Below, piece by piece: positions 1 to 64,000 of a DNA stretch of 64,000 nucleotides (positions are counted from its first letter, which is position 1; each line of letters opens with the position of its first letter). A model generated the notes under the pieces. The model did not search any database and was not told the origin of the DNA. It saw only the letters and a program-made list of their open reading frames with translations. A program made the position numbers and the translations under genes. Source of the stretch: Actinomycetota bacterium (GTDB lineage: Bacteria; Actinomycetota; Thermoleophilia; Solirubrobacterales; Solirubrobacteraceae). The stretch covers positions 992,001-1,056,000 of the forward strand of contig VAXW01000005.1 in the NCBI GenBank assembly GCA_005884115.1, written 5' to 3'.

Positions 1-111
1 CGCGGCCAGATCGCTCGTGGAAACCGCTTCGCCGTCGCGCGACTCGAGCGCGTATACGGCCTTCGCGTAGTCCTGGACGTGCGGCGAGACCGAAGAATCT
101 TGTGCTAACAC
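1..111 (-). CDS. DtxR/MntR-family metal-dependent regulator, N-terminal part only
   Basis: Reading leftward from a GTG at 111, the frame is open to base 1 (37 codons) and gives a peptide with VQDYAKAVYALES followed by AVSTSDLAA. That is the start of the winged helix of DtxR/MntR/IdeR repressors (typical pattern: YLKAIYxLxE, then vstsdLA). The rest lies outside the window, so the metal-binding and dimerisation domains cannot be checked. It is divergent from mscL and has AT-rich palindromes just upstream of its start. The family assignment rests on only 37 residues; the start could also lie further upstream. Confidence 0.6.
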   Translation of the reverse strand, partial: MLAQDSSVSPHVQDYAKAVYALESRDGEAVSTSDLAA

Positions 112-148
112 AAACTTAGAGTTTGGCAAGACAAAATAAACTTGTCAA
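112..148. promoter_or_regulatory. AT-rich palindromes between the DtxR-like gene and mscL
   Basis: In otherwise GC-rich DNA this patch holds AAACT-TAG-AGTTT (112-124, perfect) and TTGGCAAG-N10-CTTGTCAA (123-148, one mismatch). A minus-strand TTGACA (148-143) lies in the second one and could be a -35 element for the DtxR-like gene. Such a position suits an autoregulatory operator. The link to the regulator is inference. Confidence 0.4.
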
Positions 149-260
149 GTCTCCATAACGTTGTGCTCGTCGTCGGCCCACGCCAGTAGCCTGCTGCCGG
201 TGGGGGCCGGTCGTGCGGCGGGTCTCCGCGCAACCGGCGTCGCACGAGAGGGGTCAGACA

Positions 261-683
261 GTGAGCCTGCTAACCGACTTCAAGAAGTTCCTGTTCCGCG
301 GCAACGTCGTCGACCTGGCGGTCGCGGTCATCATCGGCACGGCCTTCACGGCCGTCGTCAAAGCGCTCGTCGCCGACATCCTCACTCCGATCATCGCGCT
401 GATCTTCGGCAAGCCCGACTTCGGCGCGCTGTCGTTCACGATCAACTCCAGTCACTTCCTCTACGGCGACTTCATCAACAACGTTGTCGCGTTCGTGTCG
501 ATCGCCGCGGTGGTGTTCTTCTTCGTGGTCACGCCCATCAACCAGCTGATGGCACGCCGCACACAGGAGGACCCGGACGCGAAGGACTGCCCCGAGTGCA
601 CGACAGCGATCCCGGTCAGAGCGCGCCGTTGCCCGGCATGCACGGCGCAGCTCGCGCACGCAGGCGGCTCAGCGCAGCTGTAG
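261..683 (+). CDS. mscL: Large-conductance mechanosensitive channel MscL with C-terminal zinc ribbon
   Basis: This is a homopentameric inner-membrane channel that opens under hypo-osmotic membrane tension. The 140-residue product starts SLLTDFKKFLFRGNVVDLAVAVIIGTAF, the amphipathic helix and TM1 of MscL. TM2 follows at about residues 70-95, ending TPINQLMARR. The GTG at 261 is preferred because GAGAGGGG lies just upstream and the protein then starts at the usual MscL N terminus; a GTG at 213 would add 16 atypical residues. Instead of the usual charged helix, the tail has CPEC-N10-CPAC, a four-cysteine zinc-ribbon pattern. Divergent from the DtxR-like gene. Confidence 0.93.
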   Translation: MSLLTDFKKFLFRGNVVDLAVAVIIGTAFTAVVKALVADILTPIIALIFGKPDFGALSFTINSSHFLYGDFINNVVAFVSIAAVVFFFVVTPINQLMARRTQEDPDAKDCPECTTAIPVRARRCPACTAQLAHAGGSAQL

Positions 684-769
684 GGCTCCGGCGCGCGGTT
701 AGCTTGCGCAGGCGCAGCGGGCTCGCGTGGGGCGCGCGCGTCCAGCGCGGCCCTCGCAGCCGGACGCCG

Positions 770-2155
770 CTACGCCGAGAGCGCCGCTGCCATTTGCTCG
801 AACGCGTGCACGTAGGCGTCGACGGCCTCCTCGGTGTGCGTCACCGAGAGCGTCCACTCCTCCTCGCGCCCGGGCGTCATGTAGATGCCGCGGTTCATGT
901 TCCAGAGCCAGGCCAGATCGGTCACGGCGACGTCCTGGTTGGCCTTGAAGGTCTCGTAATCAGTCACTCGGGTGGGGGAGAAGGTGACGCAGCCCTTCGC
1001 GCCCACGCCGACCGCGTAGCCGGGCAGCCGGTGGCGCTCGATCACCGCTTCGCAGCCCGCCAGCAGGCGCTCGTTGAGCGAGTCGAGATGCCGGTATGCG
1101 TCCGCGGTCAGGACGTGCTCGAGGCTGGCCCTCGCGGCGGCCATCGTGAGGGGATTGCCGTTGTAGGTTCCGACCTGGTAGACGCTGCCGTCCTCGACGA
1201 CGCTCATCACGCGCTCGGTGGCGCCGATCGCACCCGAGGGAAGCCCGCCGCCGAGCGTCTTCGCGAGGGTGACCATGTCCGGTGAGACGCCGAAGCGCTC
1301 CGTCGCGCCGCCGGCGGCGATCGCAAGCCCCGTCTTGACCTCGTCGAAGATCAGCACGACGCCGTGGCGGGCGGTGATCTCGCGCACCTGCTCGAGGTAC
1401 CCGGGCTCGGGCAGCACGACGCCGAGGTTCATCATGGCCGCCTCCATGATCACGCACGCAGGTGCGCGGTCTTCGGCGATCAGGCGCGCGATGCGCCGCT
1501 CCATCGCATCGGCGTCGTTGAACGGCACCGCGATCGTCAGCTCGCTGATCGCCGCGGGGATGCCCGCGCCGTAAGGCAGCGAGGCGAGGTCGTCACGATC
1601 GCCGATGTCCTCGTAGGGCACCCCGATCGAGACCATGACCGCATCGTGGTGACCGTGGTAGGAGCCGAAGATCTTGACGATCGTCTCGCGCCCTGTCAGC
1701 GCGCGCGCGATGCGGATCGCGTCCATCGTCGCCTCTGAGCCCGAGTTCGTGAAGCGCCAGCGCTCGAGCCCGAAGCGCGCGGCGAGCTCCTCAGCGACCG
1801 TCACCGTGTCCTCGGTGACGGCCGCGAAGTGGGTGCCCAGCGCGGCGCGTGCGCGCACCGCCGCGACGATCGCCGGGTGCGCGTGTCCTTGCACCATCGA
1901 GCCGAAGCCGTTGTGGAAGTCCCAGTAGCGGTTGCCGTCGACGTCGGTCACGGTCGGCCCCTCGCCCGAGGCGAGATAGATGGGCCACGGGTCGCGAAGC
2001 TGGTAGGAGGAGGCGACGCCACCGCTGAGCGAGGCGCGCGCGCGCTCGTACATCGCCGCCGAGCCCTCGGTCTTCGCGTTCAGCGTCTCGAGCTCCGCGC
2101 GCGCGAGCTCCTGCACGCGCTCGCGGTCCATCTCTACGGGGCTAGCCAGTGTCAT
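770..2155 (-). CDS. Class III aminotransferase, glutamate-1-semialdehyde aminomutase-like
   Basis: PLP enzyme of 461 residues in the HemL-like branch of class III aminotransferases. It has DVDGNRYWDFHNGFGSMVQGHAHP near the N terminus, SGSEATMDAIRIAR, FDEVKTG for PLP contact, and the Schiff-base lysine in LAKTLGGG (K299). The ATG at 2155 is chosen because AAGGAG lies 8 bases upstream; the reading frame extends a further 20 codons into a tandem repeat. No other haem-synthesis gene is nearby, so it may act on a different amino-acid or amine substrate rather than as the tetrapyrrole enzyme. Substrate unknown. Confidence 0.85.
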   Translation of the reverse strand: MTLASPVEMDRERVQELARAELETLNAKTEGSAAMYERARASLSGGVASSYQLRDPWPIYLASGEGPTVTDVDGNRYWDFHNGFGSMVQGHAHPAIVAAVRARAALGTHFAAVTEDTVTVAEELAARFGLERWRFTNSGSEATMDAIRIARALTGRETIVKIFGSYHGHHDAVMVSIGVPYEDIGDRDDLASLPYGAGIPAAISELTIAVPFNDADAMERRIARLIAEDRAPACVIMEAAMMNLGVVLPEPGYLEQVREITARHGVVLIFDEVKTGLAIAAGGATERFGVSPDMVTLAKTLGGGLPSGAIGATERVMSVVEDGSVYQVGTYNGNPLTMAAARASLEHVLTADAYRHLDSLNERLLAGCEAVIERHRLPGYAVGVGAKGCVTFSPTRVTDYETFKANQDVAVTDLAWLWNMNRGIYMTPGREEEWTLSVTHTEEAVDAYVHAFEQMAAALSA

Positions 2156-2170
2156 CGAGGATCTCCTTCG

Positions 2171-2235
2171 CGCTCGCCGCGCGACGCGGGCCGCGCGTAG
2201 AGGCGCTCGCCGCATGACGCGGGTTGCGCGTAGAG
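2171..2235. repeat. Imperfect tandem repeat, 2 x 33 bp
   Basis: Two adjacent copies (2171-2203 and 2204-2235) of a GC-rich 33-base unit beginning cgctcgccgc and ending gcgtagag, with about four or five mismatches. It lies between the SnoaL-like gene and the aminotransferase start. No function is evident. Confidence 0.6.
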
Positions 2236-2251
2236 CAGCTTAGAAGGTGGC

Positions 2252-2656
2252 CTAGCGAGGCCGCTCGGCCGCTCGCAGCGCGTCCTCGCGATCGAGGAAA
2301 TCTTCAACGCGCACGATCGTCTCGCGGTCGAAGTGCAGCACCTCGAAAACACGCCCGGCGAGCTGCATCCCGCTCGCGCGGCCGCGTACGGCCAGCTCGA
2401 TGCGGACGATCACCGCGTCGCCCACCTGGAGGAAGGTCGCCGCGCCGACATCGACGCTGCTCGCCCAGCCGCTCTCGGTGAAGCCCTCCATGTAGGAGCG
2501 AAACCCCTCGCGCCCGACATACTGCCCCGTCTCGGTGATCTGCTCGATCGGCCTGTAGACCACGTCGTCGGAGAGCAGCTCCAGGCGACTCCAGTCGCGC
2601 GCTCGCGTGAGCTCGATGAATTGCTCAGCGAGCGCGAGCTTGCGGCTGCTAACCAC
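2252..2656 (-). CDS. SnoaL-like (NTF2-fold) protein
   Basis: 134 residues with the NTF2/SnoaL layout: an N-terminal helix (ALAEQFIELTRARDWSRLELLSDDVVYRP), a central GREGFRSYMEGF element, and a C-terminal sheet ending VRVEDFLDREDALRAA, the usual tail of stress-type SnoaL proteins. The GTG start overlaps the TAG stop of the upstream metallo-hydrolase by 8 bases (GTGGTTAG), so the two are probably translationally coupled. The family includes hydrolases, isomerases and ligand-binding proteins; the substrate cannot be told here. Confidence 0.75.
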   Translation of the reverse strand: MVSSRKLALAEQFIELTRARDWSRLELLSDDVVYRPIEQITETGQYVGREGFRSYMEGFTESGWASSVDVGAATFLQVGDAVIVRIELAVRGRASGMQLAGRVFEVLHFDRETIVRVEDFLDREDALRAAERPR

Positions 2657-3338
2657 CTACCGAGCGCGCGGAGCGCGCGATCGCACCGTCCATCGCGCTC
2701 CCCGGGGAGCGCACAGCGGGACCGTGTCCCACCACCAGCGTCGCGGGCTCGAGTCCCCGGAGCGCCCGCGCTGACTCGAGCGCCTTGGCCTTGTCCCAGG
2801 TCGCCGATGCCGCCCAGGGGAAGCGCCAGTAGAACTGGGTGGGGACTTGAACGCGGCCGAGAGAGGTGAGCGCATCGCCGGCGATCAGCGTGCGGTCGCG
2901 GGTGTCGAGGAAGGCGACGTGTCCGGGAGTGTGGCCGGGCGAGGCGATCACCTCCAGGCTCCCGACGCGCTCGCCGGCCATGAGGCGCACGTCAGGGACC
3001 GTCTTGACCTTTGGCCAGCTGCCAGGCACCTTGCCCTCGACGACGGACTCGCCGGCGTGGATGCGCGCGTCGAGATCCGGAATGAGCACCTGCACCGCGT
3101 CTCCCAGACGCTGCTTCAGCGAGTCCAGGGAGCCGATGTGATCGCCGTGACCATGGGTCAGCGCGATGCGGCGGATCCGATCGCCCGCTCTCTTTGCGGC
3201 GGCGATCAGCGCCTCGGCGCCGCCACTGAGCGTCGTGTCGACGAGCGTGAACCCGTCATCCTCGCGCACCAGGTAGGCGTTGACGAAGCGCAGCCGGTTG
3301 AGCTGGATCAACCTGTCGCTGAGGACCGTCGCTCTCAT
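2649..3338 (-). CDS. Metallo-beta-lactamase-fold hydrolase
   Basis: 229 residues with the metal-binding HGHGDH motif at residues 62-67 and downstream histidines and aspartates in SPGHTPGHVAFLD and IAGDAL, as expected for a two-metal MBL-fold hydrolase of the glyoxalase-II/lactonase type. The ATG at 3338 has AAGGAGAG 5-6 bases upstream. First gene of a two-gene unit with the SnoaL-like gene. Quorum-quenching lactonase, glyoxalase and general thioesterase are all possible; the sequence does not decide. Confidence 0.82.
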   Translation of the reverse strand: MRATVLSDRLIQLNRLRFVNAYLVREDDGFTLVDTTLSGGAEALIAAAKRAGDRIRRIALTHGHGDHIGSLDSLKQRLGDAVQVLIPDLDARIHAGESVVEGKVPGSWPKVKTVPDVRLMAGERVGSLEVIASPGHTPGHVAFLDTRDRTLIAGDALTSLGRVQVPTQFYWRFPWAASATWDKAKALESARALRGLEPATLVVGHGPAVRSPGSAMDGAIARSARSVGG

Positions 3339-3758
3339 TGGCTCTCCTTGGTCACTGACACATTGAGGCTGCTTCGGCGGGAGCGCATGTGGGCGCGCAT
3401 GCCGGCAGGCGAGAACCTTATGCGAGCGAGCGAATGGCCTTGACGGCGGGATCCTCGTCGGCTGGAGGCCGGACCCGGGCGGCGGGCTGCGGTGGGGTGC
3501 TCGGTGCTGTGCGACGCGCTCATGACATTCGTCCGCCGCGCTGAAGCGAGTGCGCGAGCGCGCCGATGACGCTCACATGCGAACCCTCGCCATCGGAGCC
3601 GTCGTGATCGCCGCGGCGGTTGTGCTGCTCATCGGCCATGCAGTCCTTGCGCTGGCCGCGCGGACCGCGCTGATCGGCGCGCCCTTGGCCCGGCCGCTCG
3701 GCTAAACGCGGCTCGCCCGGCTAAACGCGGCTCGCGCGGCTCGTCCGCCTAGAGCGGC
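3339..3758. other. Intergenic region with possible microprotein and short tandem repeat
   Basis: No conserved gene is recognisable. It contains a possible 42-residue membrane microprotein (3577-3705) and about two copies of a 19-base unit, cggctaaacgcggctcgcc (3699-3736), just before the stop of the redoxin gene on the other strand. Confidence 0.45.
3577..3705 (+). CDS. Possible single-TM microprotein, 42 residues
   Basis: An ATG at 3577 opens a 42-codon frame: MRTLAIGAVVIAAAVVLLIG, then a short tail ending ARPLG. It is one strongly hydrophobic helix with a basic N terminus, resembling small membrane proteins of actinobacteria. No convincing ribosome binding site is visible and GC-rich DNA often opens such frames, so this is a weak call. 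Confidence 0.28.
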   Translation: MRTLAIGAVVIAAAVVLLIGHAVLALAARTALIGAPLARPLG

Positions 3759-4793
3759 TCACATCTGCAGAGCCGGGTAGTAGTTCTCGGCCCCGACCTT
3801 GCGAAATTCGCTGAGCCAGTCCGAGTCGTAGGCATCGGTGGGTCCCTGGAGCGGGTCGGCGAGCGACCAGGCCTGGCGCTTGTACGTCCAGTTCTCGGGT
3901 GCGAGCTGTTGCGCCTCGCGAAACCAGCGGACGGCATCGGCGGGGGCGCCGGCGCGCTGCAGATGCTGGCCGAGTGCGAAGCACGCCGCCGCTCGCGAGC
4001 TGGTCTCGCTGCGAGTGGGTGAGCGCGCGAGCACCTCCGCAGGCGAGAGCGCGTAGCGCGAGCGCGCGCCGTGCTCGACCCAGTCGCGCAGCGCGGCGAT
4101 GTAGCGCTCGGGTTCGATCCTGATCTTCTGCGCTTCGCGCGCCTGTTCGAGCGTCAGCGCCGGGAGCTTGGCCAGCACCTCCGCGCTGGGCTTGCGAGGG
4201 CGCCAGGGGAAGGCGGGCTCGGGCGGGCGCACGATCGTGCCCTGCTCGTCGATCCAGACGCCGCTCGGCACGTTCACGATCCCCAGCAGGTCATCGAGCA
4301 GGTGCGCCTCATCGATCAGCGCCGGGTGCGTGCTCTTGGCGCGGTCGATCCAGGGCCCGGCAGCCTGCGCGCCGCCCGTGTCGAGCGCCACGCTCACGAT
4401 CTCGAGCCCACGCGGGTGAAGCTCCTCGCGCAGCTTTCGCCAGCCGGAGAGATCGAAGCGGCATCCGCACCACGACGCCCAGGTGACGAGCAGCACCTTG
4501 CTGCCGCGCAGTGAGTGCAGTGCGAACTCTTGCCCGTGGCGGTCGGGCAGGATGATGTCTGGAAGCTCCGCGCTTGCGAGCGTCGGCGCGCCGTACGCCG
4601 GCCCGAGCGCCCACAGGCGGTGCCCCTCGTCGTGCACGAGCGCCATCCGCAGCTTGCGCGCGAGCTCGCGCATGTCGAACGGGCGATCGATCGGCACGCA
4701 CACGTCGCCGCGGCACGCACCCTGCGGCTTTATCGTCCAGCCGGTGTGGCGCTGGAGCTCCGCGGGGGGCTCGTCGAGGCGCTCGAGGATCAT
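3759..4793 (-). CDS. Thioredoxin-fold redoxin with WASWCGC motif and C-terminal TPR-like part
   Basis: 344 residues. Residues 75-215 form a ResA/AhpC-type redoxin domain (LPDRHGQEFALHSLRGSKVLLVTWASW) with C109-G110-C111 in place of the usual CxxC. Residues 255-310 look like a helical repeat (CFALGQHLQRAGAPADAVRWFREAQQLAPEN). From memory, the WAxxCGC pattern matches a family named for WAxxUGC, where the first position is often selenocysteine; here it is an ordinary TGC Cys codon. No signal peptide, so probably cytoplasmic. Reductase or peroxidase activity is inference. No clear Shine-Dalgarno precedes the ATG. Confidence 0.78.
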   Translation of the reverse strand: MILERLDEPPAELQRHTGWTIKPQGACRGDVCVPIDRPFDMRELARKLRMALVHDEGHRLWALGPAYGAPTLASAELPDIILPDRHGQEFALHSLRGSKVLLVTWASWCGCRFDLSGWRKLREELHPRGLEIVSVALDTGGAQAAGPWIDRAKSTHPALIDEAHLLDDLLGIVNVPSGVWIDEQGTIVRPPEPAFPWRPRKPSAEVLAKLPALTLEQAREAQKIRIEPERYIAALRDWVEHGARSRYALSPAEVLARSPTRSETSSRAAACFALGQHLQRAGAPADAVRWFREAQQLAPENWTYKRQAWSLADPLQGPTDAYDSDWLSEFRKVGAENYYPALQM

Positions 4794-5056
4794 CGTGGCG
4801 GACCGTAGCGCATCGCGGTGCCGGGGGTTGGCCGCGGCTAGCTAGACGCGCCGTATGGCCGCGTCCGACGATGACCTGTCAAGGACGAGCGTGTACCAGC
4901 GCGTGCGACCACGGCCGAGGGCGAGGAGCGAGCGCGCCTGTGGTCGCTCATGAACGAGGATTGGCGCGCATATGACACCTGCCGGGCGAGGACTGGACGC
5001 GAGATCCCGGTGGTGGTCCTCTCGCGACGGTAGGCGCGCGAGCGCGCGGCTGTAGT

Positions 5057-6271
5057 GTGCGCCCTGTGCCGCCGTCGGCTCGAAATCGCGATCGCGTGGC
5101 CCTGGTGCTGGCCGGCGGAGGCGCGCGAGGCGCGTACGAGATCGGAGCGCTGTCGGTGCTCCTGCCGGCGCTGCCGGCGCACGAGCGGCCGCGGATCGTG
5201 GTCGGCACGAGCGTCGGAGCGATCAACGCGGCCTACCTAGCCGCCAACGCGCAACGTCCGGTGCGCGAGCTCGTTGACGGCGCTCTGGCGCTGTGGCGCA
5301 AGATCACCTACGGGCGCGTGCTGAAGCCGCTCGCCTCCATCTCAGAGGCAACGCGTCTTTGGAGCTACGCGCGCGAAGTGCTCGGTAGCCGCTCAGCCCA
5401 CGCCGTCAGCCTGCTCGATCCGGGACCGCTCACCGCGACGCTGCAGGAGCTGATCGCCTTCGAGCAGGTGCACCGCAACGTCAGCGCGGGCCATCTGAGC
5501 ACGGCGGCCGTTGTCGCCACCTCGGGGGTCACGAACCTGAGCGTCGTCTTCCACGACGGCGGTCGCAGCCCGGAGGCAGATAGGCGGCGCGGGATCACGT
5601 ACGTGAAGACGGAGCTGAGCGAGCAGCACGTGCGTGCCTCGGCAGCGATACCGGTGCTGTTCCCGGCGGTCGCCGTTGGCGCTCGCCGGCGCTGGTACTT
5701 CGACGGGGGGACACGACTGAATGCGCCCATCAAGCCGGCCCTAGAGCTCGGCGGGCGACGCGTGATCGTGATCGCGCTCAACTGGTTGGGGCACCCGCCC
5801 GAGCCGAAGGCCGAGCGTCGTCCCGACGCGCTCGACGGCGCCTCGCAGCTGATCCAGGCGGTGCTGGTCGACCCCCTGCTCAACGACGTCTACACGCTGG
5901 CGACGATCAACGATCTCCTCGCCGACGACTCGGAGGCGAAGGTCCGCTCGCACGAGCGGCGCACCGGACGCCGCCGCATCCCCTACATGCTGATCGCGCC
6001 CGAAGACCCTCACGAGATCGGCCGCGTGGCGGCAGAGGTGTACCGACGGCACTACCGCTCGCCGGTGGCGTTACTGCGCTCGCCCAACGTGGCGGCGCTC
6101 GGGCGCCTGCTGAACGCCTCCCGCGGGGCAAACCGCGGCGAGCTGTTGAGCTACCTGCTCTTCGCGGAGGAGTTCATCGAGCGCCTGATCGATCTCGGCC
6201 GCCGCGACGCCAGGCGCTGGCTGCGCAGCAAGCACGATCTCGGGCGCTGGCAGTTGGGGCCGCTCCGCTGA
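5057..6271 (+). CDS. Patatin-like phospholipase
   Basis: 404-residue lipid acyl hydrolase of the patatin/RssA family. Seen: the oxyanion loop GGGARG (20-25), the nucleophile motif GTSVG (S52) and the catalytic Asp in DGG (D216, YFDGGTRLNAP). The catalytic Ser-Asp dyad is intact. No signal peptide. The C-terminal 150 residues are less conserved and end in a basic helix. Starts at GTG 5057; a second GTG three codons later is equally possible. Stands alone between convergent neighbours. Confidence 0.88.
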   Translation: MRPVPPSARNRDRVALVLAGGGARGAYEIGALSVLLPALPAHERPRIVVGTSVGAINAAYLAANAQRPVRELVDGALALWRKITYGRVLKPLASISEATRLWSYAREVLGSRSAHAVSLLDPGPLTATLQELIAFEQVHRNVSAGHLSTAAVVATSGVTNLSVVFHDGGRSPEADRRRGITYVKTELSEQHVRASAAIPVLFPAVAVGARRRWYFDGGTRLNAPIKPALELGGRRVIVIALNWLGHPPEPKAERRPDALDGASQLIQAVLVDPLLNDVYTLATINDLLADDSEAKVRSHERRTGRRRIPYMLIAPEDPHEIGRVAAEVYRRHYRSPVALLRSPNVAALGRLLNASRGANRGELLSYLLFAEEFIERLIDLGRRDARRWLRSKHDLGRWQLGPLR

Positions 6272-6291
6272 CGCCCGCATGGCGCGGCTTG

Positions 6292-7314
6292 CTACCTGCG
6301 CAGGGCGTCGAGCGCAAGTGCGGGGTTGCTCCAGCCGGCGTCGGCCGGGTTGATGGTGATCCCGGGAGCGACGATCTCGTCGATGCGGTCGAGGATCGCT
6401 TCATCGAGGCGCACGTCTGCCGCGCTGAGCTGTGAGTCGAGGTGCTCGACTGTGCGCGGGCCGATGATGGCGGCGGTCACGGCGGGGTGGTTGACGACGA
6501 ACGCGAGCGCCATCTCGATCAGCGAGATGCCCGACTCTTCGGCGAGCTGCGCGAGCGCGTCGGCGGCATCGAGCTTTGCCTGGTTGACGGGCAGCGAGAG
6601 GTCGTAGCGCTGCGGGATCATCGCGGAGCGCCGCGAGGCGAGGTCATCGGAGCCCTTGCGCCAGCGCCCCGACAGCCAGCCTCCCGCGAGCGGGCTCCAG
6701 GCGATGACGCCCATCCCCAGCTCGTGGCACGTCGGCAGCACGTCGGCCTCGACGGCGCGCGCGAGGAGCGAGTACGGCGGCTGCTCGCACACGAAGCGCT
6801 GGAGACCGCGTTCGCGCGCTACCCACTGGGCCCTGACGATCTGCGCGGCGGGATACGTCGAGGAGCCGATGTAGCGGACCTTGCCCTGCGCGACGAGGTC
6901 GGACAGCGCGGCGAGCGTCTCCTCGTGGTCTGTCCATGGATCCCAGCGGTGCACCTGATACAGGTCGATCCAGTCCGTCTGCAGGCGCTTCAGCGACGCC
7001 TCGACCTCGCGCATGATCCAGCGGCGCGAGTTGCCCGCTTCGTTTGAGTCATCGCCCATCGTGCCGTGGAACTTGGTCGCGAGCACCACGTTCTCGCGCT
7101 TGCCGCCGGCGAGCGCCTTGCCGACGATCTCCTCGGACTCACCGCGCGAGTACACATCGGCCGTGTCTATGAAGTTGATACCGGCCTCGAGCGCGCGGTG
7201 GACGATGCCGATGGCGACGTCGTGGTCGCGCTCGCCCCAGGCGCCGAACATCATCGCTCCCAGGCACAGAGGGGTCACCTGGACGCCGGTCCCGGCGAGC
7301 GCGCGCCTGTCCAT
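6292..7314 (-). CDS. Aldo/keto reductase
   Basis: 340-residue NADPH-dependent (beta/alpha)8 oxidoreductase. It shows the family signature with catalytic Asp and Tyr in FIDTADVYSRGESE, the catalytic Lys in LATKFHG and the His in YQVHRWDP, plus the cofactor-binding C-terminal AAIIGPRTVEHLDSQL. Closest to the YajO/IolS type of general AKRs. ATG at 7314 is taken over a TTG two codons upstream. It sits 25 bases downstream of the SDR gene on the same strand, so the pair is likely one transcript for carbonyl reduction. Confidence 0.9.
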   Translation of the reverse strand: MDRRALAGTGVQVTPLCLGAMMFGAWGERDHDVAIGIVHRALEAGINFIDTADVYSRGESEEIVGKALAGGKRENVVLATKFHGTMGDDSNEAGNSRRWIMREVEASLKRLQTDWIDLYQVHRWDPWTDHEETLAALSDLVAQGKVRYIGSSTYPAAQIVRAQWVARERGLQRFVCEQPPYSLLARAVEADVLPTCHELGMGVIAWSPLAGGWLSGRWRKGSDDLASRRSAMIPQRYDLSLPVNQAKLDAADALAQLAEESGISLIEMALAFVVNHPAVTAAIIGPRTVEHLDSQLSAADVRLDEAILDRIDEIVAPGITINPADAGWSNPALALDALRR

Positions 7315-7339
7315 GCTCAAACCCTAGTGCGACTGATCG

Positions 7340-8368
7340 CTAGGCGCCGGGATGGCTGGTGAGGCTCTGCGCGCAGTCGACGACCGTCTCCTCGATCGGG
7401 CGAGGAGAGAACCCGAGTCGCTGGCGCGCCTTCTCGGCGGAGTAGGTGACCTTCTGGCCGAGGTCTGAGACGACGGTGCGAATCCCGGGGTCGAAGCGCG
7501 CCATCGTCCGCACAACGAAGTCCGGGATCTGCCGGCGCGGGACCTTGCGCGCCTGATCGCCGAGGCGATCTCTGAGGATCTGGGCGACCTCGGACATCCA
7601 CAGGAACGGTCCGGTGGCGATGAATCGCTCCCCGCCGGCGGCGGGCGCGGTCATGGCGGCGAGCTCGAGCCCGGCGACATCGCGCACATCGACGAAGCTG
7701 AAGCCCAGGCGCGGGACTCCGGGCATGCCGCCCATCATGCGCTCGATCGCCTGCAGTGAGTAGGAGCGGTCGGGCCCGAGCACCGGCCCGATGATCGCGA
7801 CTGGGTTGATGACCGCGAGGCGCTCGGACTGGCCGTTCTCGCCCACCAGCTCCCACGCGGCCCGCTCGGCGATCGTCTTGGAGCGCACGTAGGGGCTGAG
7901 CCCGGGCAGCGTGGGGTCAGTCCAGTCCTCCTCGGTCAGCTGCCGCGCGGGACGCTCCTCGCCGCTGTTGCGGATGGCGGCCACGGAGGAGGTCACGACG
8001 ACACGCCGCGCGCCGGCGGCGAGGCTCGCGCGCAGGACACGAAGCGTGCCCTCGCGCGCGGGCACGATGAGATCGTCGGGGTTCTTTGGCTGGGCGGGGG
8101 GAAATGGCGAGGCGACGTGCAGCACGTAGGAGCATCCCGCGACGGCCTCTTCCCATCCCGCGTCCTCGCCGAGGTCCGCGGTGAGCACGTCCAGGCGGTC
8201 GCCGGGGTTGACCTGCGAAGCGACCCCAGAGCGCAGTTCGGCCTCGCGAGAGCGCGAGCGCACCGTGGTGCGGACCTGATAGCCGGCTCGCAGAAGCTCG
8301 ATCACGCACCATCCGCCGAGAAAGCCGGAGCCTCCGGTGACGAGCACGGTCTCCTCGGGGTTAGCCAT
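7340..8368 (-). CDS. NAD(P)-dependent extended SDR, dihydroflavonol-reductase-like
   Basis: 342 residues with the Rossmann glycine motif TGGSGFLG near residues 10-17 and the active-site pair YVRSK (YxxxK). The overall pattern resembles bacterial homologues of dihydroflavonol-4-reductase or cinnamoyl-CoA reductase. ATG at 8368 has AAGGAGAG 6 bases upstream; the frame extends 14 codons further without support. First gene of a two-gene unit with the aldo/keto reductase. The small-molecule substrate is unknown. Confidence 0.88.
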   Translation of the reverse strand: MANPEETVLVTGGSGFLGGWCVIELLRAGYQVRTTVRSRSREAELRSGVASQVNPGDRLDVLTADLGEDAGWEEAVAGCSYVLHVASPFPPAQPKNPDDLIVPAREGTLRVLRASLAAGARRVVVTSSVAAIRNSGEERPARQLTEEDWTDPTLPGLSPYVRSKTIAERAAWELVGENGQSERLAVINPVAIIGPVLGPDRSYSLQAIERMMGGMPGVPRLGFSFVDVRDVAGLELAAMTAPAAGGERFIATGPFLWMSEVAQILRDRLGDQARKVPRRQIPDFVVRTMARFDPGIRTVVSDLGQKVTYSAEKARQRLGFSPRPIEETVVDCAQSLTSHPGA

Positions 8369-8611
8369 GAATCTCTCCTTAGCTTGCTGTCGTAGGCTCA
8401 GGCCGCGCACATGTGAGAGCGGCGGCTAAGTCTCCCAAACGCGTGCGCCGCGGTGCGTGCGCCGCTCGGCACTCCCCCCGGGGGAGGAGCCCAGTTGACC
8501 GCTTGCAGGCCGCCGCGTTCCTGTTCACGCCGGAATGGGTGCAACACCGCGCCCACCGGGCTCGACGCATCGGGCGAGCCGAACATGTCGCTTCATTGAC
8601 GGGTTGAAAGA

Positions 8612-8642
8612 GGCCGGCCGGCGCGTGCGGCGCCGGCCGGCC
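8612..8642. terminator. Perfect 13-bp GC hairpin
   Basis: ggccggccggcgc (8612-8624) and its exact complement (8630-8642) with a 5-base loop. It lies about 190 bases beyond the stop of the minus-strand ABC permease gene and before the minus-strand SDR gene, so it probably ends or attenuates the ABC transcript. No T-run follows. Confidence 0.5.
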
Positions 8643-8644
8643 GG

Positions 8645-8830
8645 GTGTGGTCGCGTCGCGAGTGCCAGCGCGCGGACGTCGAGGAAGACGACGCGCGAAG
8701 CGGCTGCGGCGCTGTCTCTGAGCCCAAAGACGATCGAATATCCCCTGCCAGCGAGTACCGGAAGCTCGGAGTCAATCCTGCAGCGAGCTCGCGGCACGCT
8801 GGCGGCGGATCGAACCGCAGGCGCGTCGTA
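8645..8830 (+). pseudogene. Decayed C-terminal part of a LuxR-family regulator
   Basis: Three frames together spell a LuxR-type HTH. REAAAALSLSPKTIEY is read from 8694, YRKLGV from 8756 in another frame, and SELAAR from 8782 in the third; RREC in front fits the usual domain start. The intact order in living homologues is REVAxALFLSPKTVEYHL-xxx-YRKLGVRSRxELA. At least two indels break it. Only the DNA-binding end remains, so the gene is dead. Confidence 0.65.
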
Positions 8831-8832
8831 GC

Positions 8833-9696
8833 TCAGGCGACGACCGAGCGCTTGAACGCTCTGAGCGCGAGCGCGCCGAGAGCGCATGTGGCTGCCACAA
8901 CGACGGCCAGACTCAGCCAAGCCGAGGCGGTCGTGCTCGAGAGGCCCCAGATGTCGTGGAGCCCCGCGCCCGTGGGGTCGACGAAGCCGTAACGGAGCAG
9001 CGCCATCGCGTGGGTCAGCGGCAGGAAGCGGGCGACCCAGGTCAGCGCGCCGGGAAGCACGCTGATGGGGAAGAGCGCGCCGGCGAAGAACCACGGCAGG
9101 ATCGCGATCGCCGGCGTCGCGCCGATGTACTCCTCGGCCGTGCGGATGCGCGCGGCGAGCGTCTCGGCGACCGCATACATGAGGATCACGAACAGCAGCG
9201 TCGCCGCGGCAAACCAGCCGACGCCGGCGGCGCTGATGTGAAAGTGCGCCCCGCGCAGTGCCGCGGCGGCAATCACCACGACAACCTGCACCGAGCACAG
9301 TCCCACGACGACCAGCAGATTGCCGAGCAGCAGCAACGAGCGCCGGACGGGAGCCGCCAGCAGCTCGCGCTGCGCGCCCGAGTCGCGGTCGACGATCACG
9401 CTCAGGCCGGCAAAGGTGGTAGCGAGCGGGACCAGCAGGCCGACGGTCCCGACGGCGACGAAGGCCGTGTAGTCGATCTGCGAGTGCAGGCCCCCGAGCG
9501 CGGTCTTGAGCGCGGGGGCGATCACGAGCGCGAACAGGATCGGGGTCAGCATGGGTACTGCGATCTGGCGAGGGTTGTGCGCTGTGAGCGCTCCGCGCCG
9601 TGCCGCGAGCGTCCGCAGGGCCCGGAGCATGGGCGCGCGCCGTGGCGCGCGCACCACGCGCAATCCGAGAGCGGGTGTAGCGGTTGCCGTTGCCAT
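8833..9696 (-). CDS. ABC-2 type exporter permease, DrrB-like
   Basis: 287 residues with six predicted membrane segments and the ABC-2 architecture of daunorubicin-resistance-type permeases. A cytoplasmic N terminus is followed by PMLTPILFALVIAPALKTALGG, a VDRDSGAQRELLAAPVRRSLLLLGN loop, and the late EEYIGATPAIAILPWFFAGALFPI segment. Start ATG 9696 with AAAGGA upstream. It follows the ATPase gene by 21 bases and forms the membrane half of the exporter. The substrate is likely a hydrophobic compound or lipid; this is inference from the family. Confidence 0.87.
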   Translation of the reverse strand: MATATATPALGLRVVRAPRRAPMLRALRTLAARRGALTAHNPRQIAVPMLTPILFALVIAPALKTALGGLHSQIDYTAFVAVGTVGLLVPLATTFAGLSVIVDRDSGAQRELLAAPVRRSLLLLGNLLVVVGLCSVQVVVVIAAAALRGAHFHISAAGVGWFAAATLLFVILMYAVAETLAARIRTAEEYIGATPAIAILPWFFAGALFPISVLPGALTWVARFLPLTHAMALLRYGFVDPTGAGLHDIWGLSSTTASAWLSLAVVVAATCALGALALRAFKRSVVA

Positions 9697-9717
9697 CGTG
9701 TTGGTCCTTTCTGTGGT

Positions 9718-10716
9718 TCACGCGGCTGCCAGCTCGGCGCCGGTCAGTCGCAGGTAGACGTCGTCCAGCGTGGGCGCGCGGGTTGAGATCGCGCTCGCCG
9801 CCAGTCCCGCCCGGTCGATGGCTGCGATTGCATCCGCGGGGCTCGAGTCGTGCAGGGGCACCGTCAGCGTCTGGCCGACGACGAGTGCCTCAGCGGCCGA
9901 GATGCCGTGAGCGCCGAGCGCGGCGAGCGCGACGGCCGTGTCGCCGTGCACGCGCAGCGCGAGCACCTCCTCGCCGAGGCCAGACAGCAGCGCGCGCGGC
10001 GTGTCCAGCGCGACTATCTCTCCGAGGTGGACGATTGCCACCCGGTCACACAGGCGCTCGGCCTCGTCGAGGTAGTGTGTGGTCAGGACGATCGTCATCT
10101 CCACGCGCTCGCGCAGCCCTGCGATCGCGTCGAGCAGCTCGACCCGGATGCGCGGGTCGAGGCCCACCGTGGGCTCGTCGAGGAACAGCACACGCGGCTC
10201 GGAGACGAGCGCGCGGGCGATTTCCAGGCGCCTCCGCTGACCGCCGCTGTATCCGTCGACGGTGCGATCGAGCAGCTCGGCGATGCCGAGGGCGCCCGCG
10301 AGCTGCGCGATTCGACTCGCGAGCCCGCTCGCCGAGACACCCCAGAGGTGTCCGTGCAGCTCGAGGTTCGCGCGCCCGGTCAGGCCCCGGTCGACGACGG
10401 CCTCTTGAAAGACGACGCTGCTGACGCCGCGGGCGCGGAGTGGCTGCTCCACGACATCGAAACCCACAAGCCGCGCGGTCCCGCGGGTCGGAAGGATCGC
10501 CGTCGTCAGCATCCCGATCGTCGTCGACTTGCCCGCGCCGTTGGGCCCGAGCAGACCGAAGACTTCGCCCGGAGCCACGCGAAAGTCGATCCCCCTCACG
10601 GCCTCTACGCCGGAGGCGTAGGTCTTGCTCAGCCCGCTGACCTCGACCGCCGGCGCGGCGTCCGGCTGCCTCGGTAGCGCCGCTGGGAATGAGCGGGCGT
10701 TGGCTCTGGTTGCCAT
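9718..10716 (-). CDS. ABC exporter ATPase, DrrA-like
   Basis: 332 residues with Walker A GPNGAGKST, signature YSGGQRRRLEIAR, Walker B LFLDEPTVGLDP and the switch His in LTTHYLDEA. The C-terminal extension (about 225-330) ending PTLDDVYLRLTG is typical of DrrA/CcmA-type exporters. Start ATG 10716 is set by a strong GAAGGAGGT 6 bases upstream. First gene of the operon; its promoter carries an ECF41-type motif shared with the divergent sigma gene. Confidence 0.92.
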   Translation of the reverse strand: MATRANARSFPAALPRQPDAAPAVEVSGLSKTYASGVEAVRGIDFRVAPGEVFGLLGPNGAGKSTTIGMLTTAILPTRGTARLVGFDVVEQPLRARGVSSVVFQEAVVDRGLTGRANLELHGHLWGVSASGLASRIAQLAGALGIAELLDRTVDGYSGGQRRRLEIARALVSEPRVLFLDEPTVGLDPRIRVELLDAIAGLRERVEMTIVLTTHYLDEAERLCDRVAIVHLGEIVALDTPRALLSGLGEEVLALRVHGDTAVALAALGAHGISAAEALVVGQTLTVPLHDSSPADAIAAIDRAGLAASAISTRAPTLDDVYLRLTGAELAAA

Positions 10717-10770
10717 TTGGACCTCCTTCTCGATGTCGCCGTGGCGACGAGGTGTTGACTTCACGCCTAT

Positions 10771-10797
10771 GACGGAATCGATCGAGCCAATGTGACC
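10771..10797 (-). promoter_or_regulatory. ECF41-type promoter of the ABC exporter operon
   Basis: On the minus strand: GGTCACA (10797-10791), 16 bases, CGTC (10774-10771), then AT. This matches the known ECF41 promoter pattern TGTCACA-N16-CGTC at 10 of 11 fixed positions with exact spacing, 55 bases before the ATPase start. It implies that the neighbouring sigma factor transcribes the exporter. Confidence 0.65.
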
Positions 10798-10897
10798 GCA
10801 CCCTCGCGACCGACCCGGGTGCGGTGCCGCGGGCCGCTCGCAAACGACGAGCTCGCGCGCTGCAGCGCCGGCCGCTCACGTGCTGCCGGCATGCGGC

Positions 10898-10924
10898 TGT
10901 CACATAAGCGCCGGCTAGTTCGTC
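10898..10924 (+). promoter_or_regulatory. ECF41-type promoter of the sigma factor gene
   Basis: TGTCACA (10898-10904), 16 bases, CGTC (10921-10924), then AT: an exact match to the known ECF41 autoregulatory promoter. The downstream start codon is at 10981. Confidence 0.75.
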
Positions 10925-10980
10925 ATGTATGACAGCGAACGACCTCGATTACGACCTCGAGTAAGGGAGAGCAGCGGAAG

Positions 10981-11892
10981 ATGGGCGAGCACGATCTTCT
11001 GGCCGAGCAGTTCGAGCGCCACCGCGCTCATCTGAGGTCGGTTGCGTACCGCATGCTCGGCTCGATCAGCGACGCCGACGACGCCGTGCAGGAGTCATGG
11101 CTGCGGCTCAGCCGCTCGGACCCCGACGCGATCGCCAACCTGCCGGGCTGGCTCACCGCCGTCGTTGCGAGGGTGTCATTGGACATTCTCCGGGCGCGCC
11201 GGTCCCGTCGCGAGGCCTACGTCGGAAGCTGGCTGCCCGAGCCGGTCGTCAGCGTCGACCACGCCCCGCCCGATCCTGAGCAGGAGGCGCTGCTGGCGGA
11301 CTCTGTCGGGCTGGCGCTGCTCGTCGTTCTGGACACGCTCTCGCCGGGAGAGCGCCTCGCATTTGTGCTGCACGACATGTTCGCGATGCGGTTCGACGAG
11401 TTAGCGCATATCCTCGGGACGACCCCAGGCGCCGCGCGCCAGCTAGCCAGCCGCGCGCGGCGGCGCGTTCGCGGCGCGGCGCCGGTGGAAGACGCCGACG
11501 CCGCACGGCAGCGAGAGCTCATCCACGCGTTCCTGGCGGCGTCGCGCGACGGCGACTTCGACGCCCTCGTGGCGGTGCTCGACCCCGACGTGGTGTTCCG
11601 CATCGACGCCGGCGGCGTCGGACCACGCGCACGCGAGCCCGTCGCCGGCGCCGCGGCGGTAGCGCAGCAAGTGCTCACGCGCGGAAGCCCGTTCGCGCGC
11701 TTCGCGCGGCCGGCGATCGTCAACGGCGCGCCCGGAGTGGTCGTCGCACCGGGCGGGCGGCCGCTGGCAGTCGTCGGGTTCACGAGCGCAGGAGGGCGGA
11801 TCGTGGAGATCGACCTGATCGCCGACCCGCAGAAGCTGGCTCGCCTGTCGATCTCCCCGCGAGGGCCCATGACGACCTCGCCGGAGGACTGA
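10981..11892 (+). CDS. ECF41-family (SigJ-type) RNA polymerase sigma factor
   Basis: 303 residues. Sigma region 2 (HRAHLRSVAYRMLGSISDADDAVQESWLRL) and region 4 (FVLHDMFAMRFDELAHILGTTPGAARQLASRARRRV) are followed by a SnoaL-like C-terminal domain (about 175-295), the fusion that defines ECF41. The diagnostic WLPEP linker motif is present near residue 83; the DGGG motif is altered to IDAGG. In the family the C-terminal domain tunes sigma activity in place of a classical anti-sigma factor. Exact promoter motifs precede both it and the divergent ABC operon. Confidence 0.9.
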   Translation: MGEHDLLAEQFERHRAHLRSVAYRMLGSISDADDAVQESWLRLSRSDPDAIANLPGWLTAVVARVSLDILRARRSRREAYVGSWLPEPVVSVDHAPPDPEQEALLADSVGLALLVVLDTLSPGERLAFVLHDMFAMRFDELAHILGTTPGAARQLASRARRRVRGAAPVEDADAARQRELIHAFLAASRDGDFDALVAVLDPDVVFRIDAGGVGPRAREPVAGAAAVAQQVLTRGSPFARFARPAIVNGAPGVVVAPGGRPLAVVGFTSAGGRIVEIDLIADPQKLARLSISPRGPMTTSPED

Positions 11893-12151
11893 TACGCGAG
11901 CTCGGCCCAGAGCTCACGGCGAGCGGCGCACGATCGGGGCCGGGCCCGGGAGCGGACGGCGCGCGGCGCATCATCGCGAGTCGGCCCCAGGGGCGGACGG
12001 CGCGCGCGCCCGATCGCCCTGCCTACAACGCCGCGGTGGCCCAGTGCTCTTGCCGCGATGGCCCGCCGAGCTCGCCACGCGCATGAAACGCCCGGGTGGG
12101 AGGATCCGTGGTACGCGCTGCGACGACCACCGAATCGCATAGGAGGATCCC

Positions 12152-12631
12152 ATGATCATCGGCACCATCGAGATCGACCGGCCGCCTGCCGAGGTGTTTG
12201 CCTACCTGGAGGAACTCGACAGGCACAGCGAGTGGCAGGGAGACCTGATCAGCAGCAAGATCGTGAGCGAGGGACCTGTAGGCGTCGGCACGCGAGCGAC
12301 AGACACACGCAAGGTGCCGGGTGGCCCTCGGGAGATGACCTACGAGATCACCGAGCACGACCCGCCGCGCAAGAGCTCCTGGCAGGTCCTGGACGGGCCC
12401 GTGCGCGGCGCGGGCTCGGTGACCGTCGAGCCGATCGGTGACGGCGCGCGCTCGCGGGTGGGGGTCGAATTCGATCTAAAGGGGCACGGTCTCGGCCGGT
12501 TGATCGCGCCGTTCGCGCGCAGGCAGGCGGCCAGGGAAGTTCCCAAGGCCCAGGCGAAGCTCAAGGAGATACTCGAGCGTAGAGCCGAAGGCGGCTCGGG
12601 CGAGCGCGGGGGAGTATCGTCGCCGCCGTGA
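12152..12631 (+). CDS. SRPBCC-family (polyketide cyclase/START-like) protein
   Basis: 159 residues with the helix-grip pattern: IIGTIEIDRPPAEVFAYLEELDRHSEWQ at the N terminus, a central EMTYEITEHDPPRKSSWQV strand pair, and a long C-terminal helix (AKLKEILERRAEGG). Start ATG 12152 with AGGAGG 6 bases upstream. Its TGA overlaps the P450 GTG start (GTGA), so the two are translationally coupled; it may bind the P450 substrate or product. Ligand unknown. Confidence 0.82.
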   Translation: MIIGTIEIDRPPAEVFAYLEELDRHSEWQGDLISSKIVSEGPVGVGTRATDTRKVPGGPREMTYEITEHDPPRKSSWQVLDGPVRGAGSVTVEPIGDGARSRVGVEFDLKGHGLGRLIAPFARRQAAREVPKAQAKLKEILERRAEGGSGERGGVSSPP

Positions 12632-13893
12632 GCGCTGCCCCCATCCCCGACCTGCGTGACGTCGATCTGGGCTCGCTCGACTTCTGGGGCAGGCCGGCCG
12701 AGGAGCGCGACGAGTACTTCGCCGAGCTTCGCCGGCACGCCCCGATCTCCCGGCATCGCCCGCCCGAGGATCTCCTGGGGCTCCCCGATCAGGAGCGCAT
12801 GAACTACTGGGCGATCGTGCGATACGAGGACGTGCGCAACATCTCGCGCGACCCCAAGACGTTCTGCTCGGCGCAGGGGACGCAGTTCGCGGACGCCCCG
12901 CCGGAGTTTCTGGAGGCCTCGCTCTCGTTCCTGGCCATGGACGCGCCGCGCCACACGAAGCTGCGCGGGCTCGTCTCCTCGGCATTCACGCCGCGGCAGG
13001 TGGCTCGCATCGAGGAGGGCATCCGCGTCAATGCCCGGCGCATCGTCGCCGAGGCGGCTCCGACCGGGGGTGGCGACTTCGTCGAGCTGATCGCCAAGCG
13101 CCTGCCGCTGGTCACGATCTCGGACATGATCGGGGTGCCGGAGAGCGACCGCGAGCGCGTCGTGGCTGCGGCCGATCTGCTCGTCACGACCTCTGACCCC
13201 GAGGTGTTCGGCGAGCGGCCGCCGATCGAGGTGGTTGGGGAGGCGCTGTGGACGCTGAGCTCGTTTGCGACCGAGCTCGCTGCCCACCGCGAACGAAACC
13301 CGGGCGACGACCTGATGACGGCGCTGGTCCAAGCCGAGATCGACGGCGAGCGTCTGACGCACGCCGAGATCGCGGCATTCTTCGTGCTTCTGTCGGTAGC
13401 CGGCAACGACACCACGCGTCACACGACCTCGCATGCGATGCGTGCCTTGACCGTCAACCCCGCCCAGCGCCGGCTGCTGATGGACGACGGTGAGGAGCGC
13501 CTGCCGACAGCCGTCGAGGAGTTCGTGCGCTGGGCCTCCCCGGTGCTGACGTTCAGGCGCACCACGACGCGCGAGCTCGAGCTGCATGGCGAGCGCCTGG
13601 CGCCTGGGGAGAAGGTGGTGCTCTTCTACCACTCGGCCAACCGAGACGAGAGCGCCTTCGAGGATCCGTGGCGCTTCGACCTGAGCAGAGACCCGAACCG
13701 CCACCTGGGTTTCGGCGGCGGCGGGCCGCACTACTGCCTCGGCGCCTCGCTGGCGAGAACGCAGCTGCGCTCGATCTTCGGCGAGCTGCTGCGCGTGATG
13801 CCCGACATCGAGGCGGACGAGCCGGAGCTGCTGCGCAGCGCCTTCATCCACGGCGTGAAGCGCATGTCCTGCACGTTCACAGCGCGAGCCTAG
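12628..13893 (+). CDS. Cytochrome P450
   Basis: 421-residue soluble bacterial P450. Seen: I-helix oxygen-binding AGNDTTRH, the K-helix ExxR (EFVR in VEEFVRW), and the haem loop FGGGGPHYCLG with the thiolate ligand C370. The pattern resembles the CYP123/125/142-like actinobacterial group acting on sterols, fatty acids or terpenoids, but the substrate cannot be fixed. Starts at GTG inside the stop of the SRPBCC gene. No ferredoxin or reductase gene is adjacent, so redox partners must be encoded elsewhere. Confidence 0.93.
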   Translation: MSAAPIPDLRDVDLGSLDFWGRPAEERDEYFAELRRHAPISRHRPPEDLLGLPDQERMNYWAIVRYEDVRNISRDPKTFCSAQGTQFADAPPEFLEASLSFLAMDAPRHTKLRGLVSSAFTPRQVARIEEGIRVNARRIVAEAAPTGGGDFVELIAKRLPLVTISDMIGVPESDRERVVAAADLLVTTSDPEVFGERPPIEVVGEALWTLSSFATELAAHRERNPGDDLMTALVQAEIDGERLTHAEIAAFFVLLSVAGNDTTRHTTSHAMRALTVNPAQRRLLMDDGEERLPTAVEEFVRWASPVLTFRRTTTRELELHGERLAPGEKVVLFYHSANRDESAFEDPWRFDLSRDPNRHLGFGGGGPHYCLGASLARTQLRSIFGELLRVMPDIEADEPELLRSAFIHGVKRMSCTFTARA

Positions 13894-14110
13894 AGGCGGG
13901 GCGCGAGCGCGCGCGCCGGCGCGGGCACCGCTCGCCGGCTTGCGCTCGCCCGGGCTGGGCCGGCGCGCACCGCTCGCCGGCTACCGCTCGCGCGCTCGGG
14001 CGGGCTCGCGCCACGTCGGCCCGGCGTTGCCACGCCAGCCGATGTGGCACGCTTCCGCCTCGACACTCGCGGGCGCGAAGGCGCGCGTATGGGTCGTTCC
14101 GCACTCGCAC

Positions 14111-16012
14111 ATGCGCCAAACCGGACTCATCATCCTGGGGATCGCAGCGCTCGCGTGGGGTGTGCTGGCGATCGTGCTCGGCTCCGCGAGCCTCAGGCTG
14201 TTCGCCGGCTCGAACGCGACCGCCGCGAGCTCGCCGTCGTGCCTGCCGGCCACGCTCGATCACACGGCGAGGTTGCCGGGCACCGATGTCGACGTCTCAC
14301 CGGCGCCGGAGACCGCCACGGCCAACCCTCACGCGCAGGTCAGCTTCCTGGGCATCGCGGCTGCCGAGATCCGCGGGGTCAGCGTGGTGGGCGAGCGCAG
14401 CGGCCCTCACGCCGGCCGGTTGCGTGCCTACTCGCAGGGTGACGGCGCCAGCTTCGTACCCGAGAGCGCGTTCGAGGAGGGCGAGCGCGTTTCCGTGCGC
14501 GCGGTGATCGGCTCGGGCACAGGCAGGCAAGTCGGCTTTCGCTTCCGGGTCGATACCCCTTTCTCGACCGCGGCGGTCCCGCAGTTCCCCAACCCGGCGG
14601 CGGCGCCAGCCGACTACCAGAGCTTCTACACCCTGCCCGGCGCGCAAGCGCCGATCCTGAGCGTGACGGCGGCTGACCGCGACCCCGCGGCCGGCGACAT
14701 CCTCACGACCAACGGACCCGGCCCGGGTCAGTACGGGCCCCTGATCTATACGCCGCAGGGCCGCCTCGTCTGGTTCGACAGGCTGCCAGGGGGCGAAGCG
14801 GCGGAGAACCTGAGCGTGCAGGACTATCGAGGCCAGCGCGATCTGACCTGGTGGAGGGGGCGCGTGCTCTCACTCGGCTTCGGCCAGGGCGAAGACATCG
14901 TCATGGACTCCCGCTACCGGACGGTCGCGAGGCTCGGCGGCGGAAACGGGCTGCGGGCGGACCTGCACGACTTCCAGATCGCCCCGCACGAGATCGCCTA
15001 CATCACGGTGTACAACCCGATCCGCTGCGACCTCGCGCCGGTGAAAGGGGCGCGGCGCGGGTCGATCGTCGACACGGCGATCCAGGAGATCGACATGAAG
15101 ACGGGCCTCGTGCGATGGGAGTGGCACAGCCTCGACCACGTCGGCGCCTCCGAGTCCGAAGTGCAGGCGTCCGCCGACGAGACACCTTGGGACTACTTCC
15201 ACCTGAACTCCATCGATCCTGAGCCCGGCGGCAACCTCTTCATCTCCGCGCGCAGCACGTGGGCCGGCTACCAACTGCAGCGGGGCACGGGCAAGGTCCT
15301 GTGGCGCGTGGGCGGCAACCGCAGCTCCTTCAGGATGCGACCGGGTACCGGGCTGGCGTGGCAGCACGACGGCCGGGTCCTCCCGGACGGCGAGATCACG
15401 TTCTTCGACAACGGCTCAAACCCGCCCATCCACCGCCAGTCGCGGGCGGTGCGGATCAGGCTCGACTTCGCCGCCCGCGAAGCGCGCCTGGCGGCCGCCT
15501 ATACGCATTCCAACCCGCCGCTGCTCGCAGCGAGCCAGGGCAACATGCAGACGCTTCAGAGCGGGAACATCGTGGTCGGCTACGGGACGGCGCCCGCGAT
15601 CAGCGAGTACGCGAAGGACGGATCGCTGCTGTTCGACGCGCACCAACCGTTCGACACGCTCTTCTACCGGGCCTTCCGCTTCCCCTGGAGCGCCCGCCCG
15701 CTGACGCCGCCCGCGGTGCTCGCCAGCCTGAACACGACCGGCGAAGAGACGATTGTGCACGCGAGCTGGAATGGCGCCACCGGCGTCGCCTCGTGGAGGG
15801 TGCTCGCGGGAGCGCACGCCGGATCGCTGGCGGCGCGCGCGAGGATCCCAGCAGAGGGCTTCGAGACCTCGACGACCCTTCCGCACAAGTACGCCTACGT
15901 GGCGGCGCAGGCGCTGGACTCCGCGGGACGCGCCCTCGGCGCGTCCGGTCCCGTGCGCGTCATCAGCTACAAAGCGTCGCTCGCGAGCTCGCGGCCAGCG
16001 CGATCGAGATGA
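14111..16012 (+). CDS. Arylsulfotransferase-like (ASST) membrane-anchored protein
   Basis: 633 residues. An N-terminal TM (about 5-26, LIILGIAALAWGVLAIVLG) is followed by an Ig-like stretch and then an ASST-type beta-propeller from about 200: PQGRLVWFDRLPGG, DLHDFQIAPHEIAYITVYN, ETPWDYFHLNSID, GLAWQHDGRVLPDGEITFFDNG. These are landmarks of actinobacterial arylsulfotransferase-family proteins, expected outside the membrane. ATG 14111 is preferred because it puts the TM at the N terminus. It shares the propeller with the MFS fusion just downstream. Whether it transfers sulfate is unproven. Confidence 0.8.
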   Translation: MRQTGLIILGIAALAWGVLAIVLGSASLRLFAGSNATAASSPSCLPATLDHTARLPGTDVDVSPAPETATANPHAQVSFLGIAAAEIRGVSVVGERSGPHAGRLRAYSQGDGASFVPESAFEEGERVSVRAVIGSGTGRQVGFRFRVDTPFSTAAVPQFPNPAAAPADYQSFYTLPGAQAPILSVTAADRDPAAGDILTTNGPGPGQYGPLIYTPQGRLVWFDRLPGGEAAENLSVQDYRGQRDLTWWRGRVLSLGFGQGEDIVMDSRYRTVARLGGGNGLRADLHDFQIAPHEIAYITVYNPIRCDLAPVKGARRGSIVDTAIQEIDMKTGLVRWEWHSLDHVGASESEVQASADETPWDYFHLNSIDPEPGGNLFISARSTWAGYQLQRGTGKVLWRVGGNRSSFRMRPGTGLAWQHDGRVLPDGEITFFDNGSNPPIHRQSRAVRIRLDFAAREARLAAAYTHSNPPLLAASQGNMQTLQSGNIVVGYGTAPAISEYAKDGSLLFDAHQPFDTLFYRAFRFPWSARPLTPPAVLASLNTTGEETIVHASWNGATGVASWRVLAGAHAGSLAARARIPAEGFETSTTLPHKYAYVAAQALDSAGRALGASGPVRVISYKASLASSRPARSR

Positions 16013-16061
16013 CGCTCGCCGCAGCAGCCGGGCCGCGCTCGTGCGCCAGTCCGCCGGCGCT

Positions 16062-16214
16062 CTAGTAGGCCGGTTTGGACTTGTGCTTGGTCGTGGTCGT
16101 GGTCTTCGGTTTGCCCGACGAGCTTGACGATTTGCCGCCGCAGCCCGCCGCCGCGACCGTCATCGCGATGGCGGCAGTTGCCGTTAGCATGGCGATCAGT
16201 GGCGTTTTCTTCAT
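16062..16214 (-). CDS. Small Ser/Thr/Lys-rich lipoprotein, 50 residues
   Basis: Minus-strand frame from ATG 16214 to TAG 16062. MKKTPLIAML starts a signal peptide, AAAGC (Cys25) is a lipobox, then GGKSSSSSG, a run of five Thr and a basic tail ending KSKPAY. It would be a lipid-anchored, low-complexity tether outside the membrane. It lies between the two arylsulfotransferase-like genes and is divergent from the MFS fusion (82 bases apart). No clear Shine-Dalgarno, but the signal-plus-lipobox pattern is unlikely by chance. Confidence 0.65.
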   Translation of the reverse strand: MKKTPLIAMLTATAAIAMTVAAAGCGGKSSSSSGKPKTTTTTKHKSKPAY

Positions 16215-16296
16215 GGGCCGGGCTCGGTGTCTTGCTCGCGGGCGCGGTGGCCCACCCTACCAGCGGTGACGAGCCGGTTGCGGTGCTCGTGCAGCC

Positions 16297-19266
16297 ATGA
16301 GCGTTGAGACCACGGCGCCTCCGGGCTTGGCCTCGCCGGCGCCGCAGCCCGAGAGCGCCCGGCGCGACGCTTCACCTTGGCTGCTCGGCGTCTGCTGCGT
16401 GGCGCAGTTCATGGTCATCCTCGACCTGAGCATCGTCAACGTCGCGCTGCCCTCGATCCAATTCAGCCTCGGCTTCACAGCGCCCGACCTGCAGTGGGTC
16501 GTGGACGCGTACGCGATCACCTTCGCCGGCTTCTTGATGTTCGGCGGCCGCGCTGCCGATCACTTCGGGCAGCGTAGGACGTTTGTCGCCGCGCTGGCCC
16601 TGTTTGGACTCGCCTCGCTTGCCGGCGGCATCGCTCCAGATCAGGGCCTGCTCATCGGCGCTCGCGCGGTGCAGGGCCTGGCCGGTGCCTTGATGGCGGC
16701 TTGCTCGTTGGCGATCATCACGGCGTCGTTCGAGCGGGGTCCAAAGCTGAACCGCGCGATCGGCATCTGGGCCGCGATGAACGGTCTCGGTGGCTCGGCC
16801 GGAGTTCTGCTCGGCGGGGTTATCACCGAAGCCCTCAGCTGGCGCTGGGTGCTTCTGATCAACCCCCCGATCGCGGCAGCGGCTGCGCTGGTCGGCTACG
16901 CGGTCGTGCGGGAGCGCCGCAGGGGGTCGGATGCCGAGAGCTTCGACCTGGCGGGGGCGCTGATGCTGACACTGGGTCAGATCGTGCTCGTCTACGGGGT
17001 CGTCGAAGCCGGCCTGAAGGGCTGGGACACGTTCGCCGCGCTCGGCCCGATCGTCGTCGGTCTCTTGATGCTGGGCATCTTCGGCGTGATCGAGACCCGG
17101 GTGGCCTCCGCCCCGCTGATTCCTTTCCGGGAGCTGACCAAGCCGCTGCGCGCCGCCAACAACATCGTGCTGCTCTTCAGCGCGGCGCTCTTCCCGATGT
17201 GGTTCGTGAGCTCGCTTTACATGCAGCAGGTGCTTGGTCTCTCGCCGCTCCACACGGGTCTCATCTTCCTGCCGATGACGGTGATGATCATGGTGGTCGC
17301 CTCGCGCGCCGGCAAGCTCGTGAGCAGGCTCGGCGTGCGCGCGGTGCTCGGTGCCGGGCTGCTCATGATGACCACCGGCATGCTGCTGCTGGCGAAAATC
17401 GGGGCCAGCGGTAGCGCGGTCGTGCACGTGATGATCCCGGGCCTGCTCACGGCGGCGGGGATCGCAATGTCGATCGTGCCCTCGACGATCGCCGCCACGC
17501 AGGGAGCCAAGGAGGGACAGGCCGGCCTGGCATCGGGGCTCGTGAACACCTCGCGCCAGGTGGGCGGCGGCCTGGGCCTTGCCGTCCTGATCACGCTCGC
17601 CACGCAGCGCACCACCAACCTGATCGGCGGCGGCTCGCAGGTCCCGCAGGCGCTGACCGACGGCTTCCGCCTCGCGTACCTGATCGGCGCCGGTCTGGTC
17701 GCCGCCGCCGCGCTGGCGACGTTCCTCTCACTGCCGCGCCCCGAGCTCTCGAGCGGCAGGGCGGCGCGGCGCTTTGCGCTTGCGACCGGAGTCGTGCTGG
17801 CCGTTTTCGTGGGCCTCAGCCTCGCCGTCCGCTCCCGCGGCGCTCCGATCGGCGCATACACGACCAGCGGCGCCTACAGCTTCGTGACCGCGCCGACGCT
17901 GCACCCGCCCGTGATCCACAGGATCCGCGGGGCGCCCACAGGACAGCTCGCACCCGGCTTCATCTTCACCGCCAACTTCTACGACCTCAACGAACCCCCG
18001 ATCGTCGGGCAGAGCGGCCCGCTGATCCTGGACCGGCGCCTGGAGCCGGTCTGGTTTCAGCCGGTGCCCGAGAAGGTCGTCGCTGCGAACCTCAGCCTGC
18101 AGAGCTACCACGGCCGGCCCGCCCTGGCGTGGTGGCAAGGGGCTGTCACCAACACGGGCGCGACGGAAAGCGGGGAGTACGTGGTGGTCGACCAGCACTA
18201 TCAGGCGATCGCGAGGTTGAAGGCCAAAGACGGCTGGGTCCTGACGCTGCACGAGCTGCTCATCGACGGAGACCACGCGTGGGTGACCGCGAACAAGAAC
18301 ATCGCGATGAACCTCTCCAAGTACGGCGGCGCGTACAACGGCGCCTTGATCGACTCGGCGGTGCAGGAGTACGACCTCAAGACGGGCAAGCTGCTGCGCA
18401 ACTGGGACGCGCTCGACCACATCCCGCTGAGCGAGTCGCGGGCCTCGCTTCCCACCAATGGCTTTCCCTGGGACGCCTACCACGTCAACTCGGTCCAGCT
18501 CACCGGCAATCGAAGCTTTCTGGTTTCGATGCGCGACACGTGGGCTGCGTACCTGGTGGACATCGACACGGGCGGGATCGAGTGGACCCTCGGCGGCAGG
18601 CACTCGAGCTTCAAGCTCGGGCAAGGCGCGGGCTTTGAGTGGCAGCACGACGTGCAGCTCGGGCCCGACTCTACGATCAGCGTGTACGACGACCACTGCT
18701 GCCAGCTGACGGGCGGGGGAACCTACGTCGATCCGACGGCGCCGTCGCGAGGGCTGGTGCTCAAGCTCGACCAGCCCGCACGCACGGCGTCGCTCGTGGC
18801 CCAGTACAAGCGCGGCGAGGACTTCGACGCGGCCTACATGGGCGATGCACAGCAGCTGCCGAACGGCAACGTGTTCGTGGGCTGGGGCTCGGAACCGTAC
18901 TTCTCGGAGTTCAGCCGCTCGGGTCGCCTGCTGTTCGACGCGCAGCTGCCCGGACCCAACCTCACCTACCGCGCGACGGTCGAGCAGTGGCACGGCTTAC
19001 CGCTCTCCCCGCCCGTGGGCGCGGCGCGCCGGACGCACGGACAGATCACGGTCTACGCGAGCTGGAACGGGGCCACCGAGGTTGCGTCCTGGAGGGTGCT
19101 CGCGAGCGCGAGCGGCGGCCGTCCCACGCCGGTGGCGACGCGAGCGAAATCGGGCTTCGAGACCGCGATCCCGGTCCCGCAGAACTACGAGAGCTTTGAA
19201 GTGCAGGCGCTCGGCGCCGACGGGCGCGTGATCGGAGCCTCGCGGCCGTTCACGCTTCGCGCCTAG
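16297..19266 (+). CDS. MFS (DHA2/EmrB-type) exporter fused to an arylsulfotransferase-like domain
   Basis: 989 residues. Residues 28-515 are a 14-TM DHA2 drug:H+ antiporter: LDLSIVNVALPSIQ, motif A GRAADHFGQRR (85-94), GARAVQGLAGALM, SWRWVLLINPPI. The last TM is about 495-512. Residues 535-989 form an ASST-like propeller: DRRLEPVWFQPV, TLHELLIDGDHAWVTAN, FPWDAYHVNSVQL, GFEWQHDVQLGPDSTISVYDDHC. The reading frame runs through both with no internal start needed. The propeller would sit outside the cell, able to act on what the pump exports. Coupled export and modification is inference. Confidence 0.85.
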   Translation: MSVETTAPPGLASPAPQPESARRDASPWLLGVCCVAQFMVILDLSIVNVALPSIQFSLGFTAPDLQWVVDAYAITFAGFLMFGGRAADHFGQRRTFVAALALFGLASLAGGIAPDQGLLIGARAVQGLAGALMAACSLAIITASFERGPKLNRAIGIWAAMNGLGGSAGVLLGGVITEALSWRWVLLINPPIAAAAALVGYAVVRERRRGSDAESFDLAGALMLTLGQIVLVYGVVEAGLKGWDTFAALGPIVVGLLMLGIFGVIETRVASAPLIPFRELTKPLRAANNIVLLFSAALFPMWFVSSLYMQQVLGLSPLHTGLIFLPMTVMIMVVASRAGKLVSRLGVRAVLGAGLLMMTTGMLLLAKIGASGSAVVHVMIPGLLTAAGIAMSIVPSTIAATQGAKEGQAGLASGLVNTSRQVGGGLGLAVLITLATQRTTNLIGGGSQVPQALTDGFRLAYLIGAGLVAAAALATFLSLPRPELSSGRAARRFALATGVVLAVFVGLSLAVRSRGAPIGAYTTSGAYSFVTAPTLHPPVIHRIRGAPTGQLAPGFIFTANFYDLNEPPIVGQSGPLILDRRLEPVWFQPVPEKVVAANLSLQSYHGRPALAWWQGAVTNTGATESGEYVVVDQHYQAIARLKAKDGWVLTLHELLIDGDHAWVTANKNIAMNLSKYGGAYNGALIDSAVQEYDLKTGKLLRNWDALDHIPLSESRASLPTNGFPWDAYHVNSVQLTGNRSFLVSMRDTWAAYLVDIDTGGIEWTLGGRHSSFKLGQGAGFEWQHDVQLGPDSTISVYDDHCCQLTGGGTYVDPTAPSRGLVLKLDQPARTASLVAQYKRGEDFDAAYMGDAQQLPNGNVFVGWGSEPYFSEFSRSGRLLFDAQLPGPNLTYRATVEQWHGLPLSPPVGAARRTHGQITVYASWNGATEVASWRVLASASGGRPTPVATRAKSGFETAIPVPQNYESFEVQALGADGRVIGASRPFTLRA

Positions 19267-19268
19267 CC

Positions 19269-19622
19269 ATGGAGGCGGGCGAATCGCTGTTGCGCGCGGC
19301 GTACGAGGCGTTCAACGCGCGCGATCTCGACGCGGCCGTCGCGCTGATGCACCCCGAGGTCGACTGGCCCAACGCCTGGGAGGGCGGGCGGGTTCGCGGG
19401 CGCGAGGCCGTCCGCGAATACTGGCACAGGCAGTTCGCGGTCATCTCGAGCAAGGTCGAGCCGTGTTCGTTCGCGCAGGAGCCGGACGGATCGATCACAG
19501 TCGAGATCCACCAGGTCGTGCATGAAGCGAAGGGCGGCGGGCTGATCTCGGACTCGCGCGTCCTGCACCGCTACCAGCTCGCCGATGGCCTGGTCGCGCG
19601 GATGGACGTGCTCGAGGCCTGA
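19269..19622 (+). CDS. SnoaL/ketosteroid-isomerase-like NTF2-fold protein
   Basis: 117 residues with the typical start LLRAAYEAFNARDLDAAVALMHPEVDWPNAWEGG, a mid GREAVREYWHRQFA, and a final strand DGLVARMDVLEA. It begins 2 bases after the MFS-ASST fusion stop, so it is likely cotranscribed with it. Members range from isomerases to binding proteins; no catalytic set is clear enough here to choose. Confidence 0.8.
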   Translation: MEAGESLLRAAYEAFNARDLDAAVALMHPEVDWPNAWEGGRVRGREAVREYWHRQFAVISSKVEPCSFAQEPDGSITVEIHQVVHEAKGGGLISDSRVLHRYQLADGLVARMDVLEA

Positions 19623-19653
19623 GCTCCACCGCCCACTCCGGTTCTACCTTTGC

Positions 19654-20769
19654 TCACCGCTCGGCGGCGTCCCCGAGGCGAGCCTCGCCGGCGAGCAGCG
19701 TCAGCAATGCCAGCGCGAGCAGTCCGGCCACCGCCCACGCCGCGATGCTGCCGGAGACCGCAAACACGACCAGGCAGAGCGCCGAAAGCGCAAGCTGCGC
19801 GTAGGGCACGGTCCCCAACATGCGCGCCTGGAAGGCGACATGACCGAGGAGGTAGAGCGCCGCGCCGCCGAACAGCGCGAGCCGGGCGCCGGCGGGCATC
19901 GGCTGCTCGACGTGCGCGACCGCGTGCTTCACGCCGACGGCAAAGATGATGATTCCCGCGACGAGCAGGAGGTGCAGGTAGCTGTATCCGTCGGCCGCGG
20001 CGAGCACGGGATCCGTGTGCGTGCGCAGGCGTGCCTCGGCGAGCTCCGCGGCGCGGTCGAAGTACACCCACCAGAACGCGACGATCGTGAGCATGGCGAA
20101 CGCGACGGCGGTGATCGACGCGGCGGTCAGTTCGCTCCCGCTGGCCCCGATCCCGATCGCCACGATCGACTCGCCGAGGCAGATGATGATGAAGAGCCCA
20201 TAGCGCTCGGCGAAGTGAGCGACGGCGACGCGCTGCAGCCCGCGCAGGCGAGCGCGCGTTAGCCATGCGGGTCCCGCGTAGTCGATCGCGGCCGCGCCGA
20301 GCCACAGCGCGGGCCGCCAGGATCCGCCCGTGAACGACCCGATGATCAGCAGGAGCATGCCGATCGCCACGGTCACGGCGAAACCGGCGATCGCCGTCAT
20401 CGAGGCGGTCCCGCGCCGCGACGCGTCGGCGTAGAGGGCCAGGTGCAGCAGGCGCACGAGCGCGTACGTGACGGCGAAGAGCGTTCCCTCGGCGCCAAAC
20501 GCACGCGGCAACGCGAGGCCCGCGATGAAGATCAGCCCGGTCGCAAGCAGCAGGGTCAGCCGGAAGAGGCCGGAGTCTGGATCATGGGCGTTGGTCACCC
20601 ACGCAAACGCCGACCACGCCCACCAGACGAGAGCAAGGGCGAGCATCGCGCGTCCGAGGCCCGCCCAGGAGAGGTCGGCGCTCAGCAGCGCCGTCACCCG
20701 CGTTACGGCGAACACGAAAACGAGATCCCACAGGAGCTCGATCGGAGTCGTACGGCGCTCGAGGTCCAA
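19654..20769 (-). CDS. ltrA: Low temperature requirement A (LtrA) family membrane protein
   Basis: About 371 residues with many TM segments. The N-terminal signature ERRTTPIELLWDLVFVFAVTRV and the central FAERYGLFIIICLGESIVAIGIG are diagnostic of LtrA. The role is unclear; the gene was named in Listeria for growth at low temperature. The frame is open much further upstream but would then overlap the HxlR gene. The likely start is TTG 20769, 8 bases after the HxlR stop, with AGGAGAGG further upstream. The start is uncertain. Confidence 0.82.
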   Translation of the reverse strand: MDLERRTTPIELLWDLVFVFAVTRVTALLSADLSWAGLGRAMLALALVWWAWSAFAWVTNAHDPDSGLFRLTLLLATGLIFIAGLALPRAFGAEGTLFAVTYALVRLLHLALYADASRRGTASMTAIAGFAVTVAIGMLLLIIGSFTGGSWRPALWLGAAAIDYAGPAWLTRARLRGLQRVAVAHFAERYGLFIIICLGESIVAIGIGASGSELTAASITAVAFAMLTIVAFWWVYFDRAAELAEARLRTHTDPVLAAADGYSYLHLLLVAGIIIFAVGVKHAVAHVEQPMPAGARLALFGGAALYLLGHVAFQARMLGTVPYAQLALSALCLVVFAVSGSIAAWAVAGLLALALLTLLAGEARLGDAAER

Positions 20770-20777
20770 GGCTTCGA

Positions 20778-21080
20778 TCAGCGCTTGGCCGGGGCCGGTG
20801 CCTCTCCTGTCTTCTCGCGCTGAGCCCAGCGCCGAGCCCAGCGGTCGATCGGAGCAAGCGAGCGAAGCAGTTCGCGGCCTTCGGCGGTCAGTGCGTAGCC
20901 GGCGGAGGAGCGGTGGAGGATGCCCGCCGCGGACAGCTCTCTCAGGCGTTGTGCGAGCACGCTCGATGAGACGTCGCCGCAGCGCGACTGCAGCTCGCGG
21001 AAGGTTGGCACCGGACCAGCCCGAAGCTCCCACAGCAGGCGCAGCGCCCAACGCCTGCCGAGCAGGTCCAGCAGCGCCAT
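20778..21080 (-). CDS. HxlR-family winged-helix regulator
   Basis: 100 residues: LLDLLGRRWALRLLWELRAGPVPTFRELQSRCGDVSSSVLAQRLRELSAAGIL, the HxlR wing-helix pattern (WALRILWEL, then LxxRLxELxxxGIL). It binds DNA as a dimer and often senses electrophiles or redox changes, although no conserved sensor Cys is in the usual place here. ATG 21080 has GGGAAGG upstream; GTG 21083 is also possible. It lies between the methyltransferase and LtrA genes on the same strand. Confidence 0.82.
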   Translation of the reverse strand: MALLDLLGRRWALRLLWELRAGPVPTFRELQSRCGDVSSSVLAQRLRELSAAGILHRSSAGYALTAEGRELLRSLAPIDRWARRWAQREKTGEAPAPAKR

Positions 21081-21185
21081 CACGGGCCTTCCCGTCTGCG
21101 ATCCACGGACGCGCGCGCCCGGAAGCGGCAGAGAACGCGATGCTGGTGAGCTCGATTTCAGGGCGATCGCCGCGATAGCGTGGGT

Positions 21186-21968
21186 TCAGGATGCCGGCTC
21201 GCCCAGGTACTCCGACTCGAGCACGAGGTCTTTGAGGAGCGACTGGTACTCCACGTGCGTGTGGTGCTCGATCGTGCGCCAGCTCTCGCCCTCGACCTCG
21301 TTGAGGTGGGCACGGTACTTCGGGGCGCCGGGGAATTTCACGTTGTCGGCGACCACGATCGATCCGGGATGTAGCCAGCGCTCGTGGACGATGCGTTCGA
21401 GGTCGGGTAGGTACGCGCTCTTGTCATGGTCGATGAAGACGAAATCAACCGATTCCTCGCTGAAGCCGAAATCGCTCCGAAGCCGCTCGATCGTGGCTCC
21501 GCCATCGCCAAGCGTTCCGACCACGACCGTCAGGCGGTCATCCACCCCCGCGTGAGCCCAGATGCGGCGCGCAATGTCAGCATTGGCCTCGCTGTACTCG
21601 ATCGAGTACAGCCGCGCGCCCTCCGGCATCACCCTGGCCATCCGCAGGCCGCTGTAGCCGCAGTAGGTCCCGAGCTCGAGCAGCAGCCTCGGTGAGGAGC
21701 GCTCGACGGCGCGGTCCAGGATCTCACCCTTCTCGTCGCCGACATTGATCATCACGCTGCGCGTCGTGCAGAAGTCGTCGATCACGCGGATGTTGTCGTC
21801 GAGGTCACCCGCGCGCGCATGAGCGACGACGTGAGAGGCCAGCGCCTCCTCGCGCCCATCGCCAACCTGCCAGTCGCGGTTCAACCTGCGCATGCCAAGC
21901 AGCATTCGCACGACCGACCACCGCAGGAACGGGAGCCTCCGGCCACCTATCTCGAGGATGCGCCTCAA
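21186..21968 (-). CDS. SAM-dependent catechol O-methyltransferase-like protein
   Basis: 260 residues with landmarks of the animal COMT family: INVGDEKGEILDRAV, the SAM site LLLELGTYCGYSGLRMAR, and the Mg/catechol-binding FVFIDHDK followed by VVADNVKFPG. N-terminal residues 1-30 are hydrophobic/basic and may contact the membrane. It probably methylates a vicinal diol or phenol using SAM and a divalent metal. Transcribed toward HxlR and LtrA (105-base gap), possibly one operon. Substrate unknown. Confidence 0.85.
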   Translation of the reverse strand: MRRILEIGGRRLPFLRWSVVRMLLGMRRLNRDWQVGDGREEALASHVVAHARAGDLDDNIRVIDDFCTTRSVMINVGDEKGEILDRAVERSSPRLLLELGTYCGYSGLRMARVMPEGARLYSIEYSEANADIARRIWAHAGVDDRLTVVVGTLGDGGATIERLRSDFGFSEESVDFVFIDHDKSAYLPDLERIVHERWLHPGSIVVADNVKFPGAPKYRAHLNEVEGESWRTIEHHTHVEYQSLLKDLVLESEYLGEPAS

Positions 21969-22159
21969 GCCGCAATCGTCCCATGATCGGCGATCTCGAC
22001 GTGTGCCCGCTCAACTCGGAGCACCCGGGATACTCCAGATGGCGATGAGTTCCGCACGGCGCGCCGGTCTAAACACGAACACGGGGCCTCGAGAACCGGC
22101 CGCCGAGAAGCGACTGGAGCCCCAGACAATGAACTTGACGAACAGCCAGGAGGCGAACG

Positions 22160-22897
22160 ATGCCTGAGCACAGGATCGGAACCCGCGAAGAATGGCAAGC
22201 GGCTCGCAACGAGCTCGCGAAGCTCGAGGCCGAGCACGCCGAGCTCGGCCAGAAGGTGAGTGATCAGCGGCGTCAGCTTCCCTGGGTTGCGGTGGAGAAG
22301 GAGTACCAGTTCGACACCGAGCACGGAAAGAAGACGCTGCCCGAGCTCTTCGACGGCCGCTCGCAGCTACTGGCCTACAACATCATGTTCGGGCCCGACT
22401 ACGAGGTCGGCGCCTGTCCGGGGTGCTCGAACCTCGGAGACGAGCTCGACGCCACGCGCGTGCATCTGGAGCACCGTGACGTGACGCTGGTCTGCTTCTC
22501 GCGTGCGCCGATCGATCGCCTGATCGCGTACAAGCAGCGGATGGGATGGCAGTTCCCCTACATCTCGACCTACGGGACGGAGTTCCCCTTCGACTTCGGG
22601 CTCGCGCTCACGCCCGAGCAGGCGAAGGAGATCCCCGAGGTCAAGGCAATGATCGACGACCCGCCCGGGTGGCTCGAGGATTGGGGCCGGCAGGTCGGAG
22701 CCAAGCTCGAGGACGGCCTGCGCGAGGGCCCCAGCTGGATCGCTTTCGCGCGCGATGACGGGCGCGTGTACCACACCTACACGGTGATGGCACCAGATCC
22801 GTTCGTCGCCCCGTACCACTCATTCCTGCTCGACCGGACGCCGAAGCCCGGGCCCGAGGACCCCCGCGCCTGGCGCAAAGACGAATATCCGGACTGA
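22160..22897 (+). CDS. DUF899 thioredoxin-like protein, copy 1
   Basis: 245 residues of the DUF899 family (thioredoxin-fold, AhpC-like). Signature N terminus HRIGTREEWQAARNELAKLEAEHAELGQKV, then LPWVAVEKEYQFDTEHGKKTLPELFDGRSQLLAYNIMFGPDYE. A CPGC motif occupies the place of a redox CxxC. The end LLDRTPKPGPEDPRAWRKDEYPD is typical. Start ATG with AGGAGG 7 bases upstream. Two more paralogues lie at 28342 and 31359. Biochemical role unknown; a redox or dehalogenation-type role is only a guess. Confidence 0.87.
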   Translation: MPEHRIGTREEWQAARNELAKLEAEHAELGQKVSDQRRQLPWVAVEKEYQFDTEHGKKTLPELFDGRSQLLAYNIMFGPDYEVGACPGCSNLGDELDATRVHLEHRDVTLVCFSRAPIDRLIAYKQRMGWQFPYISTYGTEFPFDFGLALTPEQAKEIPEVKAMIDDPPGWLEDWGRQVGAKLEDGLREGPSWIAFARDDGRVYHTYTVMAPDPFVAPYHSFLLDRTPKPGPEDPRAWRKDEYPD

Positions 22898-23013
22898 TCG
22901 TCCCTACCGCTGGCCGAGACTGCTGCGCCTGGGCGAGAAGCCGCGGGCCGCTCGTTCGCGGCGAGCGTGCTGCTGACGCGTGCCCGCGAGCGAACTCGAC
23001 ACCGCGGGGAGGA

Positions 23014-23565
23014 CTACGCCTCGAGCTGCCCGAGGGCCAGCTTCAGTACGTCCGCCCGGCTGCGCGTTCCGTGGTCGGCGGCGATGAAGTGGTTGCCGAT
23101 CCACAGCGAGTAGAAGACCATGCAGCGGGCCTCGACGTCGTCTTCGTCGGAGCAGAAGGCGCCGAACAGCGAGCGCATGTAATCCATGCGCCGGTTGTCG
23201 ACACGTCGCAGGCGCGCGGCGACCGTCTGCTCGCGGCGTGCCCAATCGCGGACTGCCAGGTCGATGCTCAGCGGCTCATCGCTGGAGGCGGCAAGCGACG
23301 AGAGACGCCGCAGCTTGGCCCGGGCATCCCCGCCCTCGCCCTCGACTCGCTCGATCACCTCATCGACGCTCACCCGCTCCCACGCGTCGAGTATCTCCTC
23401 CAGGAGCGCCCGCCGGTCGTCGAAGTGCCAGTAGAAGCCGCCTCGCGTGACGCCGAGAGCTTGGGCCAGCGGCTCGATCCGGACCGCGTCCGGGCCGCCG
23501 CCGGCGAGCGCCCGCAATCCCGCCTCGATCCAGCTGCTGCGCGGCGTGCGGGTGGGGGCGGCCAT
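23014..23565 (-). CDS. TetR-family transcriptional regulator
   Basis: 183 residues. Residues 9-55 hold the TetR HTH: SWIEAGLRALAGGGPDAVRIEPLAQALGVTRGGFYWHFDDRRALLEEIL. The C-terminal ligand-binding part is helical. It faces the perfect palindrome at 23627-23644, which lies 62 bases upstream of its start and just after a promoter reading the other way. It therefore probably represses both itself and the divergent microprotein/membrane-protein pair. Inducer unknown. Confidence 0.9.
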   Translation of the reverse strand: MAAPTRTPRSSWIEAGLRALAGGGPDAVRIEPLAQALGVTRGGFYWHFDDRRALLEEILDAWERVSVDEVIERVEGEGGDARAKLRRLSSLAASSDEPLSIDLAVRDWARREQTVAARLRRVDNRRMDYMRSLFGAFCSDEDDVEARCMVFYSLWIGNHFIAADHGTRSRADVLKLALGQLEA

Positions 23566-23594
23566 GGCCTAGCAGTATCGCGTCCGGCACGGAG

Positions 23595-23644
23595 TTGACA
23601 GCGCCGCGATCTACGACTAACCTCAACCATACAGTACTGTATGG
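23595..23644 (+). promoter_or_regulatory. Promoter plus perfect 18-bp TetR-type operator
   Basis: TTGACA (23595-23600), 17 bases, TAACCT (23618-23623), then CCATACAGTACTGTATGG (23627-23644), a perfect palindrome at the expected transcription start. Blocking initiation there is classic for TetR repressors, and the tetR gene is divergent and adjacent. Downstream genes start at 23727. Confidence 0.75.
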
Positions 23645-23726
23645 ATGAATCTGAGTCGTTCCGACCCGGACCTGTCTAAACCCGGACCTCAGCCCGCGCC
23701 GCCCGATAAGGAGGACAGCGATACCG

Positions 23727-23900
23727 ATGCTGGACGCATACATACCCGAGAGGTGCCCGACGGGACGTGGGGGCGGTCTTGGCGGGCGGGTGATCACGCT
23801 GCCGGACATCGCTGAGCACGTTGTCGGGGAGGCCGGTCGTCGTTACGGCCAAGAGCGCCTTGCCGAGCGACGTCGCGAGCAGGCCCGCGTGTCGGTGTGA
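23727..23900 (+). CDS. 57-residue microprotein of unknown function
   Basis: ATG 23727 follows AAGGAGGA by 11 bases. The product begins MLDAYIPERCPTG and has a Gly-rich turn, ITLPDIAEHVVGE, then a very basic helix (ERLAERRREQARV). Its TGA overlaps the GTG of the next gene by 4 bases (GTGA), which supports real translation. It is the first gene after the TetR operator. I do not recognise the family; the Arg-rich end could bind nucleic acid or the partner membrane protein. Confidence 0.6.
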   Translation: MLDAYIPERCPTGRGGGLGGRVITLPDIAEHVVGEAGRRYGQERLAERRREQARVSV

Positions 23901-24301
23901 ACGTCGCCCTGATCCTCGCCGGGTCCCTCGCCATCCTCGGCGCCGCCATCCATGGAGTGGGAGGCGAGGTCCTCATAGTGAGAAAGCTCTCGCCGGGAAC
24001 GCTTCCGTCCACTCGCTTCGGTGGCCCGGGGGCGACCAAGAGCATGCTTCACGTCACGTGGCACATGACGACAGTCGCCTTTCTCACCGTTGGATCGGCG
24101 CTGCTCCTCTCGGGCTCGGTCCTCCATGGCGATTCGGCGCGGGGGATAGGCCTGCTCGCCGCGGGCGCGTCAAGCGGCTTCGCGGCGCTTGCCGTGGGCC
24201 TGCCGGCCGCCCACACGCACTCCGCTCGGTCGCTGTTCCGCCACCCCGCTCCCGCCGTGCTCATCCTCACCGCGGCCCTTGCCTGGTGGGGGGCGCTCTG
24301 A
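23897..24301 (+). CDS. Four-TM membrane protein of unknown function
   Basis: 134 residues with four predicted TM helices (about 3-22, 55-75, 82-103, 115-132). Conserved-looking polar residues sit near the membrane: GAAIHGVGGEVLIVRK, HVTWHMTT and AAHTHSARS. The several His residues near helix ends could bind metal or haem, which is inference. Starts at GTG within the stop of the 57-residue gene. Under the TetR-type operator, so expression is probably induced by a small molecule. No family recognised. Confidence 0.7.
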   Translation: MNVALILAGSLAILGAAIHGVGGEVLIVRKLSPGTLPSTRFGGPGATKSMLHVTWHMTTVAFLTVGSALLLSGSVLHGDSARGIGLLAAGASSGFAALAVGLPAAHTHSARSLFRHPAPAVLILTAALAWWGAL

Positions 24302-24737
24302 AGAGCACGGTGCCGCCGGCGGCCATCAGCCGCAACGCGGCCGTCGGCCTGCTCCTGCGCCCCCATCTGCGCCGTGTGGGCCAGAGTCGAGCTCGTGCAC
24401 CGACGGGTCGTGCGCTACGTCCTCGAACAGGCCAGGCGCCGGGAATCACGTCGGAGCGGGCCATGAACGGCGACGCTGCCTGCTCGGCGAGCTGCGTGGA
24501 CTGATCCCCGTCTCGGTGGCGTGGATGGTGTAGGCCGCGGGCGGCTATCTGGCCTCTAGCCGAGCACGCCCCGAGCAGCGTGGCGCCGAGCCAGCGTCAA
24601 GACATCGGACATTGGAGTGATCCGAAGGGTCGCGTCGGGCGAATCAGTGAGCGTGAGCATGCCGGGAGCTCAGGGCAGCCGCAGCGCGTGGTCGCTAGTC
24701 TTGCCGGGCTCGAAAGATGCGAGCGGAGGGACGTGAC
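24302..24737. other. Region without a recognisable gene
   Basis: About 435 bases between the membrane protein and the nickel/cobalt transporter. One plus-strand frame holds a short stretch reading VELVHRRVVRYVLEQARRRE before a stop, which could be a gene remnant, but I cannot assign it. I looked for a cobalamin or nickel/cobalt riboswitch before the transporter and saw no recognisable core. Confidence 0.4.
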
Positions 24738-25853
24738 ATGGCTGTCCGAGCTGCAGGGTGGTGCGCAGGTTCGCGCTGGAGTCGAGTGCGGGCGACGTTG
24801 AGTCCCGCCGAGTGGCGCCGCGCAGCTGGCTTGTTCGCCGCGGTCGCGGCATTGCACGCCCTCGGCTTCATCGTGCTGCTCGCCTTGGTGGTCCCGCAGC
24901 ACCTGCACCTTGGCGGTGGAGGGATCTTCGGTCTCGGGATCGGCATGACGGCGTACACGCTCGGGCTGCGTCACGCCTTTGACGCCGATCACCTCGCCGC
25001 GATCGACAACACCACCCGCAAGCTCACGCACGAGGGTCAGCGGCCGCTGAGCGTCGGCTTCTTCTTCTCGCTCGGCCACTCGACGATCGTGTTCGTGCTC
25101 GCGGCGCTGTTTGCGATCGGCGTCAAGGGACTCGGCGGTGCCGTTCGAGGCGATGGCTCGACCCTGCACACGGCGACGGCGGTGGCCGGTCCGGTCATCT
25201 CGGGATCGTTTCTGCTCCTGATCGGGCTGCTGAACCTCGCGATCCTCGTCAGCGTCGTGCGCATCTTCAGACGCATGCGCAGCGGCAGCTTCGACGAGCG
25301 CGAGCTCCAGGAGCAACTCGACAAGCGCGGCTTGCTGAACCGCTTTTATGGGCGCGCCACGCGCGCTGTGCGGGCACCATGGCAGATGTACCTGGTGGGG
25401 CTGCTGTTCGGGCTCGGGTTCGACACGGCGACCGAGGTCGCGCTGCTCGCCGCTGCCGGCGCGGCCGCCGTGGGTGGCCTGCCGTGGTACGCGATCCTGT
25501 GCCTTCCGGTCCTGTTCGCCGCCGGAATGTCGTTGCTGGACACGATCGACGGCGTGTTTATGAACGTGGCCTGCAGCTGGGCGTTCTCGAGGCCGATCCG
25601 CAAGGTCTTTTACAACATCACCATCACTGGCCTGTCGGTAGCGGTCGCGCTGCTCATCGGATCGGTCGAGCTGCTCTCGGTGCTGGCCGACAGGCTCAAG
25701 CTAGGCGGGGGCGTTTGGGACCTCGCCTCGGACGTCAACCTGTTCGGTTATGTGATCCTCGGGATGTTCGTCTTGACCTGGGTGACGGCGCTCTGCGCGT
25801 GGCGCTTCGGGCGCATCGAGGAGCACTGGTCGGTGGGCGTGCCGGAGTCCTAG
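24738..25853 (+). CDS. NiCoT-family nickel/cobalt transporter
   Basis: 371 residues and eight TM segments. The diagnostic motif in TM2 is present: RHAFDADHLAAIDNTTRK (H79, D82, D84 and H85 form the metal filter). The other family blocks are FFFSLGHSTIVF, LFGLGFDTATEV and GMSLLDTIDGVFM. It imports Ni2+ or Co2+ for metalloenzymes or cobalamin. Start ATG 24738 with GGAGGG upstream; the frame also opens 7 codons earlier. No urease, hydrogenase or cobalamin gene is nearby, so the metal choice is open. Confidence 0.92.
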   Translation: MAVRAAGWCAGSRWSRVRATLSPAEWRRAAGLFAAVAALHALGFIVLLALVVPQHLHLGGGGIFGLGIGMTAYTLGLRHAFDADHLAAIDNTTRKLTHEGQRPLSVGFFFSLGHSTIVFVLAALFAIGVKGLGGAVRGDGSTLHTATAVAGPVISGSFLLLIGLLNLAILVSVVRIFRRMRSGSFDERELQEQLDKRGLLNRFYGRATRAVRAPWQMYLVGLLFGLGFDTATEVALLAAAGAAAVGGLPWYAILCLPVLFAAGMSLLDTIDGVFMNVACSWAFSRPIRKVFYNITITGLSVAVALLIGSVELLSVLADRLKLGGGVWDLASDVNLFGYVILGMFVLTWVTALCAWRFGRIEEHWSVGVPES

Positions 25854-25968
25854 TCGTGCAGCTGTCAAGAGCGAAAGCCAATCCGTTGATCCGATGTCCT
25901 GTCACCGACGTAACACGAGCATTACCGTTTGTTCGAGCTAGCTTCGCTAGCGCTTCAAGGAGGAGCTA

Positions 25969-26997
25969 ATGGCAGACCATCTCGATGCCCCTGGCCTCAC
26001 CTCGCCGGCAATGGATGCCAGGGTGGACATCACAGACCACTATGCGTTCCAGAAGCCCGGTCACCCAGACCGGACCATCCTGATCCTGAACGTCAATCCG
26101 CTGGCGCCGACGCACGCCGACGAATTCCGGTCGGACGCGGTCTACGAGACGCTGATAGACACGGACGGCGACGCGCATCCGAACATTGCGTTTCGCTATC
26201 GCTTCACACCCAAGGCGCACGGGAACCAGTTCGCACACGTCACGCGTGCCGAGATTCCCGAAGGCGCAGGGCTCGAAGATGGTCACATTCATGAGGAGTG
26301 GGAGAAGGACCACCTCATCGAGCATGCACCTGTGTCCTTCGACAGTCACGCCATAGTCACGGGCGGTCGCAGCACGGTGAAGTTCTTTGCCGGCCTGCGC
26401 AGCGACCCGTTCTTCTTCGACCTGCTCGGCTTCCTCGACGGGCTGAAATTCACCGGCTCAGACTTCTTCATCGACAAGAATGTGTTCGGGATCGCACTGG
26501 ACCTACCCAGCGAGCTGCTCGGGGAGAATCCAAAGATCGGCGTTTGGGCGAGGACGCTCGTGCCGATGCTTATGCAGCCGGATCACCTCACGCAAGCGGA
26601 CCAGATGGGCAGGCCGGCGATCAACACGGTCTTCAATCACGGCCCCGACAAGAACCTCTTTAACCTGACTCAACCCGCGGACCAACGCAACGCCGCGACG
26701 ACGGGCGGCCCCAGCTTCCTGGAATTGTTTACTTCGGAGCTCCAGACCCTCGGCGGCTACGGCGGCTCGGAAGCGAAATCGATCGCGGAAATTCTGCTGC
26801 CCGACGTGCTGACGTTCGACTACTCGAGCTCGGGCGGCTTTTTGAATGGTCGCAGGCTGCAGGACGACGTGATCGACATCGAGCTCAACCTTGTAACCCA
26901 GGGTGGGGTCACTGGTGACAAAGTCGGTCCGCACACCGACTACCTCTCCGACTTTCCCTACCTCGGCAATCCGCACAATTCGAGCAAGAGGAGTTGA
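25969..26997 (+). CDS. DUF4331 family protein
   Basis: 342 residues with the DUF4331 pattern: an N-terminal MADHLDAPGLTSPAMDARVDITDHYAF, TILILNVNPL, a middle RSDPFFFDLLGF, and the end GRRLQDDVIDIELNLVTQGG...TDYLSDFPYLGNPH. The HLDAP start, usual for this family, suggests metal or cofactor contacts. AAGGAGGAG precedes the ATG. It is followed 2 bases later by a Tat-signal protein, so the two may act together. The family has no settled function. Confidence 0.85.
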   Translation: MADHLDAPGLTSPAMDARVDITDHYAFQKPGHPDRTILILNVNPLAPTHADEFRSDAVYETLIDTDGDAHPNIAFRYRFTPKAHGNQFAHVTRAEIPEGAGLEDGHIHEEWEKDHLIEHAPVSFDSHAIVTGGRSTVKFFAGLRSDPFFFDLLGFLDGLKFTGSDFFIDKNVFGIALDLPSELLGENPKIGVWARTLVPMLMQPDHLTQADQMGRPAINTVFNHGPDKNLFNLTQPADQRNAATTGGPSFLELFTSELQTLGGYGGSEAKSIAEILLPDVLTFDYSSSGGFLNGRRLQDDVIDIELNLVTQGGVTGDKVGPHTDYLSDFPYLGNPHNSSKRS

Positions 26998-26999
26998 CG

Positions 27000-27458
27000 A
27001 TGGACGCGCTGGATCGCAGGAGCTTTCTGAAGATTGCCGGAGTCGGATCGGCGGCCGCCGCGTTCCCCCTCGCTTCCCGCCTGGGAGAGCAGACCGGGGG
27101 GTTCTCGTTCAGGGCGACGGGCGGGTTGCCGGAAGCGCCGCTGCCTAGCTACGCGACTCAGATCGTGGAGGGCCACGTGGACGTGGCGAAGGGATCTGGG
27201 CTGGTGACGAGCCGCGTGCTCGCCGGCCATCCCGACGAGACGAGCTTGGTCGGCATTCCGGGCCTCGGGCGGATGATTCGGGTAACCGCCGTGGACTCCG
27301 AGGATCGCCGGCTGCGACTGCGCGGCGTCATGGAGGATCGCTCTCAGCTACGCCGCGGAGAGAGCCCCGCCGTCGAGATCGTGGTCGATCGCAGGCGCGG
27401 AGTGGTCCATGCTCCGTTTCTCGGGCGCCAGCGAGAGCTCAGGCTCGCCAAGCCTTAG
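27000..27458 (+). CDS. Tat-exported protein of unknown function
   Basis: 152 residues. The N terminus MDALDRRSFLKIAGVGSAAAAFPLA is a twin-arginine signal (RRSFLK), so the protein is exported folded, often with a cofactor. The mature part is beta-rich with TSRVLAGHPDETSLVGIPGLGRMIRV. AGAGGAG precedes ATG 27000; a TTG at 26994 would overlap the DUF4331 stop. Its place right after DUF4331 suggests a joint extracytoplasmic role. Family not recognised. Confidence 0.75.
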   Translation: MDALDRRSFLKIAGVGSAAAAFPLASRLGEQTGGFSFRATGGLPEAPLPSYATQIVEGHVDVAKGSGLVTSRVLAGHPDETSLVGIPGLGRMIRVTAVDSEDRRLRLRGVMEDRSQLRRGESPAVEIVVDRRRGVVHAPFLGRQRELRLAKP

Positions 27459-27533
27459 CTTCGGGTTACCGGTCGTGGACAGAGGGGCCCCGATCTAGGA
27501 TTTGAATTGCCGCCAACTTGACGGTTCGTGTGA

Positions 27534-27974
27534 TCAGCCGGCCAGTGCCCGCTCGAGCTCGTCCAGGCATCCGCGCCAGCCCTCGTCCTGGGCGTCGCGG
27601 CGCTCGCCGGTCGAGATGCCGCTGTTGACCATCAGCACCGTGGTCAGGCCCTCGGATTCCGAGAAGGACAGCTCGATCAGCTGCTCGTTGGAGGGATCAT
27701 CGTCGAAGGTCCAAGTCATCACCAGCCGGTGGGGCCGATCGATGAGCGCGTATTCGCCCTGTGCTTTGGCCTCCCTGCCGTCTGGCCTGCGCATCACGAC
27801 CTGGACCTTGCCGCCCACCCGGAGATCGACCTCGGCCTGCGGCGTATCCCAGTCGGGGGCGCAGTGGAACCAGCGCCGCATCACCTCGGGGCTGGTCCAG
27901 GCATCGAAGACGTCCTCGGCCGCAGCCGCGAAGGTCCGCTCGATATGCACCACGTGGCGTGACTCCTCGGTCAC
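27534..27974 (-). CDS. AHSA1/SRPBCC-domain protein
   Basis: 146 residues: VVHIERTFAAAAEDVFDAWTSPEVMRRWF at the N terminus, then VGGKVQVVMRRPDG and the C-terminal DEGWRGCLDELERAL helix, an AHSA1-type helix-grip fold. The GTG at 27974 overlaps the TGA of the ArsR gene (GTGA). ArsR-AHSA1 pairs are a common actinobacterial arrangement in which both are controlled by the ArsR protein. Ligand unknown. Confidence 0.88.
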   Translation of the reverse strand: MTEESRHVVHIERTFAAAAEDVFDAWTSPEVMRRWFHCAPDWDTPQAEVDLRVGGKVQVVMRRPDGREAKAQGEYALIDRPHRLVMTWTFDDDPSNEQLIELSFSESEGLTTVLMVNSGISTGERRDAQDEGWRGCLDELERALAG

Positions 27975-28288
27975 CTTCGGTCCGTCCGTTCCTCCAGATA
28001 CTCGCCGACGACATCGAAGAGGCGCTCCCAGCGCTCCCGCTGGCTTTCTATCCAATCCGAGGCCTCGGCAAGCGCTTGCGGCCGCAGGGCGAGGCGGTGG
28101 GTCCTGCCCTCGATCACGCGGCTCACGACGCCTGCCTCCTCGAGCATCTTCATGTGCCGCGAGATCGTGGGCTTGGAGACGCCGAAGTCTCGCGTCACCT
28201 CTCCAACGGTCGCGACCCCGCCGCTGAGCCGTTCAACGATGCCCCGCCGGAGCGGATGCGCGAGGGCCCTGAACGCATCGTTAGCCAT
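27971..28288 (-). CDS. ArsR-family winged-helix regulator
   Basis: 105 residues: MANDAFRALAHPLRRGIVERLSGGVATVGEVTRDFGVSKPTISRHMKMLEEAGVVSRVIEGRTHRL, a complete ArsR wHTH with beta-wing. No metal-binding CxC is present, so it belongs to the non-metal type paired with SRPBCC proteins. An inverted repeat covers its start codon. Divergent from the second DUF899 gene, 53 bases away, which it may also control. Confidence 0.9.
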   Translation of the reverse strand: MANDAFRALAHPLRRGIVERLSGGVATVGEVTRDFGVSKPTISRHMKMLEEAGVVSRVIEGRTHRLALRPQALAEASDWIESQRERWERLFDVVGEYLEERTDRR

Positions 28289-28296
28289 TTTGCTAA
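28281..28296. promoter_or_regulatory. Inverted repeat over the ArsR start, likely operator
   Basis: TTAGC-N6-GCTAA (28281-28285 and 28292-28296) overlaps the ArsR start codon and is followed by the AT-rich run actatatag, a possible -10 for either direction. The position suits autorepression and shared control of the divergent DUF899 gene. Confidence 0.5.
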
Positions 28297-28341
28297 CTAT
28301 ATAGACTGCCCGCGAACCTAGACCCGAGAGGAGGCACGCTG

Positions 28342-29076
28342 ATGACGGAACACAGGATCGGCACGCAGGAGGAGTGGCAGGCGGAGCGCGACGAGCTGCT
28401 GAGGGAGGAGAAGGAGCTCACGCGCCGCGGCGATGAGTTGGCCAGGAAGAGGCGCGAGCTGCCCTGGGTTGTAGTCGAGAAGGACTACCGGTTCGAGACC
28501 GCCGACGGCACGAAGACCCTCGCCGAGCTCTTCGACGGTCGCTCCCAGCTGCTCGTCTACCACTTCATGTTTGGGCCGCCTTATGAGACTGGCTGTCCGG
28601 TCTGCTCCTCGATCGCGGACACGCTCGACCCCCAGGTCGCCCACCTGAAGGCCAAGGACGCCGCTCTGCTGCTCGCCTCCCGCGCGCCGCTGGAGAAGCT
28701 GCTCGCGTTCAGAGAGCGGATGGGCTGGGGCATCGACTGGGTCTCGAGCGGCGGCAGCGACTTCAATCGCGACCTCGGCTTCCTGTACACGAAGGAGGAG
28801 CTGAAGCCGTTTCTTGAGGGCGAGATCCCGCTCACCGTTGAGCAGAACGCGCGCTTGTGCGGGACGGACGTCGAGGGGTACGTCTCGGAGCGACCGGGCC
28901 TGAGCGTGTACGCGCTAGTCAACGGGACCGTCTACCGGACCTACGTAACGACCGCCCGGGGCCTCGAGCCCGCAATGGCCTACTACGGCCTGCTGGACCG
29001 GACGCCCAAGGGTCGCGACGAGAGCGCCTCGAGGCCGTTGTGGGTGCGCCGCCACGACGAATACCAAGCGAGTTGA
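28342..29076 (+). CDS. DUF899 thioredoxin-like protein, copy 2
   Basis: 244 residues, clearly paralogous to the gene at 22160: HRIGTQEEWQAERDELLREEKELTRRGDELARKRRELPWVVVEKDYRFETADGTKTLAELFDGRSQLLVYHFMFGPPYE. CPVC replaces the CPGC of copy 1. AGAGGAGG lies 7 bases before the ATG. It is divergent from the ArsR gene and may share its operator region. Function unknown. Confidence 0.87.
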   Translation: MTEHRIGTQEEWQAERDELLREEKELTRRGDELARKRRELPWVVVEKDYRFETADGTKTLAELFDGRSQLLVYHFMFGPPYETGCPVCSSIADTLDPQVAHLKAKDAALLLASRAPLEKLLAFRERMGWGIDWVSSGGSDFNRDLGFLYTKEELKPFLEGEIPLTVEQNARLCGTDVEGYVSERPGLSVYALVNGTVYRTYVTTARGLEPAMAYYGLLDRTPKGRDESASRPLWVRRHDEYQAS

Positions 29077-29265
29077 GTGCTTCCGCTGGGCTCGGCCGAC
29101 GACTGCCTGAGCCCGGGCAGCGGATCGTTGCGGCAGGTAAGGGGAGCGACACAGTGCCGGTCGGGATGCTGGGAAGCATTGGATCGGCAGACGGCGGCGT
29201 GGCGCGAACACCTGGCTCGGCAGGCAGCTCTCAGAGAATTTCATCGCGTCGGGCAAACTGAGCAC

Positions 29266-29709
29266 ATGAACGACGCCTCCTCGAGGGGGACGGGTCGGGC
29301 TCCAGTGCTCACCGTCGACGTCGTGGCGCTTGCCTGCGTAGAGGATGTTCCGCGTGCACTGCTGGTACAGCGTGGCCATCCGCCGTTCGCCGGCAGCTGG
29401 GCACTTCCGGGTGGCTTCGTTGAGGAAGGCGAGCGGGTTGTACAAGCCGCAAGTCGCGAGCTGTTCGAGGAGACAGGCCTGCGGGCCGGTGACCTGGAGC
29501 TCCTAGGCGTCTACGACACGCCTGGCCGCGATCCACGGGGCCAGACGGTCTCGATCGTCTACATCGCACGCCTCGCCAGCGAGCAGCCGGTGACCGGCGG
29601 CGACGACGCGAGTGACGCTCGTTGGTTCCCGACCGACTCGCCGCCGGATCTGGCCTTCGATCACGACCTCATCCTGGCGGACGCGATCGCTCGTGTTCGC
29701 GAGACGTAA
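29266..29709 (+). CDS. Nudix hydrolase
   Basis: 147 residues with a complete Nudix box: G-x5-E-x7-RE-x2-EE-x-G in GGFVEEGERVVQAASRELFEETGL. The pattern VDVVALACVE...LLVQRGHPPFAGSWALPGG resembles ADP-ribose or NAD-metabolite pyrophosphatases of the NrtR/ADPRase type, without the NrtR wHTH. The start ATG 29266 has no strong ribosome site; the frame opens further upstream but without similarity. Substrate inferred only. Confidence 0.85.
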   Translation: MNDASSRGTGRAPVLTVDVVALACVEDVPRALLVQRGHPPFAGSWALPGGFVEEGERVVQAASRELFEETGLRAGDLELLGVYDTPGRDPRGQTVSIVYIARLASEQPVTGGDDASDARWFPTDSPPDLAFDHDLILADAIARVRET

Positions 29710-29890
29710 GGCCTCGTGCCCGGCGGCCTCTCGTCTGTCCTCGAGCGACTCGATCGAGCGGTCCCGCGCGCGCCGAGAGCCTCACCGACCGGTCTCTCGC
29801 AGCAGGCCGCGTCCCACCGGGCGGACTGGGGAACGGTGATGGCGCGGGAGCAAACGCGCACGCACGGCGCGGACCAGCCCCGGGGCTACG

Positions 29891-30355
29891 ATGGTCGGCG
29901 TGCCCTCCCTTTTCGACTGGGCCGGCGGCGAAGACGCATTTGTTCGGCTGATCAACGCCTTCTACGACCGAGTCGAAGCCGACGAGTTGCTCTCGCCGCT
30001 ATTTCCGGGCGGAGTGTCGGAGGAGCACCGCCTGCACGTGATCGCTTGGTGGTGCGAGGTCTTCGGCGGTCCAACGCGCTACACCGACGAGCTCGGCGGC
30101 TACGAGCGGATGCTCGCCAAGCATCACAACCTCGCGATCACGCCCGAGCAGCGGTTCCGCTTCGCGTCGCTGATGAGTCTCGCCGCCGACGACGCTGAGC
30201 TCCCGGATGACCCAGAGTTCCGCTCCGCGTTCGTTGCCTACCTCGAGTGGGGGACCCGCCTTGCGCAGCACAACTCACAACCGGGCGCCAAGGTCGTAGA
30301 GCATGCGCCTGTGCCACGCTGGGGCTGGGGTGAGGCGCCGCCATTCCAGCCTTAG
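29891..30355 (+). CDS. Truncated haemoglobin, group II
   Basis: 154 residues of the 2-on-2 globin fold: SLFDWAGGEDAFVRLINAFYDRVEADELLSPLFPGG, then FGGPTRYTDELGG and the F-helix region LAKHHNLAITPEQRFRF, which carries the proximal haem His. A Trp in the EAPPFQP tail region is typical of actinobacterial GlbO. It probably handles O2, NO or peroxide. Start ATG 29891, or GTG three codons later. Stands between Nudix and an NADP-dependent reductase. Confidence 0.88.
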   Translation: MVGVPSLFDWAGGEDAFVRLINAFYDRVEADELLSPLFPGGVSEEHRLHVIAWWCEVFGGPTRYTDELGGYERMLAKHHNLAITPEQRFRFASLMSLAADDAELPDDPEFRSAFVAYLEWGTRLAQHNSQPGAKVVEHAPVPRWGWGEAPPFQP

Positions 30356-30445
30356 CAGCATGCTGCCGAGGCCAGATGAGATCCACTCGTCGCACCGGAC
30401 GAGCGCCCATTACATTGCGGCCACCCAAACGCGAGAGGAGCACAG

Positions 30446-31117
30446 ATGGCGAACGGCCGACTAGCACACGGTCGGATCGGCGTGTTGGGGAGCGGGGAAG
30501 TTGGACGGCGCTTGGCGGCCGGGTTCGCCAGTCGCGGCCACGACGTGATGATCGGCTCGCGCGACCCGGGGAAGGCCGAGTTGCGCGAATGGCTGGCTGG
30601 CGATGGAGCCGACATCGAGGCCGGTACGTTCGCCCAGGCAGCCGCGCATGGCGAGTTGCTTGTCCTCGCGCTGCTGGGTGTCGCCGCGGAGGAGGCGATT
30701 ACGGCCGCCGACCCTGGCAACTTCGGCGGCAAGGTCGTCATCGACGCCATGAACCCGCTCGACTTTTCCGGCGGGTTCCCGCCGAGGCTCTCGATCGCGG
30801 GCGAGGACTCACTTGGCGAGCGCGTCCAGCGGGCGCTGCCCGACGCGAAGGTCGTCAAGGCGTTCAATACGATCGGCAGCCCGTACTTTGTGGATCCAAG
30901 CTTCAGCCAGGGCGCGCCCACGATGCTGATCGCTGGCGACGACGAGGGCGCCAAGCGCACCGTAGGCGACGTGCTCGCCGACCTCGGCTGGTCCGATGTG
31001 GTCGATATTGGCGGTATCGAGGGCTCGCGTGAGCTCGAGGCGATCTGCATCGCGTGGGTCAAGATCGGCGGCATGCGGGGCTCCTGGGACCACGGGTTCA
31101 AGCTGCTCGTCGGCTAG
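30446..31117 (+). CDS. NADPH-dependent reductase, F420 reductase/NAD-binding type
   Basis: 223 residues with an N-terminal Rossmann motif IGVLGSGEVGRRLAAGFASRGHDVMIGSRDP, LLVLALLGVAAEEAI and the family block VIDAMNPLDFSGG...VVKAFNTIGSPYFVDPSF, typical of the NADPH:F420 reductase-like family (Pfam F420_oxidored). F420 is used in this lineage, so hydride transfer between NADPH and F420 is plausible but unproven. AGAGGAG precedes the ATG by 7 bases. Confidence 0.83.
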   Translation: MANGRLAHGRIGVLGSGEVGRRLAAGFASRGHDVMIGSRDPGKAELREWLAGDGADIEAGTFAQAAAHGELLVLALLGVAAEEAITAADPGNFGGKVVIDAMNPLDFSGGFPPRLSIAGEDSLGERVQRALPDAKVVKAFNTIGSPYFVDPSFSQGAPTMLIAGDDEGAKRTVGDVLADLGWSDVVDIGGIEGSRELEAICIAWVKIGGMRGSWDHGFKLLVG

Positions 31118-31198
31118 CCAACTCCCCGCTGTGCCAGAACAAGCGGGACTCGGCCTGACCCATGAGCTGTGGGCCCGTTCCACCCGCACGAGGGCAGG

Positions 31199-31315
31199 GT
31201 GGCGCGGATAGTCGGCTACCTCGACCGCGATCGCGCGCTTGCCGACCCTGGGCTGCGGGAATAGGCGATGTCGCGGGCGAACGTGGAGATCGTGCGCGGT
31301 CGCTCCAGCCCGTAA
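31199..31315 (+). pseudogene. Remnants of SnoaL-like genes
   Basis: A frame from 31199 to a stop at 31262-31264 reads VARIVGYLDRDRALADPGLRE, the usual last strand and tail of SnoaL proteins. Four bases later ATG 31268 reads MSRANVEIVRG and stops after 15 residues; that is the typical start of the same family. These look like the tail of one decayed SnoaL gene and the head of another. The bases before 31199 continue in a shifted frame (ELWARSTRTRAG). Confidence 0.5.
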
Positions 31316-31358
31316 GCGATCAGATCGAACGCTGGACGAGTCTCAGCACGCTTGCCCG

Positions 31359-32087
31359 TCAGGAATAGCTCAACTGCTCATCCCAGTCGGGCCGTCCTTC
31401 TGGCGTCAGGTCGAACAGGTTCCAGACCGGCTCCAGAGTGCCGACGTGCCGGGGATCCTGCCCCTGATCCCACGGCCCGTAGAAGAGCTCTGAGCTCCAG
31501 AAATGGCGGATCGCGTCCTCATCGCGATGGAACACGGTCAGCATCGGCCGCTGTGCCCCCTCGGCGGTCTCGGCGAGGTAGTCGCGGTTGTAGGTGTTGC
31601 TGGCGGAGGACAGCATCCGCAGCCGCTGCCAACCTCGCTCCTGTGCGAAGGTGAGGACGCGTGGCAGCGGGGCCTTCGCGACGACCGCGAGGTTCAGGTG
31701 CTGGGTCGCGTGCTCCGCCGCGCCGTCGAGCTGGTCGAGAAAGGCAACGCACGAGGGGCAAGGGCCCTCGTTCAGCGCCAGGAGCGCAGTCTGGCCGGTC
31801 GGCGGCCCGGGTCGCAGGTCGCCTGCATCCCGCGGGAACATGAAGCTGTAAATCACCAGCGAGTCCTTCCCAGGCGCGAAAAGCTCCGACAGCCGTACAT
31901 CCTTCGGCTCGTCGTCGGCCCCCAGCCCCTGGAAGATGTAGTCCTCCGGTACGACTCCACCCGGCGGAAGCAGCCGCCTGGCGGCCGCGACCGCCTCCAT
32001 CGAGCGGCGCAGCTCGACCTCGCGCGCGAGCAGCCGGTCGCGTGCCGCACGGTACTGAGGTGACTCTCCTGGAAACGCGATGCTCAT
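31359..32087 (-). CDS. DUF899 thioredoxin-like protein, copy 3
   Basis: 242 residues, a more divergent DUF899 member: SPQYRAARDRLLAREVELRRSMEAVAAARRLLPPGG, ...LSELFAPGKDSLVIYSFMFPRD, CPSC in the redox position, and the end WNLFDLTPEGRPDWDEQLSYS. ATG 32087 is chosen because GAGAGGAG lies 5 bases upstream; the frame runs about 120 codons further into unrelated sequence. Opposite strand to the other two copies. Function unknown. Confidence 0.83.
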   Translation of the reverse strand: MSIAFPGESPQYRAARDRLLAREVELRRSMEAVAAARRLLPPGGVVPEDYIFQGLGADDEPKDVRLSELFAPGKDSLVIYSFMFPRDAGDLRPGPPTGQTALLALNEGPCPSCVAFLDQLDGAAEHATQHLNLAVVAKAPLPRVLTFAQERGWQRLRMLSSASNTYNRDYLAETAEGAQRPMLTVFHRDEDAIRHFWSSELFYGPWDQGQDPRHVGTLEPVWNLFDLTPEGRPDWDEQLSYS

Positions 32088-32274
32088 CGTTCTCCTCTCG
32101 CCCAACTGTCGTTGCAACTGGCCGCACCATCCAACAACTGCCCGGCCTCCTTGTAGACCGACTCGAACCCCGGAACTCATCGGCTTGATATGCGACCCAG
32201 ATAGTGCGCTAGATGGTCCTGTCCGACGGCCGTGGCACGTCCGCGGCCTCCGTCGGAGCGTCTCTGGTGCGTGG

Positions 32275-33594
32275 CTAGGTCCGTGGGATCTCGCGGAGCA
32301 AGCCGATGAGACGGGCAGCGTGGTCGGCGGCGGCCGCGGTCCTCCCGGCGTCAGCCGCGGCCTGCAGCCGGGCGAGCCGGACATCCAGCTGGCGAAGCTC
32401 GTCGGGCGTGAGCGCGTGGGTGATGCGGTCGCGGACCCAGTCCAGCGTGGTGGCATCGCCGCTTACGGCGGCGGCGTTCCGCGACGCGGCATCCGCACGC
32501 AGGCGCTGGCACCAAAGCTCCATCCGCCCTAGGTCGATGGACTCCTGTGGCTCGTAGCGGAGCTGGAGGTCGAGGACTGACTGCTGGATGTCCAGCGCCA
32601 ACTGGATCGTTCGCCGGCGCCGGCGCCGGTGTACCGCGTGAGACAGCCGACGAAGCGCGCCCTCGAGCTTGGCCGCGATCAGCCGGGGCTGGCCGGCGCG
32701 CCGCAGGCCGGCCCACTGGGCATGCATCGCCTTCACCGTGGCCCTCGCAGCGCGCCAGTCGTCAGCCTCAACGGAGCCGAGCACGCCGGACGCGCCGGTG
32801 CCGAGCCGCTGCGGCCCCGGTGGGGTGGGGGCTGTGAGCGCGTCGGCGGGCACCGCCAGGGCGAGCGCCTCGACGTTTCGGTCTGCGCCGGTGAGGAACT
32901 CCCCGTAGCCGGGGGCAAAAGTCTTGCGCTCGGTCGTGCCGTCGAGGTGGAGCTCCTGGCCCACGATTGCTCCCTTCACCGGGCCATGCGGGCCGGCGAC
33001 CGTCCGGCCAACGGCCTCCACGGTGACCTGCTCGAAGACGATGCCCGGCACGTTCTCGGTCCGGAAGACGTCGCCGAGGCTGGGGTGCGCGGGCATGATC
33101 ATCGCCGGGGGACCCTCCCGGCCGGCGAGCCAGGTGCCCTCGGTAGTGATCGCGTGTCCGTGCAAGTAGTCGATCACGTCCTCGCCCAGGTACCAGACCG
33201 ATCCATCGTCGGCTTGGGCGTAGCGGTCGCGAGCCACCTCCTCCAGGCGGCCGTCACGCCAGGCCATGTACTGCGAGAGCAGCACCTGGATGCGACGGCC
33301 GTTCCAGGTGACGGTCCCGACATCGGGCAGCAGCGTGGTCTCGGAGCGAAACGGACGTCCTTCCTCGCGCCCGAGGAACACGGCCGAGCGCAGGCTTGAG
33401 ATCGGGAACAGAGGGTTGTCGACCCGGGTTGGGTTCGAGAAGGCCGGCGTCGCCAGGTCCACGCGGCTGCTTTCCGGGGCGCAACCATGGCCACTGTATG
33501 TGCCGCACAGCTGGGCCGCCACCGCGGGCCCCGCGGTCACTCCCATGAGGCTCACGGCGATCAGCGCGCTTTTCATACGTCCGATCGCGCTCAT
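32275..33594 (-). CDS. Secreted protein with YxQADDGSVWYLGED domain and helical C terminus
   Basis: 439 residues. N-terminal signal peptide (KSALIAVSLMGVTAGPAVAA, cleavage after about residue 28). Residues 45-265 repeat the domain of the upstream gene: NPLFPI, RYAQADDGSVWYLGED, TTEGTWLAGREGPPAMIMPAHP. Residues 290-439 are Arg/Ala-rich helices, probably a coiled-coil bundle, absent from the neighbour. ATG 33594 overlaps the neighbour's TGA (ATGA), so the two are translationally coupled. I do not recognise the family. Confidence 0.7.
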   Translation of the reverse strand: MSAIGRMKSALIAVSLMGVTAGPAVAAQLCGTYSGHGCAPESSRVDLATPAFSNPTRVDNPLFPISSLRSAVFLGREEGRPFRSETTLLPDVGTVTWNGRRIQVLLSQYMAWRDGRLEEVARDRYAQADDGSVWYLGEDVIDYLHGHAITTEGTWLAGREGPPAMIMPAHPSLGDVFRTENVPGIVFEQVTVEAVGRTVAGPHGPVKGAIVGQELHLDGTTERKTFAPGYGEFLTGADRNVEALALAVPADALTAPTPPGPQRLGTGASGVLGSVEADDWRAARATVKAMHAQWAGLRRAGQPRLIAAKLEGALRRLSHAVHRRRRRRTIQLALDIQQSVLDLQLRYEPQESIDLGRMELWCQRLRADAASRNAAAVSGDATTLDWVRDRITHALTPDELRQLDVRLARLQAAADAGRTAAAADHAARLIGLLREIPRT

Positions 33595-34349
33595 TCGATG
33601 ATCTCCACCAGGCGCAACTGCTCGCGGGGCCCCTTCACCGCGCGCTCTTCCAGCTCGCCGATGCCCTTCGCGTAGAGCTTGTTGTCCAGCACCTTCGGCT
33701 CGAGCGCGGTCGACTCCTCGGTTCGCAGGGCACCCGGGAAGCGGCCAGAGGGCTCGGTTGCGGAGGCTGAGAGGTCGATCGCCCTGAACGTGTCCTCGGC
33801 GTGACCCTGGTACCACTCCTGGCGGAAGCGCCGCCTGAGTTCCGGCTGCGCCTGCATGAACACGCCGGGCTGGGCACCTCGCTCACCAGCGTGGAAGGAA
33901 CCCTCCGTACTCCGCACTTTCCCGCGGCGATCGAGCTCAGCCGTGTCCTCGCCGAAGTACCAGACGTTTCCGCAGCGGTCCTGCGCGTAGTAGTCACTGG
34001 TCCGCTCGGCCGGACGGCCGTTGAGGTAGAGGCGATCCGCGACGACGCGCGTAGTCACGCCGTCGATCACCTTTGTGCGGGATGTTGGAACCACCAGGTC
34101 GAGCGCGTGCTTGCCGTCCTTGACGCCCGAGTAGAGGAGCGTTCTGCCAGGGGTTAGCGGAAACCATGGGTTGTCCACGTTCGGGCCGAACTCGCTTGGC
34201 GGGATCTGCGGGTGGTAGGCGACGCCGGGGCCGAACACGGGTAGCGGGCAGCCGCTCGTGGCCGTCGCCGATCCGGCCGCGCTCGCGCCGACGCAAGCGA
34301 GCAGCACGGCGGCGGGCAGGATGCCTGCGATTGGGCATTTCAGACGCAC
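33591..34349 (-). CDS. Secreted protein with YYAQDRCGNVWYFGED domain
   Basis: 252 residues with a signal peptide (ILPAAVLLACVGASAAGSA). The mature part contains NPWFPLTPGRTLLYSG, YYAQDRCGNVWYFGED and STEGSFHAGERGAQPGVFMQAQP, the same landmarks as the downstream coupled gene, so the pair arose by duplication. Divergent from an OmpR-type response regulator, suggesting control by that two-component system. Role unknown; an extracellular sensing or binding partner is one possibility. Confidence 0.72.
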   Translation of the reverse strand: MRLKCPIAGILPAAVLLACVGASAAGSATATSGCPLPVFGPGVAYHPQIPPSEFGPNVDNPWFPLTPGRTLLYSGVKDGKHALDLVVPTSRTKVIDGVTTRVVADRLYLNGRPAERTSDYYAQDRCGNVWYFGEDTAELDRRGKVRSTEGSFHAGERGAQPGVFMQAQPELRRRFRQEWYQGHAEDTFRAIDLSASATEPSGRFPGALRTEESTALEPKVLDNKLYAKGIGELEERAVKGPREQLRLVEIIE

Positions 34350-34441
34350 GAGAACCTTCCTTCTCTGGGTTGGGTCGAGTGAGCGCGTTGCGCGGGCTAC
34401 GCGAAGGTCTCACAGGGCGCCTGAGGTGACGTTGAGCGGTG

Positions 34442-34459
34442 TTCTCAGACTTCTTTCAG
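34442..34459. promoter_or_regulatory. Direct repeat ttctcag/ctttcag before the response regulator
   Basis: ttctcag (34442-34448) and ctttcag (34453-34459) repeat at 11-base spacing, one helical turn, between the secreted pair and the response regulator gene. OmpR-type proteins bind such tandem half-sites as dimers. This is a candidate self-binding site, not proven. Confidence 0.4.
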
Positions 34460-34485
34460 GAGCGCGCTGGCACACTGGGTGTGCC

Positions 34486-35154
34486 ATGCGCGTGTTGCTG
34501 GTCGAGGACGACAAACGACTGTCGGGTTCACTCGCCCGGGGGCTGCGCGGCGAGGGCTACGCGGTGGACCTGGCGGCCAGCGGCGAGCAGGCGCTATCGG
34601 CGGCGCATGTCCACGACTACGACCTGGTCATCCTCGACGTGATGCTGCCCGGCCCGGACGGGGTGGCCGTGTGTCGCGCACTGCGCGAGGCCGGAAGTTG
34701 GTGCCCTGTGCTCATGCTGACCGCGCGCGACGGCGTGGCCGATCGCGTTCGCGGTCTCGACGCCGGCGCCGACGACTACCTGATCAAGCCGTTCGACTTC
34801 GGCGAGCTGGTAGCGCGGGCGCGCGCGCTGATGCGCCGCGGCACCCCCGAGCGCCCCACCGTCATAACGGCCGGAGATCTCGAGGTCGACCCTGCCGCGC
34901 GCTCGGTGACGCGTGCGGGCAGGCGTATCGCCCTGAGCACCCGCGAGTTCGCCGTGCTCGAGTTCCTGGTGCGACGCGCGGGGCAGATCGTCTCACGCAC
35001 TGAACTGCTCGAGCATGTCTGGGATCGCAACTATGAGGGCTCAACGAACATCATCGATGTGTACGTCGGCTACTTGCGCCGCAAGCTCGAGAACCCCTTC
35101 GGGCAGCCCCTGATCCACACGGTGCGCGGCGCCGGCTACGTGATCTACCAGTGA
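34486..35154 (+). CDS. OmpR-family response regulator
   Basis: 222 residues. Receiver domain: [12 protein letters not shown], phospho-acceptor D51 in [13 protein letters not shown] in MLTARD and K in LIKPFDF. C-terminal OmpR winged helix: [36 protein letters not shown]...[12 protein letters not shown]...[15 protein letters not shown] 34486 is the natural start; an upstream extension is possible in frame but has no similarity. Its TGA overlaps the GTG of the histidine kinase gene. Closest in layout to MprA/TcrA-like systems. Confidence 0.93.
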
Positions 35155-36554
35155 ACGCCCCGATCCGAGTACGCCTCACCGTCCTGTACGTGCTCGTGCT
35201 CGCCGCGATCGTCGCGGCGCTCACCTTTTTCGTCGTGACGCGCCTGCGAAGCGACCTGACCGCCGAGCTCGACCGCGGTCTGCGAGACTCGGCCGCGCAG
35301 ATCGTGCTCGCGTACCGGGCCGAGGGGCAGGAAGAGTTCCATGACACTGCCCGTACCGTCCTGCCCACCACGGGAAGGGAGCCCGCCGGCGCCCAGCTCA
35401 TCGACCCACTCGGCCGCGTTCTGCTCACGGAGGGCACCCCGCTCACGAGCGTGCCGCTGCTCGATCGCCGAGCCCTCTCCAGAGCGCTGGGCGGCGCTAG
35501 TGTCGCCTCCTCACGCCGCCTGGGGCGCCGGCAGCAGCATCTGCGGCTCATCGCGGTCCCCGCCCAGCGGCGCGGGCAACGAGACGTGCTCATCGTCGCA
35601 GCGTCCCTACATGAGATCGACGATGCAACCCACCGGACGCTTGTGCTGCTGCTGCTCGGCGGGGTAGGCTCGCTGGCGCTCGTCGCGGCTGGCGGATGGT
35701 GGATCGCGCGTCGCGCCCTGCGCCCGGTGGATCGTATGACCACGCGCGCGGACGCGATCGGTATCGACGACCTCTCACAGCGGATTGTGATTCCGCGCGT
35801 CAACGACGAGCTCGCGCACCTCGCCCGCACGCTCAACGCCATGCTCGAGCGTCTCGAGGACGGCGTCCAGGCACGCGAGCGCCTGGTGGCCGATGCGTCG
35901 CACGAGCTGCGCGCGCCGCTCGCGGCGATGCGCGCTGAGATCGACGTCACGCTCGCCCAGGACCGGCTCGATGGTCGGGCGCGCGAGGCGCTGGAGCTCG
36001 CCGGCGATGACGCCGTCCGCCTGACTCGGATCGTCGACAACCTCCTCACGCTCGCCCGCGTCGACGCGGGCCGTCTCGAGCTCCTCGTCGCTCCACACGA
36101 CCTTTCCGACCTCGCCGAGCGGGCCGTGCGCGCACAACGCGCCCCGGCGAGCGAGCGAGAAATCGACCTCGCGGTCGACGGCGACGCGGTGGTGGTGGAC
36201 GTCGACGGTGACCGCTTCGGGCAGGTGCTCGCCAACCTGCTCGACAACGCCGTGCGCAACTCTCCGCAGGGGGGCCGGGTCCGCGTCAGTATCCGCCGCC
36301 AGGCCGCCAGCACGCATGTCACCGTCACCGACGAGGGGCCCGGCATCCCATCCGACGCGCGCGAACATGTCTTCGAGCGCTTCAGCCGCCAGAACGGGGC
36401 TCGCCCCCGCGGCGGCGCAGGACTTGGCCTGGCGATCTGCAAGGAGATCGTCAACGCCCACGGTGGCCGGATCTGGATCGACGGCCACCTCCCGCGCGGG
36501 ACGTCCGTCAAGATCACCCTCGCCGCGGAGCAGGCCTCCAGCGGCTATCCGTAG
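35151..36554 (+). CDS. Membrane sensor histidine kinase
   Basis: 467 residues. TM1 about 8-28, a periplasmic loop of about 130 residues with many Arg, TM2 about 163-185 ([21 protein letters not shown]), HAMP to about 240, the dimerisation box [14 protein letters not shown] with H251, then HATPase_c with N box [12 protein letters not shown]1 DEGPGIP and G2 [16 protein letters not shown] start overlaps the regulator stop (GTGA), giving equimolar translation. The signal sensed outside the cell is unknown; the secreted pair next door is a candidate link. Confidence 0.92.
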
Positions 36555-36748
36555 GAGACTGAGGGCATATCACGGCGACCGCACTCGAGCTTCACGGGCC
36601 TCGTCGTCGAGCAATGGCTCACGCGGCCGGGGCCGGTGTGTGCAGTCACCCGGCCGGCTGACGATGACTTCTGGGTCGCTGCCCGGTCTAAGGGTCGCAC
36701 GCCGATGATGCGCACGATCCGTGCCCTTGAGCCACTAAGGAGTCCACG

Positions 36749-37597
36749 ATGACTCAACTGAAGACGCTGATGGTCGGTCTGACATTTCCTGAGCAGCCCC
36801 GATGGCATGAGGGTCGTCTGTGGTTTTCCGACTGGGGAACGCGCGAGGTGATCGCGGTCGACCTTGAGGGCGAAAGCGACGTTGTTCTGCGGGGCCCCTC
36901 CTTTCCCTTGTGTGTCGACTGGCTGCCAGACGGCAGGCTGCTGCTGGTCTCATCCAGGGACGGCCGTCTGCTGTGCCTGGAGCGGGATGGTTCGCTCTCG
37001 ACGTACGCCGATCTGAGTGAAGTGTCGGACCGTCCGCCTGGGAACGAGATGGTGGTTGACGCAGACGGAAGGGTCTACGTCAACGGCGGCGGGTTCGACC
37101 TGATGGCCGGCGAGGCGTTCGCCCCGGGAATGATCGCGATGGTCGGCAACGACGGCTCGGCTCGCGTGGTTGCGGATGACCTCGCATTCCCCAATGGGAT
37201 GCATATCGCCCCGGACGGCTCGACTTTGATCGTTGGCGAGTCGTACGCCCGAAGGCTCACCGCGTTCGACATCGCCGCAGACGGTGGCTTGTCGAACCGG
37301 CGCGTGTGGGCGGACCTGGGTGATGGTGTTCCCGACGGAATCTGTGTCGACGCGGAGGGCGCCGTGTGGTACGCCGATGTCCCCAACAAGCGCTGCGTGC
37401 GTGTCAGCGAGGGTGGCGAGGTGCTCCAGACCATCGAGGTTGACCGAGGCTGCTTCGCGTGCGCACTCGGAGGCGCCGACCGCACCACCCTGCTGATAAC
37501 CGCAAACCAATGGACCGGCCCGGCGAACATGTTTGACCGCACCGAAGGTCAGCTGCTCGCCGTCCCAGCCCCAGCACGCGGCGCCGGCTGGCCGTAG
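36749..37597 (+). CDS. SMP-30/gluconolactonase-like beta-propeller
   Basis: 282 residues: LTFPEQPRWHEGRLWFSDWGTREVIAVD, PPGNEMVVDADGRVYVN, LAFPNGMHIAPDGSTLIVGES, VPDGICVDAEGAVWYADVPNKRCVRV. These are the blades and the metal-site residues (E near the N terminus, N in FPNGM, D in PDGIC) of the SMP-30/lactonase family. It probably hydrolyses a lactone. AAGGAG precedes the ATG. No signal peptide. Monocistronic by spacing. Confidence 0.9.
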   Translation: MTQLKTLMVGLTFPEQPRWHEGRLWFSDWGTREVIAVDLEGESDVVLRGPSFPLCVDWLPDGRLLLVSSRDGRLLCLERDGSLSTYADLSEVSDRPPGNEMVVDADGRVYVNGGGFDLMAGEAFAPGMIAMVGNDGSARVVADDLAFPNGMHIAPDGSTLIVGESYARRLTAFDIAADGGLSNRRVWADLGDGVPDGICVDAEGAVWYADVPNKRCVRVSEGGEVLQTIEVDRGCFACALGGADRTTLLITANQWTGPANMFDRTEGQLLAVPAPARGAGWP

Positions 37598-37673
37598 GCG
37601 GGTCGCGCTTACCGGAGTGGACCCGCTCTCGCGGCCAGACGCGATCTAGGGAGCGGGGTTTGAGCAACCCACG

Positions 37674-38084
37674 CTATTCCCGAGCCACTGGCCGCGGCGC
37701 GCGCTGCGCCTGGGCTCGAGGCGCATCTCCCGTCCATCCGAGTCCGCGGCGGGCGGACCCCGGGAGCTGGCTGACGACGAGGTCGTAGGAGTCCTCGATC
37801 ATGTCGTCGATCATCCGATCGGGGAGGGATCCGTCGATGATCACCGTGTTCCAGTGACGCTTGTTGAGGTGGTATCCGGGAATCACCGACGCGTGCGCCC
37901 CGCGCAACGCATCAGCGAGCTGGGGCTCGCACTTGAGGCTGACCCGAAGCGAGTCGGCGCCAAGCTGGGAAAGGGCAAACATCTTCCCGGCGACCTTGAA
38001 CACCGAGGTCTCTGGGCCGAACGGAAATGTCTCCTCGGCTCCCGCAAAGGAGAGGCAGTGATCGCGAAGCTCAGTGCGATTCAT
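37674..38084 (-). CDS. MmcQ/YjbR-family protein
   Basis: 136 residues: LRDHCLSFAGAEETFPFGPETSVFKVAGKMFAL, VSLKCEPQLADALR, IPGYHLNKRHWNTVIIDGSLPDRMIDDMIEDSYDLVV. That is the whole MmcQ/YjbR (DUF419) fold, which resembles CyaY and may bind DNA. A basic 25-residue tail extends past the fold. Function is not established in the family. Confidence 0.88.
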   Translation of the reverse strand: MNRTELRDHCLSFAGAEETFPFGPETSVFKVAGKMFALSQLGADSLRVSLKCEPQLADALRGAHASVIPGYHLNKRHWNTVIIDGSLPDRMIDDMIEDSYDLVVSQLPGSARRGLGWTGDAPRAQAQRAPRPVARE

Positions 38085-38582
38085 CGCGCGTCGTTTTGGA
38101 GGTAGTCGCGGCGATTTCCCCGTTTGGCGTGGGTGTGTACCGATCCCGTGGCGATCTCAGCGTCCAGACTAACCGGTCGATGAGCAGGGCGGTGAGCGGG
38201 TGAGTGCGCTCGCGTCGCAGACAGTAGCGCGAAACATTCTTAGGTTTTGTTTCTATACATCCGGGTAACTTTGTTCCGTCGGGTCGGTCCGCGAGGGCCG
38301 GCCGAGTAGGGCGCGTATGGAGGTATTGCTCAGCCTGGGGGACCAGAGGCACCAAGCACGGATAGGGGCCGGCGTCGCGCGCTCGTGCGCGCCTGCCATG
38401 GGCGGCCAGCGTTCCCATGCGGGAAGGATTCGCTCATGACCGCGACGCAGTCCGGGATCGCCTGTGCCGCCCCGATGTCCGTCCGAGCTCGTTCGGGGTG
38501 CTCGACCATCGAGTGTGTCGTCGACTCGCGCCAGGAGCGGACCATCACCTGCTCGCCGCCAGATCTAAGGGGAAGGAGTGTT
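38085..38582. other. Long intergenic region before the lipase gene
   Basis: About 500 bases with no supported gene. Around 38225-38280 it turns AT-rich (gaaacattcttaggttttgtttctatacatcc), unlike its surroundings, and holds tatacat as a possible -10 element. The frame of the lipase opens here but without signal-peptide logic until GTG 38583. Confidence 0.4.
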
Positions 38583-39956
38583 GTGCGTAGCGAGAGAAGG
38601 TCACGTCTTTGGAATCACCTCCCGCACCATTTGGGCTTAGTCGTTGCCGCCATGGCCGCGGGCGCGCTGATGATGGCGGTCGTCCCAGCGGCTTATGCGT
38701 CTACCTATGAACGCCGTCCCGTGCTGTTTGTGCATGGCGTTGAGAGCGCCGGCTCGAACTTCGCCTCGCAGGAGATGCGCTTTGAAAGCAACGGCTACCC
38801 GCACGGATGGGTCGAAGCGCTCGATTACAACTCGCTCGGGGCCGCGGCGCAGAATTACAACGGCGAAGTCGAAGAACAGATCGAAGCAGCGATCGCCGCG
38901 CTCAAGCAGCGCACGGGCAAGTCTCAGGTCGATGTCGTGGGGCACTCCGAGGGCACGAAAGTCATGTACCACTATCTGGCCGAAAGCCCAAAGGCCGCCG
39001 AACACCGCGAAAGCGTCGCGGCCTATGTCAACATCGACGGCCAGGAAAAAAACCCCGGCGTGCGCACGCTCGCAGTCTGGGCTGAACGGTCAGGACCCAC
39101 CGGTCCGGAAGGCCGGCACATGGAAGGCGCCGAAAACGTCACCATGCCCGACATGACGCACGTGCAGTCGGCGACGTCGTCGCAGACGTTCGTACAGATC
39201 TTCAAATTCTTCAGGAACAGACTGCCCAAACACGACATCGTCCCGCAGAAATCTGTTCAGCTCGCCGGGAAGGCGCTCGAATTCCCGCAGAACACGGGGC
39301 TGGCGGGCGACACGGTGGAAGTCTGGCCGGTCAACTTCAACGGCGAACGGGCGACCAAAACGCCGATAGCCTCATTCTCGATCACCGACGGCTCTGAGGC
39401 CGGAGGGGCGTGGGGGCCGGTGTCGGCCAAATCCAGCCAGCGCTATGAGTTCGCGCTCGTGAAACCGGACCTCAAGACGCTCCACATCTATTTGGAGCCA
39501 TTCGCCAGGAGCGACTACGACATCCGGCTGCTCGGCTCGATTCCGATCGAGGAGGAGACCGGCAAGTTCCCAGGGAGCTCGGGAGCGGTGATGATCCGGT
39601 ACAAGGAGTACTGGGGCAACGAACCTGGCCAGAACGACGAACTGCTCGTCAATGGGCTCGAGGTCTGCACGCCGTCCCTGTGCCCGTGGCAGAAGAAGGT
39701 GAACGCGTACTTCGCCTTCAACTGGGAAGGCAAGGAAGAAAGCACCCTGAACGAAGAACCGGCGCTGAGCCACCTGCCGTTCATACAGGCGGCGCAGGTG
39801 TACATCCCCGCCAGCGAACCACCGAACGCCATCGTCTCGTATCAGCTGAACTCACGTGGCGGTGGAGGGGTTCGGACCCTCAACATTCCGAACTGGGACG
39901 GGCCTACCAACCAGGTCCAGATCTTCTGGAATGACTTCGAGAGCCTGAACTTCTAG
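38583..39956 (+). CDS. Secreted lipase-like alpha/beta hydrolase
   Basis: 457 residues. Signal peptide (about 1-38: LGLVVAAMAAGALMMAVVPAAYA), then RRPVLFVHGVESAGSNF and the nucleophile elbow GHSEG (S122). A C-terminal half of about 220 residues looks beta-rich (jelly-roll or PLAT-like). GTG 38583 is chosen because AAGGAG lies 6 bases before it and the signal peptide then starts at residue 1. Glutamate is coded mostly by GAA, unlike the GAG-rich neighbours, a sign of recent transfer. Followed by a strong hairpin. Confidence 0.83.
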   Translation: MRSERRSRLWNHLPHHLGLVVAAMAAGALMMAVVPAAYASTYERRPVLFVHGVESAGSNFASQEMRFESNGYPHGWVEALDYNSLGAAAQNYNGEVEEQIEAAIAALKQRTGKSQVDVVGHSEGTKVMYHYLAESPKAAEHRESVAAYVNIDGQEKNPGVRTLAVWAERSGPTGPEGRHMEGAENVTMPDMTHVQSATSSQTFVQIFKFFRNRLPKHDIVPQKSVQLAGKALEFPQNTGLAGDTVEVWPVNFNGERATKTPIASFSITDGSEAGGAWGPVSAKSSQRYEFALVKPDLKTLHIYLEPFARSDYDIRLLGSIPIEEETGKFPGSSGAVMIRYKEYWGNEPGQNDELLVNGLEVCTPSLCPWQKKVNAYFAFNWEGKEESTLNEEPALSHLPFIQAAQVYIPASEPPNAIVSYQLNSRGGGGVRTLNIPNWDGPTNQVQIFWNDFESLNF

Positions 39957-39972
39957 CCACAGTGACGACGTA

Positions 39973-40009
39973 GCGGGCGCTGGGCCCCCGCGAGGGGTCC
40001 CGCGCCCGC
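39973..40009 (+). terminator. Long GC hairpin after the lipase gene
   Basis: A 16-base stem (39973-39988 with 39994-40009), one mismatch and one wobble pair, 5-base loop, 16 bases after the lipase stop. No T-run follows, so this is a rho-independent-like structure of the GC-rich type. Confidence 0.5.
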
Positions 40010-40160
40010 ACGTGGATCGTTCACGCCGAGAGGGGCGACGGCGGCCTGACCGACGCTCGGCGCCGTACGCAAAAGCGGTCGCACAGCCTGCCGCACCAGC
40101 TATGACTCGCCGCCGGTCGCGTTGCTCGCTCCTCCGTCGCGATGCACGTAAGTCCGTCTC

Positions 40161-41705
40161 TTGCAAGAATGTCTGATCGTGGGAGGGGAGAGGCAGACGC
40201 GCTTTACCAGGCGTACGCTGATTGGTTCAGCGACTGCCGGCGCTGCGGCGGCCGCGCTCCCGCGCGTCGCGCGTGCGGAAGGACCGGAAAAGTCGTCGAG
40301 CTCGTCCCTTGCGAGCCTGTCCGTTCCGAAAACGGCCGATGTCGTCGTCGTCGGTGGGGGCCTGGCGGGCTTGAGCGCCGCCCGCGCGATCGCCCGCGCA
40401 GGTCGTTCGGTGGTCGTGCTCGAGGCTCGCGATCGGGTTGGCGGGCGCACCTGGAATCGGCCGATCACGGGCGGCTCCTACATCGACGCCGGCGCCGAGT
40501 TCGTGGGGCCCACCCAGGATCGAATCAAGGCCCTGGCGCAGGCGGTCGGGGTCGAAACCTTCCCGACCTACAACAGCGGCAGCAACGTCTATTGGAAGGA
40601 TGGAAAACGCGAAACCTACGCCGCGAGTGGCCCCACCGGCATCGCGCCGCCGGATCCGGCGTACCTGCCGGACATCGCGCAGATCGTCCAGAAGCTCAAC
40701 ACGATGGCGACGGAAATCGACGTGGAGGCCCCGTGGAAAGCCAAAGAAGCTGTCGAATGGGACAGCCAGACCTTCTACACGTGGCTGAAGGCCAACGAGG
40801 TCAACCCGGACTTCATGCGCCTCGCGTCGACCGCGACCGATGCCATCTTCGGGCAGGAGCCGCGGGATCTGTCGCTGCTCTACGCCGTCTTCTACATCGC
40901 CGCCTCCGGGAACGAAACAAATCAGGGGACCTTCGAACGCAACTTCCAAACCGCCGAAGGGGCCCAGCAGGACCGCTTCGTCGGCGGCAGTCAGCTGATT
41001 TCGATCAGGGTTGCGGGCGAACTTGGTACTAGCGTTGCCTTGAAAGCGCCCGTCCAGCGCATTGTCCAGAATGCCAAAGGCGTCAAAGTCGTAGCCAAGG
41101 GCGGCCGCGTCTCCGCGAAGCAGGTGATCGTGGCGGTTCCCCCGGCCCTGGCCGCTCGCATCGAATACGAACCGCTGCTGCCGGCCCTGCGCGACCAGTT
41201 CACCCAGCGCGCGCCCATGGGCTCCTATGCGAAGGTCGACGCCGTCTACGAACGACCTTTTTGGCGAGAAGAAGGTCTCACCGGCCAGACGGTGAGCGTG
41301 AATGGGCCGGTGAGGGTGACGTTCGACAGCACGCCCAACGAGGGCAGTCCCGGAGTTCTCCTCGGCTTCATCGGCGGCACCGACGCCCGCGGGTGGTATG
41401 GGCTGTCCGCCGAACAGCGCCGCCAGGCCGTGCTGGACAACCTCGCCAACTACTTTGGCGCGCAAGCACGCAACCCGCTCGAATACGTCGAGAACCGGTG
41501 GGCGGATGAACGCTTTAGCCGGGGCGATCCGGTCGCCGGGCTGCCGCCGGGCGTGCTGCTCGACTTCGGCACCGCTCTGCGGGCGCCCGTGGGGCGCATC
41601 CACTGGGCGGGAACCGAGACCTCGGACTTCTGGGTCGGTTATATGGACGGCGCCGTGCGCTCAGGCGAACGGGCAGCCCAGGAAGTTCTAGCCGAGCTCC
41701 CGTAG
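40161..41705 (+). CDS. Tat-exported flavin monoamine oxidase
   Basis: 514 residues. Twin-arginine signal FTRRTLIGSATAGAAAAALP (about 15-38), FAD-binding VVVVGGGLAGLSAARAIARAG with the following EARDRVGGRTW, and the C-terminal GRIHWAGTETSDFWVGYMDGAVRSGERAA, hallmarks of the MAO/LAAO/polyamine oxidase family. It oxidises an amine with O2, releasing aldehyde, ammonia and H2O2, outside the membrane. The start is TTG 40161 or GTG 40179. GAA-rich codon use matches the upstream lipase. Confidence 0.9.
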   Translation: MQECLIVGGERQTRFTRRTLIGSATAGAAAAALPRVARAEGPEKSSSSSLASLSVPKTADVVVVGGGLAGLSAARAIARAGRSVVVLEARDRVGGRTWNRPITGGSYIDAGAEFVGPTQDRIKALAQAVGVETFPTYNSGSNVYWKDGKRETYAASGPTGIAPPDPAYLPDIAQIVQKLNTMATEIDVEAPWKAKEAVEWDSQTFYTWLKANEVNPDFMRLASTATDAIFGQEPRDLSLLYAVFYIAASGNETNQGTFERNFQTAEGAQQDRFVGGSQLISIRVAGELGTSVALKAPVQRIVQNAKGVKVVAKGGRVSAKQVIVAVPPALAARIEYEPLLPALRDQFTQRAPMGSYAKVDAVYERPFWREEGLTGQTVSVNGPVRVTFDSTPNEGSPGVLLGFIGGTDARGWYGLSAEQRRQAVLDNLANYFGAQARNPLEYVENRWADERFSRGDPVAGLPPGVLLDFGTALRAPVGRIHWAGTETSDFWVGYMDGAVRSGERAAQEVLAELP

Positions 41706-41849
41706 AGAGAAGGCCCTCAACCTCATCCGTGCGGCGTTGATACGGGCGGGTCGTGGCCATCGAGGACCGATGATGGGGTCCTGACCCCATTCCAACACGG
41801 TCGGGTACGTGGAAGCCTCCTCAGCATGAACTACGACCAGGGAGGACTG

Positions 41850-42605
41850 ATGCTTACCTCGATCGGACGCACCAGGAGGCGAAGTAGCGATCGCAACGGC
41901 GCCACGGATGCGCCGCCACAGCAGATCCACCTGCTGGTGGTGGACGATCATCCAGCCGTGCGGCTCGGACTGCTGCACTTGCTCGAGGCGCAGCACGATT
42001 TCAGCGTTGACGCCGTGGGCATCAATGCCCAAAGTGCCGTTGCTGAGGCAGAGGCCAAGCGCATAGACGTGGCCGTCGTCGACTATCAGCTCGGTGGGCG
42101 AAACGGTTTGTGGGTCTGCCGTCGGCTAAAGCAGCTACCAGAGTCGCCACGTGTGATCATCTTCTCGGCCTTTGCCAACAATCATCTGGCAGCGTGCTGC
42201 GCCGTCGCCGAGGCCGATGCAGTGCTCAACAAGGGAGTGCTCGGCTCGGAGCTGTGCGATGCGGTCCGCTCGGTGGCACGCGGCCGGCGACTGCTGCCGA
42301 GGGTCCCGCAGCCGCTGGCCGACATGTTGCGCCGCAGGCTCGGCGAGCGTGAGCAGATGCTTTTCGGGATGCTGCTTGCGGGCATACCGCGAGCCGAGAT
42401 CGGCCGGACCGTAGGCATGTCGGTTCGCGAGATCGAATCGCGCGAGGACGCGATGCTCCGCACGCTCGAGGTTTTGCCCGGCGAGCTATCCGCTTCGAAT
42501 CTGGCCGGAGACCGCGGCGGCCTTGACAGGCCGATCTCCGCGCGGCGCACGTTCGACCGCCTTGCGGATCGCCGCGCCGGCCGCACGAAGTCCCTGCCGA
42601 CCTGA
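41850..42605 (+). CDS. NarL-like response regulator with divergent C-terminal HTH
   Basis: 251 residues. Receiver domain from residue 26: IHLLVVDDHPAVRLGLLHLL, phospho-acceptor D78 in VAVVDYQLGGRNG, S in IIFSAFANN and K in LNKGVLG. The C-terminal part GEREQMLFGMLLAGIPRAEIGRTVGMSVREIESRE is a degenerate LuxR-type HTH, then a 60-residue basic tail. ATG 41850 has GGGAGGA 5 bases upstream; ATG 41826 is in frame too. First gene of a signalling cluster with a kinase and second regulator downstream. Confidence 0.8.
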   Translation: MLTSIGRTRRRSSDRNGATDAPPQQIHLLVVDDHPAVRLGLLHLLEAQHDFSVDAVGINAQSAVAEAEAKRIDVAVVDYQLGGRNGLWVCRRLKQLPESPRVIIFSAFANNHLAACCAVAEADAVLNKGVLGSELCDAVRSVARGRRLLPRVPQPLADMLRRRLGEREQMLFGMLLAGIPRAEIGRTVGMSVREIESREDAMLRTLEVLPGELSASNLAGDRGGLDRPISARRTFDRLADRRAGRTKSLPT

Positions 42606-42618
42606 CACGGAGAAGCTG

Positions 42619-42792
42619 ATGGCAAGGATCATCGTGATAGCCGACGTCCCCGTAGGACCCAACATCGACGCACCGGTGCTGTTAGACGAAGAGGTCAAGC
42701 CCGATCAACTCGCCGACGAGCACGCCTCCCATCAGGTCATCGAGCGTGTCGCGTGGGCCGTCCTCGATGCGCAGGAGGTGGCCAGCACGTGA
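42619..42792 (+). CDS. 57-residue acidic microprotein
   Basis: ATG 42619 with GGAG 6 bases upstream, 13 bases after the response regulator stop. Product: MARIIVIADVPVGPNIDAP, VLLDEEVKPDQLADEHASHQVIERVAWAVLDAQEV. A short beta strand then an acidic helical part. Close spacing to the regulator suggests a functional partner, for example a small modulator. Family not recognised. Confidence 0.6.
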   Translation: MARIIVIADVPVGPNIDAPVLLDEEVKPDQLADEHASHQVIERVAWAVLDAQEVAST

Positions 42793-43015
42793 ACCGAGTG
42801 ACTCGAGGTGAGCGCACGCGTGAGGTGAGGCTTCCCCGCGATCAACGGGTCTTCAGCGAGAGGCGGGAACCACGTGTCGGCGAGCGTCTCGAGCATCGTC
42901 GGCCCGCCACCAAAACGCATGGCCAGCCCGACGCGAGAACCTCGATCCCGGCCGCCGAGTCCTACCTGCGAATCGACCGCGGCTAAGCGCACGAGTCGCG
43001 CAACAATCTCCTGCG

Positions 43016-44050
43016 ATGAGTCGATCGGGATCGGCCAGCGAACGTTCGCAGAGCTACTCAGCACGACGGCGCTACCGCCCGCTGCTTCAGCGCGTCGTGG
43101 CGGCCAATGCCGTGCTCCTGGTCGCGGCATGCATTCTTACGGTGCTCGTTCTAACGCCGCGGAAGTTCTCCTCGTTCGCGGTGGACGAGGCGCTCGTGCT
43201 GGCCGCCGCGCTCGCGTTCGTCACGCTCATCAACGTGGTCGTCGTGCACAGGTTCGTAGCGCCGCTGCAACAGCTCACGGCGCTTGCTCGGCGGGTCGAT
43301 CTGGCAAATCCGGGACAGCGGATCCCCGACGCACGACCTATCTCGGAGGCGGGAGAGCTGGCGGCAACGTTCAACGAGATGCTCGCGCGGCTGGAGCACG
43401 AGCAGCGCGAGAGCACCCGCCGGGTACTCGCGGCACACGAGTCCGAGCGGCTGCGGATCGCGCAAGAGCTTCACGACGAGGTTGGTCAGGCCCTAACCGC
43501 CGTGCTCCTCCAGCTGAGCCGGGTGCAGGAGCGCCTGCCGGCTGAGCTTCGCGACGATCTGAACGAAGCGCAAGACGCGACGCGCGGGAGCCTCGAGGAC
43601 GTCAGACGCATCGCCACCGATCTTCGGCCCGAGATGCTCGAGGATCTGGGACTAGCCAGCGCGCTAGCCGCATTGAGCGACGGTTTCGCACGGCGCGCGG
43701 GAGTCCGCGTTGATCGACAGATTCAAACTCCGCTGCCGCAGATCGGAAGCGAAGCTGAGCTCGTGGTGTATCGGATAGCCCAAGAGGCCCTGACGAACGT
43801 TGCCCGTCATGCAGGGTCAGATAGCGCGGAGTTGACTGTAGCGGCGGACACAGATCAGCTCACGTTCACCGTTCGAGACTACGGCCGCGGCCTTCCGAAC
43901 GGGCGCGCGCTCGACGGGAACGGGATACGCGGGATGCGCGAGCGAGCAGTTCTGATCGGGGCCGACCTTCGAATCGGACGATGCAGGGACGGCGCCGGAA
44001 CAGAACTTCGGGTTGCGCTACCGCTGGAGGACGCCCCGTGCAGCGACTGA
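43016..44050 (+). CDS. NarL-type membrane histidine kinase (HisKA_3)
   Basis: 344 residues. Two TM segments near the N terminus (about 29-46 and 57-78), almost no extracytoplasmic loop, HAMP (VAPLQQLTALARRVDLANPGQRI), then the HisKA_3 motif ERLRIAQELHDEVGQALTAVLLQLSR with H153, and HATPase_c IAQEALTNVARHAG, VRDYGRG, GIRGMRERA. Probably senses a membrane or intracellular cue. The regulator gene starts within its last codons. Confidence 0.92.
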   Translation: MSRSGSASERSQSYSARRRYRPLLQRVVAANAVLLVAACILTVLVLTPRKFSSFAVDEALVLAAALAFVTLINVVVVHRFVAPLQQLTALARRVDLANPGQRIPDARPISEAGELAATFNEMLARLEHEQRESTRRVLAAHESERLRIAQELHDEVGQALTAVLLQLSRVQERLPAELRDDLNEAQDATRGSLEDVRRIATDLRPEMLEDLGLASALAALSDGFARRAGVRVDRQIQTPLPQIGSEAELVVYRIAQEALTNVARHAGSDSAELTVAADTDQLTFTVRDYGRGLPNGRALDGNGIRGMRERAVLIGADLRIGRCRDGAGTELRVALPLEDAPCSD

Positions 44051-44691
44051 CGACGAGGATCCTTATCGCCGATGACCACGGTTTGGTGCGACGCGGGCTT
44101 CGGCTGATCCTGGACGCCCAGCCGGATTTGGAAGTGGTCGCTGAGGCCGGCGACGGCGCCGAGGCCGTGAAGCTCGCGTTGTGCGCCGAGATCGACCTGG
44201 CGATCCTAGATATCTCGATGCCCCGAATGACCGGGCTTCAAGCCGCGAGGGAGCTTCGACAGCGACGCCCCGACCTGCGCGTGCTCGTCCTTTCGATGCA
44301 CGAGAGCGAGCACTACCTCTACGAGGCGCTCAGGGCGGGGGCCTCAGGCTACGTTGTCAAGAAGGTTGCGGACCGCGACCTCGTGGAGGCCTGCCGCGCG
44401 ACCATGCGGGGAGAGCCGTTTCTCTATCCGGGAGCAGTCACCGCGCTGATCACCGCCTACCTGCAAGGTGTGCGCAATGGCCAGGAGCCTCGAGATCTTC
44501 TTACCCCGCGCGAGACCGAAGTCATCAAGCTCGTCGCCGAGAGCTACACCAATCGACAGATCGCGGATGCGCTCACGATCAGTGAGAAGACGGTCGATCG
44601 CCACCGCGCGAACATTCTGGAGAAGCTCGGCATGCGCGACCGCGTCGAACTCACCCGCTACGCGATTCGGAACGGGCTCATCGAAGCGTAA
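44038..44691 (+). CDS. NarL/LuxR-family response regulator
   Basis: 217 residues. Receiver TRILIADDHGLVRRGLRLIL with D58 in LAILDISMPRMTG, S in VLVLSMHES and K in YVVKKVAD. C-terminal LuxR HTH: LLTPRETEVIKLVAESYTNRQIADALTISEKTVDRHRANILEKLGMRDRVELTRYAIRNGLI. GTG 44038 overlaps the kinase end by 13 bases and has GGAGG upstream, so kinase and regulator form a cognate pair. Ends 33 bases before the att-like tRNA fragment. Confidence 0.93.
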   Translation: MQRLTTRILIADDHGLVRRGLRLILDAQPDLEVVAEAGDGAEAVKLALCAEIDLAILDISMPRMTGLQAARELRQRRPDLRVLVLSMHESEHYLYEALRAGASGYVVKKVADRDLVEACRATMRGEPFLYPGAVTALITAYLQGVRNGQEPRDLLTPRETEVIKLVAESYTNRQIADALTISEKTVDRHRANILEKLGMRDRVELTRYAIRNGLIEA

Positions 44692-44723
44692 CTTCGGTCG
44701 GTGCCCGCGCAGCAGCGCCAGTA

Positions 44724-44775
44724 CGCCCGAGTGGACTCGAACCACAACCCGGAATACTCCGGAGGAGGCCCTCAA
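44724..44775 (-). repeat. att-like copy of the tRNA-Leu 3' half
   Basis: Matches 50218-50269 with three mismatches. It spans from next to the tRNA 3' end back to the anticodon loop and stops there. Too short to be a working tRNA. Confidence 0.8.
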
Positions 44776-44898
44776 GCTCCTGGCCGAGCTCCCAGGTGTC
44801 GGCGGCTCGAACGCTAGCGACGCCGATTGCAACCAGGCCGGTGCTGCAGTCGGGGCCATCGGGCGACTCCCTCGCTAACGCGCTAGGCGAGGACGTCG

Positions 44899-44922
44899 CC
44901 TCGGGCGTGCGCACGCCCGAGG
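44899..44922 (-). terminator. Perfect 24-bp palindrome after DUF2294 copy A
   Basis: cctcgggcgtgc followed by its exact complement, 15 bases past the stop of the minus-strand DUF2294 gene. It would fold into a hairpin of about 10 bp with a 4-base loop. Position suggests transcription termination; no T-run. Confidence 0.5.
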
Positions 44923-44936
44923 GCATCTCAGGCGCT

Positions 44937-45359
44937 CTACTCGGGCTCGGTGATCTCGACCGCGCCGAAGCCCTCGAGCGGGCCATCGACGAAGAAGATC
45001 TCCATCGTGATGTCGGGCTCGACGTGGGCTTGGCTGAGGAACGCCAGGACTTTGCGGCCTGTGAGCTCCTCGATCGTCCCCTTGTACCTCTTGGCCATGA
45101 CGCGTTGGAAGTCCTCACGCATGGCGATCACGCGATCGGGCTCACCGCTATCCATGATCGTCTGCTCGAGCGGGGTGAAGCCGCTGCCGCGCATGACGAC
45201 GACGATGATGTCATCGAGCGCGTAAGTCTTGGCCTTCATCGGGCCGCGCCCATAATGCTCGCGGAGGATGCCGACGATGCTCGTCGAGATCGTCGCTAGC
45301 AGATGTCCGCCGGCGAGAGGCGTGTTGCTGACATCAGGTTCCGTGTCCGGGTCAAGCAC
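44937..45359 (-). CDS. DUF2294 (MpsC-family) protein, copy A
   Basis: 140 residues: STSIVGILREHYGRGPMKAKTYALDDIIVVVMRGSGFTPLEQTIMDSGEPDRVIAMREDFQRVMAKRYKGTIEELTGRKVLAFLSQAHVEPDITMEIFFVD. This is the PF10057 family (DUF2294, named MpsC after a Na+-linked membrane-potential system; its role here is unproven). Soluble, no TM. GTG 45359 is chosen because it gives exactly the length and N-terminal register of copy B. Most changes from copy B are in the first 18 residues. Confidence 0.82.
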   Translation of the reverse strand: MLDPDTEPDVSNTPLAGGHLLATISTSIVGILREHYGRGPMKAKTYALDDIIVVVMRGSGFTPLEQTIMDSGEPDRVIAMREDFQRVMAKRYKGTIEELTGRKVLAFLSQAHVEPDITMEIFFVDGPLEGFGAVEITEPE

Positions 45360-45527
45360 TGGTGGTCCCGCAGAGCTCAGGTGGCCCGACACGCGACGGG
45401 CCACCTCCCAAGGGCTACCCACCGTCGTCACCGCCGCTACTCGTCGGCACGGAGGTAGACGATCGTGCCCTTGATCCCCCGCTGTACGTGTGCGGCGTCC
45501 GACGAACGATCCCTGATCCGTGCAACC

Positions 45528-45681
45528 CGATGGGCTCCTTGGTGCAGAAAACCAACCGTGAAACGGACCAGAGCTAGCGCAGCCAGCGTGTGACCGCGAA
45601 ACTCCTTCCGCATCTGAGGCGCAACCCCAAGCACGGCCGATGGCCGCGCACTTGGGACCGCTGTTGCGCGATCGTAGCGCA
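45528..45681 (-). repeat. Inverted repeat, arm A
   Basis: Read on the minus strand, this segment matches 47357-47508 on the plus strand. The first 68 bases are about 75% identical without gaps, and the rest is alignable with small indels. A minus-strand frame here (45437-45682, 81 codons) contains VLGVAPQMRKEFRGHTLAA, and arm B reads VLGIAPQTAERIRGHMLAA, so the repeat may derive from a coding sequence. Confidence 0.65.
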
Positions 45682-45944
45682 CGCACTGGCGGTCGGTCCA
45701 GTGCTCCCCTGACTTTTTGCCGCTCAGTCCGAATCTTGGCAGTTGGTGGTCGGAGGCGATCGCCTCTGTGGCCGGTCGAGTTTCTCGAAGGAGCGGGTCG
45801 GCCTCGCGTGGGTGAGAGGACAGAAGGCCGGCCTGGGCTCAATCGCGTGGCGCTGCTGCGAGCAGTGACAACGGTCTGGTGGATGCGGCGGCCGCGTGGC
45901 CGCGGCCGGAGGCGACGCCGGATGGCGGAAGGCTCAAGCACCCA

Positions 45945-46313
45945 TCAGGCTACGCGCCGCTCATGGGGGGTCGCGCTCCACGCGCGGCCCGTCTCAGCGG
46001 AGCTGAGCATCGCCACGAGGACGTGGCGCTGTCGGTCGGTCATCGACCCGACGGTCTTCTTCTCCGACATGGGCAGCTCAGCGAGGAGCTTGCGGCAGCG
46101 GGTCTGACCCCAGCGGCGCTGGCTCACAAGCAGGTCAGCCACCGCCATGCTGTCCGCCTCGAAGGGGCAGTGAAGGATCACCTCGGCAGCACCAACCTCG
46201 CCGAACGCCACCCTGCGCTTGAGCTGGGCGCGGGCCAGGCGGACCTTGTTGGCGCGTTCCAGGGCGCGCATGTGCTGTGGGGCAGCAGGGGCTATTGTCG
46301 CTGTCGCGTTCAT
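45945..46313 (-). CDS. mihF: Actinobacterial integration host factor (mIHF) paralogue
   Basis: 122 residues: RALERANKVRLARAQLKRRVAFGEVGAAEVILHCPFEADSMAVADLLVSQRRWGQTRCRKLLAELPMSEKKTVGSMTDRQRHVLVAML, the H2TH-containing fold of mIHF. It bends or coats DNA; the founding member was found as host factor for mycobacteriophage L5 integration. ATG 46313 with GGGAGGA 7 bases upstream. It lies inside the tRNA-bounded island, so it is probably an extra copy. The C-terminal tail (SAETGRAWSATPHERRVA) is longer than usual. Confidence 0.88.
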   Translation of the reverse strand: MNATATIAPAAPQHMRALERANKVRLARAQLKRRVAFGEVGAAEVILHCPFEADSMAVADLLVSQRRWGQTRCRKLLAELPMSEKKTVGSMTDRQRHVLVAMLSSAETGRAWSATPHERRVA

Positions 46314-46788
46314 GTCGCAGTCCTCCCGTTGACGTTGCGGCGCTCCTGCGGCGCGCAACATCCTTGCTTGATTTGACGAGTCCGCGATCGCCATGACTGC
46401 TGAGATCAGCCTGCGAGGGAGTCGCGGCTGGCCCCCCGCCACACCACCTCCCAATGGTGTCCTTGGGGCGAGCCCCGAACGGTCATGCCGAGCCCGCTTC
46501 TGGAGGCTACGCCAGCGCCGGGTGCCCGGTCAACCGCGCGCTCGCGGTTCGTGCGGTGGAAGCGGCGTTTTCCGTCGCAGGCGGACTTGTGAGGAAATGG
46601 ACAAGACCGGAGGCCGACTTGAACGCCCGCCGAGGCCAGCCTGGTTGGCTCGCAGTCGGCGGTGCGGCAGCCGCCGCGAGCGGGGTCCGGTGTGGGACCA
46701 ATGTGCCCGCTCTGATAGTTGCCGTGGCTCGGCGAGGGATTGTCTCTTCTCCCCCGCTCGACCTCGAACTCGGTCGCGTTTGGTCGCT
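46314..46788. other. Island region without a recognisable gene
   Basis: About 475 bases between mIHF and DUF2294 copy B. Several long frames are open on the plus strand, but they are either antisense to copy B or show no domain. I see no RNA gene or transposase remnant. Confidence 0.4.
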
Positions 46789-47211
46789 CTACTCGAGGTC
46801 GGTGAGCTCCAGTGCGCCGAAGCCTTCGAGCGGGCCGTCGACGAAGAAGATCTCCATCGTGATATCGGGCTCGACGTGGGCTTGGCTGAGGAACGCGAGG
46901 ACCTTGCGTCCGGTGAGCTCTTCGATCGTCTCCTCGTAGCGCCTGGCCATCACGCGCTGGAAGTCCTCACGCATGGCGATGACCCGGTCGGGGCGGCCGC
47001 TGTCCATGATCGTCTGCTCGAGCGGCGTGAAGCCGCTGCCGCGCATGACGACCACGATGATGTCGTCGAGCGCGTAGGTCTTCGCCTTCATCGGACCCCG
47101 CCCGTAGTGCTCGCGCAGGATGCCGACGATGCTGGTCGAAATCGCCGCTAGGAGATGTCCCCCGGCGAGCGGGGCGCTGCTGGCGGAGGATTGCGCGTCC
47201 ACTTCGGCCAC
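46789..47211 (-). CDS. DUF2294 (MpsC-family) protein, copy B
   Basis: 140 residues, the same length as copy A, with about 15 changes after residue 18 (for example GEP to GRP, RYKGT to RYEET, AVEITEPE to ALELTDLE). Product of a recent duplication or of two related acquisitions. Start GTG 47211 with CAGGAG very close. The third-codon positions also differ at many sites, so the duplication is not brand new. Function of the family is unsettled. Confidence 0.83.
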   Translation of the reverse strand: MAEVDAQSSASSAPLAGGHLLAAISTSIVGILREHYGRGPMKAKTYALDDIIVVVMRGSGFTPLEQTIMDSGRPDRVIAMREDFQRVMARRYEETIEELTGRKVLAFLSQAHVEPDITMEIFFVDGPLEGFGALELTDLE

Positions 47212-47719
47212 TCCTGGTCCGGTTCGCCCTCCCTGGTCCAGTTCGGCTCACGAGACCCCTACCCGGTGCGCGGGGTTGCGCAAACTCGAAGACAACCACA
47301 AGATTGTCGGACTGAGCGGCATAAGTCTGAGGCAGCGCCGCACCGTTGGCTGGCGCTGCGATATGGTCGCCATACAGCGATCCCACATGCACGGTCACGG
47401 ACTGTGCTCGGGATTGCGCCTCAGACAGCGGAGCGAATTCGCGGTCACATGCTGGCCGCCAAGTTCTGGTTCGTTGCACGGTTGGCGTTTCTGAACGGAG
47501 TCCATCGGTGCAGGGTCAGGATGCCTGGCGCGCTTTGCAAGGTCCCATAGAGGACAGGCTGGCGCTTGGTCGTTCGTCGTGCGCTGCCCATTCGTGCGGG
47601 GGCCTTGCGGTCCTCACTACACGGCGGGCACTTCTTGCGACTGACCGCGTTTGGAATCTGAACGCAGGCACACGCAGAGATACCTCCAACCGCACCAACC
47701 CCAGACGAGGAGGGCCTCA
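47212..47719. other. Island region holding inverted-repeat arm B
   Basis: About 500 bases with no supported gene. It contains arm B of the inverted repeat and a plus-strand frame whose peptide VLGIAPQTAERIRGHMLAA resembles that of arm A. It seems to be a decayed copy of the same sequence. Confidence 0.45.
47357..47508 (+). repeat. Inverted repeat, arm B
   Basis: Plus-strand partner of 45528-45681 (minus). The two arms enclose mIHF and DUF2294 copy B, about 2 kb. In both arms the repeat lies about 150-170 bases beyond the 5' end of a DUF2294 gene. Confidence 0.65.
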
Positions 47720-48013
47720 GTGCCAGCCAAGAAGCTCGTCAAACAACCGCCGCACGGGCCCGCTGCCGCGGAGGGCAACGGCTCACGGCCTCCCACCAAG
47801 TCCTACGCCAGCCGAGCCGAGGCGATCGACCGCCTGGAACGGTTGCGCAGCGTCGTGCCCGTTTTTGCCCAGGAGCTGATGAGCGCCCGTCGTCAAGCGG
47901 CTCAGCTTCGCGCCGAGAATGGCTCGCTCGTCGAGCAGGTGCGCCAGCTGCAGCGAGAGCGTGCCCTGAGCAACGGGTCCGCCCCCCTGCCAGCAGGCAC
48001 AAGCGGGAGATAG
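47720..48013 (+). CDS. Small coiled-coil protein, 97 residues
   Basis: GTG 47720 with GAGGAGGG 6 bases upstream. A basic, Pro-rich N terminus (PAKKLVKQPPHG) leads to SRAEAIDRLERLRSVVPVFAQELMSARRQAAQLRAENGSLVEQVRQLQRERAL, a heptad-like helix with leucines at regular steps, then a Ser/Gly/Pro tail. It probably dimerises; the basic head could touch DNA. No family recognised. The strong ribosome site supports expression. Confidence 0.7.
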   Translation: MPAKKLVKQPPHGPAAAEGNGSRPPTKSYASRAEAIDRLERLRSVVPVFAQELMSARRQAAQLRAENGSLVEQVRQLQRERALSNGSAPLPAGTSGR

Positions 48014-48114
48014 CAATGGGCGCCGCCACGCTGGAGCCCGCTTCCGGGCACCGGGTGGGGCATCTCAACTTGATCGGTGGCGCGCAGACGCGCGCTCGAG
48101 GAAAGGAGACAGCC

Positions 48115-48321
48115 ATGGAGGTCGTAGCGCTCACCACGGACCAGTCGGCGCGCATCGAGGCGCTGCCCGACGACTGCACCATCGTCGGCGTGGAGGATGG
48201 CTGTCCGCTCGTGCGTCAGGGCGGCGGCGCGGTCGCGCTTGTCGACAGCAACGGGCGCCTCGTGCAAGCAGAGCACAGTGTCCGGGCCGTGACGCCGTAC
48301 TTGGAGGTCGCAGCGTCGTAG
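48115..48321 (+). CDS. 68-residue protein of unknown function
   Basis: ATG 48115 with AAAGGAGA 7 bases upstream. Product: MEVVALTTDQSARIEALPDDCTIVGVEDGCPLVRQGGGAVALVDSNGRLVQAEHSVRAVTPYLEVAAS, broken here only by compactness; a small beta-rich domain with no TM. It follows the coiled-coil gene by 101 bases and may be cotranscribed. Family not recognised. Confidence 0.68.
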   Translation: MEVVALTTDQSARIEALPDDCTIVGVEDGCPLVRQGGGAVALVDSNGRLVQAEHSVRAVTPYLEVAAS

Positions 48322-48599
48322 GGCGCGCCTTGGCCGACCGCTCGAACTTCGAGCTCCTATTCGCTTCTGCCGCGGGGCGCCGGTTTCGCAGCCAGGCATC
48401 GAAGAACTTGCCGCAGGTCTCTCTGCGCTGCATGTCTGTCCGCCCCTAGCTTTGGAGACAACTACGCGTTCACGCTCGCGCCGGGGGCGCACCTCCGCCC
48501 GCCGGACTGGCGGTCCTTGACGTATTAGCGCGTGCCACCCCGCGTCTCATTGCGGGGAGATGGGCTTCCAGACTTTCTCGGCATGAACGCAGGCGAACG

Positions 48600-48807
48600 G
48601 CTAGGCCTGACGCTCACTAGCCGTCTGCCGCCCAACCTGAGCCGGAAGCTCGGCAACTGGTTCACCCCGCCGCCAAGCGTCGGCTTCGGCATCAGCTTGT
48701 CGCTCAACAAGCGCCTCTCCTCAGCGAAAACCCGCCGGCTCCTCGGATGGTCTCCAGCTCGCGCGGACATCCTCCAGGACATCGAGTCCGGCTCCTATGT
48801 GCCCTAG
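48600..48807 (+). pseudogene. C-terminal remnant of an extended SDR (epimerase) gene
   Basis: The peptide SLNKRLSSAKTRRLLGWSPARADILQDIESGSY matches the usual last 30 residues of NAD-dependent epimerases (LNxRxSxxKARRELGWxP). There is no Rossmann domain or active site upstream, and the 5' part is unrelated. It is the stump of a gene cut by insertion or deletion inside the island. Confidence 0.5.
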
Positions 48808-49013
48808 CGATCGCCGCGTGCCCAACCATGGCCCGCTCTGCCGAAGGCCTGCTCGAGGATCGCTGTCGTCGCAGTGGCTACCGATCCGCCGTCAGCTGCG
48901 TTCGCGCCCGTATTTGGTCGCGCCCTTATCGCGGGAGATAGCACGGGGACCCAAGCCGGCCCAGCTCGCTCGAGTCTCGCCTCTTGTGTGAACGGTAGAT
49001 CGCGCCGCGCGGC

Positions 49014-50084
49014 CTAGGGATCGCGCCGCCGGTCGCGATCGCGCGAGGGCTGGACGCGCTTCGGCTCGCCGGGCATCTTGGGGTAGTCCGGCGGGTAGGG
49101 CATGTCGCCTTCCCCCTCCGTCTCGTCGCGCTTGTACATGTCGAGCAGCGGCTCGAGCGAGTGGGCGACATCGTCGATGGCGGCGTGGCGATCGCCGAGC
49201 TCTGCGAATCGGGCGGGCATCGTCGCGACAGTGAAGTCCTCGGGCACGACCTGCTCGAGCTCGTCCCAGATCAGCGGAGCCGAGACGGGCGCGCCCGGCT
49301 TGGAGCGCACGCTGTATGCGGATGCGATCGTGCGATCGCGCGCGTTCTGGTTGTAGTCGACGAAGATCCGCTCTCCGCGCTCCTCCTTCCACCACTTCGT
49401 CGTGACCTCACCGGGCAATCGCCGCTCGAGCTCGCGACCGAACGCGATCGCCGCATGTCGGACATCCGTAAACGTCCATCGCGGTTCGACGCGGACGTAG
49501 ATATGCACGCCGCGGCCGCCTGAGGTCTTCGGGAAGCCGACGTACCGCAGCTCGCCCAGCAGCGCGCGCGCCTCGGCGGCGACGCGCACCGCGTCGGCGA
49601 AGTCGGTGCCGGGCTGCGGGTCGAGGTCGATGCGCAGCTCGTCTGGATGGTCGAGATCCTCGTCGCGGACCGGCCAGGGATGGAACGTGATCGTGCCCAT
49701 CTGCGCGGCCCACCCGACTACGGCTATCTCCGTCGGACAGATCTCGTCGGCGGTCCGGCCCGATGGGAACTTAATGGTCGCCGTCTGCACGTAGTCGGGA
49801 GCCCCGCGCGGAACCCGCTTCTGAAAGAACGCGTCGCCGCCGCCTTTGTCCCGCGTCGACAGCACGATCCCCGGGTGCACGCCCTTCGGCCACCGCTCGA
49901 GTGTCGTCGGCCGGCGCCGGAGCGCGCGCATGATCCCCGCCGCGACCGCCAGGTAGTAGTTGACGATGTCTAGCTTCGTGACTGCTTTCGCGCGCCTGCT
50001 CGCAGGGAAGATCACGCGCTCGGGATTCGACACGCGCAGCTCGCGACCGCCGGCGTCGACGGTTGTGTGCTCAGCGGTGGTCAT
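49014..50084 (-). CDS. LigD-type DNA polymerase/primase domain protein
   Basis: 356 residues of the archaeo-eukaryotic primase fold seen in the LigD polymerase domain: ERVIFPASRRAKAVTKLDIVNYYLAVA, TIKFPSGRTADE, the metal pair in RIDLDPQPGTDF, SGGRGVHIYVRVEP and RIFVDYNQNARDRT. It lacks ligase and nuclease domains, so it would work with separate partners in non-homologous end joining, as the stand-alone LigD-Pol proteins do. ATG 50084 is preferred to frames further upstream. It borders the tRNA-Leu end of the island. Confidence 0.88.
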   Translation of the reverse strand: MTTAEHTTVDAGGRELRVSNPERVIFPASRRAKAVTKLDIVNYYLAVAAGIMRALRRRPTTLERWPKGVHPGIVLSTRDKGGGDAFFQKRVPRGAPDYVQTATIKFPSGRTADEICPTEIAVVGWAAQMGTITFHPWPVRDEDLDHPDELRIDLDPQPGTDFADAVRVAAEARALLGELRYVGFPKTSGGRGVHIYVRVEPRWTFTDVRHAAIAFGRELERRLPGEVTTKWWKEERGERIFVDYNQNARDRTIASAYSVRSKPGAPVSAPLIWDELEQVVPEDFTVATMPARFAELGDRHAAIDDVAHSLEPLLDMYKRDETEGEGDMPYPPDYPKMPGEPKRVQPSRDRDRRRDP

Positions 50085-50215
50085 ATTTCGGGGTGGGGAG
50101 GCCCCGCGCTCACCGGTGCATCCTAGGCCCGCGGGTGAGGCAAACCCGACCGAGCGCGATCGCTCGCAAGCGAGCCTTCCTGGAACATATCTGGTTGGGC
50201 GTCCCAACTAGGTGA

Positions 50216-50302
50216 TGCGCCCGAGTGGACTCGAACCACCACCCGGAATACTCCGGACAAGGCCCTCAACCTTGCGCGTCTACCAAATTCCGCCACGGGC
50301 GC
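50216..50302 (-). tRNA. tRNA-Leu (anticodon GAG)
   Basis: On the minus strand: acceptor GCGCCCG pairs with CGGGCGC at the 3' end; anticodon stem CAAGG/CCTTG with loop TTGAGGG (GAG at 50267-50265); a long variable arm (TCCGGAGTATTCCGGG) marks a class II tRNA-Leu; T arm GGTTCGAGTCC. 87 bases, CCA not encoded. Its 3' half is duplicated at 44724-44775. Confidence 0.95.
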
Positions 50303-50408
50303 AGAGGGGCGAGTATAGCCCCGGCCTCCATACGGCCTGAGGCAGATCGCCTGCCCGCGGCTCGCCTCGCGCCGGCACTTGTCTCCGTCCTCATAGCGCG
50401 CTACAGTG

Positions 50409-50422
50409 CGAACACATGTTCG
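50409..50422. promoter_or_regulatory. LexA (SOS) box
   Basis: CGAACACATGTTCG, a perfect CGAAC-N4-GTTCG match to the Gram-positive SOS consensus, 41 bases before the lexA start. LexA would bind it to repress its own gene. Confidence 0.9.
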
Positions 50423-50462
50423 TCCAGTGGCAACCGCAGCCGACCGGGGGAGATGAACAGCG

Positions 50463-51086
50463 ATGGATTTGACCAAACGCCAGCAGGAGATATTCGACTT
50501 CATCCGCAAGTACTCCGCGAAGTACGGCTATCCACCGACGGTCAGGGACATCGGCAAAGCCGTAGGGCTCGCGTCCTCATCGACCGTGCACGCTCATCTC
50601 GCCAACCTCGAGAAGATCGGGCTTCTGCGGCGCGACCCATCCAAGCCACGTGCGATCGAGCTGCTCGACCGCGCCGTCGGTAGCGCGGTTGAAAGCGTGC
50701 GCGGGATCGTGCGCTCGGACGGGCTTCCCGTTCTCGGATCGGTCGCCGCGGGACAACCGATATTGGCGGAGGAGAACATCGAAGACTACGTTTCGGTGCC
50801 CGACATCGCCGGTGGCTCTGAGGGCGAGTACGTGCTGCGCGTGCGCGGCGATTCGATGAAGGACGCCGGGATCCTGGAGGGGGACCTCGTCGTGGTGCAC
50901 TCCCAGGAGACCGCGCGCGACGGTGACCTCGTGGTTGCGCTGCTCGGCGAGGAGGCCACCGTGAAGCGCTTCTACCGCGAGACCGATCACGTGCGCCTGC
51001 AGCCCGAGAACGACGCCATGGAGCCCATTCGCAGCAAGGAGGTCAAGGTCTTGGGGCGCGTCGTCGGGCTGCTGCGGAGCATCTGA
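50463..51086 (+). CDS. lexA: LexA repressor
   Basis: 207 residues. N-terminal wHTH TKRQQEIFDFIRKYSAKYGYPPTVRDIGKAVGLASSSTVHAHLANLEKIGLL; self-cleavage site A96-G97 (VAAGQP); S24 peptidase serine in GDSMKDAGI (S131) and general-base lysine in ATVKRF (K168). It represses SOS genes until RecA filaments trigger self-cleavage. A perfect SOS box lies upstream. GGGGGAG precedes the ATG. Complete. Confidence 0.96.
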   Translation: MDLTKRQQEIFDFIRKYSAKYGYPPTVRDIGKAVGLASSSTVHAHLANLEKIGLLRRDPSKPRAIELLDRAVGSAVESVRGIVRSDGLPVLGSVAAGQPILAEENIEDYVSVPDIAGGSEGEYVLRVRGDSMKDAGILEGDLVVVHSQETARDGDLVVALLGEEATVKRFYRETDHVRLQPENDAMEPIRSKEVKVLGRVVGLLRSI

Positions 51087-51179
51087 GCTGGCGGGGGCGC
51101 GACCGCGCGAACCGTGGCAGCGGCCGTTCGCCGGCTGGCGCTCCTTCACAGCGCAGCAGCCGAGCGCTAACTTGGAGCT

Positions 51180-51505
<326 letters not shown>

Positions 51506-51508
51506 ACG

Positions 51509-51536
51509 GGAAAGCCCCGCTCCGGCGGGGCTTTCC
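51509..51536 (+). terminator. Terminator of rnpB
   Basis: ggaaagccccgc (51509-51520), loop tccg, then the exact complement (51525-51536): a 12-bp stem with a T/C-rich 3' side (ctttcctattt). It follows P1 of RNase P RNA by 4 bases. Confidence 0.85.
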
Positions 51537-51702
51537 TATTTGAGCCCGACGCCCGCACACGAGCGTGCTCGTCGCTGGCGAAGACGTCAGCGGCGTCGCG
51601 CGCATCTGACGCAGCACCTCGCGCAGCGTGCACCTGCGCAGCGCGCGCCTCGCTCACGCAGCGCCGCGCCGCGCACCGGCCTGCACCTGCGCGTCAGCCG
51701 CC

Positions 51703-52128
51703 TCACACCTTCAGATGCGGGAAGTCCGCTTCGACCAGCTCGCGATAGCGCGCGAAGATCGGCCGCGTGATCGGGATCAGCTCGAGCGCCGCCTTGATGT
51801 CGCCACCCGTCTTTATGCGGCGGCGCGCGATCGCAAGCGGCACGTTCTCGCGGCCCTGGAAGTAGCGGTTGGCAGTCTCTGACGACATCGTCATCCGCAC
51901 GCGCGGTGACCAGTCGATCTCGTCCGTCCACTCCCAGTGCAGGTTGGCCTGCTCGTCGCGCTGACCCGCGCGGATGTTCATCACCAGATCGACATCCTCG
52001 AACTCAAACCGCTGCGGCACATCCGCATCGCGCAGCCTCGGTCCCATCTCCGGGTCCTCGCTCATGAGCGTGAACACCCTGTCCATCACATCCCGGAACT
52101 CTCTCGCCGATGAAAACGGGCTAGCCAT
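51703..52128 (-). CDS. SCP2 sterol-binding-domain protein
   Basis: 141 residues: SSAREFRDVMDRVFTLMSEDPEMGPRLRDADVPQRFEFEDVDLVMNIRAG, then WSPRVRMTMSSETANRYFQGRENVPLAIARRRIKTGGDIKAALELIPITRPIF. The late KTGGDIKAAL element is typical of SCP2-like lipid-binding proteins. ATG 52128 with AGAGGAG upstream; the frame extends 46 codons more without similarity. Probably cytoplasmic lipid or hydrophobic-ligand binding. Downstream of a small gene on the same strand. Confidence 0.78.
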   Translation of the reverse strand: MASPFSSAREFRDVMDRVFTLMSEDPEMGPRLRDADVPQRFEFEDVDLVMNIRAGQRDEQANLHWEWTDEIDWSPRVRMTMSSETANRYFQGRENVPLAIARRRIKTGGDIKAALELIPITRPIFARYRELVEADFPHLKV

Positions 52129-52195
52129 AACGCTCCTCTCTTGCTCCTGCACGGCCACCGGCGGTGCCTGCCTGAGCATCCAGCGGGGGCAGCTC

Positions 52196-52444
52196 CTAGT
52201 CGGCGCGGTGCTCTTCGTCGGCCTCGCTGTAGGTGGTCTGCGCCTGCTCCTCCGCGGGGCCCGCATCGTGGATGATGCGAAAAGGCGAGTGTTGATCGGC
52301 GTGCGAGGCGTGCTCGATGAGCTCCCGCTCGCTCAGCTCGAAGCCCTCCGACTGCCCGCCGCCAGCCTCCTCGATCGCCTGGCGCTCTTTGCGACGGCGC
52401 TCAACCAGCTCCAGCAACGGATCCGGCCGAGGCTGCGCGTCCAT
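52196..52444 (-). CDS. 82-residue hypothetical protein
   Basis: MDAQPRPDPLLELVERRRKERQAIEEAGGGQSEGFELSERELIEHASHADQHSPFRIIHDAGPAEE, then an acidic, His-containing tail. Hydrophilic, helical, no TM. It lies between the threonine synthase and SCP2 genes on the same strand, 14 bases after the former, so it is likely in that transcript. A tidy coding frame with plausible composition, but no family I can name. Confidence 0.6.
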   Translation of the reverse strand: MDAQPRPDPLLELVERRRKERQAIEEAGGGQSEGFELSERELIEHASHADQHSPFRIIHDAGPAEEQAQTTYSEADEEHRAD

Positions 52445-52458
52445 GGCGCAGACTCTAC

Positions 52459-53799
52459 CTACCTATGAGCGAGCGCTTCAAGCGCGCGGTCGCGCAAAGC
52501 GGCCGTGCTCTTCAGCTCCTCCAGCGCCTCCAGCATCGCGTCGAGCTCGCACTCGATCTTCGCCGGCCAGGGTTTGTCCGGATGGTCGTCCAGCGTCTTC
52601 AGGCCGTTGCCCGTGATGATCGCCACCACCACCTCATCCGCTCCAAAGCGCCCTTCCGCAGCCATCTTGTGAAGCACCGCCACGGTCGTGCCGCCGGCCG
52701 GCTCCGTCAGCAGGCCCTCCGTTGCCGCTAGCAGGTCGACGCCCGCGAATATCTCCGGGTCGCTTGCGAACCCGCCCGTGCCGCCGCGCTTGAGCACCGC
52801 GTCGATGACCAGGTAGCCATCGCCCGGAGCTCCGATCGCCAGCGAGTGCGCCGCTGTCTCCGGGGTGATCGGGCGGATCTCCGCCTCCTCGGCCAGAATC
52901 GCCGCAGAAATCGGGTTGCAGCCGCTCGGCTGCGCGATGTGGATGCGTGTCGAGTCCGTCTCGGCGAGGCCCAGCAGCTGCAGCTCGCCGAGCCCCTTGT
53001 GCAGGCGCGAGGACAGCGTGCCGCCCGCGGCTGCCGTGATGATGTGCTCCGGAGCCTTCCACTCGAGCTGCTCGACGATCTCGAACGCCTCCGTCTTCGC
53101 GCCCTCGGCGTAGAACGGCCGCAGAGTGATGTTCGCGAACTCCATGCCCGTGCTTTCCGCCACTTCGCGACAGCGGCGGTTGGCTTCGTCGTAGTTGCCC
53201 TCCACCTGGCACACCTTCGCGCCCATCGCTGCGCACGCTCGCGCCTTCGTGTCCTCGAGGCGGTTCGGGTAGAACACGTACGCATCCGCGCCCGCCTTCG
53301 CCGCGTAGGAGGCGACCGCGGTGCCCACGTTGCCAGTGGACACACATCCCATTTCGGTTCGCCCCAGCTCCAGCAACCGCGCCACCGACATGGCCACGAC
53401 GCGATCCTTGTAGGAGAGGCTCGGGCGCGAGGTCGAGTCGTCCTTGAGGTACAAGTTTGCGATCCCCAGCTCCGCACCAAGGCGATCGGCGCGGATCAGC
53501 GGCGTATACCCCCCGTGGGAACCCACGCGCGCCTGCGCCGAGGCGTCGACGATCGGGAGCAGCTCCTCGAAGCGCCAAATGTTCCTCGCGCGCGTCTCGC
53601 GCGGCACCTCCTCGAAGCGCCGTGCCGCCAGCTCGTAGTCATAGGTGATGTCCAGTCCCTTGCCGCACTGCGGGCACGCGAATACGCTCTCCTCAAGCGC
53701 GTAGCTCAGATCGCAACGGTGGCACCGCAGGCCGGTCGCGCACGAGCGCGTCCGCTTGCGAGACCCCCTCGCGAGGCTCTGAGTGGTCGTCGTGCTCAT
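52459..53799 (-). CDS. thrC: Threonine synthase, with N-terminal zinc ribbon
   Basis: 446 residues. N-terminal zinc ribbon CHRC (26-29) and CPQC (42-45), then the PLP fold: GYTPLIRADRLGAELGIANLYLKDDSTSRPSLSYKDRVV with Schiff-base K131, VSTGNVGTAVASYAAKAG, and ITAAAGGTLSSRL for phosphate binding. It converts O-phosphohomoserine to threonine. ATG 53799 overlaps the stop of the LeuRS-like gene by 4 bases (ATGA). The zinc ribbon, seen in many actinobacterial and archaeal enzymes, is of unknown role. Confidence 0.88.
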   Translation of the reverse strand: MSTTTTQSLARGSRKRTRSCATGLRCHRCDLSYALEESVFACPQCGKGLDITYDYELAARRFEEVPRETRARNIWRFEELLPIVDASAQARVGSHGGYTPLIRADRLGAELGIANLYLKDDSTSRPSLSYKDRVVAMSVARLLELGRTEMGCVSTGNVGTAVASYAAKAGADAYVFYPNRLEDTKARACAAMGAKVCQVEGNYDEANRRCREVAESTGMEFANITLRPFYAEGAKTEAFEIVEQLEWKAPEHIITAAAGGTLSSRLHKGLGELQLLGLAETDSTRIHIAQPSGCNPISAAILAEEAEIRPITPETAAHSLAIGAPGDGYLVIDAVLKRGGTGGFASDPEIFAGVDLLAATEGLLTEPAGGTTVAVLHKMAAEGRFGADEVVVAIITGNGLKTLDDHPDKPWPAKIECELDAMLEALEELKSTAALRDRALEALAHR

Positions 53800-56081
53800 G
53801 CGGCCACCTTGAACGATACCCGCGGCCAGGGCGTTTGCGCGCCCGAGCCCTCGCCGCCAAGCGCCTCGTACAGCTCCTCGGCGATGTGCGGAGCCAGCGG
53901 ACCAAGCATCTGCGTAAGCGTCGTCAGCGCAGCCAGCAGTGCGTCCATATCCGCCCTGCTCAGCGCGCCGCTGCGTGCGATCACCCGTTTCTCGTAGTCC
54001 TTGATGCGCTCGAACAAGCGCATGACGTTGCGCACCGCGCTGTGCGTCTCGACCGCCACCATGTCCGCCGTCGTCCTCTCGACCGCCGCCTCGCACCACT
54101 TCTGAAGGCGCGCTCGCAGATGCTCGGTCTCATCGCGCCGCTCAGGCTCCTCATCTGAGCGACCCTCCTGCGGCCCAGGGCGCCCCTCCTGGGCGCCGGG
54201 GCCGCCCTCATCTCTCACCTGCTCGGCTGCCGCCAGCCGGCCGTGGCAGTAGTCCCAGACCTGCGTCAAAAAGCGGTGGCAGCGGAGCACAGCCGAGTCA
54301 CTCCAGTTCAGCGACCGCTGCGGTCGCGCCGCGTACAGCAGCGCCAAGCGCACCGTGTCGGCGCCGTAGCGCTCGACCAGCGCATCGGGGTCGACCACGT
54401 TGCCCAGATGCTTGCTCATCTTGCGACCCTCGTTGATCACCATCTCGTGAAACAGGCAGCCCGCGAAGGGCTCGCCGTCGGACAGGAAGGCGAGCGGGCC
54501 GATGTCGCGCAGCGCCTTCGTGACCGTGCGCTGGTCGAAGACGAAGTTGCCGCTGTCCGAGCCCGCGACCACGCGCTCGCACGGAAGCCAGTAACGCAGA
54601 TCCGGCAGCGCCAAGATCTCCTCCAGCGCCTCCTCGCGCGCGCCCGCAGGCACGCACGCGGGGATCCACAACCACAGCGCATCGAAATGGCAGTCGAGCG
54701 TGTCGGTCTCGCGCCGCCCCTGCCCGCCACAGCGCGGGCAGCTCGTCTCGACGAACTCCCGCAGATCGGCCAGCGGATTGCCGGTGCCAGTCGGCGTGAT
54801 GTCAAGCGGCAAGCGCACCGGCAGCTGCTCCTTCGCGACCGGGACCGCGCCGCAAGACTCGCAGTAGACGATCGGGATCGGCGTGCCCCACGAGCGCTGG
54901 CGCGAGATCGAGAAGTCGTCGGCCTTGTAGCGCACCGCCTCGCGCGGACCCGACGAGCCCGGCGCCACAGCCCCATCAGCAGCTGCCCGCTCCTGCGAGC
55001 GCCGTGCGCCCTCGACGAGTCGCTGCGCGATCACCTCGTCGGTGTGGTCGAGCTCCGGAATGCCCAGCGCCGCCGTGACGCCGAAGCGCCCGTCGACGAC
55101 CGGCGAGACCAGCACCGGCAGCAGCTCCTCGCCGCTCGGAGCCCACAGTGAGTGGCCGGTGTCGATCAGCGCGATCGCCTCAGCGCCGCGCGCGCTACGC
55201 TCCAGGCCGTCCGCGCGCAGCTGCTCCAGCTGCTCGCGCGTCTCCGGCTCATCGACCCACGCATCGACCGCCGGGTGCTTGGGGGAGAGGAGCACGAAGC
55301 GCGCCTGCCCGAACCCGTCCGCGTGCGGCGTGAAGACCGTCAGCGTGCGTCCGTCCGGCCCGCTCAGGTCGAGCTCCACGCCGTCGACCCTGCCGAGCAC
55401 GAACCGCTGGCTCGCCAGCGAGTTCTCATCCCAGTTCTCGAGCTCCGAAAGCCGCTCGTCGTTCTCGGAAACGTACGCGCTGAGGCGCAGGTACCACTGC
55501 GGCCGCTCGATCAGCCGCACCGGATTGTGACAGCGCCAGCACTCGCCGTTCTCGACCTGGATCGTGGCCAGCGTCGTCTGGCAGGTGTCGCACCAGTCGA
55601 CCGTGCCCGTGCTCTGGTACACGAGGCCCGCGTCGAGCAGCGTCAAGAACAGCCACTGCGACCAGCGGTACATGACCGCGTCCGCGCTCGAGAACGAACG
55701 CTCCCAGTCGAAGGAGAACCCCAGCCGCTGCAGCTGGCCCGTCATGTGCGCGGCGCATCGCCTGACCCACTCGCTCGGCGGCTCGCCGCTTGCGATCGCG
55801 CCGAGCTCCGCCGGCAAGCCGAAGGCGTCAAAGCCGAACGCGAACAGGACACCGTCCCCGCGCGCGCGACGGAAGCGCGCGTAGGCGTCGCCGATCGAAT
55901 AGCTGCGTACGTGCCCGATATGCACGTTGCCCGACGTAAACGGCGCCGACGGCTTGATGTAGAGGTGCGGCTGGTCCTCCGCCAGCGGCGGCGTCGCAAA
56001 CGCGGCGCGCTCGCGCCACGCCGCCTGACGGCGTGCCTCGACAGCGTGCGCGTCGTAGGGCACCGGCATTCCCTCGCTCAT
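53796..56081 (-). CDS. leuS: Leucyl-tRNA synthetase-like class I synthetase
   Basis: 761 residues, shorter than usual LeuRS (about 800-950). Class I signatures: HIGH (54-57, in SGNVHIGHVRSYSIGD), DAFGLPAE, and KMSK in GRKMSKHLGNVVDPD (last residue His, not Ser). The CP1 region appears degenerate: the usual TRPDT editing block reads VFTPHADGF and no clear VPAHD motif is present. Zinc-type CxxC pairs occur (CDTC, CWRC, CPRC). Near the C terminus is a short repeat AQEGRPGPQEGR. It may be the sole or a second LeuRS. ATG 56081; TTG 56087 also possible. Confidence 0.82.
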   Translation of the reverse strand: MSEGMPVPYDAHAVEARRQAAWRERAAFATPPLAEDQPHLYIKPSAPFTSGNVHIGHVRSYSIGDAYARFRRARGDGVLFAFGFDAFGLPAELGAIASGEPPSEWVRRCAAHMTGQLQRLGFSFDWERSFSSADAVMYRWSQWLFLTLLDAGLVYQSTGTVDWCDTCQTTLATIQVENGECWRCHNPVRLIERPQWYLRLSAYVSENDERLSELENWDENSLASQRFVLGRVDGVELDLSGPDGRTLTVFTPHADGFGQARFVLLSPKHPAVDAWVDEPETREQLEQLRADGLERSARGAEAIALIDTGHSLWAPSGEELLPVLVSPVVDGRFGVTAALGIPELDHTDEVIAQRLVEGARRSQERAAADGAVAPGSSGPREAVRYKADDFSISRQRSWGTPIPIVYCESCGAVPVAKEQLPVRLPLDITPTGTGNPLADLREFVETSCPRCGGQGRRETDTLDCHFDALWLWIPACVPAGAREEALEEILALPDLRYWLPCERVVAGSDSGNFVFDQRTVTKALRDIGPLAFLSDGEPFAGCLFHEMVINEGRKMSKHLGNVVDPDALVERYGADTVRLALLYAARPQRSLNWSDSAVLRCHRFLTQVWDYCHGRLAAAEQVRDEGGPGAQEGRPGPQEGRSDEEPERRDETEHLRARLQKWCEAAVERTTADMVAVETHSAVRNVMRLFERIKDYEKRVIARSGALSRADMDALLAALTTLTQMLGPLAPHIAEELYEALGGEGSGAQTPWPRVSFKVAA

Positions 56082-56087
56082 CGCCAA

Positions 56088-56247
56088 TCGAGCATATCCA
56101 AGGGGTTCGCACCCGACCGGCCGTTGCTATGCTCAAAACGAACTTGGCTCCGGCCTTCGACAGCCTCAAAGACACCTCCCGCCGCTCCCCCTTCGGCCCC
56201 GCCACGCGCGGGGCCTTCGCGTCCGCAGGGGCTGCAAGGATCTTGAG
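56088..56247. promoter_or_regulatory. Divergent promoter region of leuS-like and guaB3
   Basis: Contains tatgct (possible -10 for guaB3) after the run ggccgttgc, and a hairpin ggccccgc-N5-gcggggcc in the leader of guaB3. No riboswitch core is recognised. Confidence 0.35.
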
Positions 56248-57441
56248 ATGGAAGTAGAGATCGGGCGCGGAAAGAAGGGGCGTCAGGCCTACGGCTTCGA
56301 CGACATCGCGATCGTGCCCTCGCGGCGCACGCGCGACCCGGACGACATCGATATCTCCTGGAAGCTCGGCCCCTACCAGTTCGAGCTGCCGATGATGGCC
56401 GCCGCCATGGACGGCGTCACCTCGCCCGCCACCGCAGGCATCATCGGCCGCGTCGGAGGGCTCGGGGTGCTCAACCTCGAGGGCATCTTCACGCGCTACG
56501 AGGACGCCGAGGCGCAGCTCGAGCGCATCGCCTCGCTGCCCAAGGAGCTCGCCACGCGCGAGATGCAGGACATCTACCGCGAGCCCATCAAGCCCGAGCT
56601 GATCGCGCAGCGAATCGCCGAGATCAAGGAGCAGAAGGTCGTCGCCGCCGCGTCGCTCACGCCGCAGCGCGTGCTGCGCTACCACGAGATCGCGCTCGAG
56701 GCCGGCCTCGACGTGCTAGTGATCCAGGGCACGGTCGTATCCGGAGAGCACGTCTCCACCGTCTCTGAGCCGCTGAACCTCAAGGAGTTCATCCCCACGC
56801 TCGATGTACCCGTCGTGGTCGGCGGCTGCGCCTCCTACCACACCGGTCTTCACCTCATGCGCACCGGAGCCGCCGGCGTGCTCGTCGGCGTCGGGCCCGG
56901 CGCCGCCTGCACCACGCGAGGCGTGCTCGGGATCGGTGTTCCCCAGGCCACCGCGATCGCCGACGTGGCCCACGCGCGCTCCACACACATGCTCGAGACC
57001 GGCGAGTACTGCCAAGTGATCGCCGACGGCGGCATGCGCAACGGCGGCGACGTCTCCAAGGCGATCGCGCTCGGCGCCGATGCCGTGATGATCGGCAGCC
57101 CGCTCGCGCGCGCCTACGAGGCGCCCGGCCGTGGCTTCCATTGGGGCATGGCCACCTTCCATCCGACGTTGCCGCGCGGCGCTCGCGTGGCCACCGCCCA
57201 GAACGGCAGCCTCGAAGAGATCCTCGTCGGCCCCGCGCGCGAGAACGACGGCACCTTCAACCTCTTCGGCGGGCTGCGCACCTCGATGGCCACCTGCGGG
57301 CACAAGGACCTGGCCGAGTTCAACCGCGCCGAGGTCGTGATCGCGCCCGCCCTGCAGACGGAGGGCAAGGCCCTGCAGCGCGACCAGGGTGTCGGCATGG
57401 GCGCGACCAACGGGAAGGCGGCAGCGCTCGTCAATGACTGA
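56248..57441 (+). CDS. guaB3: GuaB3-type IMP dehydrogenase family protein
   Basis: 397 residues of the IMPDH barrel without CBS domains: [27 protein letters not shown] at the N terminus, [12 protein letters not shown], the active-site loop [18 protein letters not shown] with C221, [30 protein letters not shown]. This is the actinobacterial GuaB3 family, next to guaA here. It makes XMP from IMP, or acts as a related reductase; the exact reaction in GuaB3 proteins is debated. Overlaps the guaA start by 8 bases. Confidence 0.92.
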
Positions 57442-59152
57442 GCCGGCAGGGTCGCTGCCGGCTTCGCCCGCAGGCGTGCTCGGCGACCGCAGCGCCCTCG
57501 ACGCCCGTGCGCGCCGCAAGCGCGCCGCGCGCGGCTCCGCCGCTCCTGCCGCCTCATCCGCGCCCTCGCCCTCGCGCGAGCCCGCCGCGCCGTTCACGGC
57601 CGAGGAGGAGGTCGTAGTGCTCGACTACGGCGGGCAGTACAGCCAGCTGATCGCGCGCCGCATCCGCGACTGCGGGGTCTTCAGCGAGCTTCTGCCCCAC
57701 CACGTGGCGCTCGAGGAGGTGGCGCGCCGCCGCCCGCGCGGCGTCATCCTCTCGGGCGGGCCCGCGTCGGTCTACGCCGACGGGGCTCCCCGCCTGGAGC
57801 GCGGCCTGCTCGAGCTGGGCGTGCCGGTGATGGGGATCTGCTACGGCATGCAGCTGCTCGTGCACGAGCTGGGCGGGCGCGTCGAGCAGGCCGAGGTGGG
57901 CGAGTTCGGGCGCTCCGAGCTGCGCATCACCGAGCCCGGCCTTCTGTTCAGAGGCATGCCAAGCGAGCAGACATGCTGGATGTCCCACCGCGACACCGTG
58001 TTCGCCCCGCCATCCGGTTTCACCGCGCTCGCATCCTCCAGCGCCTCGCCCGTGGCGGCGATCGAGGACGTCGAGCACCGCGTATACGGCATCCAGTTTC
58101 ACCCCGAGGTCGTCCACACCCCCTACGGCCAACAGATCCTCACGCGCTTCCTCAGAGAGGTTTGCCGCTGTGAGCGCTCCTGGTCAGCCGCGTCGATCGT
58201 CGAGGAGCAGGTCAGGCGCATCCGCGCGCAGGTGAGCGAGGGGAGGGTCATCTGCGGGCTCTCCGGCGGAGTCGACTCCTCCGTGGCCGCGCTGCTCGTG
58301 CACCGCGCCGTCGGCGACCGGCTCACGTGTGTGTTCGTCGACCACGGCCTCATGCGCAAGGACGAGGGCGAGCAGGTGGTGAGCGCGTTTCGCGACACCT
58401 TCAAGGTGCCGCTGGTGGCCGTCGACGCCGAGCAGCGCTTCCTCGCGAAGCTCAAAGGCGTGACCGAGCCCGAGGCCAAGCGCAAGGCCATCGGCGCCGA
58501 GTTCATCAGGGTCTTCGAGGAGCAGGCTCGAAGCCTTGCCGGCCACGACGGCGGCGAAGGCGCGCGCTTCCTCGTCCAGGGCACGCTCTACTCAGACGTG
58601 ATCGAGTCCGGCGGAGGTACCGGCGCGGCCACGATCAAGTCGCATCACAACGTCGGTGGGCTACCCGACGATCTCGGCTTCGAGCTCATCGAGCCGCTGC
58701 GCGCGCTGTTCAAGGACGAGGTGCGCGCCGTCGGCGCCGAGCTGGGCCTGCCCGAGCGCCTGGTGTGGCGCCAGCCGTTCCCCGGCCCCGGGCTCGCGAT
58801 CCGCGTCGTCGGCGGCGAAGCCACGCGCGAGCGCCTGGACGTGCTGCGCGAGGCCGACCACATCCTGCAGGACGAGATCCGCAAGGCTGGCCTCTATCGC
58901 GAGCTGTGGCAGTCCTTCTGCGTGCTGCCCGACGTGCGCACCGTGGGCGTGCAAGGCGACGAGCGCACCTACGGCTACGTCGTCGTCATCCGCGCAGTCA
59001 CAAGCGACGACGCCATGACAGCCGACTGGGCCCGGCTGCCCTACGACCTGCTCGAGACCGTCGCCTCGCGCATGATCAACGAGCTGCGCGACGTCAACCG
59101 CGTCGTGCTCGACATCACCTCAAAGCCGCCCGGCACGATCGAGTGGGAGTAG
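57434..59152 (+). CDS. guaA: GMP synthase (glutamine-hydrolysing)
   Basis: 572 residues. A 55-residue Ala/Arg/Pro-rich N-terminal tail precedes the class I glutamine amidotransferase ([20 protein letters not shown], nucleophile C136 in GICYGMQ), then the ATP-PPase with P-loop SGGVDSS and the C-terminal dimerisation domain ending GTIEWE. It amidates XMP to GMP. ATG 57434 lies within the last codons of guaB3 (8-base overlap), so the two are translationally coupled. The N-terminal tail is an odd addition. Confidence 0.95.
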
Positions 59153-59455
59153 CGCGGGAGGCCTGTCCGCTCGATGCGGCTGGCGCCGCATCGCCGGAAG
59201 GACCTCCCGCTTGGCCGAGGGGGCTGGCGCTGATCCGGCGATGATCGGGCGCGCCCGGCGGCCGAGAGAGCTTCGTCTATCACCCTCGCTGATCGTCAGG
59301 CAAGCGCGTCGCGCCTGCCTGCTTCGATCCAGCGCGTCGCCCAACCGATCGACAGCTCGCCGCCGCCGTGTCGGCTACCCGCTTCGGCGCGAGGCGCGCA
59401 GCCGTTTCGCCTATCATGTCCGCTCGCCGCGCTCCCGCGTGGCATTTTTCACGCC
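59153..59455. other. Leader region of the rplM operon
   Basis: About 300 bases with no gene. TATCAT (59412-59417) could be a -10 element 38 bases before rplM, but no good -35 is at the right distance. Many rplM leaders bind L13 for feedback; I cannot identify such a fold by eye. Confidence 0.35.
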
Positions 59456-59902
59456 ATGACCCCGTCCGCGAAGACGTACGTCGCAAAGCCATCCGACCGC
59501 GAGCGTCGCTGGCTGCTCGTCGATGCCAGCGGCCAGACTCTCGGGCGACTCGCCACGCAGATCGCCGACGTGCTGCGCGGCAAGCGCAAGCCGCAGTACA
59601 CCCCACACATAGACACCGGCGACTTCGTCGTGGTGGTCAACGCCGAGAAGGTTCACGTGACGGGCAACAAGCGCGCCGACAAGCGCTACTACCGCCACTC
59701 GGGCTACCCCGGCGGGTTGCGCTGGCGGAGCTTTGAGGAACTGCAGGCCAAGCGGCCCGAGGAGATCATCAGGCTGGCAGTCAAGGGGATGATGCCGCGC
59801 AACCGGCTCGCGCGCCGCCAGCTGACGAAGCTCAAGATCTACGCAGGCCCCGACCACCCGCACACTGCACAGAAGCCAGAGGCAATGGAGATCGAGAAAT
59901 GA
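59456..59902 (+). CDS. rplM: 50S ribosomal protein L13
   Basis: 148 residues: [67 protein letters not shown], then [37 protein letters not shown] complete L13. First gene of rplM-rpsI-glmM-glmS, the usual actinobacterial order. Its TGA overlaps the rpsI ATG (ATGA). Confidence 0.97.
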
Positions 59903-60789
59903 GCCCCGACGAGGACGCCACGCCGCAAGGCGACGACGAGCAGCAGCAGCCGCCAGCCGCCGAGGGCGAGCAGCCCCAGGCCGAGGCCGAGGGTGCACCG
60001 GAGGCGCAGGCCCAGGCGCCCGAGCGCGACGAGCCCGAGGCCGAGGGCCCACAGCAGCCTGCGCAGGAGGCCGAGGCGGCGGAGCAGGCCGAGGCGCAGG
60101 CCGAGCCCGCCGCCGCCCAGCCCGCGGAGGGCGAGGCAGAGGGGCCGCAGGCCGCCCAGGAGGTTCCGCAAGGCGAGGAGCAGGAGGAGGCCGCGCCGCG
60201 CGTCAAGCCGTCCGTGCCGGGCGCGCACCTCGAAGTCGACATCGTCCCCGAGGGCGTCGACCCGCTCGGGCAGGAGGTGGCCTACGAGGACCGCTACGCG
60301 ATCGAGGAAGAGCTCCCCGAGCGAGCGAGCGAGGAGGTCGAAGAGGAGCTCGAGGAGCCGCTCACCGAGCCGATCGCCAGCGCCGCCATCGACCTCGCGG
60401 CCGGCGCCCGCTACCGCGCGACCGGCAAGCGCAAGACCGCGATCGCGCGGGTCACGCTGCGCCCAGGAAGCGGCTCCTACCTCGTCAACGGCCGCTCGCT
60501 CGAGGAGCACTTCCCGCGCCTCACATTGCAGCGCAACATCCGCCAGCCGCTCGAGAGTGTCGGCTATCAGGAGCGCATGGACGTCGTCGCGCGCCTGCAC
60601 GGCGGCGGCATCTCCGCCCAGGCCGGCGCGCTGCGCCACGGCGTCTCGCGGGCGCTGCTGGAGGCAGACCCCAACCTGCGCGGCGAGCTCAAGCGGCGCG
60701 GCTTCTTGACCCGCGACTCGCGGGCCAAGGAGCGCAAGAAGGCCGGCCTGAAGAAGGCGCGCAAGCGGCCGCAGTTCTCCAAGCGCTAG
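59899..60789 (+). CDS. rpsI: 30S ribosomal protein S9 with long acidic N-terminal extension
   Basis: 296 residues. Residues from about 167 form a normal S9: [48 protein letters not shown]...[22 protein letters not shown]...[18 protein letters not shown]. The first 165 residues are a Glu/Ala/Gln/Pro-rich, disordered tail (runs like [24 protein letters not shown]), then [15 protein letters not shown]-like acidic helix. S9 is normally about 130 residues. The extension is in frame and starts at the coupled ATG. Its role is unknown. Confidence 0.93.
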
Positions 60790-60807
60790 CAGCGCTCGCG
60801 GCGAGCG

Positions 60808-62118
60808 ATGGCCGGAAAGCTGTTCGGCACCGACGGCGTTCGCGGCGTCGCCGGCGAGTTTCTCACCGCCGAGCTCGCGCTCGCGCTCGGGCAGGCCGCT
60901 ACCCGCAGGACCGAGGCCGAGCGCCCGCAGGTGCTGATCATTCGCGACACGCGCGAGTCCGGCGCGATGCTCCAGGCCGCGCTCGCATCCGGCGTGTGCA
61001 GTGCCGGCGGCGACGCGCTGCTCGGCGGCGTGCTGCCGACGCCCGCGGCGCCGCTGCTGATCGGGCGCTACAAGCTCGACCTGGCTGCGGTGATCTCGGC
61101 CTCGCACAACCCCTACCACGACAACGGGATCAAGTTCTTTGCGGGCGACGGCTACAAGCTCTCCGACGAGGCCGAGGCTGCCATCGAAGCCGACCTCGCG
61201 CCCGCCGGATCGCGCGCGATCGGGATCGCGCGCGAGCTGCGTGGGGCCTCGGAGGACTACCTGCGCGAACTGCACACCCGCTTTGCCGAGCTGGATCTCG
61301 ATGGCCTCGACGTGCTGCTCGACTGCGCCAACGGTGCCACCTACGAGGTCGCGCCGGAGATCTTCAGACGCCTCGGCGCGCGCGTAAGCGTGATTGCCGC
61401 GGCGCCCGACGGGCGCAACATCAACGCAGGGTGCGGCTCCACGCACGTGCACGCGCTGGCCGAGCAGGTGGTCGCGGGCAGCCACGCGCTGGGCTTCGCC
61501 TTCGACGGCGACGGCGATCGCGTGCTCGCCGTTGACCGGCGCGGGCAGGTGGTCGACGGCGATGAGCTGATGGCGCTCGCCGCGCTGCACCTTCGCGAGC
61601 GCGATCGCCTCAGCGGGAACGGCGTCGCGGTGACGGTCATGACCAACTACGGCTTCCACTCCGCGATGAAGCGCGCCGGGGTCGAGGTCGCAAGCACGAA
61701 CGTCGGCGACCGCTACGTGCTAGAGGAACTGCGAGCTCGCGGCTGGGTGCTCGGCGGCGAGCAGTCGGGGCACATCATCGATATGGGCTTCAACCGCACC
61801 GGCGACGGGATCGCCAGCGCGCTGCTCATGCTCGAGGCGCTCGGCGGCTCTGATCTCTCAGAGCGCGAAGCGATGGCGAAACTCCCGCAGCGGCTCGAGA
61901 ACGTGAAGGTACGCGATCGCGACGCCCTCGCCGGCGCGCGCGCTGTGGAGGACGCGGTCCGCGACGCACAGCGCTCCCTCGAGAGCAGGGGGCGCGTGCT
62001 CGTGCGCCCCAGCGGCACCGAGCCGCTGGTGCGCGTGATGGTCGAGGCTCCCACCGACGAGGAGGCCGAGCGGGTGTGCAGCCAGCTGGTCGAGCTCGTG
62101 CGGCGCGAGCTGGGCTGA
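60808..62118 (+). CDS. glmM: Phosphoglucosamine mutase
   Basis: 436 residues. N-terminal KLFGTDGVRGVAGEFLTAELALALGQAA, the active-site phosphoserine loop SASHNPYHDNGIKFF (S99), the metal loop DGDGDR and the C-terminal sugar-phosphate loop RPSGTEPLVRVM. It interconverts glucosamine-6-P and -1-P for peptidoglycan precursor UDP-GlcNAc. 18 bases after rpsI and before glmS, so it supplies the same pathway from one operon. Confidence 0.96.
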   Translation: MAGKLFGTDGVRGVAGEFLTAELALALGQAATRRTEAERPQVLIIRDTRESGAMLQAALASGVCSAGGDALLGGVLPTPAAPLLIGRYKLDLAAVISASHNPYHDNGIKFFAGDGYKLSDEAEAAIEADLAPAGSRAIGIARELRGASEDYLRELHTRFAELDLDGLDVLLDCANGATYEVAPEIFRRLGARVSVIAAAPDGRNINAGCGSTHVHALAEQVVAGSHALGFAFDGDGDRVLAVDRRGQVVDGDELMALAALHLRERDRLSGNGVAVTVMTNYGFHSAMKRAGVEVASTNVGDRYVLEELRARGWVLGGEQSGHIIDMGFNRTGDGIASALLMLEALGGSDLSEREAMAKLPQRLENVKVRDRDALAGARAVEDAVRDAQRSLESRGRVLVRPSGTEPLVRVMVEAPTDEEAERVCSQLVELVRRELG

Positions 62119-62141
62119 TCACCGCTGGTATCTTCGCCTGA

Positions 62142-64000
62142 ATGTGCGGAATCGTGGGGTACGTTGGCGGGCGTCCGGTCCGTGAGCTGCTGCTCTCCGG
62201 GCTCAGCAAGCTCGAGTACCGCGGTTACGACTCGGCCGGGATCTCCGTGATCGCAGACGGCCGCATCGAAGCGGTGCGGGCCGTGGGCAACCTGAGCGCG
62301 CTGCAGGCAAAGCTCGACGCCGCGTCCGCCGCGGCAGCAGCGGGCAGCCTCTCAGCCGTGGCCGTGGCGGCCAAGCCGGCCACAACCGGGATCGGGCACA
62401 CGCGCTGGGCCACCCACGGCCGGGTCAGCGAGGAGAACGCGCACCCCCACTACGACAGCACCGACCGCGTGCACGTGGTCGTCAACGGCATCGTCGAGAA
62501 CTACATGGCACTGAAGGAGGGCCTGCTCGCCCGCGGCAGCGTCTTCACCTCCGAGACCGACGCCGAGGTCATCGCCCACCTGATCGCCGAGCACTACGTG
62601 GACGACCTCGCCGAGGCCGTGCGCTGCGCCTACGCGCAACTCGAGGGGCACTACGCGTTCGTGGCCATGAGCCTCGACGAGCCCGACGTGCTCGTGGGCG
62701 CGCGCAAGGAGTGCCCGCTGGTCGTGGGACGCAGCGACGGCGAGCAGTTCGTGGCCTCCGCCGTACCCGCCTTCCTCGCAGAGACGCGCCACGTTCAGTA
62801 CCTCGAGAACGGCGAGATCGTCGTCCTGCGCCCCGACGGCGTGACCATCACCACCTGCGAGGGCGAACCTGTCGAGCGGGCGGTGGAGAGCGTCGACTGG
62901 GACCAGGAGACCGCCGAGAAGGGCGGCTTTGAGACATTCATGCTCAAGGAGATCCACGAACAGGCCTACGCTGTCGCCGAGACGGTCGCCGATCGCACCG
63001 CCCGCGGGGACGGGGTCGACCTCGACGAGGAGGGTGCGCTCGACGAGGCGATCCTCGCGGATGTCCAGAGGATCATCGTCGTCGCCTGCGGCACCGCCTA
63101 CCATGCCGGGCTGATCGGGCGCTACGCGATCGAGGAGTGGGCGCGGGTCCCCGTCGAGCTGGACATCGCGTCCGAGTATCGCTACCGCAACCCCGTCGTC
63201 GCAGAGGGCGATCTCGTCGTCGGGATCTCGCAGTCAGGTGAGACCGCCGACACGCTCGCCGCGATGCGCTTGGCGCGCGAGCGCGGTGCCACCGTGCTCG
63301 CGATCACCAACACGATCGGCTCGCAGGCCACGCGCGAGGCCGACGGCGTGCTTTTCACGCGCGCCGGTCTCGAGATCGGCGTGGCCGCCACAAAGACGTT
63401 CGTGTGCCAGGTCGCAGTCATGTACCTGCTCGCCCTGCGCCTGGCCGAACTGCGCGGGACGCTCGAGCCCGAGCGCATCGCCGCTCTCGTCAGCGAGCTC
63501 AAGCGGCTGCCGCACAGCATCGACGAGCTGATCGGCGAGTGCCAGGCCGGCGCCGATGCCATCGCCGCGACCTGCGCCGAGCGCGAGTTCTTCCTCTACA
63601 TCGGGCGCCACGTCGGGCTGCCGGTCGCTCTGGAGGGGGCGCTCAAGCTCAAGGAGATCTCCTACGTCTCAGCCGACGCCTACGCCGCCGGCGAGATGAA
63701 GCACGGCCCGATCGCGCTGCTCGACGAAGGCACGCCCGTCGTGTGCGTGGCCACCAGCTCGCCCGTGCTCGACAAGCTCATCTCCAACGTCCAAGAGGCA
63801 CGGGCGCGCGGAGCGCGCGTGATCGCCGTCACAACGCGCGGGGAAGGCGTCGTCGAGCCGCACGCGGACGCGACCCTGGCGGTGCCGGCGACCGACTGGA
63901 TGCTCCAGCCCGTGCTCGCCGTCATCCCGCTGCAGCTGCTCGCATACTCGATCGCGCGCCGGCGGGGCCTGAACGTCGATCAGCCGCGCAACCTCGCCAA
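62142..64000 (+). CDS. glmS: Glucosamine-6-phosphate synthase (partial at right edge)
   Basis: 619 codons visible from ATG 62142. N-terminal Ntn glutaminase: MCGIVGYVG with nucleophile C2, GHTRWATHG, NGIVENY. Then two SIS domains: ACGTAYHAGLIGRY, SQSGETADTLAA, LGRHVGLPVALEGALKLKEISY-like block, and the end of the window at VDQPRNLAK, normally followed by only about five residues. It makes glucosamine-6-P from fructose-6-P and glutamine. 23 bases after glmM. The stop codon lies outside the window. Confidence 0.96.
   Translation, partial: MCGIVGYVGGRPVRELLLSGLSKLEYRGYDSAGISVIADGRIEAVRAVGNLSALQAKLDAASAAAAAGSLSAVAVAAKPATTGIGHTRWATHGRVSEENAHPHYDSTDRVHVVVNGIVENYMALKEGLLARGSVFTSETDAEVIAHLIAEHYVDDLAEAVRCAYAQLEGHYAFVAMSLDEPDVLVGARKECPLVVGRSDGEQFVASAVPAFLAETRHVQYLENGEIVVLRPDGVTITTCEGEPVERAVESVDWDQETAEKGGFETFMLKEIHEQAYAVAETVADRTARGDGVDLDEEGALDEAILADVQRIIVVACGTAYHAGLIGRYAIEEWARVPVELDIASEYRYRNPVVAEGDLVVGISQSGETADTLAAMRLARERGATVLAITNTIGSQATREADGVLFTRAGLEIGVAATKTFVCQVAVMYLLALRLAELRGTLEPERIAALVSELKRLPHSIDELIGECQAGADAIAATCAEREFFLYIGRHVGLPVALEGALKLKEISYVSADAYAAGEMKHGPIALLDEGTPVVCVATSSPVLDKLISNVQEARARGARVIAVTTRGEGVVEPHADATLAVPATDWMLQPVLAVIPLQLLAYSIARRRGLNVDQPRNLA

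Follow-up and report, generated by a model that had tools for sequence, protein, structure and literature searches.

The window, the whole stretch of 64,000 nucleotides of actinobacterial DNA analysed here, contains a single tRNA according to ARAGORN, a tRNA-Leu(GAG) on the minus strand at 50214-50303. A partial copy at 44778-44724 matches positions 32-86 of this tRNA at 51 of 55 bases (4 mismatches, ~7%), and its E value of 5e-17 in a whole-genome BLAST search excludes a chance match. The sequence-only reading had described a 52-base copy with 49 matches at 44724-44775, oriented like the intact tRNA and reaching back to the anticodon loop; the same 49 matches are recovered within the longer alignment, the orientation agrees, and the match begins at tRNA position 32, in the anticodon loop. 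The features of the locus are listed below, where IntLeu is a name coined here for a family of tyrosine integrases found in relatives.

44724-44778, minus strand: displaced tRNA 3' half (tRNA positions 32-86), putative relic att core, 51/55 identical
44855-44929, plus strand: ppdK (pyruvate phosphate dikinase) fragment, 25 codons, DNA match to 8 genus loci
44937-45359, minus strand: MpsC/DUF2294 gene, copy a (PF10057, 68.5 bits)
45512-45738, no strand assigned: dispersed repeat, with a second, inverted occurrence at 47299-47496 and more elsewhere in the genome
45945-46313, minus strand: gene related to actinobacterial integration host factor (mIHF), sub-cut-off family matches
46314-46605, minus strand: conserved region upstream of the mIHF-like gene, matched in genus loci
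46789-47202, minus strand: MpsC/DUF2294 gene, copy b (PF10057, 68.4 bits)
47720-48013, plus strand: 97-aa open reading frame, no family above cut-off
48115-48321, plus strand: 68-aa open reading frame, no family
48323-48442, minus strand: tentative, weak trace of the IntLeu core-binding region, ~40 residues, from IntLeu query alignments
49014-50084, minus strand: LigD primase-polymerase gene, second stand-alone copy in the genome (PF21686, 295.8 bits)
50214-50303, minus strand: intact tRNA-Leu(GAG), the presumed integration target (ARAGORN)
50463-51086, plus strand: lexA, constant flank of the tRNA, adjoining it in the GAG loci compared

The tRNA copy and the segment it bounds

A common dispersed repeat, which would have undermined the significance of the copy, can be set aside: this genome holds only five matches at E <= 0.01, namely the intact gene, the copy at 44724, C1:450279-450338, a tRNA-Leu CAG and a tRNA-Leu TAG (C7:863931, identified by ARAGORN). 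The copy shares the variable-arm sequence of its own genome, which is absent from the 17 other tRNAs compared, and thus it probably arose in this lineage. The gene lexA lies beside tRNA-Leu(GAG) in 17 of 17 GAG loci tested and in 10 of 10 of a second locus set, four of which appear to be contigs already among the first.

The interior is gene-poor and contains duplications, as had been proposed. The coding fraction is 0.56 at 44779-50213 versus 0.79 (1-40000), 0.83 (40001-44723) and 0.89 (50304-63998) in the flanking ranges, as estimated with a simple purpose-made gene caller and a few genes added by hand; the two MpsC/DUF2294 genes are 89% identical across 300 bases. The ppdK fragment, located 76 bp from the tRNA copy, matches the DNA of eight genus loci at 76-85%, every one within a long open frame, and tblastn gives 80% across 25 residues (E 9e-9); one of these loci (L184) encodes the Pfam domains PPDK_N and PEP-utilizers. 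The mIHF-like gene scores 43.3 bits against NF041260 (cut-off 60) and 16 bits against PF22525 (cut-off 27), below both thresholds, and together with its upstream region is 74-83% identical over 615-711 aligned bases in seven of the eight loci compared. An RNA element in this conserved upstream region was considered and set aside; there is no Rfam match, and the covariation term of the consensus fold is unfavourable.

The other LigD polymerase copy of this genome, at C7:197535, matches the window copy at 56%; a relative of the window copy at 85% aa lies in G005:C38 and is followed there by a ligase gene. We rejected this gene as the ancestral neighbour of the tRNA, since the genus-common copy (53-58% aa) is on other contigs and the G005 relative is in a different context. 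A Pfam scan of 48532-48807 gave no family; we take this stretch to look epimerase-like. No conjugation genes were found among ten proteins scanned against families. With its ppdK fragment, genus-dispersed gene module and second LigD polymerase, the interior does not look like a single coherent cargo. A larger, 48-kb island was also entertained: window positions 770-2155 have an 89% relative in G002:C37, where it lies beyond two copies. This idea was dropped because none of the other genes on the contig had a match in the window or in the 20 kb preceding it on the left.

A reused attachment site in relatives

Across 24 genus genomes, 66 matches to the tRNA were obtained, comprising 16 full GAG genes, 20 others that begin at position 2-8 and were taken as other tRNA-Leu genes (ARAGORN, run on five of the 20, called all five CAG), the TAG gene at C7:863931 and 29 partial copies. 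Twenty-four of the 29 partial copies, that of the window included, begin at tRNA position 30-34, in the anticodon loop; the remaining five begin at positions 56-67. ARAGORN calls three of the partial copies tRNAs (L045 Leu, L119 Leu, L125 Thr); in each the match begins only at 32-34 and an arm lies ahead.

The elements in relatives carry two conserved arms, which are putative integrase-binding sites. The left arm, on the tRNA and integrase side, consists of inverted TTGTC..GACAA-type sites, and the right arm, before the displaced copy, of two direct GTGACAA-type sites. Profiles were built from 16 of 26 copies and tested on 27 of 29 (the 26 plus that of the window, with G007:C133 and G018:C2 left out), each leave-out removing only copies from the same genome. 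The right arm precedes 20 of the 26 other genus copies at 19-97 bits (leave-one-genome-out); 2000 random stretches, scanned on both strands with an 18-sequence profile, scored at most 4.8 bits. Three other copies (G023b, G007b and G020) have no arm match, and another three reach only 6-11 bits. The second partial match in the window's own genome, at C1:450279, has a right arm of 75.5 bits and a core of 57/57. Arm matches with no detected tRNA half occur at L062:15945, L041:653-561, L047:173-99, L043:1145 and L061:2886.

In all 15 cases where identity is 45% or higher, IntLeu is encoded ~140-200 bp after a tRNA-Leu, either GAG (10) or CAG (5); seven of these loci appear to be the genus genes described below, and L207 and L208 look like one strain. 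The six uncounted members of the 21 IntLeu-related loci (23-37% identity) lie beside tRNA-Leu(TAA), tRNA-Ser, tRNA-Gln, tRNA-Ala or no tRNA. IntLeu directly follows the same tRNA in G003, G010, G013 and G019, and an IntLeu-type integrase of 39-45% identity does so in another genus (G035). The genus set contains seven IntLeu genes, which we term full-length and not intact because the matches for G021, G003:C196 and G019 contain stop codons. Directly after the GAG tRNA, the only tyrosine integrases found at the loci searched are IntLeu-type. A phage origin of IntLeu was rejected: viral contigs yielded no protein relative (51 pattern matches, none confirmed) and lacked the one exact core pattern sought in them.

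As judged from these sequences, the tRNA-Leu(GAG) site is a genuine attachment site that is reused in relatives, because the breakpoint is shared, IntLeu follows the same tRNA, and an arm precedes most copies. The earlier proposal of integration at the 3' side of the tRNA is thereby upheld, relatives carrying both the integrase directly after this gene and similar copies, mostly arm-preceded. The genes after the tRNA differ among the genomes compared. In G016 the tRNA is immediately adjoined by a large serine recombinase, and in G011 a transposase-like gene is located ~1.3 kb after it. In none of the genomes compared does the left flank run directly into the tRNA; in G011 and G022, the contigs that carry relatives of left-flank genes have neither a GAG tRNA nor a copy.

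The search for integrase and arms in the window

Of the parts of an IntLeu element, the window segment shows the core, the tRNA-Leu sequence that begins in the anticodon loop and continues to the 3' terminus, and neither arm. There is no right-arm match at all before the window copy, nowhere in the window does the right-arm profile exceed 4.8 bits, and no left arm was found on the tRNA side of the segment. The best left-arm score, 10.7 bits at 51509-51541, falls in a terminator-like stretch outside the segment and was rejected as a relic.

That no integrase is recognisable holds for genes: PF00589 has no match in the window (E <= 0.001), and no IntLeu gene is found in this genome's assembly, which is 87.84% complete. 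At 48323-48442, four of five IntLeu queries align, with E values of 3e-4, 0.020, 0.033 and 0.042; the best alignment scores 34.7 bits against a maximum of 26.2 in 100 shuffles, a lenient control for coding DNA. The IntLeu profile gives 10.9 bits (E 0.11), and Pfam finds no family in this interval. The stretch, which lies on the expected strand, is only a hint of an integrase remnant.

In ten short segments compared (three long single-contig ones, of 56 kb and 22 kb in G010 and 52 kb in G016, were left out), partly reduced elements were observed. A 2.84-kb segment of G006:C114 keeps both its left and its right arm, with 25-30 codons from the start of the integrase gene and two PIN-type genes, and short segments of both G017 and G006 contain truncated integrase genes. 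From their sequences, these short segments appear to be the decay path caught half-way.

Origin of the segment

We consider the segment at 44724-50213 to be a ruin, left by one or more integrative elements whose point of entry was the anticodon loop of tRNA-Leu(GAG), with a probability of about 0.78. An IntLeu-type tyrosine integrase would have recombined the tRNA 3' half of the element with that of the host, such that the element's copy restored the tRNA and the original 3' half was displaced to the far end. Both arms and the integrase gene would later have been lost from the segment, leaving the displaced copy, possibly a 40-residue integrase trace, and captured or rearranged genes. The orientation, the common breakpoint, the variable-arm sequence typical of this genome, IntLeu and the arms in relatives, the truncated integrase genes of G017 and G006, the low coding density and the trace together suggest this reading, and we infer that the window copy stems from an IntLeu-type event. 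Against it stand the absence of an arm before a copy whose core keeps 93% identity, the missing left arm on the tRNA side, the shortness and low profile score of the trace, the genus copies with weak or no arm matches, the lack of an empty site among the genomes compared, and the use of the locus by other recombining DNA (the G016 serine recombinase and the G011 transposase-like gene). Substitution alone would not have removed the arm while leaving the core nearly intact, and the reading thus needs an additional deletion or replacement.

The same missing arm would be accounted for if a different anticodon-class integrase, with arms invisible to IntLeu profiles, had built the island at the same breakpoint, and the serine recombinase of G016 shows that another recombinase is present at the locus; we regard this as improbable, as only IntLeu-type tyrosine integrases were found after the GAG tRNA and the window has no PF00589 match. 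The sequence-only reading had left a choice between a decayed element and a satellite moved by another integrase, of which the former fits better. A satellite resembling a cis-mobilizable element (CIME), lacking an integrase of its own but open to mobilisation by the IntLeu of a newly arrived element, would have parallels in the deletion derivatives at such copies in relatives (G006:C114, for example), yet it is very unlikely here because both arms are lost, the core has mutated and the genome assembly has no IntLeu gene. Equally hard to credit is a tRNA piece that is end-joining filler DNA or a chance duplication among gene scraps, as the nearby ppdK fragment, the ligD-type genes of most genus genomes and the Ku gene of G013 might suggest, since chance would have to supply the ending common to 23 other copies, the right orientation and the correct side of the tRNA.

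The ruin is most likely an instance of a known process, a decayed tRNA island of the anticodon class, and not of a new one. A scheme of such sublocations is reportedly that of Williams in 2002. For Islander class A, the table in PMC4383910 gives 2083 islands with anticodon-centred sites. As described there, such islands carry a direct-orientation 3' tRNA fragment from the anticodon; the window has this fragment, in that orientation and position, and relatives have the tyrosine integrase by the tRNA. Unlike the window segment, an Islander entry must contain an integrase gene. The ssrA islands of Dehalococcoides, 15 of which are described as lacking an integration module and proposed to be cis-mobilizable (PMC3146451), likewise lie several in tandem, with 3' fragments of a single RNA gene as their boundaries and a conserved motif before the repeats; they differ in that the recombinase is of the serine type and the repeat is 20 bp taken from the tmRNA T loop, as opposed to a tyrosine integrase and ~57 bp from the anticodon loop onward. 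CIMEs, in the account of PMC5704250, occupy an att site, have lost the genes for integration and transfer, and accrete in tandem while keeping attL and attR. The short segments of G006 and G017 fit this description and resemble CIMEs, whereas the window segment has lost the integrase gene and keeps the core only. Solirubrobacter is not mentioned in the literature matches listed on the topic, in a limited search that is no proof of novelty.

These results point to the family of enzymes, and to the precise site, that underlie the high variability of this locus in soil actinobacteria about which little is known. The arms are conserved enough for insertions to be mapped from sequence alone, and gene gain and loss at the locus becomes testable. 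Calling the window segment a ruin instead of a possible satellite matters for any attempt at mobilisation. A more speculative and rather unlikely extension is that tRNA-Leu(GAG) in this Solirubrobacterales genus anchors arrays of short integrase-less units of 0.5-5 kb, which the IntLeu of visiting elements would both add and move, with the window segment as a fossil unit. The locus would then be an integron-like cassette store on a tRNA gene, in which many units end in their own right arm and tRNA half, some with PIN-type toxin-antitoxin genes.

A displaced tRNA half at an integration hotspot

The segment at 44724-50213, between a displaced tRNA half and the intact gene, is most likely the ruin of a tRNA-integrated element that was rebuilt by later changes.

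44724-44778, minus strand, as the tRNA: partial copy of tRNA-Leu(GAG) positions 32-86, 51/55 bases identical
50214-50303, minus strand: tRNA-Leu(GAG), sole tRNA gene of the window

A search of the whole window genome (G000; 3.14 Mb, 10 contigs, 87.84% complete) gave the copy an E value of 5e-17, and the alignment bears out the 49 matches in 52 bases to the tRNA 3' half reported in the sequence-only reading. The sparse interior described there was also recovered, with a coding fraction of 0.56 versus 0.79, 0.83, and 0.89 in the remaining window parts, as determined with a simple gene caller made for this analysis. The copy marks a genuine integration site, and one of a known type.

The tRNA-Leu(GAG) locus is an integration hotspot. 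On its 5' side, lexA is present in 17/17 loci tested (15 from the genus; the other two, G035 and G036, from elsewhere in the family) and in all 10 loci of a second set, four of which appear to be contigs already in the first. On the 3' side, gene content varies between genomes, the integrase described below excepted; G012 and G022 say little here because their contigs end within 0.8 kb. Across the 24 genus genomes searched, the tRNA has 29 partial copies. Of these, 24, spread over 13 genomes, start at tRNA position 30-34, in the anticodon loop; 20 of the 24 end at position 86-92.

At the same tRNA in G016:C10, a large serine recombinase frame (L035:15277-17685; Pfam Resolvase and Recombinase) runs stop-free through the tRNA-Leu(GAG) antisense into lexA, resembling the dsiB overlap as outlined in PMC3146451. 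A relative in L062 (G007:C279) likewise overlaps a tRNA fragment.

IntLeu integrases and conserved arms

In G003, G010, G013, and G019, the GAG tRNA is closely followed by a co-oriented gene for a tyrosine integrase, here called IntLeu (about 60-67% mutual identity); G035 has one as well (39-45%). The genus holds seven full-length members, distributed over 6/24 genomes; tRNA-Leu(CAG) precedes three of the seven. Scanning further genome records gave 21 loci, of which 15 reach 45% identity or more (apparently including the seven genus genes, and with L207 and L208 apparently from a single strain); in 15/15 a tRNA-Leu stands about 140-200 bp upstream of the integrase (GAG in 10, CAG in 5). Fourteen source records are Solirubrobacterales, Solirubrobacteraceae, or Solirubrobacter and one is Actinomycetes; no relatives were found in viral contigs. 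In a search of the window's genome, integrases were only distantly related to IntLeu (best E 2e-10, 32%). A different tyrosine integrase of that genome directly follows tRNA-Leu(TAG) (L111:8874-10334, G000:C7).

Most displaced copies are preceded by a conserved right arm of ∼105 bp that contains two GTGACAA-type direct repeats and the motifs GTCCGATGCGTCC / GGACGATCTGGACG. In a leave-one-genome-out test, 20 of the 26 copies outside the window scored 19-97 bits, one 11, two 6-7, and three gave no score; the maximum among 2000 random stretches was 4.8 bits. The tRNA-side end of integrase-bearing elements carries similar sites as an inverted pair. In G013, TGGCAC stands in place of TGACAA at tRNA-side and copy-side ends alike (two contigs), which hints that the arm sites change together, an impression from few genomes. 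Within a limited literature search, this may be the first description of the integrase family and its arms for this group. Right-arm matches of 20-66 bits also occur where no tRNA half was detected (L062:15945, L041:653-561, L047:173-99, L043:1145, and L061:2886).

Judged by arm and core sequence, the better candidate att site of the window's genome is not the window copy but the following one.

G000:C1:450170-450335 (L033:15171-15336): complete right arm plus tRNA-Leu core, distant from every GAG tRNA

Here, at C1:450279, the right arm scores 75.5 bits and the core is identical to tRNA-Leu(GAG) at 57/57 positions; ARAGORN found no tRNA in C1:435000-474527. Such a site without a nearby tRNA could reflect rearrangement of the chromosome, a contig missing from the assembly, or misassembly.

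Short segments and the contents of the window's own

Ten short segments of 0.5-5.4 kb, the window's among them, were compared, each limited by a copy and a second copy or the tRNA. None contains a complete IntLeu, and 7/10 end in a right arm. The 2.84 kb G006 segment retains a left arm, 25-30 integrase codons, two PIN-type genes (one Pfam-confirmed, the other 47% like it), and a right arm, while that of G017 has both arms as relics and ∼87 integrase residues. Both are deletion derivatives of the cis-mobilizable (CIME) kind. The 1.9 kb G002 segment has a PIN gene and no arm.

Arm profile searches and segment comparison found neither arm in the window's segment, and the earlier suggestion that it is perhaps still a mobile satellite is not supported. 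An empty site joining left flank to tRNA was not found among the genomes compared. Relatives of the left-flank two-component cluster, whose last gene (RR2) ends at 44691, occur in G011 (77% DNA identity) and G022 (71-77%); their contigs carry neither a copy nor a GAG tRNA. Because the next gene differs in each, the border just after RR2 is a synteny break, but breaks in gene order are numerous across the genus.

Near the copy: ppdK fragment, 75 bp
Beyond it: two MpsC/DUF2294 genes and an mIHF-like gene
48323-48442, minus strand: integrase-like trace, aligned by 4/5 IntLeu proteins over 32-58 residues
Adjoining the tRNA: LigD polymerase gene, second stand-alone one in the genome

The four alignments at 48323-48442 have E values of 3e-4, 0.020, 0.033, and 0.042, and the best score is 34.7 bits versus a maximum of 26.2 in 100 shuffles of the segment. 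An IntLeu profile gives only 10.9 bits (E 0.11). With integrases and integrase relics already identified by other means set aside, this is the profile's top match in the frames of 54 sources; Pfam returned nothing here. These similarities hint at an integrase remnant.

The closest relative of the LigD polymerase, in G005, is followed by a ligase gene; gene calls gave no sign of one adjoining the window gene. The MpsC/DUF2294 and mIHF-like genes have relatives elsewhere in G000, in G011 (side by side), and in others; they are not island-specific and account for the duplications noted in the sequence-only reading.

Together with roughly 290 bp upstream, the mIHF-like gene (45916-46605) is 74-83% conserved at L117, L188-L191, L193, and L194, and some genomes carry multiple copies. 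Rfam gave no match to the window's upstream region; a CTTGT..ACAAG palindrome occurs in most of eight such regions. A dispersed repeat (45512-45738 and 47299-47496) has matches in both orientations and recurs near MpsC/DUF2294 genes in G000, G011, G012, and G014. One MpsC/DUF2294 gene (L115:7800-8328, G000:C1), with 94% DNA identity to window copy b, terminates next to the tRNA-Arg(ACG) 3' end.
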